Part shown: one piece after another, positions 1 through 36,660 of the stretch | Position numbering within the stretch: position 1 is the stretch's first letter | How the letters are laid out: each line of letters begins with the position of its first letter | Origin: a virus | IMG/VR virus record: IMGVR_UViG_3300028920_000161 | Location: 1 to 36,660 of that record | Strand: one strand, 5' to 3' | Length of the DNA stretch: 36,660 nucleotides | Program-made: the position numbers and the translations under genes | Notes under the pieces: generated by a model | What the model saw: only the letters and a program-made list of their open reading frames with translations | Told to the model about the DNA's origin: nothing | Databases searched by the model: none

Positions 1-132
1 GCAACATTTAATTCTGACCATGTTTATGGTTCTGACCCGGTAACCAATGACTGTTATTTTTTCGAGATAATCAAAATGGATGTTTATTATTTAACATCCG
101 ATAAAGCAATAAATGGTTATCTATTAGATTCG
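1..132. repeat. Terminal overlap, left copy (circular genome closure)
   Basis: This segment is the same as 36529-36660 except at position 127 (G here, T at 36655). Positions 1-126 match 36529-36654 exactly. The reading frame of the tail gene passes through both copies in the same phase, so joining 36528 to 1 restores one long gene. The simplest reading is redundancy from assembling a circular or circularly permuted molecule, not a repeat carried in the virion. The mismatch changes an Asp codon to Tyr and lies near the contig end, so it may be an error or a population variant. Confidence 0.9.
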
Positions 133-2169
133 TTAAACAGGTATGAATTAACAAGGTGGGATTCTGATAAAAAAGATTATACTCCAATACCTGAATTGGG
201 GTTAGAATATGATACAACAGAAACCAATAAATCATTGCATCCCAGGGTTTTATTAAATAATACTGATTTAAACATATCCGGGGATTTAACCAGGATACGG
301 CCAATTTCCCCAACTAGCATTGTATTATTATCAAAAACCCTTGAAAAAACCCTGGGGGTTCCCTGGGTTCCAACAACAGACGATTTCCCGGCGGCAACCA
401 ATTCATGCCCATTATTATTTGATAAAGACAATACAACCAATTACAAAATTCAGGAATATACAGTTGCATCCCAGGGGCATAGTGCCATAATACAGTTTTT
501 ATTAACCATGGACACAGATGTAATTTTGGATGGATTGGATGAATTATTTATTGGATGGGATGCCAGGTTAGGAACATCCGGAATTTTCAATAATTATATC
601 CGGCATTATTGGACATTGGAAGTATATGACCCTTATGTGGATAAATTTTTTGTAAATGCCAATGGGAAACAACAATATCCGGGGGATGCATCCGGAACCG
701 GCGGAATTACCGGCGGGGTAAATGATGTTTATTTATTGGCGGATGATTATTACATAAATGATACTGGTATTGAATCCGCATTTGGTAAACGGATGAATGG
801 GGTAATAATATCCGATTTATTAAAACTGGATTCCAATATAATTGGGGATTTCAATAATGCAATTGTTGGAAAGGCATTCCGGATTACATTGGAATATTAT
901 TGTTGGAATGAAATCGGAACCCCATCCCCTACTAATTATTTAGAAACAGTACAATTAAATGAAATTGGATTTTACGGAACCCAAAAAATAAATCTAATTA
1001 AGGATGATATTTTTGTTAAAATCCAGGGGGAAAAATACGGAACAGCGGAAACCAATACAGTATATAATGGGTTCCGGCATATATTGGAAAATTATGATGG
1101 AATTTCATCCGCAAATATTGATTATGGCAACCTGGCAACAACCAGGGATACCCAATATCAAATTGGCCGCCAAATTACAGACAGGCAACCCAGTTCAAAA
1201 TATTTAAAGGAATTGGCCCAACATTCATATGTTGGAATTTTCCCAACCAGGGATGGGAAAAGGGGTTTAAAATCGTTTTGGGATGATATGACCCCAACAG
1301 TAATTTTTAATGAAGATAATATCACCAAAGACCAAATTGTAAGTTACAAAAAATCAAGTTTTACAAAAATGTATAATGATTTTTCCATTAAATATGATTG
1401 GAACCCTGGATTGGGTAAATTTAATGGAATTTATTTTATAACCAATGTTGACCAATCTTCATTTCCGGGACAATATGATTCAACCGGTGGTTCCGATACT
1501 TCCAGGGCATTTACTGATATTGGATTTAGTGCTGTTAACAATACAGCATTAATTACTTTAAGTAGTGACCCGGCAACATGGGCCGAAATTGGCGGGGCCG
1601 TAACTTATATTCATCCATCCCTGGGGGAAATATATTTTGCAACAATAATAAATTTTACATCAACCCCATATTCAGTTACAATTGAATTTGATAGTAACCC
1701 GGATGGATTATCCGGAACATATACAACCGGAACAGTTTATTCCCATGGTTCAACCATTCCGGCCTGGACAACATTTGTAGGGGGGGTTCCGGTTTATGCG
1801 GATGCGGCGGCATTATGGGGGGTATGCAGAACCAGTTATTTAAAAACCCTTACAGTAAATCCATTTAAGGCAGAATGTAAATTTTTCCCTGAAAATTCAG
1901 ATTTTGGTTCCGGATATGCAAACATGGCATATGTTTATTTTATTTTATTACTGAATTGGGCAACCAGGTTGAAGGATGTTGTAACCTTATTTGTGCCAAT
2001 ATCGCCGCAAATTATCGAATTGGAATTGTTGGATTGTGTTACTTTTGAGGATGATTATTATACCGCATCCGCATCCCGCACAGGATGGATTACCAAAAAG
2101 AAAATCCACCCCGGCCGCCGCCAGGTAGAAATTGAAATTGTTTTAATTCCGGATGATTTGGTTCCATAA
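1..2169 (+). CDS. Tail hub/tip protein, C-terminal two thirds (gene starts at 35554)
   Basis: Frame 1 is open from base 1, so the ATG at 76 is not the gene start. The gene begins at 35554 and crosses the circular junction, giving about 1047 residues in total. The product is probably the tail hub or baseplate-like tip that closes the tube below the tape measure and carries the fibres. Support comes from position (after tape measure, tip and fibre genes), its size, a beta-rich Asn/Gly/Tyr-rich sequence, and a C-terminal section (last ~70 residues, around DCVTFEDDYY and GWITKKKIHPGRRQVEIE) that resembles the C-terminal beta domain of tail hub proteins. No peptidase or lysozyme motif was recognised. 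The exact family is uncertain. Confidence 0.75.
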   Translation, partial: ATFNSDHVYGSDPVTNDCYFFEIIKMDVYYLTSDKAINGYLLDSLNRYELTRWDSDKKDYTPIPELGLEYDTTETNKSLHPRVLLNNTDLNISGDLTRIRPISPTSIVLLSKTLEKTLGVPWVPTTDDFPAATNSCPLLFDKDNTTNYKIQEYTVASQGHSAIIQFLLTMDTDVILDGLDELFIGWDARLGTSGIFNNYIRHYWTLEVYDPYVDKFFVNANGKQQYPGDASGTGGITGGVNDVYLLADDYYINDTGIESAFGKRMNGVIISDLLKLDSNIIGDFNNAIVGKAFRITLEYYCWNEIGTPSPTNYLETVQLNEIGFYGTQKINLIKDDIFVKIQGEKYGTAETNTVYNGFRHILENYDGISSANIDYGNLATTRDTQYQIGRQITDRQPSSKYLKELAQHSYVGIFPTRDGKRGLKSFWDDMTPTVIFNEDNITKDQIVSYKKSSFTKMYNDFSIKYDWNPGLGKFNGIYFITNVDQSSFPGQYDSTGGSDTSRAFTDIGFSAVNNTALITLSSDPATWAEIGGAVTYIHPSLGEIYFATIINFTSTPYSVTIEFDSNPDGLSGTYTTGTVYSHGSTIPAWTTFVGGVPVYADAAALWGVCRTSYLKTLTVNPFKAECKFFPENSDFGSGYANMAYVYFILLLNWATRLKDVVTLFVPISPQIIELELLDCVTFEDDYYTASASRTGWITKKKIHPGRRQVEIEIVLIPDDLVP

Positions 2170-2211
2170 ATATTTTATATTGATATTTCACATTCAACAA
2201 AGGGTAATGGT

Positions 2212-2499
2212 ATGAATGAAAATAAAGAACAGGCCCCCCAGGGCCAGGCATCCCCGGAACAGGGGGATTTTTTACCGGCCAATCTGAATACGGAAGCGGC
2301 CCAAGCAACCCGAAATATTCAGGAATTGATGGGATTAAATACCAGGTTGCAAAATCTGTATAATACGGCATATCTTAATTTGGAACAGCAGATAAAGAAA
2401 AATCAGATATTGATACAATCCCAGGAAAAATTACAGGCGGAAATTGCGGAATTGCGGAATCAATTGCAAAAATACCGGGGAATTGATAACGGAAAATAA
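2212..2499 (+). CDS. Small coiled-coil protein at the end of the late operon
   Basis: The gene encodes 95 residues. The N-terminal ~30 are rich in Gln, Pro and Ala. Residues ~35-90 form a long amphipathic helix with heptad-like leucines (LQNLYNTAYLNLEQQIKK, LQAEIAELRNQLQK), so an oligomeric coiled coil is likely. It follows the hub gene by 42 bp with a strong ribosome site (AAAGGG, 2200-2204) and is the last gene before the terminator at 2525. It may be a small tail accessory or fibre-related protein. I do not recognise a family. Confidence 0.7.
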   Translation: MNENKEQAPQGQASPEQGDFLPANLNTEAAQATRNIQELMGLNTRLQNLYNTAYLNLEQQIKKNQILIQSQEKLQAEIAELRNQLQKYRGIDNGK

Positions 2500-2524
2500 T
2501 TGCCATATAACTCCATTTCCGTTG

Positions 2525-2552
2525 AAAGGGGGATAATTCCCCCCTTTTTTTT
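2525..2552 (+). terminator. Intrinsic terminator ending the late operon
   Basis: AAAGGGGG (2525-2532) pairs with the C/T run that begins at 2539, with the six-base loop ATAATT, and eight T residues follow (2545-2552). It lies 26 bp after the last late gene and just before the AT-rich start of the early region, where a late transcript would be expected to end. Confidence 0.88.
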
Positions 2553-2578
2553 ATGCCCAAAATAAATTAAAAAAAATG

Positions 2579-2607
2579 TTGCATCCCTATTGTTTAATTA
2601 CGATAAT
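2579..2607 (+). promoter_or_regulatory. Possible sigma70-type promoter of the early region
   Basis: TTGCAT (2579-2584) is followed after 17 bp by GATAAT (2602-2607). The -10 box matches 5 of 6 consensus bases and the -35 box only 3 of 6. The site lies directly after the late terminator and 60 bp before the first early gene. The rest of 2553-2667 is AT-rich and I see no gene in it. Confidence 0.35.
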
Positions 2608-2667
2608 TTAATAAATTGTTAATAAAGACTTAATCAACAACCAAAACAAAGAAAAGGAAAAAGCAAT

Positions 2668-2859
2668 ATGAAAAAAACTTACAAATTATTCATTGGTAAC
2701 CCATTCCGGGCCAATAAAGTATTCAACCGGTTCCATGCCGGAAATTACATAAAAGATTGTTTATACAATTATACAGTAATTTCCGGTTTTTCAATTTGGA
2801 ATTTCCATTTCACAAAATTTGAATTTTACAAGGGGTTGAATAATGAAATTAGGGCATAG
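2668..2859 (+). CDS. Small basic aromatic-rich protein, unknown
   Basis: The gene encodes 63 residues, rich in Phe, Tyr, Asn and Lys, with no recognised motif. The start is supported by an AAGGAAAAAGCAATATG leader, which recurs almost unchanged before 4829 and, in a shorter form, before 3600. It is the first gene after the terminator and probable promoter, and its 3' end overlaps the next gene by 17 bp. This is where phages often keep small host-takeover proteins, but no function can be read from the sequence. Confidence 0.55.
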   Translation: MKKTYKLFIGNPFRANKVFNRFHAGNYIKDCLYNYTVISGFSIWNFHFTKFEFYKGLNNEIRA

Positions 2860-3061
2860 TATAACAGACCCGGCAACAATACGATTAATAAGGCAATTCC
2901 GGGCCGGGGATGCGGTTAAAGTAAAAGCCGGTTATATGATGGAAGGCAGAACAGGAAATATTGTTTCTGTATTTCCATTTGGTGATGATATTGCGGCATC
3001 CATCCAATGGGCGGATGGGGGCCGGGAAACAGTTGCAATTTTCACATTAACAAAGGGATAA
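2843..3061 (+). CDS. Small SH3/KOW-like beta protein, unknown function
   Basis: The gene encodes 72 residues. The middle (FRAGDAVKVKAGYMMEGRTGNIVSVFP, read here in outline only) has the Gly- and Val-rich layout of a KOW/SH3-like barrel, with G-D-x-V-x-V, then G-R-x-G-x-I-V and a final short strand. Such small barrels often bind nucleic acid, but that is inference. The start is supported by AAGGGG (2830-2835) 7 bp upstream. It is followed closely by the zinc-ribbon gene at 3064. Confidence 0.6.
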   Translation: MKLGHSITDPATIRLIRQFRAGDAVKVKAGYMMEGRTGNIVSVFPFGDDIAASIQWADGGRETVAIFTLTKG

Positions 3062-3063
3062 TC

Positions 3064-3603
3064 ATGAAAACCATTGAAAAATTAACATCATACCGGGGGG
3101 ATTGCTCCTGTGACCATTGCGGAACCGGAATCAAAAATATTTATGCGGTAACATATATTGATGGGGAAACTTACAGATTTGGTTCTGAATGCATTTTTAA
3201 AATTATTGGGGCCCAACCAACATTAAAAAAAATGATTAAAACCAAAATTGAAAGAATCCAACAATTGAAACATTGGGTTGAAATATTAGAAATGCCCCAT
3301 GATAAAATGCCAAGGGGGGATGAATACAATAATAGCGGTTTATTTTTCGTAATTGACCCCCAGGCCAAATCTAAAAGAAAAAAGGCAATTTCTTATGGTT
3401 CTTATATATGGCATCCAGTTATGGATTGGGAAAAAAACCAATCCGGCCAAAATTATGTTGAAGATTCAAAACAGGCATTTATTGATGATGCTGTAATTGG
3501 AATCGAGAAAAAAAAGGCTGAAATGTTGGCAGAAATTTCAAAGGCAGAAAATTTTATAAAAACCCATATTAACACATCAATTGAAAAGGAAAAAGCAAAA
3601 TGA
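3064..3603 (+). CDS. Zinc-ribbon phage protein, function unknown
   Basis: The gene encodes 179 residues from ATG 3064, which has AAAGGGA 5-10 bp upstream. The frame stays open further upstream to 3007, but that would overlap the preceding gene and lacks a good ribosome site. An N-terminal zinc site is visible: C-x-H-C-G at residues ~15-19 (CDHCGTGIK), then a Tyr/Gly-rich strand and FGSEC at ~40. The C-terminal half is Lys/Glu-rich helix. This matches the layout of common phage proteins that pair a CxxCG knuckle with a following G-S-x-C. Its stop overlaps the next ATG (ATGA, 3600-3603). Confidence 0.7.
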   Translation: MKTIEKLTSYRGDCSCDHCGTGIKNIYAVTYIDGETYRFGSECIFKIIGAQPTLKKMIKTKIERIQQLKHWVEILEMPHDKMPRGDEYNNSGLFFVIDPQAKSKRKKAISYGSYIWHPVMDWEKNQSGQNYVEDSKQAFIDDAVIGIEKKKAEMLAEISKAENFIKTHINTSIEKEKAK

Positions 3604-4337
3604 ATAATAAAAATAATAAAACCGATATGGGGCCCAATGGGGCCCCCCAGGGCCCGGAACAGGATGCCCCGGCAAATGAACAGGAACCCCAGGAAATCCA
3701 GGCCCCGGCCCCGGATGCGGAGCCCCAGGCCCCCCAGGATGAACCGGAACCAATCCCCCCGATAATTCCAAAGATTGAACAAGCCAGGGGATGCGGATTC
3801 CGAAAAAAAGGCGGAATTTATTTAATATCGGATGGATTGGCCGCAGTATGCAGTAAATTACCCATCCCATTGCATATATGCCCCAGTTGCGGCGGCGGCA
3901 TTAAGTTCAGCCGGGGATTTACCTGGATTTCCCCAAAATTATTGATGCCCCAATTATCCCCCTGTTCCGGATGCCCTGGTTGTTTTTATCCCGATTCAAA
4001 AGACCGGGCCGGCCTGTTATGGGTTGGGGAAAAATTTTATACAACCAATAAATTTTTAACTGAGGCCGCAACCAGGGGCATTTCCCGCCGTATTGCAACA
4101 GTTCCGCATGGTTTCAAGGTTGGGGAAACCTGGATTTATTTTGCCCACAAAAAAGCAATACCGGGCCAAAATGGAAATCCGGATTCCGCCGGCATATTTG
4201 CGGCATTCCAACCCATCCGAATTGAATATGTTGTAAAGGGTAATGAATCAGATGATGAATTAAGGAAATTGGGAAAAAGGGGTTTTACCCTGGTTGATGT
4301 AAAAAAGGATGAAACCCAAACCAGGATGGAAATATAA
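3600..4337 (+). CDS. Conserved phage protein with Pro-rich N-terminus and cysteine cluster
   Basis: The gene encodes 245 residues. Residues 1-60 are low complexity (Gln, Pro, Glu, Ala) and probably disordered. From ~63 the sequence GCGFRKKGGIYLISDG begins a domain with CPSCGGGIKFSRGFTW (~94) and C-SGC-PGC (~121-127), which are probable zinc ligands, followed by SRRI...VPHGF and ETWIYFAHKKA. I recognise the layout from uncharacterised early proteins of many tailed phages, with no known activity. It is translationally coupled to 3064 through ATGA. The stretch 3600-4337 is also a clear example of this genome's GGCC richness (11 GGCC sites by hand count). Confidence 0.75.
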   Translation: MNNKNNKTDMGPNGAPQGPEQDAPANEQEPQEIQAPAPDAEPQAPQDEPEPIPPIIPKIEQARGCGFRKKGGIYLISDGLAAVCSKLPIPLHICPSCGGGIKFSRGFTWISPKLLMPQLSPCSGCPGCFYPDSKDRAGLLWVGEKFYTTNKFLTEAATRGISRRIATVPHGFKVGETWIYFAHKKAIPGQNGNPDSAGIFAAFQPIRIEYVVKGNESDDELRKLGKRGFTLVDVKKDETQTRMEI

Positions 4338-4342
4338 ATTCA

Positions 4343-4371
4343 TTGCCTGGAATTAATAAATTATTTATAAT
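4343..4371 (+). promoter_or_regulatory. Sigma70-type promoter before the HTH/ERF/SSB group
   Basis: TTGCCT (4343-4348) and a perfect TATAAT (4366-4371) are separated by 17 bp. Four of six -35 bases match. The site is in the 71-bp AT-rich gap before the small HTH gene at 4409, so initiation near 4378 would drive 4409 and the recombination genes. The gap is also rich in A/T symmetry (AATAAATTATTTATAATAAATT) that could bind a regulator. Confidence 0.55.
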
Positions 4372-4408
4372 AAATTAATCAACCCTTAACAAAAAAGGAA
4401 TAAATAAT

Positions 4409-4609
4409 ATGAACCCAAATATTGAAAATCGTTTAAGGAATGCAATAGAAAACAGCGGTAAAACTATTGCATCCCTGGCATATGAATATGGCATTTCATT
4501 ACCAACCATTCATAAGGCATTGAAGGGGGAAACCAGGTTTCAACCCAGGGTTTCCATTGCATTGCATAAAATCATTGCAGATTATAAGGATGCCCCGGCC
4601 AATGTTTGA
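4409..4609 (+). CDS. Small Cro/XRE-like helix-turn-helix protein
   Basis: The gene encodes 66 residues. Residues ~18-40 (GKTIASLAYEYGISLPTIHK) form a helix-turn-helix of the lambda-repressor class with the usual A-x-x-x-G-I-S-x-x-T-I-x-K pattern. There is nothing else in the protein, so it is the size of a Cro-type regulator. A good ribosome site (AAGGAA) precedes it, and the promoter at 4343-4371 is 38 bp upstream, which could be its own operator region. It could repress early transcription; the target is inferred only from position. Confidence 0.7.
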   Translation: MNPNIENRLRNAIENSGKTIASLAYEYGISLPTIHKALKGETRFQPRVSIALHKIIADYKDAPANV

Positions 4610-4832
4610 AAGAATTTTAACTAAATATTTGAACCGGAAACTGGGGGATAATTTAAAACAATTGGAATTGCAATTACAGGTTGCAAAATTAACAATTGCT
4701 TTAAAGGATATTCGGGAAACCTTATTATCCAGGGCCCCAAAAATTGGCGGGGAACCATTCCCCCCGGATGAAGATATTTATTTAATCAACAAAATCAATA
4801 ACCATTTAAAGGAAAAGGAAAAAGCAATATGA
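4602..4832 (+). CDS. Small helical protein upstream of ERF, unknown
   Basis: The gene encodes 76 residues from ATG 4602, which overlaps the HTH gene stop. An upstream ATG at 4557 would overlap the HTH gene by 50 bp. The N-terminal half is a leucine-rich helix (LGDNLKQLELQLQVAKLTIALKDI in outline) that could be a coiled coil. The C-terminus carries the recurring AAGGAAAAAGC leader of the next gene and overlaps it as ATGA. The family is not recognised. Confidence 0.55.
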   Translation: MFERILTKYLNRKLGDNLKQLELQLQVAKLTIALKDIRETLLSRAPKIGGEPFPPDEDIYLINKINNHLKEKEKAI

Positions 4833-5521
4833 ACCTTTATCAAAAATTAGTGAAAATCCGACAATCAACCCCATATATTCAAAAAGACAGTACAAACCAA
4901 TTCCATAGATTCAAATATACCAGTTCATCCGCCGTATTAAGCACATTGCGGAAGTCAATGGATGAACATGGGGTATTACTGATTCCCGAAATTGAGGAAT
5001 TTACAGTTAATGACCATACAACGGCAAAGGGTAAACATGAATATTTTACCCTTTTAAAAATGGTATTTACCTGGGTAAATTCAGAAAATCCGGATGAAAA
5101 AATAAAATGCCCATGGCATGGACAAGGTTTGGATGATGCTGAAAAGGGGTTAGGTAAGGCCCTTACATATGCAGAAAAATTCTTTTTACTGAAATTTTTT
5201 AACATTGCTACGGATGAAACAGACCCGGATGCATTTGGGCGGAAACAGAACCAGGGAAACCGGCAACCCCAAAACAACCGGCCGGCGGCCCCCCAGGCCC
5301 CCCGCAAATCCCCCCAGGAAATTTATAAAACATTAATTGGAAGATGCGATACAGTTAAAAAATGGGCAGATGCCCAGGAATGGATGCAAAAACAACCATG
5401 GTGCAACCAAGATTTTATGCAATTGATTGAAACCGATTTTAATAATTGGCGGAGCATTAACCAGGCCCCGCCGGAAAACCAGGAAACAACAAATAAAGGG
5501 GATTACAATTATGGCAAATGA
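4829..5521 (+). CDS. erf: ERF-family single-strand annealing protein
   Basis: The gene encodes 230 residues. The ERF signature is clear at ~107-130: GQGLDDAEKGLGKALTYAEK, then FFLLKFFNIATDETDPD. The N-terminus (YQKLVKIRQSTPYIQKD...FRFKYTSSSAVLSTLR, in outline) also fits. ERF proteins form rings on single-stranded DNA and anneal complementary strands, acting in phage genome circularisation and recombination. A Pro/Gln/Ala-rich linker (~138-165) leads to a C-terminal helical segment. It overlaps the SSB gene by 11 bp, and the ERF-SSB pairing is typical of phage recombination modules. Confidence 0.93.
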   Translation: MNLYQKLVKIRQSTPYIQKDSTNQFHRFKYTSSSAVLSTLRKSMDEHGVLLIPEIEEFTVNDHTTAKGKHEYFTLLKMVFTWVNSENPDEKIKCPWHGQGLDDAEKGLGKALTYAEKFFLLKFFNIATDETDPDAFGRKQNQGNRQPQNNRPAAPQAPRKSPQEIYKTLIGRCDTVKKWADAQEWMQKQPWCNQDFMQLIETDFNNWRSINQAPPENQETTNKGDYNYGK

Positions 5522-5972
5522 TTTAAACCAATGCCAGTTTATTGGCAGATTAACCAAAAATCCGGAATTATCAACATATGGAAATGATGGGGCCCGGTGT
5601 AATTTTACTATTGCCTGTAATTCATTTCATAATGGGGAAAATAAAGCGGAATTTATCCCTGTTGTTGCATTTGGAAATATTGCCCGGAACATAAATCAAT
5701 TCCTTACCAAGGGTTCCCAATGTTTTTTATCCGGCAAATTCCAAACCAGGTCATGGGATAAGGATGATGGAACAAAGGCGTATAAAACTGAAATTGTTGC
5801 ATTTAATGTTCAATTTCTTTCAGGGGCCCAGGATTCAGCCGGAAACAGGGGCCAGGCCCCGGCGGCGGAAAATTCCGGGCAATATACCGGCCGGCCTGTT
5901 CCGGCCCCCCAGGCCCCCCAACAGGCCGCATATCCGAAAACCCCGGATTATGAGGATGATTTACCATTTTAA
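5511..5972 (+). CDS. ssb: Single-stranded DNA-binding protein
   Basis: The gene encodes 153 residues from ATG 5511. Residues 1-110 form an OB fold with the SSB pattern: NQCQFIGRLTKNPELS, then FTIACN and EFIPVVAFGNIARNI, then G-S-Q-C-F-L-S-G-K-F-Q-T-R-S-W. A Pro/Gln/Ala linker ends in the acidic tip DYEDDLPF, the conserved tail that SSB uses to recruit partner proteins. It lies directly after ERF and overlaps it, so the two are likely made together for replication and recombination. Confidence 0.95.
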   Translation: MANDLNQCQFIGRLTKNPELSTYGNDGARCNFTIACNSFHNGENKAEFIPVVAFGNIARNINQFLTKGSQCFLSGKFQTRSWDKDDGTKAYKTEIVAFNVQFLSGAQDSAGNRGQAPAAENSGQYTGRPVPAPQAPQQAAYPKTPDYEDDLPF

Positions 5973-5998
5973 CTTTTAACCCGGATGCGGCCCCGGTA

Positions 5999-6229
5999 AT
6001 GGCCGCCAATTATATGAATTATAAACATCCAACAATAAAATTTGAATTTCATCAATCCGCATTTGAGCAAGTTCAACCATCATATTGTATAAATGCTGTA
6101 AATTTCAAATATGGCCAGGCCGGGGAAAAAACATTATCAGATTCTGAAAAATTGCGTTTTATTGAAATGATAAAATACAAAATAATGAAATTGGAATATG
6201 AAATTAACCATAAAATAATGGATAAATAA
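5999..6229 (+). CDS. Small protein, unknown
   Basis: The gene encodes 76 residues if ATG 5999 is used; ATG 6014 would give 71. Neither start has a strong ribosome site. The N-terminal half is aromatic and Asn-rich, and the C-terminal half is a charged helix (LSDSEKLRFIEMIKYKIMKL). No domain is recognised. It follows SSB by 26 bp. The gap up to 6348 holds only the short peptide noted at 6281. Confidence 0.45.
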   Translation: MAANYMNYKHPTIKFEFHQSAFEQVQPSYCINAVNFKYGQAGEKTLSDSEKLRFIEMIKYKIMKLEYEINHKIMDK

Positions 6230-6280
6230 TAAATGTTGGTAAATATGGTTCAAAATCATTTAATAGGTTCCGTTAATTAA

Positions 6281-6355
6281 ATGAATCAAACCAGGGAAAT
6301 AACAGCCATATACCCTGTACCAACAGTTCAAAAAAAGGGTAAAAAAAATGAATAA
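6281..6355 (+). CDS. Possible 24-residue basic peptide
   Basis: ATG 6281 opens a 24-codon frame whose product ends in a Lys-rich tail (QKKGKKNE). Its stop overlaps the start of the gene at 6348. The ribosome site is weak, and the only support is the overlap and its filling of an otherwise empty 118-bp gap. It may be a leader that couples translation to 6348, or chance. Confidence 0.22.
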   Translation: MNQTREITAIYPVPTVQKKGKKNE

Positions 6356-6521
6356 TAAACTGGAAAAATATCGAAAAACAGTAAATAAACATTTAAAACA
6401 ACATTTTGGGGAGTCAATTGAGGATTTTTCATCTGAAATTATTAAGGGGCATTTTGAAAACGATTCCCCCACATTAATTTGTGCCAATGACCTGGCATAC
6501 AGGGCGGGAATAAAGAAATAA
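6348..6521 (+). CDS. Small helical protein, unknown
   Basis: The gene encodes 57 residues, preceded by AAAAAAGGG (6331-6339) at good spacing. The sequence is charged at the N-terminus (NNKLEKYRKTVNKHLKQHFG) with a C-terminal part ICANDLAYRAGIKK. No domain is recognised. It ends 24 bp before queD in the same direction, so it belongs to that transcript. Confidence 0.5.
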   Translation: MNNKLEKYRKTVNKHLKQHFGESIEDFSSEIIKGHFENDSPTLICANDLAYRAGIKK

Positions 6522-6545
6522 ACATTAAAACAAAGGGTTCAAATT

Positions 6546-6896
6546 ATGATATTTAGATTAAGTAAAGAATTTGAAATTTATTGCGGCCATTATTTGCCGG
6601 GGCATCCGGATTGCGGAACCCAACATGGGCATAATTACCGGATTAAATTGCATTTTTCAACCGATAAATTACAGGGGGGCATGGTAATTGATTTTGGAAA
6701 AGCCAAAAAGGAAATAAAGGAAAAATATCATCATAAAAACTTAAATGAATTGGATGATGCATCATTGCCTATTCCAACAGCGGAATTTTTAGCATTAGAA
6801 ATATTTAATCATTTTGATAATAAATCCGGGGCCGCATCAATTGATAAGGTTGAAATTTGGGAAACCCCAAAATCATATGTTTCTATTGAAATATGA
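6546..6896 (+). CDS. queD: QueD-like 6-carboxytetrahydropterin synthase
   Basis: The gene encodes 116 residues, the normal length for QueD/PTPS. Zinc histidines are H15 in CGHYLPG and H27/H29 in QHGHNYRI; C23 sits at the catalytic cysteine position; MVIDFG (~46-51), the HHKNLNELD loop and VEIWETP (~102-108) complete the family pattern. QueD converts dihydroneopterin triphosphate to 6-carboxytetrahydropterin, the second step to the 7-deazaguanine preQ0. In phages such genes usually serve 7-deazaguanine modification of phage DNA, which fits the TGT-like gene two positions downstream. No folE, queE or queC is seen, so the host would have to supply those steps. Confidence 0.92.
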   Translation: MIFRLSKEFEIYCGHYLPGHPDCGTQHGHNYRIKLHFSTDKLQGGMVIDFGKAKKEIKEKYHHKNLNELDDASLPIPTAEFLALEIFNHFDNKSGAASIDKVEIWETPKSYVSIEI

Positions 6897-7081
6897 GGGT
6901 AATAAAAATTGATTCCTGTTTGGTTTGTCCATATGTTTCATGGAAAAATGTTTATAGTGAACATCCATTTTCATATTGTAAAAAATTGATTTATAAAAAT
7001 ATTGATGAATATTTACAGGATTCAAAAAAGGGTATTCCGGAATGGTGTATTTTAGATAAGGAAAAAAATGAAAATATATAG
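6893..7081 (+). CDS. Small cysteine-motif protein between queD and TGT-like gene
   Basis: The gene encodes 62 residues and is coupled to queD by an ATGA overlap (6893-6896); its 3' end overlaps the next gene by 14 bp. Cysteines in C-x-x-C-P, Y-C-K and E-W-C suggest a small metal-binding fold. The layout (CxxCP ... C ... I-P-x-W-C-x-L) is common in uncharacterised phage mini-proteins. Its position inside the putative 7-deazaguanine cassette hints at an accessory role, but that is only context. Confidence 0.6.
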   Translation: MRVIKIDSCLVCPYVSWKNVYSEHPFSYCKKLIYKNIDEYLQDSKKGIPEWCILDKEKNENI

Positions 7082-7754
7082 CGGAATGTCATGCGATAAA
7101 TTAAAAATTCAAAAATTGAAAAACCGGGGTATGGGGGTTATGATGGCCCCGGTATTTAAACAGGAATTAAACAATAACAGATTTAATGTTTCATTTTTAA
7201 AAATGGATTTAGATGGGTTGTATTTTGCGGTTGATAATGGGGCATTTGCGGCATGGAATCGGCAAAAAATGTTTAATGAATATGCCTTTTTAAAATTATT
7301 GGATTTAACCATTGATTTGCCGGTTGATTTTATAATTACCCCGGATATAGTGGCGGGGGGGTTGCGTTCATTAGAATTTTCCATGCATTGGGCCCAAACC
7401 CGGTTAGTTGGGCCGGCCCCATTGGCATTATGCGTTCAGGATGAAATGTTGCCAAATCATATTACCGATGAAATGTTGGGCCATTATACCCATATCATGG
7501 TTGGGGGAACCCCCAAATGGAAATGGGAATGGGCCGCAACCTGGGTTGATTTTGCCCATTCCAAAATCGGGAAATTCGGGGAACCTTTAAAATGCCATAT
7601 TGGCCAATGCGGAACCCCCCAACGTTTACGATATGCGGAAAAAATCGGGGCCGATTCAGTTGATTCAACAAATTTTATTAGGGAAAAAAAAGGCCGATTC
7701 CATATTATTGATGAATACAGAAATCCAACCCAAACAGAATTATTTAAAAATTAA
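7068..7754 (+). CDS. TGT-superfamily (DpdA-like) base-exchange enzyme
   Basis: The gene encodes 228 residues. Three segments align with tRNA-guanine transglycosylase active-site motifs. VDNGAF (~55-60) matches the DSGGF motif with its Asp; MVGGT (~144-148) matches the GG base-binding loop; GADSVDSTNFIR (~194-205) matches G-x-D-x-x-D-C with the nucleophilic Asp (D199 here). The CxCxxC zinc site of tRNA enzymes is absent and the protein is much shorter than a tRNA TGT (~370-380), as expected for a DNA-acting DpdA relative. Together with queD it suggests insertion of preQ0 or a derivative into phage DNA. The family assignment is by motif reading only. Confidence 0.65.
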   Translation: MKIYSGMSCDKLKIQKLKNRGMGVMMAPVFKQELNNNRFNVSFLKMDLDGLYFAVDNGAFAAWNRQKMFNEYAFLKLLDLTIDLPVDFIITPDIVAGGLRSLEFSMHWAQTRLVGPAPLALCVQDEMLPNHITDEMLGHYTHIMVGGTPKWKWEWAATWVDFAHSKIGKFGEPLKCHIGQCGTPQRLRYAEKIGADSVDSTNFIREKKGRFHIIDEYRNPTQTELFKN

Positions 7755-7763
7755 GGGGTACAT

Positions 7764-7877
7764 TTGAAATATTTAATCATTGCATTCCTTTTATGCGGAT
7801 GCGGCGGAATAAAGATTGAACCCGGTTCCATGGAATACCGGGAAGTCTTAAGAAATATTGAAAGGTTGGGTGGATAA
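7764..7877 (+). CDS. Tiny lipoprotein (TTG start)
   Basis: The predicted product has 37 residues from TTG 7764, with AAGGGG (7753-7758) at ideal spacing. A short hydrophobic leader (KYLIIAFLLCGC) ends in a lipobox-like L-C-G-C, giving a mature lipopeptide of 25 residues. It may coat the host membrane (spanin-like or superinfection related) but is too short to assign. The next small membrane gene starts 1 bp after its stop. Confidence 0.5.
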   Translation: MKYLIIAFLLCGCGGIKIEPGSMEYREVLRNIERLGG

Positions 7878-7878
7878 A

Positions 7879-7977
7879 ATGGCGGTAAGTGATGCGATAA
7901 AATGGGTACTTTTTATTCTGATGTTAAATGTAATCCTCAATATATGTTATTACACATTAAGGTTTTTGTTAAAATGA
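7879..7977 (+). CDS. Tiny single-span membrane protein
   Basis: The gene encodes 32 residues. One transmembrane helix (IKWVLFILMLNVILNICYY) takes up most of the protein and a basic C-terminus follows. It is directly coupled to the lipoprotein frame at 7764. The pair resembles small membrane genes that phages keep for lysis or exclusion; no family is recognised. 7978-8035 holds only a 14-codon frame (7990) that I do not call. Confidence 0.45.
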   Translation: MAVSDAIKWVLFILMLNVILNICYYTLRFLLK

Positions 7978-8035
7978 AAGGTAAGTAAGATGGAACTATC
8001 AAAAAATATTTTACAGTTGAAGGCCGGGGAGTGAT

Positions 8036-8260
8036 ATGTGCGGAGAAAATGGAGATTGCAGAACGGATTGTACAGAGTTGAAAAGGCTTAAAAAAGAGTT
8101 GGAAGAGGCAAAGCAGAACGTAACAGATTGGAAACACAACTGCGAGGATTCGGATGAGTTGATTGCATCATTGAGGAAAGAACTAACTACTGTCCATGAG
8201 GGAGCGAAATTATCTATCATGGCGGCGAATATTTTTAAAAGACTACATAAAGGGGGGTAA
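8036..8260 (+). CDS. Cysteine-tipped coiled-coil protein, possibly acquired
   Basis: The gene encodes 74 residues. After an N-terminal MCGENGDCRTDC the rest is a charged helix with heptads (LKRLKKELEEAKQNV..., LIASLRKEL) typical of a coiled coil. GGGGAG (8026-8031) is a good ribosome site. Base use differs from the neighbours: no GGCC words, and codons such as aag, aac, ctt and gag are frequent, so it was probably acquired separately. Function unknown. Confidence 0.6.
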   Translation: MCGENGDCRTDCTELKRLKKELEEAKQNVTDWKHNCEDSDELIASLRKELTTVHEGAKLSIMAANIFKRLHKGG

Positions 8261-8261
8261 T

Positions 8262-8450
8262 ATGTTTGCAAAAATTTACAAATGTGTAAAATGTGGAATA
8301 ATAGTTGTTTCATATAGGGAAAATCGTAAAAATGTAAAATGTAATGATTGTAAACAAAAAGAAAAAACCAAAAAGGCCATGGATACAATTACTGGCCGGA
8401 TGGAACCAACAATTGGGGCCCTGGTTCCAGGCAGTAAAAAACCCGCATAA
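8262..8450 (+). CDS. Small zinc-ribbon protein
   Basis: The gene encodes 62 residues from ATG 8262, which follows AGGGGGGT closely; the frame extends upstream but would overlap the previous gene. Two CxxC pairs (CVKC at ~8-11 and CNDC at ~27-30) form a zinc ribbon, followed by a Lys-rich stretch and a Gly/Pro tail. It could bind nucleic acid. Its stop codon lies inside the terminator-like hairpin at 8440. Confidence 0.6.
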   Translation: MFAKIYKCVKCGIIVVSYRENRKNVKCNDCKQKEKTKKAMDTITGRMEPTIGALVPGSKKPA

Positions 8451-8474
8451 TTTTGTTGCGGGTTATAATTTTTT
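8440..8474 (+). terminator. Probable intrinsic terminator
   Basis: AACCCGCA (8440-8447) pairs perfectly with TGCGGGTT (8457-8464) around a nine-base loop, followed by ATAATTTTTT. It overlaps the stop of the zinc-ribbon gene. TTGCGG (8456-8461) and TATATT (8478-8483), 16 bp apart, might form a weak promoter for the following replication genes, so this may be where one transcript ends and another begins. Confidence 0.65.
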
Positions 8475-8517
8475 ATTTATATTAAACAATAATAATATTA
8501 ACAATAAGGGGAATTTA

Positions 8518-8721
8518 ATGCCAAAAATAAAAGATGATATAAAAGCCAAATTAAAGGAATTGGGTAAATCCATGGCGGATTTGTCCAGGGATATTGAAGT
8601 TCCATATAATACATTATCCGGATACCTTAATGGGTATTATGGAATGCCGGATAAAGTATTTACCAAAATTTCAAACCAGTTCCAGGTATGGGAATCAGCC
8701 AATGAAAAGACCATATTATAA
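8518..8721 (+). CDS. Small helix-turn-helix protein before the replication genes
   Basis: The gene encodes 67 residues from ATG 8518, with AAGGGG (8506-8511) upstream. Residues ~14-38 (LGKSMADLSRDIEVPYNTLSGYL in outline) fit an XRE-type HTH. Its 3' end overlaps the replication protein gene by 20 bp, so it is likely a regulator or auxiliary of replication genes. Together with 4409 it gives the genome two Cro-sized HTH proteins and no large repressor. Confidence 0.65.
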   Translation: MPKIKDDIKAKLKELGKSMADLSRDIEVPYNTLSGYLNGYYGMPDKVFTKISNQFQVWESANEKTIL

Positions 8722-9352
8722 AAAATATCCAAAGGATTATTTAGGCGAAACCGGGCATTTAACCCTGGAAGAACATGGGTTTTATAACCTGTTGTTGGAT
8801 TACCTTTGGATTAATGGCGGGCAGATGGATAAAAACAGATTACAGAGAATATTAAAAATTTCTCCAAAAAAATTTGAAAAATTATTTAAAAATATTGCTG
8901 AATTTTTGGAAATAAATGGAGAAAATTTTACACAAAAAAGGTTATCGTTTGAATTGGCAAAATACAACAAAATGTGCGAAATTAACCAGGAAAACATAAA
9001 AAGAAGATACCAAAAACCTACGGATGGTAATACGGATGGTAATACCGCTCTTTTAAACCAAAAACCAAAAACCAAAAACCATAAGATAAAGAATAAGAAT
9101 AATAAAACCCCATATGCGGAATTTGTTGCCATGGATGAATCAGAATTTCAAAAACTGGTAAAGGCCCATGGGGAACCATTTACCCTTGAATGCATCCGGA
9201 TACTGGATAACTACAAGGGGGCAAATGGTAAAAAATATAAATCCGATTACCGGGCAATATTAAATTGGGTAATTGACCGGGTAAAGCAGAATGGATTTAA
9301 TCCGGTTCAAACCGAAACCAAAAAACAATTTAAAGTGATAAAGGCAATATAA
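8702..9352 (+). CDS. DUF1376/YdaU-like replication protein
   Basis: The gene encodes 216 residues from ATG 8702. The N-terminus PYYKKYPKDYLGETGHLTLEE, then HGFYNLLLDYLWINGG, is the YdaU/DUF1376 pattern of phage replication-initiation proteins, a winged-helix-like domain. A Lys/Asn-rich linker (~115-140) leads to a C-terminal helical domain (YAEFVAMDESEFQKLV..., YRAILNWVIDRVKQ). A DnaC-like loader follows in a TAATG overlap, the usual arrangement in which this protein marks the origin and the loader brings host helicase. Confidence 0.82.
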   Translation: MKRPYYKKYPKDYLGETGHLTLEEHGFYNLLLDYLWINGGQMDKNRLQRILKISPKKFEKLFKNIAEFLEINGENFTQKRLSFELAKYNKMCEINQENIKRRYQKPTDGNTDGNTALLNQKPKTKNHKIKNKNNKTPYAEFVAMDESEFQKLVKAHGEPFTLECIRILDNYKGANGKKYKSDYRAILNWVIDRVKQNGFNPVQTETKKQFKVIKAI

Positions 9353-9963
9353 TGATAAAGAATTTACCAAACAGATTTAAAGGTAAAACCCTGGATGATA
9401 TACAGGGGTATGAAAGTATTGTAAAACAATGCCGGCAATTCCGGCCTGGGGAATCACTTACATTTTGCGGGGATGTTGGAAGGGGGAAAACCCATTTGGC
9501 GGCCGCAACAGCCGGGAACCTGGGATTATTGCCGGTTCCGGAATATGTAATGCGGGATTCATTGGCCCCCCAGGTTTCCAGGGAACCAAAGATTGTATAT
9601 CTATCAACAATCGGGTTTTTAATGCAATGTAACGATTATGCTGTAAATGGGGATAAAATGGCATACCTGGATGAATTGATAAGAGAACCAACCCATCCTT
9701 ATTATGCCGGTTCCTATGATACCGGCCGGGTAAATGGTTGGGATGTTGTAATATTGGATGATTTTGGGGCCGAAAAATTAACAGATGCGGCCCGGCAAAA
9801 TCTTTTTTATTTGATTAATGGAAGGTATGAAAATTTGCTTTCCATGCTAATTACAACCAACCTTACAATAAATCAAATTCATCAACAGGAACCCCGGATT
9901 GCATCCAGGTTGGCAGAAATGGGGGCAATATATCAGATGGATGGAAGGGATTACAGAATTTAA
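9352..9963 (+). CDS. DnaC-like helicase loader ATPase
   Basis: The gene encodes 203 residues. Walker A is GDVGRGKTH (40-48), Walker B DVVILDDFG (131-139), followed by sensor-type TTNL (~165) and an arginine region SRLAEMG (~187). This is the AAA+ fold of DnaC/IstB-type loaders. It would load the host replicative helicase with the DUF1376 protein encoded just upstream, since no phage helicase gene is seen. The start overlaps the previous stop as TAATG. Confidence 0.9.
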   Translation: MIKNLPNRFKGKTLDDIQGYESIVKQCRQFRPGESLTFCGDVGRGKTHLAAATAGNLGLLPVPEYVMRDSLAPQVSREPKIVYLSTIGFLMQCNDYAVNGDKMAYLDELIREPTHPYYAGSYDTGRVNGWDVVILDDFGAEKLTDAARQNLFYLINGRYENLLSMLITTNLTINQIHQQEPRIASRLAEMGAIYQMDGRDYRI

Positions 9964-9990
9964 CCAACAATAAACAGAAAGGGTAATGGT

Positions 9991-10680
9991 ATGAATGAAG
10001 AAACAAAAAAAACAGTAAAACCCAGGGTTCCCAGGGTTTTAACTTTTGATTTGGAAATACGGAAATTGATTCCAGGTAAAGATGGATTGCGTAAAACTGG
10101 ATTTAATTATTGCGATGGATGGAATGATAAAATCAATATGGGCATATCATTTGGGGCCGCATACCTGGATTGGGTTGATGAATACCGGATTTATGGGGAA
10201 GAAAATATTGGGAAACTGATAAATGATATGGAAGAATCCGATATTATAACCGGGTACAATATAATTGGATTTGATATGCCCCTATTATCCGAAACATGGG
10301 CCAGGGTATGGGCCGCCGGGGTTCGGGATACCAAAACACTAGACCCTGAAAAACCCCCGCAAATCCCCCAGGATAAAGTTTATGACCCATTCCATGATAT
10401 TAAAAAATCCCTGGGGAACAATTACCCCAAAGGTTGGAACCTGGATAATGTGGCAAAATCAAATTTACCGGATATTTGTAAAAATGGTGATGGAGCAATG
10501 GCCCCCATTTTATTCCAACAGGGTAGGATTGCAGAATTGGCAACATATGTAATTCAGGATGTAAAAGTTGAAAAAGAATTATTCAGGTATTGTTGGGAAA
10601 ACGGAACCCTAAAAAATGATGTAACCGCGGATGTTATCAAATTGCGGGGTATGGAAAAGTTAAAAAAGGAATGGGAATAA
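9991..10680 (+). CDS. DnaQ-like (DEDD) 3'-5' exonuclease
   Basis: The gene encodes 229 residues. The RNase H-like exonuclease motifs are visible: Exo I TFDLEI (D20, E22), Exo II ITGYNIIGFD (N90, D95) and Exo III YVIQDVKVEKELF (Y186, D190). Stand-alone DEDD nucleases in phages trim 3' ends in replication, recombination or host DNA breakdown. There is no polymerase domain in this protein or nearby. It is preceded by the recurrent AAAGGGTAATGG leader, and its stop overlaps the next start (TAATG). Confidence 0.83.
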   Translation: MNEETKKTVKPRVPRVLTFDLEIRKLIPGKDGLRKTGFNYCDGWNDKINMGISFGAAYLDWVDEYRIYGEENIGKLINDMEESDIITGYNIIGFDMPLLSETWARVWAAGVRDTKTLDPEKPPQIPQDKVYDPFHDIKKSLGNNYPKGWNLDNVAKSNLPDICKNGDGAMAPILFQQGRIAELATYVIQDVKVEKELFRYCWENGTLKNDVTADVIKLRGMEKLKKEWE

Positions 10681-10886
10681 TGCCAAAAACAGTTTATAAA
10701 AAAATTGGGGAACCATGCCCATTTTGTGGCCGCAAAAAAATCAAAATGATTGAATTTGGCAAAGAAACAAAAACCGGGATTGAATGCAAATGTGGGGCCA
10801 ATGTTTATTTTTTTGGTTCCGGCGGGTGGAATGTTGGGTTGGAAACCCCTGAAAAAATAATAAAAAAATGGAATAAAAGGGGTTAA
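10680..10886 (+). CDS. Lar-like zinc protein (restriction alleviation family)
   Basis: The gene encodes 68 residues. CPFCG (13-17), a second pair IECKCGA and a C-terminal W-N-x-x-G reproduce the Lar layout: CPFCG, 20-30 residues, xCxxCGA, then A/E...WN.R. Lar of the Rac prophage relieves type I restriction, but many phage members of this family are untested zinc ribbons. Its location after the exonuclease gene, translationally coupled, fits an early defence-related role. Confidence 0.7.
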   Translation: MPKTVYKKIGEPCPFCGRKKIKMIEFGKETKTGIECKCGANVYFFGSGGWNVGLETPEKIIKKWNKRG

Positions 10887-10887
10887 A

Positions 10888-11253
10888 ATGGGGTGTTCCA
10901 AATGCGAAAAAGACCGATTAAAAAAAGATAATGATACCCTGGCCAGGCATCATACATTTACCAGGGATAAATATATTTGTCAAAGGTGCAAAGATGAAAA
11001 GGCCGGGCATGAATGGGCCCATTATATTAGCCGGGGAAATTGGGCAACCCGATGGGAACCGGATAATTTGATTACCCTATGTTGTTATTGTCATATTTGG
11101 GCCCATCTAAATCCGGATGATTTCATTCAATTTATGATTGATAGATTGGGGCCGGCCAGGCATGATATTTTAATGGAAATGAAAAACAGTTATTTCAAGC
11201 GGGATTTTGAAAATTTGAAAAACGTAAATAACCGGTTGCAATCCGGTTTTTAA
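10888..11253 (+). CDS. HNH-type endonuclease
   Basis: The gene encodes 121 residues. CQRC (31-34) and C-C-Y-C-H (65-69) form the structural zinc site; WAHYISRG (43-50) supplies the catalytic His of the beta strand, and TRWEPDNLITLC plus HIWAH the Asn/His of the alpha helix. This is the HNH fold seen in NinG-like and free-standing phage nucleases. It could process recombination intermediates or assist packaging. It is not next to TerL, so a packaging role is only a possibility. Confidence 0.82.
   Translation: MGCSKCEKDRLKKDNDTLARHHTFTRDKYICQRCKDEKAGHEWAHYISRGNWATRWEPDNLITLCCYCHIWAHLNPDDFIQFMIDRLGPARHDILMEMKNSYFKRDFENLKNVNNRLQSGF
11230..11251 (+). terminator. Weak terminator-like hairpin
   Basis: AACCGG (11230-11235) and CCGGTT (11243-11248) pair around TTGCAAT, with three more T residues. 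It covers the end of the HNH gene. The gap 11254-11299 then offers TTGCAT and AT-rich DNA. The stem is short, so partial termination at best. Confidence 0.3.
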
Positions 11254-11299
11254 TTGCATCCCCAGGTATAAATATTTAATTAATAAAAGGGTAATGGAT

Positions 11300-11662
11300 A
11301 TGATACAATTGAATATGTTTAAACATCCGCCGGCCCCGGATTATGCAACAGTTAATATTACCAGGCATGATAATCCGGAATCATCCAAACAGGCCGCCGC
11401 CAAACATCAGAAGTTAAGCCAAAAAGGTAAATGCCGGGCAATGTATGATATGGTTGTATTAATGCCAGGATTAACATTTACAGAATATTGGGCCAGGTTC
11501 AAACCATATTTTAAGGAAAAGAAATTTTCAAATGTTGTTGATGTTTCCAGGCAATTATTTGTATTGAAAAAAAAGGGAATAATCAAAAGGAATGACCCCG
11601 GCCGGGAATGCCAAATTACTGGCCGGTTATGTTGTACATGGGAACCATTAATTCAATTATGA
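11300..11662 (+). CDS. Winged-helix-like protein, function unknown
   Basis: The gene encodes 120 residues from ATG 11300. An in-frame ATG at 11294 sits too close to the AAAGGG ribosome site. The C-terminal half (GLTFTEYWARF..., VVDVSRQLFVLKKKGIIKR, then CQITGRLCCTW) reads like a small winged helix followed by a Cys-x-x-T-G-R element known from uncharacterised phage proteins. It may be a DNA-binding regulator between the early genes and the lysis group. The stop overlaps the next start (ATGA). Confidence 0.6.
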   Translation: MIQLNMFKHPPAPDYATVNITRHDNPESSKQAAAKHQKLSQKGKCRAMYDMVVLMPGLTFTEYWARFKPYFKEKKFSNVVDVSRQLFVLKKKGIIKRNDPGRECQITGRLCCTWEPLIQL

Positions 11663-11775
11663 ACCCGGATTATAAAAGAACAAAAAATATTGCAACCGGG
11701 TTATTTTATGCAATGACAATTTCAACCATTTTATGGGTTTTATTAATAATTCTGATTATAAGGGGATGCATATGA
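11659..11775 (+). CDS. Tiny single-span membrane protein, holin candidate
   Basis: The gene encodes 38 residues: a basic N-terminus (MNPDYKRTKN), one transmembrane helix (LFYAMTISTILWVLLIILII) and RGCI at the end. ATGA overlaps on both sides join it to 11300 and to the DUF5675 gene, so the three are translated together. Direct coupling to a candidate cell-wall protein makes it a candidate holin or pinholin-like peptide, though it is very short. Confidence 0.55.
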   Translation: MNPDYKRTKNIATGLFYAMTISTILWVLLIILIIRGCI

Positions 11776-12185
11776 TAAAAATATTGATTTCAAGGGTTTA
11801 TTCGGGCCCGGAAGGAACATTTGGGGTTATCCATAAAACAACCGGGGAACCATTTGCCCTTACAGGCGAATTACCTTATAATGGCAATAGAAAAAACATT
11901 TCATGCATCCCATCCGGGGTTTATGATTGCCATTTATACCAATCCCCCAAATATTCAAAAACTTACCAGGTAATGGCAGTTCCCAACAGAACCCATATTT
12001 TATTTCATAAAGGAAATATTCCAACAGAGCATTCCAGGGGATGCATAATAATTGGGGAACAATTTGAACCATTAAATGGTAAAATGGCAATTACCCATTC
12101 CGGCAAAGGATTTCAGGAATTTATGGATTACCTGGAAGGGGATTCAAATTTTGAATTGGAAATTAGAAACCATTGGAAGTTTTAA
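11772..12185 (+). CDS. DUF5675-family protein, candidate cell-wall enzyme
   Basis: The gene encodes 137 residues from ATG 11772, with AAGGGG 5 bp upstream. The pattern matches DUF5675: an N-terminal R-V-Y-S-G-P-E-G-T-F-G strand, ALTGELPYNGNRKNISCIPSG in outline (GELP, N, SCIPSGxY), RTHILFHKGN and SRGCIIIGE. The H-K-G-N and R-G-C-I-I-I-G elements recall L,D-transpeptidase-like folds (H...S/T-x-G-C), so peptidoglycan is a plausible target, but the activity of this family is not established. It lies between two tiny membrane genes, and no other endolysin is recognisable in the genome. Confidence 0.75.
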   Translation: MIKILISRVYSGPEGTFGVIHKTTGEPFALTGELPYNGNRKNISCIPSGVYDCHLYQSPKYSKTYQVMAVPNRTHILFHKGNIPTEHSRGCIIIGEQFEPLNGKMAITHSGKGFQEFMDYLEGDSNFELEIRNHWKF

Positions 12186-12293
12186 ATGTATAATAAAAGA
12201 CATTCAGAAATAATGGCAGTTATTTGCCTATTGGCGGCAATTATAATTTTTGGAACATTAATATTGATAGAAATTTTAAAAAAGGGGTTTTAA
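12186..12293 (+). CDS. Tiny single-span membrane protein, holin or antiholin candidate
   Basis: The gene encodes 35 residues starting immediately after the DUF5675 stop. The N-terminus is MYNKRHSEIM, then one helix (AVICLLAAIIIFGTLILIEIL) and a basic end (KKGF). The coding DNA for the last codons (AAAAAGGGG) also serves as ribosome site for the next gene, which starts in the TAATG overlap. With 11659-11775 it brackets the candidate lysis enzyme. Confidence 0.5.
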   Translation: MYNKRHSEIMAVICLLAAIIIFGTLILIEILKKGF

Positions 12294-12616
12294 TGAGAAT
12301 TACAGATATAAATAATGTGGAACAGGAAAATATTGGTGACAACCTTTATTTTGTTGGTATGAATACAAACGGAAACCTGGTATATGTTGAAAAACAGGAA
12401 CCAGGGAAACCGGAAATGTATTATGTAATTGATATTGAAAACCGAAATATTTATGATAAATGTTTTGATGATGCCGCAAAAAGAATGGCAACCCAGGAAA
12501 TGATAAGGCAAAAAGCTGAAGTTAAAAACCGGTACAAACAGCAACCCATTTTATCCGCAGATGAAGCAATAAAAAAAATGGATGCCATGGCAAAAAAATG
12601 GGGCAGAAAAGATTGA
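12293..12616 (+). CDS. Unknown acidic/Lys-rich protein
   Basis: The gene encodes 107 residues from ATG 12293; the frame is open further upstream but AAGGGG precisely precedes this ATG. The N-terminal half looks beta (NLYFVGMNTNGNLVYVEK, MYYVIDIENRN) and the C-terminal half helical and charged (DDAAKRMATQEMIRQKAEVK). No family recognised. It overlaps the next gene slightly. Confidence 0.6.
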   Translation: MRITDINNVEQENIGDNLYFVGMNTNGNLVYVEKQEPGKPEMYYVIDIENRNIYDKCFDDAAKRMATQEMIRQKAEVKNRYKQQPILSADEAIKKMDAMAKKWGRKD

Positions 12617-12864
12617 ATTACAGGCAGTTCCAAAAATCTAGGTTAAAAAATGGTTGGAAACATCCATTGGCTAAAGTTCCGGAACATTTGAATGTTGGCA
12701 TATCAAAATACCATGGTTTAAAATGCGGATGGTGTAAATATTACCAGGATTGTATAAAACACAAAAATGTGGGATTTGATAACAATTATTGCCATTGGCC
12801 CCCGGATTACCGAAAATATGAAACATCAATGGCGGCAGATACGATAAAGGCGGCCCAATGTTAA
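12613..12864 (+). CDS. Small cysteine-cluster protein, unknown
   Basis: The gene encodes 83 residues if TTG 12613 is used (GGGG nine bases upstream), or 88 from ATG 12598, which has no ribosome site. A metal-binding cluster is visible: C-G-W-C-x4-C, then N-Y-C-H-W-P-P-D-Y. The remainder is basic. It overlaps its neighbours on both sides, consistent with a coupled operon that leads into the terminase gene. No function recognised. Confidence 0.5.
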   Translation: MNYRQFQKSRLKNGWKHPLAKVPEHLNVGISKYHGLKCGWCKYYQDCIKHKNVGFDNNYCHWPPDYRKYETSMAADTIKAAQC

Positions 12865-13124
12865 ATTGGATAAAAAAAATATTAACCAGGTTTAAAAGGC
12901 CGCATTATCCAAATGTTTATAAAACCGATTGGCCCCAAAGTACCATGGTTGGATATATTTGCCAGGAATGTATGCCCAAGGGGGCCGGGGAATTTGAATT
13001 TCCAATATCCCATGGAAAAGAATGTGCAATATGCGGTAAGGAACCGGCGGAAAATCCAAGATATTTTATAATATGGCCCGGCGGGGAAATTTTCCCAGGA
13101 ATTAATGAACCGGCAAAAACTTGA
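12858..13124 (+). CDS. Small zinc-ribbon protein upstream of TerL
   Basis: The gene encodes 88 residues. CQEC (35-38) and C-A-I-C-G (56-60) form a zinc ribbon, and the N-terminus is strongly basic (WIKKILTRFKRPHYP). The last 20 bases overlap the start of the large terminase gene. Its place suggests a role next to packaging, but it does not resemble a known small terminase. Confidence 0.55.
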   Translation: MLNWIKKILTRFKRPHYPNVYKTDWPQSTMVGYICQECMPKGAGEFEFPISHGKECAICGKEPAENPRYFIIWPGGEIFPGINEPAKT

Positions 13125-14574
13125 ATTATTGGCCCTGGCCAGGATGGAGAAAACCAGGCGGGAATGTGAAAATTCATTTTATGCGTTCCTGGTATTTTTT
13201 TGGGATATTGTTATTGCGGAACCAATGGTTTCCAATTGGCATATAAAATTTTTGTGTGATGAATTACAGATTGCATTAAAAAAAGTATTATCCGGCATCC
13301 CGCAACCGGATATAATTGTTAATATCCCGCCGGGTACAACCAAATCAACAATCTGTTCAGTATTTTTGCCGGCCTGGGGTTGGGTGATTGCCCCCCATTT
13401 GCGTTTTATTACAGGTTCATATTCCGGGCCCCTGGCCAATTCCATGGCAGTAAAATCCAGGGATATATTAAAATCGGATAGATTCAACAGGTTATGGCCT
13501 GGGAAAATCAAAATGAAAGAAGATATGGACACAAAAACAGAATATTGGAATACCCATACAGGGGGCCGCCGTACCTGTTCAACAGATGGAACCATTACCG
13601 GTTTCCATGCCCATTGCATTCTGATTGATGACCCATTGAACCCGAAAATGGCCGCATCCGAAATTAAGAAAAAAACAGCCAATAATTGGTTGGATTCTAC
13701 ATTATCAACCCGAAAAATTGATAAATCAACAACCTTAACAGTTTTAATTATGCAAAGGTTGGCGGATGATGATTGTACAGGGCATTTACTGGCAAAAAAA
13801 CAGAAACCTATCAACCATATATGTATTCCAGGGGAAATAAAAACCATGGATAATGTAAGGCCCCGGAAGTTAAAGAAATATTATAAAAAAGGAATAATGG
13901 ATACCCAAAGGATGGGCCCGGAAGTATTGGAAGGGTTGCGGGTTGACCTGGGGGGCAAACAGTATGCCGGCCAAATATTACAACATCCGGCCGCCGCCGA
14001 AGGAACTATATTTAAGCGGGAATGGTGGTCATGGTATGATGAATTGCCGCAATCCCGGTGCATCCGCCGCATTCATTCCTGGGATACCGGATTTGTAAAG
14101 GGGAAAGAGGATGCCGACACAGGGGCCATATTTGCGGCCCAATTTGATAATGGCCTGTACATTACCGGGGTATTCCATGAACAGTTGGAATTTCCCCAAT
14201 TGGATAATCAGATACGGATTGAGGGAAACAGGGACAAACCCCATGCAGTATTGATTGAAAATAAGGCATCCGGAATATCATTAATCCAGGTATTGCAACA
14301 GCAAACCCAGGTTCCAGTTGTCCCCATTCAGCCGGTTGGGGATAAAGTTGCCAGGGCCCATGCATCAACCCCATACCTGGAAGCGGGGAATGTTTATTTG
14401 CCCCGCAATGCCCCCTGGGTTGCGGAATTTTTGGATATAATGGGGGGGTTTCCGGATGTTAAAAAAAAGGATATGCCGGATGCGTTCAGCCAATTAATAA
14501 ATTGGTTGATATTACAACCAATAGGGAAACCAATGGTAAAATCAAAAAAAATAAAAGCAAAATCCAGGTTTTAA
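13105..14574 (+). CDS. terL: Large terminase (ATPase and nuclease of DNA packaging)
   Basis: The gene encodes 489 residues. The ATPase domain has Walker A IPPGTTKST (74-82) and Walker B CILIDDP (171-177). The nuclease domain has IHSWDTG (D327), VLIENKASG (E385) and DMPDAF (D456/D459), the acidic triad of terminase nucleases. The motor pumps DNA into the prohead and cuts the concatemer. The start overlaps the preceding zinc-ribbon gene by 20 bp. The expected small subunit is not next to it; the best candidate is on the other strand at 20800-21273. A terminator-like hairpin overlaps the 3' end. Confidence 0.96.
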   Translation: MNRQKLELLALARMEKTRRECENSFYAFLVFFWDIVIAEPMVSNWHIKFLCDELQIALKKVLSGIPQPDIIVNIPPGTTKSTICSVFLPAWGWVIAPHLRFITGSYSGPLANSMAVKSRDILKSDRFNRLWPGKIKMKEDMDTKTEYWNTHTGGRRTCSTDGTITGFHAHCILIDDPLNPKMAASEIKKKTANNWLDSTLSTRKIDKSTTLTVLIMQRLADDDCTGHLLAKKQKPINHICIPGEIKTMDNVRPRKLKKYYKKGIMDTQRMGPEVLEGLRVDLGGKQYAGQILQHPAAAEGTIFKREWWSWYDELPQSRCIRRIHSWDTGFVKGKEDADTGAIFAAQFDNGLYITGVFHEQLEFPQLDNQIRIEGNRDKPHAVLIENKASGISLIQVLQQQTQVPVVPIQPVGDKVARAHASTPYLEAGNVYLPRNAPWVAEFLDIMGGFPDVKKKDMPDAFSQLINWLILQPIGKPMVKSKKIKAKSRF

Positions 14575-14604
14575 ATTGAATGCAACAAAACCTGAATTTT
14601 TTTT
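14565..14604 (+). terminator. Probable intrinsic terminator after TerL
   Basis: CAGGTTTT (14565-14572) and AAAACCTG (14587-14594) form a perfect 8-bp stem with a 14-base loop, followed by AA and eight T residues (14597-14604). It overlaps the TerL stop codon. The loop is long, so termination may be partial, but it would separate packaging from head genes. Confidence 0.55.
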
Positions 14605-14634
14605 ACAAATATCAACAAAAATGGAACGGAAACC

Positions 14635-14994
14635 ATGGATAGTGAAACATTAAACCGCATAATTGAAAACAGATGCCAAAGAATAAAGGCCGTATTATCA
14701 ATAAAAAATAAAGAATATGCCCCAAACCGGGATGCATTGCATAATTTCAAGCGGGGCGGCAAAATGTTGGATAAAACCCCGGAATCAATTTTAATTGGGT
14801 TTTGGATGAAACATATTATTTCCATATTGGATATTGTTGATTCCCTACCATTAAATGCGGCCCCTGGCCAGGTAAATTTAGAAATGTTGGATGAAAAAAT
14901 CGGGGATGCTGTTAATTATTTAATTTTATTAGAATCATTAATAATTGAAAGAAATGAATTAAAACCAGTTAGGGAAAATGATTATGACAAATGA
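14635..14994 (+). CDS. DUF1599/Nmad1-like protein
   Basis: The gene encodes 119 residues. The central part reads S-I-K-N-K-E-Y-A-x4-D-A-L-H-N-F-K, then FWMKHIISILDIV and EKIGDAVNYLILLESLI. This is the K-N-x-E-Y...N-F / K-H...D...D-x-x-N-Y layout of small all-alpha phage proteins of the DUF1599 (Nmad1, nucleotide modification associated) type. If so, it would relate to nucleotide handling or modification and fit with queD and the TGT-like gene. The assignment is moderate; no metal-dependent pyrophosphatase motif (ExxE...ExxD) is complete. Confidence 0.5.
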   Translation: MDSETLNRIIENRCQRIKAVLSIKNKEYAPNRDALHNFKRGGKMLDKTPESILIGFWMKHIISILDIVDSLPLNAAPGQVNLEMLDEKIGDAVNYLILLESLIIERNELKPVRENDYDK

Positions 14995-15199
14995 ACAAAC
15001 AGTAATTTTATTAGAATCAATTAAATATAATATTGAAACCGCATCCAATGAATTTACCCGCCGCATGAATAAAAGGGGTATTGATTTAATGGGGGATGAT
15101 GAAGTATTATCCGGCCCAATTGCGGGTTTAAATGCAATGATTAATCAATTGAAAAGTAAAACCAAAATGCCGGTAGAAAAAAATAATTTGGAAATGTAA
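14978..15199 (+). CDS. Small helical protein before the portal gene
   Basis: The gene encodes 73 residues from ATG 14978, or 71 from ATG 14984. It overlaps the previous gene by 17 bp. It is mostly helical and charged (VILLESIKYNIETASNEFTRRMNK) with a Gly/Pro bend near GDDEVLSGPIAGL. No family recognised. The following 154 bp (15200-15353) hold no convincing gene. They are AT-rich, almost free of the GG/CC words of the rest of the genome, and probably contain the head-gene promoter. Confidence 0.55.
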   Translation: MIMTNEQTVILLESIKYNIETASNEFTRRMNKRGIDLMGDDEVLSGPIAGLNAMINQLKSKTKMPVEKNNLEM

Positions 15200-15353
15200 A
15201 TGGTGAATGGTGAAAATAGATTAAAATAGACAATTGTGTAATTTTAAATGTAATGATTGAAAAAACGGTAAAAAAAGTATTTTGAAATTGGCTGTAAATT
15301 GAATAAAATATAAACAGGGTAATGGCATTTAATATTTCAAATATGGGGAAACC

Positions 15354-16844
15354 ATGGCAGAAAATAAAGCAGTAATAAAACCCCAAACCAGGGTAATTGC
15401 ATCCCGCCAAACCGCAATTGATACCATGGGGCAAATCGGAACCCTATTGAATCCCGATAGGGTATTGGAAAAATTGGGGATTTCTCAAACCGAAGCATAT
15501 AAGGATTTATTAACAGATACCCATTTGACAACAGTTAGGGAATCCAGGGCCGCCGCCGTAAAGAATATGGATTATGGTATTGAAAGGGGCGGGGCCCCGG
15601 CAAAGGCCGCCAAAATGGTTACCAGGATATTTGAAAACCTAGATATTGATAGATTTATTGATGATGTTTTACTGGCAAATGATTATGGAATGGCCCCAAT
15701 CGAAATTATATGGAAACAAACAGAAAATTGGTATATTCCGGATGCCCTGGTTGGAAAACCGGCCCGGTGGTTCCAATTTGATGAACAGAACAGATTGCGT
15801 TTTATATCGCAATCAAATATGACCGATGGGGTATTGGTTCCAAATTATAAAATATTATTGCCCCGGAACCGGGCAACATATGACAACCCATATGGGGATG
15901 CCCTTTTATCCAAAGTGTATTGGCCAATTACTTGGAAAAGGAACGGTTTGAAATGGTGGAATGTTTTTGTTGAAAAATATGCCATGCCCTGGATTGTTGT
16001 AAAAAATCCCCCTAACATGGATGAAACAGATGCGGATAAATTACTGGATGATTTAAATGAAATGGTACAGGATGCTGTATTAATGATTCCTGGGGATAAT
16101 TCCATGGAATTTAAAGAACCATCCGGCGGCAGAAGTTCGGAAATATATGAAGGCATGGCGAAATATATGAATGCCGAAATATCCAAAGTTTATTTAGGGC
16201 AAACCCTTACAACAGAAATTGGGGATGTTGGTAGTTATTCGGCATCCCAAACCCATCAAGGGGTAAAGGATGAAAGAAGGGATGCTGATAAATTGATGAT
16301 TGAAAGAACGGCAAACCAATTAATAAAATGGATATGGGAAATTAATATTTCATCCGGGGAAACCCCCAAGGCGGATTTACCATATTTTAAATTGTATTTA
16401 CCGCAAAGCATAAATAAAGAACAGGCAGAAAGGGATAAAATATTATCTGACATTGGGGTTAAATTTCAACCCGAATACATGAAAAAAACATATAACCTGG
16501 ATGATAATGATTTTGAAATGGGGGAACCAACCGGGCCAGGGGAAGCCCCGGATGCCGGCGGCCCCATACCTGGGTTGTCAATGTTTGCAAAAACATACCC
16601 TGACCAGGAAAGCATTGATAATGCTGTAAAAAATATTCCCGCATCAGTTTTGGAAAAACAGGCAAATGGTATATTAAAACCAATAATTGATTTGGTTAAC
16701 AGTTCTAATTCATATGATGATGTACTAGATAATTTACTGGATACATTTCCGGAAATGGATTTTGATTCCCTTGAATCCATGGTAAAACAGGCAATTTTTG
16801 TATCAAATGTTTATGGCCGGATTGCGGCCAATGATGAAAAATAA
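15354..16844 (+). CDS. Portal protein, DUF935 / Mu gp29 family
   Basis: The gene encodes 496 residues. The middle shows the DUF935 signature: NPYGDALLSKVYWPITWKR, then GLKWWNVFVEKYAMPW, followed by the VGSYSASQTH (~300) and ERTANQLIKW region. The protein forms the dodecameric ring at the capsid vertex for DNA entry and tail joining. ATG 15354 follows GGGG at 15345. A 17-codon frame from 15322 overlaps the start and may be a leader. It is followed without a gap by the MuF gene, as in Mu-like phages. Confidence 0.94.
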   Translation: MAENKAVIKPQTRVIASRQTAIDTMGQIGTLLNPDRVLEKLGISQTEAYKDLLTDTHLTTVRESRAAAVKNMDYGIERGGAPAKAAKMVTRIFENLDIDRFIDDVLLANDYGMAPIEIIWKQTENWYIPDALVGKPARWFQFDEQNRLRFISQSNMTDGVLVPNYKILLPRNRATYDNPYGDALLSKVYWPITWKRNGLKWWNVFVEKYAMPWIVVKNPPNMDETDADKLLDDLNEMVQDAVLMIPGDNSMEFKEPSGGRSSEIYEGMAKYMNAEISKVYLGQTLTTEIGDVGSYSASQTHQGVKDERRDADKLMIERTANQLIKWIWEINISSGETPKADLPYFKLYLPQSINKEQAERDKILSDIGVKFQPEYMKKTYNLDDNDFEMGEPTGPGEAPDAGGPIPGLSMFAKTYPDQESIDNAVKNIPASVLEKQANGILKPIIDLVNSSNSYDDVLDNLLDTFPEMDFDSLESMVKQAIFVSNVYGRIAANDEK

Positions 16845-18365
16845 ATGCCATTAAAGGATGTAAAGGTTGGAACCGCATTAAGAATGCCCCCAAAAAGGGC
16901 CATTAAATACTTTGAATCCAAGGGCAATAAAATAACATGGGATTGGCGGGAGCAATTAAAAATGAACAACCATTTGGCATTTACAGTTGCCAAGGTTGGA
17001 AAGATGGATATTTTACAGGAAATGCGGGGGGAAATTAAAAAGGCCCTGGATAATGGAATACCCTTTAAACAGTTTAAAAAAGAATTACAACCCCGATTGG
17101 CCCGGATGGGATGGGCCCCAAGGGAAAAAAGGGCCCCGGATGGAAAATTAATCCAGTTGGGGGCCCCGGCCAGGTTGTCCATTATTTATGAAACAAATAT
17201 GCAATCATCCTATAATGCCGGCAGATACCAGGCATTTATGGATAATAAAAAAAACAGGCCATATTTATTGTATGTTGCAGTTGTTGACGATTCAACCAGG
17301 CCGGCCCATTTAGATTTAAATGGGCAATTACATCCAGTAGATTCTAAATTTTGGGATTCATATACCCCGCCAAATGGTTACAGATGCAGATGCCGCATAA
17401 GGGCATTATCGGAAAAACAGGCGGAACGGAAAGGGGGAATAACAAAGGTGGCCCCCAAGTATAAAAAGGGCCCGAAAAAAGGAAATGTTGTAAGGCCGGA
17501 TAAAGGTTTTTCAGGGAACCCAGGAACTAAAAATTGGAATCCAAATCCGGCAAAGTATGATAAAGATATATGGAACCTGGGTAAAACATTGCCGCCGCCG
17601 CCAATGCCAAAAAAGAAACCCCCATTTAAAGCGGAAAAACCAAAAACCATTGGAAAAACAAAGGGTTTCCAAAAACAAAATACAATTGCCGATTGTGAAA
17701 AATGGGGGGTTGCCAATGGGGTTGCAAAGGAAATTGATTATACCGGGGTTGATTTAAAATATGCAAATGATATAAATGAACAATTGTATTATTTAAGGAA
17801 TAAATATCCGGGCACATTTTTAGAAAAAATTGGGGTAAATGAAACATCCGCTTATGCATCAGTTGGAAATAAAAGGATTATGAATTTAAATCCCGCATGG
17901 TTCGGAAATGTACAAAAATTCCAAAATAAAAGAGCCGGGGAGATGGCGGCATTGGCTAAAGTTAGAATTGACCCCAATCGCTCCGCCGCAAAAAATGTTG
18001 TAACCCATGAATTTGGGCATACATTGGTTTATGGGTTGGAAGTAAAAGGTTCATATAAATATGGAATAAAGATAAATCCCAAATATGCGGAAATAAAAAA
18101 AATCCGCCGGGATTACCGGGCAGAATTAAAAAGGGTTAGGAAAAAGTTTCCCGCCGGCCCCGGCCCCTTTGCTCCATCAAAACAATTTAAAGAAATATAC
18201 ATATCAGATTATGCAAATTATAAATATATCCAATCCGGGGATGATTATTCGGAATTTATAGCGGAATCATTTTCACAGTATGAAAGGGGAGAAATTAAAA
18301 ACAAATTTACAGATAGAATGGGGAAATTTTTTGAACAACAATTTGGGGTAAAAAATGGCAAATGA
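16845..18365 (+). CDS. MuF head protein fused to a zinc metalloprotease-like domain
   Basis: The gene encodes 506 residues. The MuF domain is at ~55-190: RLSIIYETNMQSSYNAGRYQAF in outline, then VVDDSTRPAHLDLNGQ and PPNGYRCRCRIRALS. MuF is a minor head protein near the portal. After a Lys/Pro linker (~200-275) a second domain carries THEFGHTL (H388, E389, H392) and SEFIAESF (E470/E474), which read as an HExxH zinc protease with a downstream Glu ligand. MuF proteins with C-terminal toxin-like domains are known; this one would be packaged in the head and could be injected with DNA. Catalysis and role are inferred. Confidence 0.88.
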   Translation: MPLKDVKVGTALRMPPKRAIKYFESKGNKITWDWREQLKMNNHLAFTVAKVGKMDILQEMRGEIKKALDNGIPFKQFKKELQPRLARMGWAPREKRAPDGKLIQLGAPARLSIIYETNMQSSYNAGRYQAFMDNKKNRPYLLYVAVVDDSTRPAHLDLNGQLHPVDSKFWDSYTPPNGYRCRCRIRALSEKQAERKGGITKVAPKYKKGPKKGNVVRPDKGFSGNPGTKNWNPNPAKYDKDIWNLGKTLPPPPMPKKKPPFKAEKPKTIGKTKGFQKQNTIADCEKWGVANGVAKEIDYTGVDLKYANDINEQLYYLRNKYPGTFLEKIGVNETSAYASVGNKRIMNLNPAWFGNVQKFQNKRAGEMAALAKVRIDPNRSAAKNVVTHEFGHTLVYGLEVKGSYKYGIKINPKYAEIKKIRRDYRAELKRVRKKFPAGPGPFAPSKQFKEIYISDYANYKYIQSGDDYSEFIAESFSQYERGEIKNKFTDRMGKFFEQQFGVKNGK

Positions 18366-18573
18366 ATTAAAAACAGTAGATAAAATATTTCAATGTGGGG
18401 ATTGCATCCATTACAAGGGGGCCCAAGTTCATCCAAATGGATATTCCCAATTACATATTTGTGTGGCATTCCCCAAGGGCATCCCCGACAAAATAATATT
18501 TAGTGATTTTATCCATACAAAACCATATCCAAATGATAAGGGAATAAGATTTGAGCCCAAAGGCCCCCAATAA
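18355..18573 (+). CDS. Small Cys-motif protein, phage family of unknown function
   Basis: The gene encodes 72 residues and overlaps the MuF gene by 11 bp. F-Q-C-G-D-C-I-H-Y-K-G, then H-I-C-V-A-F-P-K-G-I-P and I-H-T-K-P-Y-x-N-D-K-G-I-R-F-E is a layout I know from small phage proteins encoded beside portal and MuF genes (CxxC ... C-x-AFP-x-GIP ... H-x-x-P...D-x-G-I-x-F). The cysteines probably bind zinc. No activity is established. It is followed directly by the glycosyltransferase gene. Confidence 0.7.
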   Translation: MANELKTVDKIFQCGDCIHYKGAQVHPNGYSQLHICVAFPKGIPDKIIFSDFIHTKPYPNDKGIRFEPKGPQ

Positions 18574-19766
18574 TGCAGAAAAATCTAAAAAAATGCATGG
18601 GTAAAATCCCCGGCCCATTAAAATCAAATCATCCGCCGGAAACCATTGCGGTATGCATGATTGTAAAAAATGAAGAAAGCAAAATTGCGGATGCCATTAA
18701 TTCAGTAATACCATTTGCGGATGAAATAATTATTAATGATACAGGTTCAACAGATGGAACCATTGAAATAATAAAAGAATATCAAAAAATAATTAATAAT
18801 CCGCCAATTATTTTAATTCAAAATCCATGGGAAAAATCATTTAGCAAGGCCAGGAACCAGGGATTGGCGAAAAGCAGATGCCAATGGAATTTTTGGTTGG
18901 ATGCGGATGATAAGATTGAACCCGGTGAAGCAAATAAAATAAATACTTTAAAGCGGGCCCCCCTGGATAGGGTTTTTGGATTTACAATACAAAATACCAA
19001 TCAATACGGAATGCCCAAGGCGGAATTTGTCCAGGTTCGGATGTTTCCAAACCATCCATTATTAGGATTCCGCCGCCGAATTCATGAACAGATATTGCCG
19101 GCAATTGCAGAATTGGGGCTACATTTAGTTTATACGGATGGAAAAATTATCCATACCGGTTACGAAAATGAACAATATAAAAAGAAAAAACAACATAGGA
19201 ACCTGGAATTAATGGGGATGGAACCGGATGCCAATACCGATTATATGTTATTAATGGCCCAAGGGGACAGTAACTATATACTGGGGGAATGGGAAAAGGG
19301 AATTGATTTTTTCAAAAAGGCATATCAAATAAAAAACCTGGATAAAATCAACCTGGATGCATACCTGGTAATCCCATCCCGAATTGGGGCCGGGTTCCAT
19401 GGATTGGGACAATTTAAAAAAGCGGCGGAATGGTATGAAATTGGATACCAAAGATGGCCCCAAAATATTGAAAACTGTTTTACCCTGGGTAAATGTTACG
19501 AAAAATTAAATGAACCGGAAAAGGCCCTGGAATATTTCAATAAAGTTTTTGAATTGCCAAAAATGATTACTAGTCAAAATTTAAGATATGACCAATGCCG
19601 GTTATATTCATTTCATAATGCAACCCGGTTATTAATGAACATGGGCCGCAATCGGGAATGTTTGGAAATACTGGAATTGATGCGGAATGCATATCCCGAT
19701 TGGGAATTGGAATCAGATGATATAATACCAACCAACCAGGGGACAATTGTCCATGATACTATTTAA
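18573..19766 (+). CDS. Family 2 glycosyltransferase with TPR-like C-terminus
   Basis: The gene encodes 397 residues. The GT-A domain is clear: TIAVCMIVKNEESKI (24-38), EIIINDTGSTDGT (51-63), KARNQGL and WLDADDKIEP (109-118), with the DxD-type D110/D112 that binds the metal and sugar nucleotide. From ~225 helical pairs follow (YILGEWEKGIDFFKKA, LGQFKKAAEWYEIGYQ, LGKCYEKLNEPEKALEYFNKVF), which are TPR repeats typical of protein-directed glycosyltransferases. It sits among head genes between MuF and the gpG-like gene, so the capsid, the tail or the host surface may be its target. That is inference. Confidence 0.9.
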   Translation: MQKNLKKCMGKIPGPLKSNHPPETIAVCMIVKNEESKIADAINSVIPFADEIIINDTGSTDGTIEIIKEYQKIINNPPIILIQNPWEKSFSKARNQGLAKSRCQWNFWLDADDKIEPGEANKINTLKRAPLDRVFGFTIQNTNQYGMPKAEFVQVRMFPNHPLLGFRRRIHEQILPAIAELGLHLVYTDGKIIHTGYENEQYKKKKQHRNLELMGMEPDANTDYMLLMAQGDSNYILGEWEKGIDFFKKAYQIKNLDKINLDAYLVIPSRIGAGFHGLGQFKKAAEWYEIGYQRWPQNIENCFTLGKCYEKLNEPEKALEYFNKVFELPKMITSQNLRYDQCRLYSFHNATRLLMNMGRNRECLEILELMRNAYPDWELESDDIIPTNQGTIVHDTI

Positions 19767-20181
19767 AATAAATAGTAAAGGATTTACAGATACCATGGCC
19801 CGGTTGCGAGAAAGGGCAATTAAGAAAAGGCCATTGATGCGGGAAATTGGCGGCATAATGCATGATGAAGTTGAAGAAAATTTTGATGCCCAGGGCCGGC
19901 CGGCCTGGAAGGATTTAAAAGATACAACAAAGGCAAAAAGGGCCGCAATTGGAAAATGGCCAGGTAAAATATTACAGGTTTCCGGCCAGTTGGTAAATTC
20001 AATCCAAGTTACAACAACAGAAAATTCCGCAATTGTTGGAACCAATAAAATATATGGCCCAACCCATGAATTTGGCGATTCCCGCCGTAAAATACCGGCC
20101 AGGCCCTTTTTAACTTTATCAAATGGAAGTATTAAGGAAATTGAAGATTCAGTTACCAGGTATTTATTAGGAAACCAATGA
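19753..20181 (+). CDS. Virion morphogenesis protein, Mu gpG family
   Basis: The gene encodes 142 residues from ATG 19753, with AGGGGA nine bases upstream; an in-frame TTG at 19747 is too close to that site. The family pattern is visible: RPLMREIGGIMHDEVEENFD, G-R-P-A-W-K-D-L, LQVSGQLVNSI, IVGTNKIYGPTHEFG and I-P-A-R-P-F-L. These proteins act in head completion or tail joining in Mu-like phages. It overlaps the glycosyltransferase gene by 14 bp and the next gene as ATGA. Confidence 0.9.
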   Translation: MILFKINSKGFTDTMARLRERAIKKRPLMREIGGIMHDEVEENFDAQGRPAWKDLKDTTKAKRAAIGKWPGKILQVSGQLVNSIQVTTTENSAIVGTNKIYGPTHEFGDSRRKIPARPFLTLSNGSIKEIEDSVTRYLLGNQ

Positions 20182-20483
20182 TGCAACCAATAGATTTTGA
20201 AATTGATGATTTACCGGAACAGTTGCAACATATTGCAGATGTAATTGGGTTGCATTTAACAAAAAAAATGATGATGGAATTTAGCGGGGCAATGATAAAA
20301 TTTCCAGTACATTGGCCGCCGGGGGTAATAAAAAGGTTTATATCATTAAATTATAATGGGAAAAATGCCAATGAATTGGCGGCCCGGTTGGGAATGTCCA
20401 GGCAAACCATATTTAATTACTTAAATGAAAAAATCAGTTGCCCATCCGTTCAAAATGTAACCATCCAAAAACCTGGTAATTAA
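20178..20483 (+). CDS. Mor-family transcription activator (Mu Mor/C-like)
   Basis: The gene encodes 101 residues. The N-terminal half (ADVIGLHLTKKMMMEFSGAMIKFP in outline) is the dimerisation part of Mor-family proteins, and NGKNANELAARLGMSRQTIFNYL (60-82) is the C-terminal HTH. Mu Mor and C bind as dimers to dyad sites and activate middle or late promoters. It follows the gpG-like gene in an ATGA overlap. A dyad at 21362-21382, before the capsid operon, is a possible target. The last 63 bases overlap the antisense gene at 20421-20615. Confidence 0.8.
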   Translation: MMQPIDFEIDDLPEQLQHIADVIGLHLTKKMMMEFSGAMIKFPVHWPPGVIKRFISLNYNGKNANELAARLGMSRQTIFNYLNEKISCPSVQNVTIQKPGN

Positions 20484-20615
20484 TTTTTTTTCCAATAGGG
20501 TATAAATTGCCTGGGGATTTACTGTTTCCCTGGCATCAACCCACATTTGCCGGGATATATGCATTATTTCCCGCAATTCGGATGAAGTTAATTTTGATTT
20601 AGTTGCCATTATCAT
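20421..20615 (-). CDS. Small protein at the end of the leftward operon
   Basis: The gene encodes 64 residues: an initial KSKLTSSELREIMHISRQMWVDA helix, then YTLLEKKLITRFLDGYIL. No family is recognised. Its start overlaps the lipoprotein stop as ATGA (20612-20615), so it belongs to the three-gene leftward unit. The 3' end overlaps the Mor-like gene on the plus strand by 63 bp, so the two transcripts are complementary there. Confidence 0.55.
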   Translation of the reverse strand: MIMATKSKLTSSELREIMHISRQMWVDARETVNPQAIYTLLEKKLITRFLDGYILNGWATDFFI

Positions 20616-20803
20616 GGTATCAAAGCAACCCCAACCCCGGCGGATGATTCATAAACCAGGAATGTATGCCCTGAATGGTAAATTGTTTTTACAGTATAAT
20701 TACCGGCGGGGCCGGCGGATGCATCCGAAATGCAACCGGTTATTGTAAGGCCCCAATTTAAAATTCCAACAATTGCCATTACCCAAATTAATTTTTTCAT
20801 CAT
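20612..20803 (-). CDS. Small lipoprotein
   Basis: The gene encodes 63 residues. The signal has a basic start (MMKK), a hydrophobic core (LIWVMAIVGILNWGLTI) and the lipobox I-T-G-C, so the mature protein begins CISDASAGPAG. The rest (YTVKTIYHSGHTFLVYESSAGVGVALIP, outlined) is one small beta unit with a G-H-x-F-L-V-Y element seen in short secreted proteins of unknown role. It is coupled by ATGA on both sides. It could act at the cell envelope, for example in exclusion of other phages. No direct evidence. Confidence 0.65.
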   Translation of the reverse strand: MMKKLIWVMAIVGILNWGLTITGCISDASAGPAGNYTVKTIYHSGHTFLVYESSAGVGVALIP

Positions 20804-21273
20804 TTCCCCAGGGTTGAAGTTGATGCCAGTTTTTCAATGAATTTTTCCAGTTGTTCATCATTCATTTTTTCAAACAGATTATTGCCAATATCCAATTCCT
20901 TTTTATCAACAAATTTTCCCATTAATTGCATGAATAATTTTGCCGCCTTAACAGAACCATGGGCGGCCTGGATGGAAACAGATGCCATTATATTATCAAA
21001 CATCAGTTCATATTTTTCCCGCCGGGTTTCTAAGGATGTTTTTTTAAGCATTTTCAAATGGTTTTTAATTGTTGTTACAGAAACATTACATTTATCCGCC
21101 AATTCAATGTTGGTTGGGGGGGTTCCATGTTTTTGAATGTGGTCAAAAAATGCGGTACAAATAACAGTATGGTTGTATTCTTTATCCCGCCGGCCCCGGC
21201 CCTTTATCATTGGTATGGATGTTAAAGGTTCAGTAATTTCCAAATCATCTGTATTTAAATTTTCATTATCCAT
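20800..21273 (-). CDS. Likely small terminase subunit, encoded on the opposite strand
   Basis: The gene encodes 157 residues. Residues ~51-75 (TNIELADKCNVSVTTIKNHL) form an HTH. Residues ~95-122 (MASVSIQAAHGSVKAAKLFMQLMG, outlined) match the helix with A-x-x-G-x-V-K-A-A-K-L-x-x-x-x-x-G that marks phBC6A51-type small terminases. The C-terminal helix (EKMNDEQLEKFIEKLA) could contact TerL. It lies 6 kb from terL and is read the other way, which is unusual. The alternative is an HTH regulator. AAAGG lies about 10 bp before its start codon (on the minus strand). Confidence 0.6.
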   Translation of the reverse strand: MDNENLNTDDLEITEPLTSIPMIKGRGRRDKEYNHTVICTAFFDHIQKHGTPPTNIELADKCNVSVTTIKNHLKMLKKTSLETRREKYELMFDNIMASVSIQAAHGSVKAAKLFMQLMGKFVDKKELDIGNNLFEKMNDEQLEKFIEKLASTSTLGK

Positions 21274-21361
21274 AAAATTATGCCTTTATTTGTCTTTCCT
21301 GGTTATACCTTTATTATAAATTAATTAATAATTTACATCCAGTAAAATATTGGGTTGAATT

Positions 21362-21382
21362 TGTACCGGAAACCTGGGTACA
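21362..21382. promoter_or_regulatory. Perfect dyad in the divergent control region
   Basis: TGTACC (21362-21367) and GGTACA (21377-21382) are exact reverse complements separated by nine bases. The 156-bp region 21274-21429 separates the leftward TerS-like operon from the rightward capsid operon, so it must contain both promoters. GTAC is uncommon in this genome, and a 21-bp dyad is the size of a dimer operator. The Mor-like protein, an HTH protein at 4409 or 8518, or the TerS-like protein could bind it. Confidence 0.45.
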
Positions 21383-21429
21383 TTGGAAGTATCATATTGC
21401 TTTTTACTCAAAATGGGGGCCCGGACAAA

Positions 21430-21582
21430 ATGAAATATTTTAAACCAAAATCGGTTTCATGGTGGGCGGGCGTTTCCATTTTGGTAAAGGCCATTGCCCA
21501 ATCCATAATTGAAAAATCCATTGATGTTGAAGGAATATCCCAAGGGTTGGGAATTATTGGCATCCGGGGGGCATTCAAGTAA
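21430..21582 (+). CDS. Small hydrophobic protein before the prohead protease
   Basis: The gene encodes 50 residues from ATG 21430, with GGGGG at 21415-21419. A TTG start at 21355 would run through the dyad and lacks a ribosome site. MKYFKPKSVSWWAGV is followed by a helix (LVKAIAQSIIEK) and a Gly/Ile-rich end (GISQGLGIIGIRGAFK). I know similar 50-60 residue proteins from Mu-like head operons, with no role known. It is directly followed by the protease gene. Confidence 0.55.
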   Translation: MKYFKPKSVSWWAGVSILVKAIAQSIIEKSIDVEGISQGLGIIGIRGAFK

Positions 21583-22161
21583 ATGAAGAAAGAAGTTTTC
21601 AAATCCGGAACCTGGACAGATTCAAGCGGAAGAACCCGCACATGGACAAATTCCGATATTGATAAAATGGTTTCTTCTTTCAATCCCGACAATCGGGAAA
21701 TCCCAATGGTTGTAGGGCATCCAAAAACAGATTCACCCGCATTTGGTTGGGTTGCCAGGGTATGGCGGGAAGGTAATGGATTATGGGCGGAATTTAAGGA
21801 TGTTGTTAAAGAAATGCAATCCGCAATTAAAAAAAAGATGTTTAAAAATACATCTGTTTCCATCAATCCGGATGGAACATTGCGGCATATCGGTTTTTTA
21901 GGGGGGGCCCAACCGGCCGTTCCCGGCCTGGGAAAAATACAATTTGAGGACAACCCCGAAATTGTAACAATAGAATATTCCGATTTGCCGGATGATGATG
22001 ATTATACAGTAATTGAAGGCATGGATTATTTCAGTTTTATGGCCAATTATGCGGAGGGCATGGTTGTTCAGTCATTAATTTTTGAAAAATCTAAATTCCC
22101 AACAGCGGAAGCGGTAAGGGGATGGATTGCAAAAAACCCGCAATTTAAGGTAATAGAATAA
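21583..22161 (+). CDS. Prohead protease, Mu gpI-like
   Basis: The gene encodes 192 residues. IPMVVGHPKTDSPAFGWV (residues ~40-57) is the hallmark of Mu gpI-type phage proteases (V-G-H-P...P-A-x-G-W-V), followed by a beta region (GLWAEFKDV, FKNTSVSINPDG). The C-terminal 40 residues (VVQSLIFEKSKFPTAEAVRGWI in outline) resemble the XkdF-type 'F.K..F..EEA..W' element. The enzyme would cleave scaffold and capsid proteins during head maturation. The stop overlaps the next start (TAATG). Confidence 0.86.
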   Translation: MKKEVFKSGTWTDSSGRTRTWTNSDIDKMVSSFNPDNREIPMVVGHPKTDSPAFGWVARVWREGNGLWAEFKDVVKEMQSAIKKKMFKNTSVSINPDGTLRHIGFLGGAQPAVPGLGKIQFEDNPEIVTIEYSDLPDDDDYTVIEGMDYFSFMANYAEGMVVQSLIFEKSKFPTAEAVRGWIAKNPQFKVIE

Positions 22162-22847
22162 TGCCAGGTATTGAAGAAAAACAAAATACATTTAGGGTTC
22201 GACAAATTAACCCGGATGCATTTGATGCTGATTCATTCCGGATAATTAAAATTACCGATGGGGTAAATGCAGTTATAGGAAAAACCAAACAAAACAAAGG
22301 GGACAACATGAATTGGGAAGAAAAAGCCAAAGAATTGGAAATTAAACTGAATGATGCCAATGCCAAAATAACGGAATTGGAATCAAAGGTTACTGAAACC
22401 GAAGAAAAGGCCGCCAAAGCAGAAGAAAAATTTTCAGCAGAAGAACAGGCCCATATTGAAACAAAGGCCAGTATTGAAAAGGCAAAGATTGAGGCACAGG
22501 CCGCCAAAGAAAATGAATTTGTTGATGGGTTGATTAAGGCCCGCAAATTGAAACCCGCTGATAAAGAATTAACCCTTGTAACCCTGGAAAAATTGCGGGA
22601 TGCCAATGAAATCGAATTTACAGATGCAGAGGGCAACAAACAGAAAAAAGCGGCACAAACCCAGTATATGGAAAACCTGGATGCCGTTGAACCATTTGTT
22701 TCTGATTCAGAAGATTTTACCGATGGAACAGAAGCGAATAAGGATGCAAAATTAAGCAAACTGGCAAAGGCCCGGATGGAAGAAAAGAATATTTCTTTAT
22801 CCCATGCAACCCAGGAAATTATTGCCGAAAATCCATCATTGGCATAA
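22161..22847 (+). CDS. XkdF-like segment fused to the head scaffold
   Basis: The gene encodes 228 residues. Residues ~10-42 (TFRVRQINPDAF, SFRIIKITDGVNAVIGK) match the XkdF-type segment that normally accompanies the 'F.K..F....A..W' element now at the end of the upstream protease. Residues 50-200 are a long charged coiled coil (EEKAKELEIKLNDANAKITE, then ETEEKAAKAEEKF) typical of scaffold proteins that guide capsid assembly and are removed by the protease. An internal start at 22308 probably makes most of the scaffold. Confidence 0.8.
   Translation: MPGIEEKQNTFRVRQINPDAFDADSFRIIKITDGVNAVIGKTKQNKGDNMNWEEKAKELEIKLNDANAKITELESKVTETEEKAAKAEEKFSAEEQAHIETKASIEKAKIEAQAAKENEFVDGLIKARKLKPADKELTLVTLEKLRDANEIEFTDAEGNKQKKAAQTQYMENLDAVEPFVSDSEDFTDGTEANKDAKLSKLAKARMEEKNISLSHATQEIIAENPSLA
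22308..22847 (+). CDS. Nested scaffold protein from an internal start
   Basis: The ATG at 22308 is codon 50 of the 22161 frame. AAAGGGG (22296-22302) precedes it with a five-base gap, a stronger ribosome site than the one for 22161. The product would be 179 residues of coiled coil (MNWEEKAKELEI...), i.e. scaffold alone. Mu gpZ and lambda Nu3 arise in the same way as in-frame internal products of the protease gene; here the nesting lies in the second frame. Inferred from sequence only. Confidence 0.7.
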   Translation: MNWEEKAKELEIKLNDANAKITELESKVTETEEKAAKAEEKFSAEEQAHIETKASIEKAKIEAQAAKENEFVDGLIKARKLKPADKELTLVTLEKLRDANEIEFTDAEGNKQKKAAQTQYMENLDAVEPFVSDSEDFTDGTEANKDAKLSKLAKARMEEKNISLSHATQEIIAENPSLA

Positions 22848-22891
22848 ACAGAAAATAAAGGAATTTTAAAACCAAAAAAAAGGGGAAAAAA

Positions 22892-23254
22892 ATGGAATCA
22901 CTTGGTAAAGTAATCAGCATACCGGCGGGGGCCGATTTGTCAAGTTCAACCGAAAAGGTTGTTCAGTTAAATTCAAGCGGCAACGTAATTGATATGGCCG
23001 CAATCACAAACATTCCAATTGGGATACTGAAAAATGCCCCGGTTACCGGTGAACCCGCAGAAATCGCAATTTCCGGTGTTTCCCGCATTTGGTTGGGTGC
23101 AACCCTGACCCCTGGGGCCCTGGTTGGTTCATCCGCCGCCGGCAAGGCAGTTGCAGATGCATCCACAAATTATAATGTTGGGGTTCTGCTCAAAGGTGGG
23201 GCAGATGGGGAAATTGGTGAAGTTATACTTGGCAGTAAAACGGCAACCGCATAA
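22892..23254 (+). CDS. Head decoration protein, DUF2190-like
   Basis: The gene encodes 120 residues of beta-rich Gly/Ala/Val sequence: VISIPAGADLSSSTEKVVQLN, IPIGILKNAPVTGEPAEIAISGVSRIW and NVGVLLKGGADGEIGEVILG, all outlined. This is the DUF2190 layout of small capsid decoration or stabilising proteins, encoded just before the major capsid protein in many phages. AAAAGGGG lies just upstream of the start. Confidence 0.78.
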   Translation: MESLGKVISIPAGADLSSSTEKVVQLNSSGNVIDMAAITNIPIGILKNAPVTGEPAEIAISGVSRIWLGATLTPGALVGSSAAGKAVADASTNYNVGVLLKGGADGEIGEVILGSKTATA

Positions 23255-23301
23255 TTGAGTTTTAACAAAAAAGAACAGGAACATTAAAAAAGGGGATTAA
23301 T

Positions 23302-24297
23302 ATGCCGGATGTACAGGCACAAATCGTTAGGGGCCATGTTCAGGATTTGAGCATTGCATACAAAAATACAGGCTATATTGCCGCAGAAGTTTATCCAAGA
23401 AAAGAGATAAAAAACGGCAAGGCAAAAATAACTGTTTACAACCGGGGGGATGCATTCAGGGATGAAGCCCAGTTAAGGGCCCCAGGAACAGAAACCCTGG
23501 CCGGCAATTGGAAATTGGATACTGTAAATGTTGATTCAATGCAGTATGCCCATAAATCCAAAGTTACCAAAGAGGATTTAAAAGCCGCCGGTTCCGGCAT
23601 TGAAAATGTACCTGTAAATCTACAAATGGAATCCATTGAACAGAATGCCGATAAACTAGATTTAAAGGCGGAAAAACTGGTTGCAGATAACATATTTGCC
23701 AGTACATGGGTTGATGGTACAGCCGGTGGAGAGGATGCCGCCGGACTATGGACAGCATCAAGCGGTAACACATTCCTGGCAGATGTTGACAAGGCTATTT
23801 TGGCAATAAAAAATGCCGGGGTTCCCAGGTCAAATATAAGGATATTGATGGATGATACAACCTTTCAGGGGGTTATCAGAATTTCATCAGTTACCGGAGC
23901 ATTATCATATACAGCAATCAGCAAAAAGGCCCCTGGCCTGGTTATAACTGAGGATATGTTGGCATCCCTGTTAACCATTGATAAAGTTGTAATTGGTTCC
24001 GCAATCTACAATTCCGCCAATGAAGCACAGGCCGGTGATGATTTTACCGCCGCCGGAATATGGGGAGCAACCAAAGGCCGGGCATTTGTATATTATTATC
24101 CCCCCAGGTTGGGACTTAAAACCATGTGTGCCGGGGTTTCCGCATATGAAAACATGGAAAACAACCAAAGAAGGGTTACATACAAATGGTATGAAAATGC
24201 CAAACATACCTGGATGTTTGAAAGCCAGGAAGAAATGGGCCCGGTTCAGGTATGTTCTTATGCGGGATATGCATTTAAGGATACCCATTCAAACTAA
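23302..24297 (+). CDS. Major capsid protein (HK97-like fold)
   Basis: The gene encodes 331 residues and is preceded by a strong AAAAAGGGG site, as expected for a very abundant protein. N-terminal AEVYPRKEIKNGKAKITVYN, a central helix IEQNADKLDLKAEKLVADNI, P-domain-like VPRSNIRILMDDTTFQGV and C-terminal FVYYYPPRLGLKTMCAG ... WMFESQEEMG are typical of major capsid proteins in Mu-like/DUF935 siphophages. It lies between decoration and connector genes. It has fewer GGCC words than its neighbours, perhaps from selection on codon use. Confidence 0.92.
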   Translation: MPDVQAQIVRGHVQDLSIAYKNTGYIAAEVYPRKEIKNGKAKITVYNRGDAFRDEAQLRAPGTETLAGNWKLDTVNVDSMQYAHKSKVTKEDLKAAGSGIENVPVNLQMESIEQNADKLDLKAEKLVADNIFASTWVDGTAGGEDAAGLWTASSGNTFLADVDKAILAIKNAGVPRSNIRILMDDTTFQGVIRISSVTGALSYTAISKKAPGLVITEDMLASLLTIDKVVIGSAIYNSANEAQAGDDFTAAGIWGATKGRAFVYYYPPRLGLKTMCAGVSAYENMENNQRRVTYKWYENAKHTWMFESQEEMGPVQVCSYAGYAFKDTHSN

Positions 24298-24326
24298 TAA
24301 TGCCGTTTTAAAAGGGTAATGGCTAA

Positions 24327-24752
24327 ATGGCATATATTGATGAAACCGATGTTAAAAAGGTTTTACCGGAACAGGAATTAATACTTTTAACAGATGATTC
24401 CGGTTCCGGAACCATAAATACATCAAATTTATCCCAATGTATTGCTGATTCAGAAGCAATCATTGATGCATATTTAAGGCCCCAACATTCAGTTCCCCTG
24501 GATTCCCCAGGGGATTTAATTAAAAAGATTGATATAGAATTAACAATATTTCATCTTCATAAAAGGCGGGATACTGTTTCTGAAGCAATCAGAAATTATT
24601 ACCAGGATAATATTGCCATGTTGGGTAAAATTTCCAATGGTTCCATTGCCATTTATTCCCCGGATTCATACCGGGCAACCGGCGGCCGTATTCAAACTAA
24701 TAAAACCAGTACATCAAAGGTTTATACATCAGATGAAATGGATAAATATTAA
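24327..24752 (+). CDS. Head-tail connector, DUF1320 / Mu gp36 family
   Basis: The gene encodes 141 residues. MAYIDETDVKKVLPEQELILLTDD, then CIADSEAIIDAYLRPQHSVPL, the helix IKKIDIELTIFHLHKRR and IRNYYQDNIAMLGKISNGSI fit DUF1320 along the whole length. These proteins form a ring below the portal. It is preceded by the recurrent AAAGGGTAATGG leader, and its stop overlaps the next start (TAATG). Confidence 0.92.
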   Translation: MAYIDETDVKKVLPEQELILLTDDSGSGTINTSNLSQCIADSEAIIDAYLRPQHSVPLDSPGDLIKKIDIELTIFHLHKRRDTVSEAIRNYYQDNIAMLGKISNGSIAIYSPDSYRATGGRIQTNKTSTSKVYTSDEMDKY

Positions 24753-25207
24753 TGGATTTACTGGGGGCCGAAAATGATATAATTGCCAAATTGGCGGCGG
24801 ATATTACATCAATTCCGGTTAGAACATATCCTAATACCCAATTTGATATTTATAAAATCATTCAAAAAGATGGGGCCATATTAGTACATTATAATGGTTC
24901 AACATATGATGATGCAATACCAAAAAGAAGTAAAAAGGTAATCCAAAACAGGGTTATCCAATGGGCAATTGTATTGGCATATAGGGGTATTACCGGCCCC
25001 AACATTGAAACAGTTAGGACAGCGGCATATGATTACCTGGAAGCAATCCGGGCATCCCTGACAGGTTATACAGTAAATTCAATGGATTATTCAGAAGTAT
25101 TACGGCCGGTAAGGGATTCAATCATTGCCCAGGATAAAGATAAAGGCATTTGGTTTTATGAATTGATTTTTCAGCATGGATTGAATGAAGTTGAGGCGTA
25201 TAAATAA
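24752..25207 (+). CDS. Mu gp37-like head-tail protein (DUF1834)
   Basis: The gene encodes 151 residues. The beta-rich sequence (IPVRTYPNTQFD, GAILVHYNGSTYDD, IQWAIVLAYRGITG, IIAQDKDKGIWFYELIFQH) and its position right after the DUF1320 gene match the Gp37/DUF1834 family, a neck component. TAATG overlaps occur on both sides. Confidence 0.8.
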   Translation: MDLLGAENDIIAKLAADITSIPVRTYPNTQFDIYKIIQKDGAILVHYNGSTYDDAIPKRSKKVIQNRVIQWAIVLAYRGITGPNIETVRTAAYDYLEAIRASLTGYTVNSMDYSEVLRPVRDSIIAQDKDKGIWFYELIFQHGLNEVEAYK

Positions 25208-25662
25208 TGGCCATTACCCCAAAAATCAAAATAATAAACAAGTTGAAAACATTAATTCCTTTAATGACAATTGCCAATGGTTACAGCCGGAACTATGGTA
25301 CAGTTGACCAGGATACCCCGGCCAGTATTAATTATCCGGCAGTATGGTTAGAATTTCCCGAAGATGAACCCATTGATGAAGATATTGAAGTAATTGAAAG
25401 GGATACAGTTAATTTATTAACCATGTTCAGGGTTAGGATAAATACAGCATCAGATTTGGATGAAGAAATGGGGGATATAAATGCCGATTTTTCCAAAATG
25501 TTTGCGGATAATTTAGGGGCATTACAGATTGAAGGGATGATTGATTACCGATATGCCGGCGAAAATACCGGATATAATTTAATTGCGGCCCATCCGGCGG
25601 ATATTGTGATTGCATACAATTTATCCTACCGATGGCAACAGAAATATCCATATCAAACATAA
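25207..25662 (+). CDS. Probable tail terminator/completion protein
   Basis: The gene encodes 151 residues. IKIINKLKTLIP at the N-terminus, YPAVWLEFPEDEPI and the C-terminal IAYNLSYRWQQKYP suggest the fold of tail completion proteins that cap the tube. Position (neck proteins before, tail tube after) is the main support. No firm family match. Confidence 0.65.
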   Translation: MAITPKIKIINKLKTLIPLMTIANGYSRNYGTVDQDTPASINYPAVWLEFPEDEPIDEDIEVIERDTVNLLTMFRVRINTASDLDEEMGDINADFSKMFADNLGALQIEGMIDYRYAGENTGYNLIAAHPADIVIAYNLSYRWQQKYPYQT

Positions 25663-25674
25663 AAGGGGATTACC

Positions 25675-26835
25675 ATGGGTACACCAAAATTAATTAGAAA
25701 AAGCCAAATATTAGGCAAAGTTGAACAAACCCCAGGAACAGCGGAAACATTGACCGCATCAGAGGGGGAATGCCGTATAATTGTTGGAGCCGGATTTGAA
25801 CCCGATTTACCAACAGAACCCAGGAATATTGCGAGAAGTTCATTAACAAATATTGGTTCCATACCTGGCCAAAAAGCCGGTACAGTATCATTTAGAACAG
25901 AAATAAATACCCCGGATACCATTACAGCAGATTCCGAATTTGGGGATTTTTTACAGGGTTGCGGGTTGACAATTAGCACATTATCAGTAATTACCATTGG
26001 GGCAATTTCATCCGGCCCATATCAGAGGGGGGAAACAGTAACCGGTTCAGTTACCGGGGATACCGGAAGGGTTTTAAAAGAAACAGCCAATGGGGAAACA
26101 TCCTTATATATTGAAATACTTACAGGCACATTTGATGATGATGATGAAAATATTGTTGGGGCATCCGGGGCATCCGCAACGGCATCAACAGTTGCATCAG
26201 ATGCCGGGCATATTGTAAAACCTGTTTCCGATAACCAAAAAACCTGTACAGTTGAATACCAGGAAGGTGGATATGCCTGGAGTGTGAAAGGGGCAATGTC
26301 CAACCTGGTTGCAACCCTGGAAGCAAGCAAACCGGGATATTTTGATTTCAATTTTACCGGGCCCAAAAATAATTTTGGAGATAAAGCATTAACAACCGGA
26401 ATTACAAGGGATACAGAGGAACCCCCGATTTTGCAATGTGCAGAAGCAACAATTGATAGTACAACAATTGTTTTTTCAACAATTACATTTGATATGGGTA
26501 ATAATGTTGTACATAGGATTGATGGAAATTCATGCGATACCGGAATAATTGCGGATTTTATTTCCAGTAGGGAACCTAAATTAACAATATCCTTTGAACA
26601 TTTACCGGAATCAACCCTGGATATATTTGGGGATTTGGATGATGCCAGTAAAGTACCAATACAATTTACATTGGGCCAAACAGCCGGCAAAATATTCAGA
26701 TTTTTTGCCGATAATGCCCAGGTAACAAATATTGGTATGGGGGATGCGGATGGAATCCGCACATTGGATGTTGAATTTACCTTATGCGGGGATGCCGGGG
26801 ATTCAGATGATGAATTTGAATTTACTTTACAATAA
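25675..26835 (+). CDS. Major tail tube protein
   Basis: The gene encodes 386 residues after AAAGGGGATTACC, a leader that recurs before the fibre gene at 33837. TPKLIRKSQILGKVEQTPGTAE at the start, FRTEINTPDT..., YAWSVKGAMSNLVATLEASKPG and a final strand (IRTLDVEFTLCGDAGDSDDEFEF, outlined) fit a phage tail tube protein. Residues ~113-170 (Y-Q-R-G-E-T-V-T-G-S-V-T-G-D-T-G ... G-A-S-G-A-S-A-T-A) look like an inserted Gly/Thr-rich surface domain of the kind also found in fibres. Confidence 0.85.
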   Translation: MGTPKLIRKSQILGKVEQTPGTAETLTASEGECRIIVGAGFEPDLPTEPRNIARSSLTNIGSIPGQKAGTVSFRTEINTPDTITADSEFGDFLQGCGLTISTLSVITIGAISSGPYQRGETVTGSVTGDTGRVLKETANGETSLYIEILTGTFDDDDENIVGASGASATASTVASDAGHIVKPVSDNQKTCTVEYQEGGYAWSVKGAMSNLVATLEASKPGYFDFNFTGPKNNFGDKALTTGITRDTEEPPILQCAEATIDSTTIVFSTITFDMGNNVVHRIDGNSCDTGIIADFISSREPKLTISFEHLPESTLDIFGDLDDASKVPIQFTLGQTAGKIFRFFADNAQVTNIGMGDADGIRTLDVEFTLCGDAGDSDDEFEFTLQ

Positions 26836-26846
26836 GGGTTGAAAAT

Positions 26847-27233
26847 ATGCCAAGAAAGAAAAAAATAACAACAGATGCCCAGGCAACAACAGGGGAAAAC
26901 CTGGGAACCAATCCGGAAGTGAAACCGGAACCGGGGGCCCCCAAGGCAGATGCGGCGGCGGCCCCCAAACAATCCCCCCAAAAAAAGGATGATTTAAAAG
27001 CCACATTTATAATGGCTATTATTGCGGGATTCAGCGGGGAAATGGATGCCGCCGATATTGCCGCCGGTTGTAATGGTTATGCCAAGGCCATGGTTGCATT
27101 GGCGGATGGTAATTTAATTAGAAACCAGTTAGCCGGGCAAGCTATAAAACCATTAATCCGGATTGGGGAATTATACGATAGGGCCGCAATCCAGGCATTT
27201 AAAATTGCGGATGAAATACTGAAAACAATCTAA
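26847..27233 (+). CDS. Unknown tail-region protein with disordered N-terminus
   Basis: The gene encodes 128 residues. Residues 1-50 are low complexity (Lys, Pro, Ala, Gln: KPEPGAPKADAAAAPKQSP). The rest is helical (MAIIAGFSGEMDAADIAAGC, LIRIGELYDRAAIQAF). It lies between tail tube and tail chaperone genes. It could be a tail assembly accessory protein; no family recognised. Confidence 0.6.
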   Translation: MPRKKKITTDAQATTGENLGTNPEVKPEPGAPKADAAAAPKQSPQKKDDLKATFIMAIIAGFSGEMDAADIAAGCNGYAKAMVALADGNLIRNQLAGQAIKPLIRIGELYDRAAIQAFKIADEILKTI

Positions 27234-27264
27234 TTAACAACAATTCAACCAAAGGGGTAATGGT

Positions 27265-27672
27265 ATGAAAGCAGTAAATAGTAAAACAACGGAAAATTAT
27301 ATTGCTGAATGTGACCGGGATTTACCGGAATCAGAGCAGACAATATTTAAAATCCGTCAATTAACAGTTGAACAGGAAGCCCATATTGAGGATGAATTGG
27401 GCCGGGTGAACCAGGGCGGGGAATTTGCAATTAACCTGGGAACCCAGGCATTATTGGCCCTGAATTTGGGGTTGGCAGATGTTGAAAACCTGGTTGATGA
27501 TTCCGGCCAGGCCATTACCATGGAAAGGGATGAAACAAAAAGATATTTACCGGGAAAAATAAGGCCCTGGAAAAATGATAGTTTATCCAAAATTCCAAGG
27601 GCGGTAAGGAATGAAGTTGCCCAATATATCATAAATAATGGGAAAATTTCAGGGGAAACGGAAAAAAACTAA
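27265..27672 (+). CDS. Tail assembly chaperone (gpG-type)
   Basis: The gene encodes 135 residues. ECDRDLPESEQTIFKIRQLT is typical of the N-terminus of siphophage tail chaperones, and the remainder is helical (VEQEAHIEDELG, LGTQALLALNLGLADVENL). It ends in GETEKN, whose last codons form the slippery heptamer A AAA AAC directly before the UAA stop. The long -1 frame product is described separately. The chaperone coats the tape measure protein during tail assembly. Confidence 0.85.
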   Translation: MKAVNSKTTENYIAECDRDLPESEQTIFKIRQLTVEQEAHIEDELGRVNQGGEFAINLGTQALLALNLGLADVENLVDDSGQAITMERDETKRYLPGKIRPWKNDSLSKIPRAVRNEVAQYIINNGKISGETEKN

Positions 27673-28013
27673 TTATCCTATCTGCGGGGTTCATTGGATT
27701 TTGCAAACCCGGCAGATGGGAAACAATTTGTTTTACTTGTAAGGGGAACGGATGTACAGATTGCCAAAAAACAGGGTTGCAAATCCATTCCGAATTGCCG
27801 GAAACAACCCCCATGGCATCCCATCTGTTCCGGGCTTATGCCTGGTTGCGGAATTATGGACAATTGCCGGGGCCGGGGGCATGGGTGAACCAAACAGGAA
27901 TATTTATCCGGGCCGTTGATTTTTGTGATTTAATGATTTCCAAAATGAATGATTGCCGAAAAAAACAGAATGAAGAAAATGAGTTAAAGCTCAAATTACT
28001 GGGGAAAAGATAA
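27265..28013 (+). CDS. Frameshift fusion product of the tail chaperone (gpGT-type)
   Basis: If ribosomes slip back one base at 27663-27669, translation continues in frame to 28013 and adds about 114 residues: LIILSAGFIGFCKPGRW, then C-F-T-C-K-G-N-G-C-T-D-C-Q (a CxxC...CxxC zinc-like element), SHLFRAYAWLRNYGQLPGPG and a charged tail. The added frame has no stop between the slip site and 28013, and it overlaps no other gene. In lambda-like phages the T part binds the tail tube subunit. Other in-frame starts inside (for example ATG 27822) have no ribosome site, so frameshifting explains the frame better. Confidence 0.85.
27663..27717 (+). promoter_or_regulatory. Programmed -1 ribosomal frameshift signal
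   Basis: A AAA AAC (27663-27669) is a canonical X XXY YYZ slippery heptamer in the zero frame. After a 10-base spacer a stem forms from 27680-27691 with 27706-27717: ATCTGC with GCAGAT, one G-G mismatch, then GGGTT with AACCC, around a 14-base loop. The zero-frame stop UAA (27670-27672) is immediately after the slip site. Confidence 0.88.
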
Positions 28014-30344
28014 ATGCCAAAAAATACTGTTGAAATTTCACTTGTTTTAAAAGATAGGATTGCCAGGGCATATAAAAGGGTTTCCGGTACAGTAAGGGGA
28101 CAAAATAAACAAATTCAAACCAGTATTAAACAAACCCAGGCAGCCGCAAATGGATTATCCGGGGCATTGCGGAAGGTTGCCGGGGCCGCAACAGCATTTT
28201 TTGCATTCCGGGCCGCCAATAATATAATAAGGGATTCCATTAAATTGGCCGGCATCCAGGCAGATGCAGAAACCAGGGTTTCCCAAACTATAAAGGCAAC
28301 CGGCCAGGCCGCCGGGGTTACGGCGGATGAATTAAAAGAAATGGCATCCGGATTGCAGAAAGTAACAACATTTGGGGATGAAACCATTTTAAGGGGCCAA
28401 TCCATGTTATTGACATTCAAAAACATTGGTAAGGATGTTTTCCCAAAGGCAACAGAGGCGATGTTGAACCTTTCAACCGCAATGGGAACAGATGTAAAGG
28501 AATCCGCAATTCAATTGGGGAAGGCCCTGAATGACCCAAAAACTGGATTAACCGCATTGCGTAGGGTTGGAATAACCTTTACAGATGCCCAAGAAGAAAT
28601 GATAAAAGGATTTCAGGATTCCGGGGAAATGGCAAAGGCCCAAACATTAATTTTACAGGAATTAGAATCCCAATTTGGCGGCCTGGCCAGGGCAGTTGCG
28701 GAAACAGATGAAGGCCGATTAAAACAATTTCATAATACCCTGGGGGATATACAGGAAAGATTGGGGAAGGCAATATTACCAGTAATATTGGATGTAACCA
28801 AAAAAATACAGAATTTTATCATTGAAGCCGAGAAAAGCGGAAAAATTCAACAGGCAATTGATGGGGTTGCCAATTCTTTTAAATGGTTGGTTGATAATAT
28901 CAATACATTAATAAAGATTGGCAAAGTATTTTTTACAGTATGGGCAGTTGGGAAAATCCAGGCACTAGTAACCGGATTTGCAAGGTTGGCAACCGGATTA
29001 ATAAGCATGAACCCGGTAATGGCCGGATTGACCGCCGCCGCCGGGGCCCTGGTTTTGATACTGGATAAAATGGATGAAAATGCGGAAAATAATGCCAAAT
29101 CCATGGAAGCATTTACCAAATCATTACCCCAAACCCAGGATTTGAAGGCCCTTGTAACCCAAATGAATGAAACAAAGGATGCATTGGCCATTGATGAAGC
29201 AACCCTTGAATCATTATATGCCGGCCAAAGTAAATGGAGTGCCGCAATAAATGGAACATCCGAGGAAATACAAAACCAATCAACAACAGTACAGGCGGCC
29301 AGGGAAAAATTAGAAGGATTAAAGGCGAAATTTCAAGATTTGACCAATGCAACCAATCTAAAAATGTGGGAATCCGGTACAGATATGATAAAGGTTTTGG
29401 AGCATAGGATAAATAAATTATCCGCCGCCGCAACAACCGCAAAAACCGCATTGGATACCGGAACCGGCGGGGCCGGGGCCGGGGCCGTAACCGCAACAAC
29501 AGGGGGAAAAGAACAGCCGGAAGCGGATGCCCATGTACAGGCCCATCAAAGGGCCATTGAAGCCGGCCAAAAATTACAGGATGCATTATCCATACAACGG
29601 ATGGAAGGTAAAAACCGGGAATTAGCTGAATTAGAATTAGAATATCAGCAAAAAGCGGAAATATTACTGGCCGGCAATCAATCCCTTGAAAACCTGGATA
29701 AAGTATCAAGGGAAAAAAGGGCACAAAAATATTGGAAATACAAAAACCAGGAATTGGCAGACGAAAAAGCCAATGCAGATAAAACAAAATTAATTGAACA
29801 GGCAAAATTAAATTCCGCAATATCAACAGCGCAATCAATTGCCGGTTCATTGGAATACCTGGCCGGGAAAAGAAAAGAATATGCAAATTTGTATAAGGCT
29901 GTTGCAATTGGTGAAACTATAGTATCAACCTATCAAGGGGCCCAAAATGCATTTACATCAATGTCAAGTATTCCGATAGTGGGGCCGGCATTGGGGGCCG
30001 CCGCCGCCGCCGCCGCAGTTGTAGCGGGATTGGTAAGGGTTCATCAAATAACAGCGCAAAAATTTGCAACCGGCGGGGTTGTACAGGGTTCCAGGGATAC
30101 AGTTCCGGCCATGTTGACCCCCGGCGAAATGGTTTTAAATTCCCAACAACAGCGCAATTTAATGAATATGGCCAATGGCAATGCATCCGGGGCCGTAACC
30201 AATGATATTACCATAAATATAGAAAATGGGGATGCCGCAACAGTTAGGGCCGGGGTGAATGCGGCCCTGGCAGATACTTACCAGGAAAGATTACAGGCAT
30301 TTGCGGATATGGATACAGATGCCCAGGCATTGGAAGTAATGTAA
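28014..30344 (+). CDS. Tail tape measure protein
   Basis: The gene encodes 776 residues, predicting a tail of roughly 115 nm by the usual 0.15 nm per residue. The N-terminal helices (VEISLVLKDRIARAYKRVSG) are followed by the tape-measure core ADAETRVSQTIKATGQAAGV, FGDETILRGQSMLLTF and GLTALRRVGITFTDAQEEMI. Hydrophobic segments are at ~295-350, a Gly/Ala linker at ~490-510, and the end carries FATGGVVQGSRDTVPAMLTPGEMVL, the common C-terminal tape-measure motif (outlined). It follows the chaperone pair, as is general. Confidence 0.95.
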   Translation: MPKNTVEISLVLKDRIARAYKRVSGTVRGQNKQIQTSIKQTQAAANGLSGALRKVAGAATAFFAFRAANNIIRDSIKLAGIQADAETRVSQTIKATGQAAGVTADELKEMASGLQKVTTFGDETILRGQSMLLTFKNIGKDVFPKATEAMLNLSTAMGTDVKESAIQLGKALNDPKTGLTALRRVGITFTDAQEEMIKGFQDSGEMAKAQTLILQELESQFGGLARAVAETDEGRLKQFHNTLGDIQERLGKAILPVILDVTKKIQNFIIEAEKSGKIQQAIDGVANSFKWLVDNINTLIKIGKVFFTVWAVGKIQALVTGFARLATGLISMNPVMAGLTAAAGALVLILDKMDENAENNAKSMEAFTKSLPQTQDLKALVTQMNETKDALAIDEATLESLYAGQSKWSAAINGTSEEIQNQSTTVQAAREKLEGLKAKFQDLTNATNLKMWESGTDMIKVLEHRINKLSAAATTAKTALDTGTGGAGAGAVTATTGGKEQPEADAHVQAHQRAIEAGQKLQDALSIQRMEGKNRELAELELEYQQKAEILLAGNQSLENLDKVSREKRAQKYWKYKNQELADEKANADKTKLIEQAKLNSAISTAQSIAGSLEYLAGKRKEYANLYKAVAIGETIVSTYQGAQNAFTSMSSIPIVGPALGAAAAAAAVVAGLVRVHQITAQKFATGGVVQGSRDTVPAMLTPGEMVLNSQQQRNLMNMANGNASGAVTNDITINIENGDAATVRAGVNAALADTYQERLQAFADMDTDAQALEVM

Positions 30345-31087
30345 TGGTATGGGATGAAAATAAAACTGTTTATACCTTATGGGGTTATAAACCAGTTACC
30401 AAACCGGCAATCCAATGGATACGTTGTACAGATGGTAATTATTATGCAACCGATAGGGGAACGGATGAAGATGTTTTTGAATCTAATATTGTATTCAAGG
30501 GCCCTGAATCAGAAATGATAACCCTGGCCGGCATATTGGATGCAAAAAGAACAGTATTTGCCGTAAATTGCGGAACCGGGGAAGAAATATTTGGAGCGGA
30601 TATTGATTATAGTGATACTTTGGTTGTTACAGTTGTAAAATATGGCAAAATGAAAAGGGCATCATTTGGCCAGTATGCCATGCCAATTACATTAAGATTG
30701 CGGAACCCATCATTTACCGGTTCCGCATCCCTGGCCGATTTACGTTTATCCCAATGGGATTATGAGGGGGATTCAACATATGATATGACAAAAATATTTT
30801 CATATAATGATTCAGCCAGGTATTTACGTTCATGGGTTGATGTTGGATTATTCCGGGCAACCTTTAAACAAACATTTGACGAAATGAAAGCAATCCGCCG
30901 GTATTTACTTACAACAGCGAGAACAGCGGCGGTATCATTTCCAACCCAATGCGGCATTCCATACCCATTTGGTTACCGGATGGGTTCAGGGCCATTTACT
31001 TGTAAAATCATCAAGTGGGATGATTTGGGCCGGCCTGAATTAGATACCGCAAATATTAGCATTCAATTTGCCAGGGAAATTACATAA
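30344..31087 (+). CDS. Distal tail / tail-tip protein
   Basis: The gene encodes 247 residues directly after the tape measure (overlap of one base). It is beta-rich with Tyr/Thr/Gly, e.g. YGKMKRASFGQYAMPITLRL and FPTQCGIPYPFGYRMGSGPF. The position is that of the distal tail protein that joins tube and hub. Family not recognised with certainty. Confidence 0.65.
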   Translation: MVWDENKTVYTLWGYKPVTKPAIQWIRCTDGNYYATDRGTDEDVFESNIVFKGPESEMITLAGILDAKRTVFAVNCGTGEEIFGADIDYSDTLVVTVVKYGKMKRASFGQYAMPITLRLRNPSFTGSASLADLRLSQWDYEGDSTYDMTKIFSYNDSARYLRSWVDVGLFRATFKQTFDEMKAIRRYLLTTARTAAVSFPTQCGIPYPFGYRMGSGPFTCKIIKWDDLGRPELDTANISIQFAREIT

Positions 31088-31089
31088 AA

Positions 31090-31503
31090 ATGGATAATGG
31101 AAATTTAACCCAATTGGGAATTGGCGGTATATTTACAGTAATGGTATTGAATATTGTATTCAATTTTTTAAAACCTTTTTTGGCAAGTAAAAAAAATTCA
31201 TTTGAAATGGAAGCAAAAAGTACATCCAGGGATAATATTATGGCAACAGCGGCCAGGGTAACCAATATTGATGAATTTTTAAAAGATAGGGATGATACAT
31301 TTTTTGGAATTAAAAACAGGATTGAAAGAATGGATGGAATAATTGGCCGGCGGAATGAACAGGATGTACCATTAATCTATAATCCCGGCCTGGAGAGGGC
31401 CATTGAAAAATTATCAACAAATTTGGAAAGGCAAACAGAAAGCACAAACCAACAAACCGCAATGATTGGCAAATTAATGGATAATTGTAAAAAAAAAGGT
31501 TAA
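31090..31503 (+). CDS. Membrane-anchored coiled-coil protein, holin candidate (BhlA/UviB-like layout)
   Basis: The gene encodes 137 residues. One transmembrane helix near the N-terminus (IGGIFTVMVLNIVFNFL, ~10-27) is followed by basic and charged helices (EKLSTNLERQTESTNQQ). N-terminal span plus cytoplasmic coiled coil is the layout of BhlA/UviB-type holin-like proteins, though those are shorter (~70-90). Its location inside the tail operon is not typical for a holin. An alternative is a tail or membrane accessory protein. Confidence 0.55.
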   Translation: MDNGNLTQLGIGGIFTVMVLNIVFNFLKPFLASKKNSFEMEAKSTSRDNIMATAARVTNIDEFLKDRDDTFFGIKNRIERMDGIIGRRNEQDVPLIYNPGLERAIEKLSTNLERQTESTNQQTAMIGKLMDNCKKKG

Positions 31504-31506
31504 TTA

Positions 31507-33825
31507 ATGGGCATTCTTGACTATTACAGCGGTGACAAGTCTATTACAGCCGGGACAGGTGTAAAAACCTTGAGTGGTATCGTTGACCAATCCGGTAATA
31601 CATTTACCCCAAAAATTGTAATGCTCACAGCTAGTCCGATTAATGCGGATGGAACAGCGGCAGATGCTTATTTCTGTTTTGGTTTTATGGATGAAAACGG
31701 AGTTCAGGCTTGTAACTTTTTTGCGGATGCCGATGGCAGAAGCGGCACTACTAATACCTATAGGGGCCGGGATATTTCAAATGTATTACGATTTGTAAAT
31801 GGAGGTGGAACAGACCAATTTGTTGCGGCTTATTCATCATTCGGTGATGGGTTTGTACAAATCAATGTAACTACCAATGCCTTTGGAGCTATAAGGTTAG
31901 GCATAACCGCAATCGGTGGCGATTGTATAACCGATTGGGATATTGAAAAATATACATTGGAAACCAGTAGCAGTACAACTACAAGAGATTTAGGCTATCA
32001 ACCCGATTTGCTTTTTATAGCTTCCCACATGGGAACTAATAACGATACTACCGAGGGACTTCAAACTATCGGCTTTTTCGGCGGTAGTAATCAAAGATGT
32101 ATTGGAACGTGGTCACAGGATGCCATTTCACTTGGCACGTCCGTATGTAAAAGAGTTATGCGGAATAACAGGGTAATGACTAGACTTGTTGGTACATCTC
32201 AAACGCATAGTTATTTAGCCGCATTTACAGGCACAGGATATACGCTAGAACAAAAAGAAAGCGGGGCAACTGATTACGCATTTGCCGTTATCGCATTGGC
32301 TATACAAACGGATAGCAGAATGGTAACCGCTATTAGCGATATGACAGAACAGGGCAGTACAGGAGAATATGAAAGCACGGCGTATAGTCTTCAACCAGTA
32401 GGGCTTTTCGTTTTTCAGGGCGGGGCAGATACATCATTTAATTCCGTGAATAGTAACTGCCTTTTAAACATTGGAACAGCATCCTCAAAAACAGATACAT
32501 ACTCGCATGGGTATGTATGCGACCACGGAGAAAGTACCACAGATACTTTCAACCATTCCGACAATAACGATTTATTAGTTAGATATAATGCTTCAAAAGT
32601 AGTCCAATGCCGTACACGCTTAGAAAGATTTGAATCTAACAAATTTGTATTAAATGAAATTACGGCGGGAACATCCGGGGTTTTAATTCCATATTTAGCG
32701 TTTTTTGTAAATCCAACATTTCCCGATGATTGGGATAAAAAGGTTAATTTAGCAACAATTGGATATTATGTTAAAAGCGAAATTACAGATTGCCCCTTAA
32801 TGATAACGGAACAACAATTGATTGATGCCGGGGTTGACGCAACATTTTGGGCAAATGTACAGGATGGGGGCGGGGATTTGCGGGCATCATCCGATTCCGC
32901 CGGAACAACCCAATTGCCAATTAAGGTTGATGTTTGTGATGTTGCAAATGAAAAATTGGTTGTTTGGGTAAAAATGCCCACAATATCAACATCCGGCGGG
33001 GATACTTGTTTTTTATGGTATGATGTAGACCAACCGGGAATTTTACAACCCGCAAAGGATGCTACATATGGGGCAGAAAACGTATTTACATTTGCATCCC
33101 CCCAAGTTCGTTATTCGATGAAAGACAAATTTGATGATACAAGTGTAATACCTGATGATACTGCAAATGATAATGATGCAAATAAAAAGGCCGCCGGACA
33201 ACCAACGGAAGTTGGGGTAAGTAGCACAAAATATGGATATGGTCAAGATTTTGACCGTTCAAACAGCGAGTATGCGGCAGGGCCAATTTTAACAGATACT
33301 TCATTTGCTGTTATGATAAATTTTAAAATGAACACGGCAACGAGTGGAACAAGATACAGGATTGCGGGAAGTTTTAATGCATCCGGTTCAGACTATGGTT
33401 GGGGACTTACTAGGGAAGTTAATGATAAATTCCAATTATGGATAAAGGATAATTTGGGTAATAGTTTTATAATATATTCTGATGATACATATACTGACAA
33501 TGATTGGCATAATATAATATTAAGAAGAAATCTAAACGAAATTTCAATGTATATTGATGGCATAAAACAGGCCGATACTGAAGGTTCGAATACAATGACT
33601 GCATCCGGTCAAGGTATAAGATTGGGAATGATTTATACAGCCGTTTCAACATCTAATTTTTTTGATGGTATCATTGACGATTTTATTTTTTGGAATGAAT
33701 ATAATGATATTACTGATAATGTTTCATTAATGTATAGCAATATGATGGTTGATACAAGGCGGATATGGGGGCCATATGGTAGTGGCACATTGCATTACTA
33801 TAAAAATTTATTAGCGGGAAATTAA
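31507..33825 (+). CDS. Mosaic tail fibre / receptor-binding protein with lectin-like domain
   Basis: The gene encodes 772 residues. Residues 1-380 are a beta-rich Gly/Thr/Ser domain with cysteines (e.g. YQPDLLFIASHMGTNND). Residues ~400-520 (DDWDKKVNLATIG, DLRASSDSAGTTQLPIKV, VWVKMPTIS) match the DUF2341 layout. Residues ~580-745 form a LamG/concanavalin-like lectin domain (FAVMINFKMNTATSG, DNDWHNIILRRNLNEISMYI, FFDGIIDDFIFWN). It probably binds a sugar on the host surface. Bases 31507-32640 have a codon and word use unlike the rest of the genome (1 GGCC site), changing near 32650, so the N-terminal part was probably acquired by recombination. Confidence 0.82.
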   Translation: MGILDYYSGDKSITAGTGVKTLSGIVDQSGNTFTPKIVMLTASPINADGTAADAYFCFGFMDENGVQACNFFADADGRSGTTNTYRGRDISNVLRFVNGGGTDQFVAAYSSFGDGFVQINVTTNAFGAIRLGITAIGGDCITDWDIEKYTLETSSSTTTRDLGYQPDLLFIASHMGTNNDTTEGLQTIGFFGGSNQRCIGTWSQDAISLGTSVCKRVMRNNRVMTRLVGTSQTHSYLAAFTGTGYTLEQKESGATDYAFAVIALAIQTDSRMVTAISDMTEQGSTGEYESTAYSLQPVGLFVFQGGADTSFNSVNSNCLLNIGTASSKTDTYSHGYVCDHGESTTDTFNHSDNNDLLVRYNASKVVQCRTRLERFESNKFVLNEITAGTSGVLIPYLAFFVNPTFPDDWDKKVNLATIGYYVKSEITDCPLMITEQQLIDAGVDATFWANVQDGGGDLRASSDSAGTTQLPIKVDVCDVANEKLVVWVKMPTISTSGGDTCFLWYDVDQPGILQPAKDATYGAENVFTFASPQVRYSMKDKFDDTSVIPDDTANDNDANKKAAGQPTEVGVSSTKYGYGQDFDRSNSEYAAGPILTDTSFAVMINFKMNTATSGTRYRIAGSFNASGSDYGWGLTREVNDKFQLWIKDNLGNSFIIYSDDTYTDNDWHNIILRRNLNEISMYIDGIKQADTEGSNTMTASGQGIRLGMIYTAVSTSNFFDGIIDDFIFWNEYNDITDNVSLMYSNMMVDTRRIWGPYGSGTLHYYKNLLAGN

Positions 33826-33836
33826 AGGGGATTACC

Positions 33837-35465
33837 ATGCAGAAAAATGTAGCAAGTCAAAAATGGAGAGTGTTCGCATTTGATAGAACAGACAATTCCC
33901 CAAAAACAGGGGATGCGGCCAATATTACAGCCAAAATATGCAAAGATTGGGGAACAAAGGATGCGGTTACGGATACCAACCCAACCGAAATTGAGGATGG
34001 GTATTATGAATTTGATTTAACCCAATCGGAAACCAATGCCAACAATTTGGATTTATACCCCGAATCATCAACAACCGATATACAAGTAATTGGGGTTCCG
34101 GGCAATTATGTAACAACCGTAATTGCCGGGGCAACCATGGATGCCAATTTGGTTTCCATTGATGGGGAATTAACCAATGGAAATAATGCAACATTATATT
34201 TAAAAGCCTTAGATATTCAAAACGATTCAGGGCCCGGAATTAATGTTGCCGGCACAACATATGGAATAAAAACAGATGCATCCGCCGGGCCGGGGTTATA
34301 CGTTGAAGGCGGCGGGGCCGCAACCGGGGCCGCAACATTTGTGCATGATGGGTTAGCATCCGGGTATGGTATGATAATTCAAAGCGGGGATGGCGGGGCC
34401 GGCCTGGAAATCCGGGGATATGATGGGGATGCCCCAGGTTTAAATATTTATGGGAATGGGGATGGTTCAGGAATTGATATAGCGGCCGGAGCAACCGGCA
34501 ATGGTATTGATATTGATGCAACAGCCGGCAATGGTATTGATATTGATACAGCAGATGGAGAAGGTATTGATGTACGTTCAGCAAATGGAACAGCATTATA
34601 TTGCGAAGGTAATGGAGCGGATGAATCCGGAGCATCATTTGTAACCGGTACAGCCGCATCCGGATATGGAATAACTTGCCAATCCGGGGCCGGCGGGGCC
34701 GCAATGCGATTAAAAGCCTGGGATGGGGGGGGTAATTCCAAGGGATTGGATATTACTGGATATGGAACGGAACCCGCTGTTTCCATGGTTGCGGATGCTG
34801 ATAATGGCCTGGAAATTACTGCCGGTAGTAATGGAACCGGAATAATTATTACAGGGGCCGGAAGTGGAAACGGAATTACAATTACAGCCGGGGCAACCGG
34901 GGATGGAATTGGGGTTTATGCAACAGCCGGGGATGCGGTACTATTACAAGCAAATGATGGGGATGGTTTATACATCCAGGGCGGCACAAATGGCAATGGA
35001 ATATATGCCATTGGAGCCGGAACCGGGGCCGGAATCCATGGAAAAGGCGGAACAACCGGAAATGGTGTAATTTGCGAAAAAGGGGCATCCGGTTCAAAGG
35101 ATATTGATGCGGATGAGATTGATGACATAAAAACAGTTACAGACAACAATAATTCCGGCATAATTGATGCAAATATTGTGCAGATTGATGACCAAACAGA
35201 TGGGGTTACCAATCTGCAAAAGGGTTCTGAAGCGGTTGTTTATTCATCCGCAAAAACCGGTACATTGACAAAATCCGCAATGACTACCAATTTAACGGAA
35301 TTGGATGATGACCATTACAATGGCCTGGTATGTAAATTTATTACCGGGAACCTGGCCGGCCAGGCGGCAGTTGTTTCTGATTATACCGGGGCAACAAAAT
35401 TAATAACATTTGAGGATGATTTAACAGAGGCCCCGGCCAATGGGGACGAATTTGTATTATTGTAA
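33837..35465 (+). CDS. Glycine-rich repeat tail fibre protein
   Basis: The gene encodes 542 residues. N-terminal ~90 residues (WRVFAFDRTDNSPKTGDAAN) look like a short attachment domain. Residues ~130-430 are built of repeated G-x-G-I/L-x-I units (GNGIDIDATAGNGIDIDTAD, SGNGITITAGATGDGIGVYA), which would form a beta-helix or triple-stranded shaft. The end, KSAMTTNLTELDDDHYNGLV then GNLAGQAAVVSDYTGATK, is a domain common at the end of phage structural proteins. It follows the lectin-like fibre gene after 11 bases. Confidence 0.85.
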   Translation: MQKNVASQKWRVFAFDRTDNSPKTGDAANITAKICKDWGTKDAVTDTNPTEIEDGYYEFDLTQSETNANNLDLYPESSTTDIQVIGVPGNYVTTVIAGATMDANLVSIDGELTNGNNATLYLKALDIQNDSGPGINVAGTTYGIKTDASAGPGLYVEGGGAATGAATFVHDGLASGYGMIIQSGDGGAGLEIRGYDGDAPGLNIYGNGDGSGIDIAAGATGNGIDIDATAGNGIDIDTADGEGIDVRSANGTALYCEGNGADESGASFVTGTAASGYGITCQSGAGGAAMRLKAWDGGGNSKGLDITGYGTEPAVSMVADADNGLEITAGSNGTGIIITGAGSGNGITITAGATGDGIGVYATAGDAVLLQANDGDGLYIQGGTNGNGIYAIGAGTGAGIHGKGGTTGNGVICEKGASGSKDIDADEIDDIKTVTDNNNSGIIDANIVQIDDQTDGVTNLQKGSEAVVYSSAKTGTLTKSAMTTNLTELDDDHYNGLVCKFITGNLAGQAAVVSDYTGATKLITFEDDLTEAPANGDEFVLL

Positions 35466-35469
35466 ATTA

Positions 35470-35528
35470 CGGCGGCGGCGGGAAATGAATGTTGTTGAAA
35501 AATGCCATTACCCAACATTTCCCGCTTG
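35470..35528. other. Inverted repeat between fibre and hub genes
   Basis: GCGGGAAATG (35478-35487) is repeated inverted as CATTTCCCGC (35516-35525), ten perfect pairs flanked by GGC and GCC, with a 28-base loop. No T run follows, so it is not a normal terminator. It surrounds a 22-codon frame (35485-35553). Confidence 0.45.
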
Positions 35529-35553
35529 CCGTTCTACATTAATGGATAAATAA
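35485..35553 (+). CDS. Possible 22-residue peptide before the hub gene
   Basis: The ATG at 35485 is preceded by GCGGGAA and opens a frame of 22 codons ending exactly before the hub ATG (35554). The product, MNVVEKCHYPTFPACRSTLM..., has two cysteines (C-H-Y-P...A-C-R-S). It may be a translated leader that couples to the hub gene. Weak evidence: size, and overlap with the hairpin. Confidence 0.3.
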   Translation: MNVVEKCHYPTFPACRSTLMDK

Positions 35554-36660
35554 ATGGCATCAATTACCCAACAATCCAGTTATGCAATCCCACAAAGGAA
35601 GGATGGAAGTTTTGGGGGAAAAGTCGCATCCCCAATTGATTATTATGTTGCAATACAGATTGAAACCAATGCGGCGGCCGGGGATGCCAATATTGGCCTG
35701 TATTATGATTCAGTTGAGGGTAAATATTTTTTCAGATGGGTTACAGGCCGGCCAGGATATGGGCCGGGGCATCCCCCCCTGGGGGAAGTGGATTCCAATT
35801 CATTATGGGCGGAAGGTATAATTACCAGTTTAAAAGGCATATCCCCAATAATCCGGATGATTGATATAATTGTTCATGGTAATTATGGCAGTTTATCCGG
35901 GGCCAGTTTTAAAATCAAAAATACCCCAATTGCCGGAAAATCATTTTGGAAATATGTTGAAGATAATTCCTATTATCTGATTAACCGGAAAGTGAAAATA
36001 TATGTTGTTTTGGATGATTATTTTTACCAGGTATGGGGTGGGGTTGTATCATCAACCGGATATAATGAAACAGTTTATTCAATAGAATGTGAAGATGATT
36101 TTAAAAATTTACATAAAGCATTGCCCCCAACAGAATTAAATTCCAGTTCATTCCCGAATATTGACCCCGAATATATAGGGGATAAAATCCCGGTAACAAT
36201 AGGGAATGTATTGCGCTCAAAATTAATGAATATTACCGGCAAATCAGAAGCAATAACCCTGGGGGCCAATGATTACTGGGATATAAAAGTTACATCCGCA
36301 ACCGCAGTTGATGTTGATTCAACCGACAGGATACGATTGGAGATAAAAACCCCAAATGGAAATTTTCCGGTAAATCATTTCAGGGATACCGGGGAATATT
36401 ATTTAAGGGTTTTAAAAGGCGGAACATTGCAATCCATCCGGGTAATTGATTCAGAAGCAACAACCGGGGCCGCCGGTTCGGAAACTACAAAAATAATATT
36501 GGCAAAAATGTTCAAAGATTTGGATTTTGCAACATTTAATTCTGACCATGTTTATGGTTCTGACCCGGTAACCAATGACTGTTATTTTTTCGAGATAATC
36601 AAAATGGATGTTTATTATTTAACATCCGATAAAGCAATAAATGGTTATCTATTATATTCG
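35554..36660 (+). CDS. Tail hub/tip protein, N-terminal part (continues at 1-2169)
   Basis: The first 369 codons of the gene are here; it has no stop at the window end, and the last 44 codons are the same as the first 44 of the window in the same frame. Whole length ~1047 residues. N-terminal beta domains (SPIDYYVAIQIETNAAAG, ANIGLYYDSVEGKYFFRW) lead to YQVWGGVVSSTGYNETVYSI and ECEDDFKNLHKALPP, a pattern seen in hub domains of long-tailed phages. The start ATG directly follows a TAA (35551-35553), so translation may be coupled to the small frame at 35485. Confidence 0.75.
   Translation, partial: MASITQQSSYAIPQRKDGSFGGKVASPIDYYVAIQIETNAAAGDANIGLYYDSVEGKYFFRWVTGRPGYGPGHPPLGEVDSNSLWAEGIITSLKGISPIIRMIDIIVHGNYGSLSGASFKIKNTPIAGKSFWKYVEDNSYYLINRKVKIYVVLDDYFYQVWGGVVSSTGYNETVYSIECEDDFKNLHKALPPTELNSSSFPNIDPEYIGDKIPVTIGNVLRSKLMNITGKSEAITLGANDYWDIKVTSATAVDVDSTDRIRLEIKTPNGNFPVNHFRDTGEYYLRVLKGGTLQSIRVIDSEATTGAAGSETTKIILAKMFKDLDFATFNSDHVYGSDPVTNDCYFFEIIKMDVYYLTSDKAINGYLLYS
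36529..36660. repeat. Terminal overlap, right copy (circular genome closure)
   Basis: The copy of 1-132 at the right end, with T at 36655 where the left copy has G at 127. See the entry at 1-132. The unit genome is 1-36528. Confidence 0.9.

Follow-up and report, generated by a model that had tools for sequence, protein, structure and literature searches.

A compact DpdA/TGT-like transglycosylase gene clustered with queD in a virus record: a candidate host-reliant 7-deazaguanine DNA modification cassette

Gene content of the queD locus

The window, that is, the whole stretch of DNA analysed, is an IMG/VR virus record of 36,660 bases. As described in the initial annotation, three open reading frames lie together on the + strand, each overlapping the next: a 116-aa QueD-type protein of the 6-carboxytetrahydropterin synthase (PTPS) fold (6546-6896), a 62-aa protein with the cysteine motif CxxCPY...C...IPxWC (6893-7081), and a 228-aa protein that we assign as a compact DpdA/TGT-like guanine transglycosylase (7068-7754). 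An ERF recombinase region (4829-5521) lies on the upstream side of this cluster, and a replication region, which includes genes for a primosomal protein and a helicase loader, lies on the other, followed further downstream by terminase, portal, minor head protein, capsid and tail genes. The 36.7-kb record, which may be a fragment, yielded no queC, folE or radical-SAM (queE) gene, in keeping with the earlier report that these three genes are missing.

Several other features of the window were recorded. The window combines a Mu-like portal and minor head protein (13105-24297) with the ERF and helicase loader genes; the likeness of both proteins to those of Mu-type phages is distant, the Mu-type relatives of the portal infect several hosts, and no transposase match was obtained among the window ORFs scanned. 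A family 2 glycosyltransferase with TPR repeats (18573-19766) is located within the head-gene module, a 697-aa ORF (76-2169) has no Pfam or PHROG match, and a possible very small lipoprotein-like ORF (KYLIIAFLLCGCGG...) lies at 7765-7878, directly behind the transglycosylase gene.

By sequence, the ORF at 6546-6896 is QueD-type, matching PF01242 (8.7e-25, 87.5 bits, above the curated cut-off of 22.4) and phrog_2389, a QueD-like family (1.4e-18). The initial annotation had called QueD clear from its zinc and catalytic residues. When the protein is aligned with QueD of E. coli and of phage 9g, the zinc His residues, the cysteine motif CxxxHGH and the terminal Glu are all in place, but the catalytic pair has His where Asp is usual, and the score against TIGR03367, the QueD-specific NCBIfam equivalog, is 65.6 bits, below its cut-off of 89.25. 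The Asp-His pair is present in E. coli, 9g and phiST QueD and in the relatives aligned with them, and His-His was seen in the window alone among the QueD relatives with a readable Asp-His segment; the window QueD may still be active. A scan of viral contigs with this single protein returned one locus, with a match of only 15 residues.

The small Cys-motif protein, which overlaps both queD and the transglycosylase gene, had been proposed as a new accessory coupled to queD, a proposal that the gene neighbourhoods do not sustain. As a query on its own it gave no match among viral contigs, and its predicted fold is of low confidence (pLDDT 60). A motif scan recovered 34 similar small CxxCP[Y/F]...IPxWC proteins in unrelated phage contigs, and C9, C12, P13, I48, P49, W51 and C52 were invariant among the 20 that were aligned. 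No que gene and no compact-family transglycosylase gene was seen near any of these 34, and at a closely related locus (L007) intact queD and transglycosylase genes overlap directly with the Cys gene absent. We therefore rejected this protein as a cassette accessory, since the motif is common in phages without que genes and the pair occurs without it. It probably represents a kind of small protein common among phages, not peculiar to the cassette and present in the operon by coincidence; a role there is not supported.

A probable compact transglycosylase family with an invariant predicted active site

The protein encoded at 7068-7754 matches phrog_15826, annotated as 'unknown function' (1.3e-18); no family was named for it in Pfam, NCBIfam or PADLOC, and neither phmmer nor a profile search against PDB sequences found a TGT. 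Used alone against viral contigs it gave no match, and relatives were recovered with an alignment-based query, which identified 396 in IMG/VR, 80 of which were retrieved. Among annotated phages, tblastn found relatives in Erythrobacter phages (R6L and ZS04), a Synechococcus phage (Ssp-JY42) and mycobacteriophages of cluster P; in none of these does a que gene flank the compact gene, and the host would have to provide the base. The Pfam TGT model (PF01702) reached one of 45 members, with an E of 0.01, and not the window protein, and phrog_887 (queuine tRNA-ribosyltransferase) matched eight of the 45, with E values down to 5.7e-6.

Across 86 sequences, D56, N57, P92, D93, Q124, D125, G146, G147, K152, H177 and D199 are invariant. 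The motifs DNGAF, VGGT and GADSVDS, which the initial annotation had aligned to the TGT active site, are present in the 228-aa ORF, and the invariance of their key residues in the 86 relatives indicates that they did not arise by chance. The predicted active-site residues are D56, D93, Q124, G146-G147, H177 and D199. By motif order, we take the TGT counterparts of D56, D93, Q124, G146-G147 and D199 to be D102, D156, Q203, G229-G230 and D280 (Zymomonas numbering). The protein extends just 29 residues past D199, none of them Cys, and the tRNA-TGT zinc site is consequently absent, a DpdA-like property noted earlier for this protein. In a single-sequence comparison, H177 falls opposite His196 in the DpdA of phage 9g, a residue to which the literature draws attention for DpdA (PMC6884629).

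Structure prediction points to the same superfamily. The AF2 model of the window protein is of high confidence (pLDDT 90.1, pTM 0.88), and the best 50 Foldseek rows against the PDB are all TGTs (top E 3.1e-6, probability 1.00), which, with D56, D93 and D199 invariant, agrees with the structural similarity and Asp conservation that the DpdA-type assignment had been expected to show. In a viral library, Foldseek matches included phage queuine tRNA-ribosyltransferase/DpdA proteins, phiST gp042 and a 464-aa nt-1 protein that is probably nt-1 DpdA2. In VIA-align, TGT reached a Z of about 14 (about 209 residues), level with pyruvate kinase and further TIM barrels. The function is therefore not settled by the fold alone, and we base the assignment on the combination of Foldseek, motifs and context. 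That the protein is a TIM-barrel enzyme of some other function merely adjoining queD, as the similarity of many TIM barrels by VIA-align and the absence of a Pfam family for the window protein could suggest, seems to us highly improbable, given that the best 50 Foldseek rows are TGTs only and that the family is repeatedly flanked by que genes in many different orders, beyond what chance or shared descent alone would give.

Relation to known transglycosylases

Sequence clustering places the compact family nearest to DpdA1 yet outside each of the subfamilies compared. When the compact family was placed in a BLAST network together with reference sequences and 80 DpdA1 proteins, it formed its own component at 1e-5 and joined DpdA1 alone at 1e-3, and nt-1 DpdA2, phiST gp042/CP220_0056 and E. 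coli Tgt were unlinked to it even at 1e-3. On this clustering, we rejected the idea that the family belongs to DpdA1, to DpdA2 or to the phiST/CP220 group. A profile-profile comparison, the check proposed at the outset, aligned the compact family with DpdA1 at a moderate level (probability 75, E 2.5e-5).

DpdA1, comprising the phage 9g, CAjan, Rosebush-type, phiSM and Dp-1 proteins, shares with the compact family a TGT-type barrel, the invariant His and linkage to preQ0 genes. The order of motifs is also common to the two, DSGAF/LD.I/GG/KxHGFG/YSxDSSSW in DpdA1 corresponding to DNGAF/PDIV/GG/xHxGR/DSxD in the compact family, and the single-sequence alignment to 9g DpdA pairs DNGAF with DSGAF, GG with GG, the His with His196 and DSVDST with SCDSSSW. 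In contrast, compact members are mostly about 200-250 aa long, whereas DpdA1 proteins are 240-430 aa, and the compact gene usually lies beside one or two que genes, whereas all four pathway genes accompany DpdA1 in 68 of 80 loci (same local models; 67 loci plus L287, which also carries a compact gene).

The remaining groups are more distant. DpdA2 of Vibrio phage nt-1 (464 aa) belongs to the same superfamily, and an nt-1 protein of equal length was a structural match, but DpdA2 has no sequence link to the compact family; DpdA2 is without the conserved His (PMC6884629), which the compact family keeps. Cellulophaga phiST gp042 and Campylobacter phage CP220_0056, of about 260 aa, have motifs that are colinear by eye, and phiST gp042 is matched structurally, but the profile score is weak and the two are unlinked in the network at 1e-3. 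We take this group to be of the DpdA3 type. Cui et al. (NAR, 2023) reportedly defined further DpdA subfamilies, and the compact family may overlap with some of these (DpdA3/DpdA4), of which the phiST/CP220 group was the one compared. E. coli Tgt, a 375-aa enzyme with a zinc subdomain, has the fold and catalytic Asp pattern in common with the compact family, which, unlike Tgt, has no room for such a subdomain. Finally, some members are already named in GenBank: several Fishburnevirus (cluster P) mycobacteriophage proteins carry the label 'DpdA-like tRNA-guanine transglycosylase' and belong to the same family, PHROG 15826, although the name is an annotation and these copies are without a que gene in the flank. 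M. smegmatis, on which cluster P phages can be grown, lacks the preQ0 pathway (PMC6884629).

Linkage to que genes and proposed role

Comparison of the family's neighbourhoods revealed a recurrent association with the preQ0 pathway. At least one of queC, queD, queE and folE lies in the flank of 60 of the 86 loci, and of 28 of the 48 non-redundant loci left after removal of near-duplicates. With the same models, 68 unrelated phage loci, retrieved for an unrelated pattern, contained no queD, queE or folE and one weak queC. The que genes mostly abut or overlap the transglycosylase gene, most gaps being zero, and their order varies: queD-TGT (the window and L007), TGT-queD, queC-TGT, queD-queC-TGT, TGT-queD-queC, TGT-queE-queD, TGT-queE-queC and TGT-queD-queE-folE. 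Among the virus records searched (reference phages 9g and CP220 excluded), Pfam models confirmed QueD in 11 and QueC in 15. The queD-transglycosylase pairing recurs in many environmental phages. One locus, L287, carries queE, queC, queD and folE, followed by a DpdA1 gene (4995-5918) and, directly behind it, a 198-aa compact member (5921-6517), which might serve as an additional transglycosylase directed to a target context of its own, or as a partner subunit.

DNA methyltransferase genes were found nearby in 10 of the 48 non-redundant loci, the family being named from the NPPY-like motif DPPYG by reading rather than by profile search. These neighbours bear on whether the substrate is DNA or tRNA. 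A compact enzyme acting as an RNA (tRNA) guanine transglycosylase, with queD feeding the pathway so that the phage raises queuosine-type tRNA modification for translation, would be in keeping with the superfamily and fold shared with TGT and with the proposal that que-bearing phages without a recognised dpdA boost host Q (PMC6884629). We nonetheless regard a tRNA substrate as improbable: the zinc site is absent and there is almost no C-terminal region past the catalytic Asp, the DpdA-type His is present, phage DpdA1 rather than TGT is nearest in the sequence network, DNA methyltransferase neighbours recur, and Pfam TGT is nearly silent across the family.

We consider it quite probable that the protein encoded at 7068-7754 is instead a compact DpdA-type transglycosylase that puts 7-deazaguanine into phage DNA, with queD boosting a pathway that the host completes. 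The predicted fold, the invariant active-site residues and the recurrent que-gene linkage favour this reading, which was also the one first proposed for the queD-transglycosylase cassette; the moderate DpdA1 profile score, the VIA-align tie, the lack of the catalytic Asp in the window QueD and the members with no que gene in the retrieved stretch (20 of the 48 non-redundant ones and nearly all bacterial copies) count against it. The initial interpretation as a whole was accordingly retained for the DpdA-type enzyme and the cassette and altered in two respects, the Cys protein no longer being an accessory and QueD being less clear than stated. The enzyme would replace guanine in phage DNA with a 7-deazaguanine base, most probably preQ0 or a product that the host derives from it, with D199 as the putative Asp nucleophile, D56 as the acid/base, and D93, Q124 and G146-G147 expected to form the base pocket. 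QueD would act as a pathway booster, raising 6-carboxytetrahydropterin, and because queD stands alone in the window, the host would be expected to supply FolE, QueE and QueC for synthesis of the base. Such supply has precedent in phage 7-11, which has dpdA without preQ0 genes and carries a little dADG, and in Orion, which has no modified base in a host without the pathway (PMC6884629). The expected gain would be resistance to host restriction; DpdA, the preQ0 pathway and their protective role are established (PMC6884629).

The cassette could also be partly decayed, with the transglycosylase using a host-made base and the His-His QueD being inactive or altered, a variant that is compatible with DNA modification by the compact enzyme. 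In line with decay, the His-His pair is confined to the window among readable relatives, the queD beside the transglycosylase gene at locus L008 (2577-2696) is a 39-aa fragment, either decayed or broken by assembly, and the flank of many family members is devoid of que genes. We consider decay of the window cassette rather unlikely, as the zinc ligands, Cys and Glu are kept and the QueD ORF is unbroken and overlaps the next gene. Of the 34 copies from bacterial genomes (Burkholderiaceae and others), 33 are without a que gene in the retrieved stretch, and these copies thus do not help in naming the base.

Beyond this locus, we lean towards viewing PHROG 15826 as a compact subfamily of DNA-guanine transglycosylases that has gone unrecognised, and as the missing partner of many single phage queD or queC genes, forming a minimal, host-reliant module of one transglycosylase plus one booster. 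Environmental studies list queuosine-pathway genes among viral auxiliary metabolic genes, and a 2019 survey described 48 phages with pathway genes and no recognised transglycosylase and set aside QueC and FolE singletons as hard to interpret (PMC6884629). Pairing with a compact transglycosylase may explain why single queuosine-pathway genes are frequent in phages, and que genes so joined may serve DNA modification instead of tRNA. The compact family would then define a near-minimal DNA-guanine transglycosylase. The apparent novelty lies in the compact subfamily taken as a whole, in its separation from the subfamilies compared (DpdA1, DpdA2 and phiST/CP220) and in the systematic way in which it is paired with single pathway genes.

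Among annotated phages, Erythrobacter phage R6L (KY006853.1; 7463-8506 of locus L002), whose gp10 is a family member, has an annotated phosphoadenosine phosphosulfate reductase (gp7) and a DNA modification methylase (gp1) nearby.
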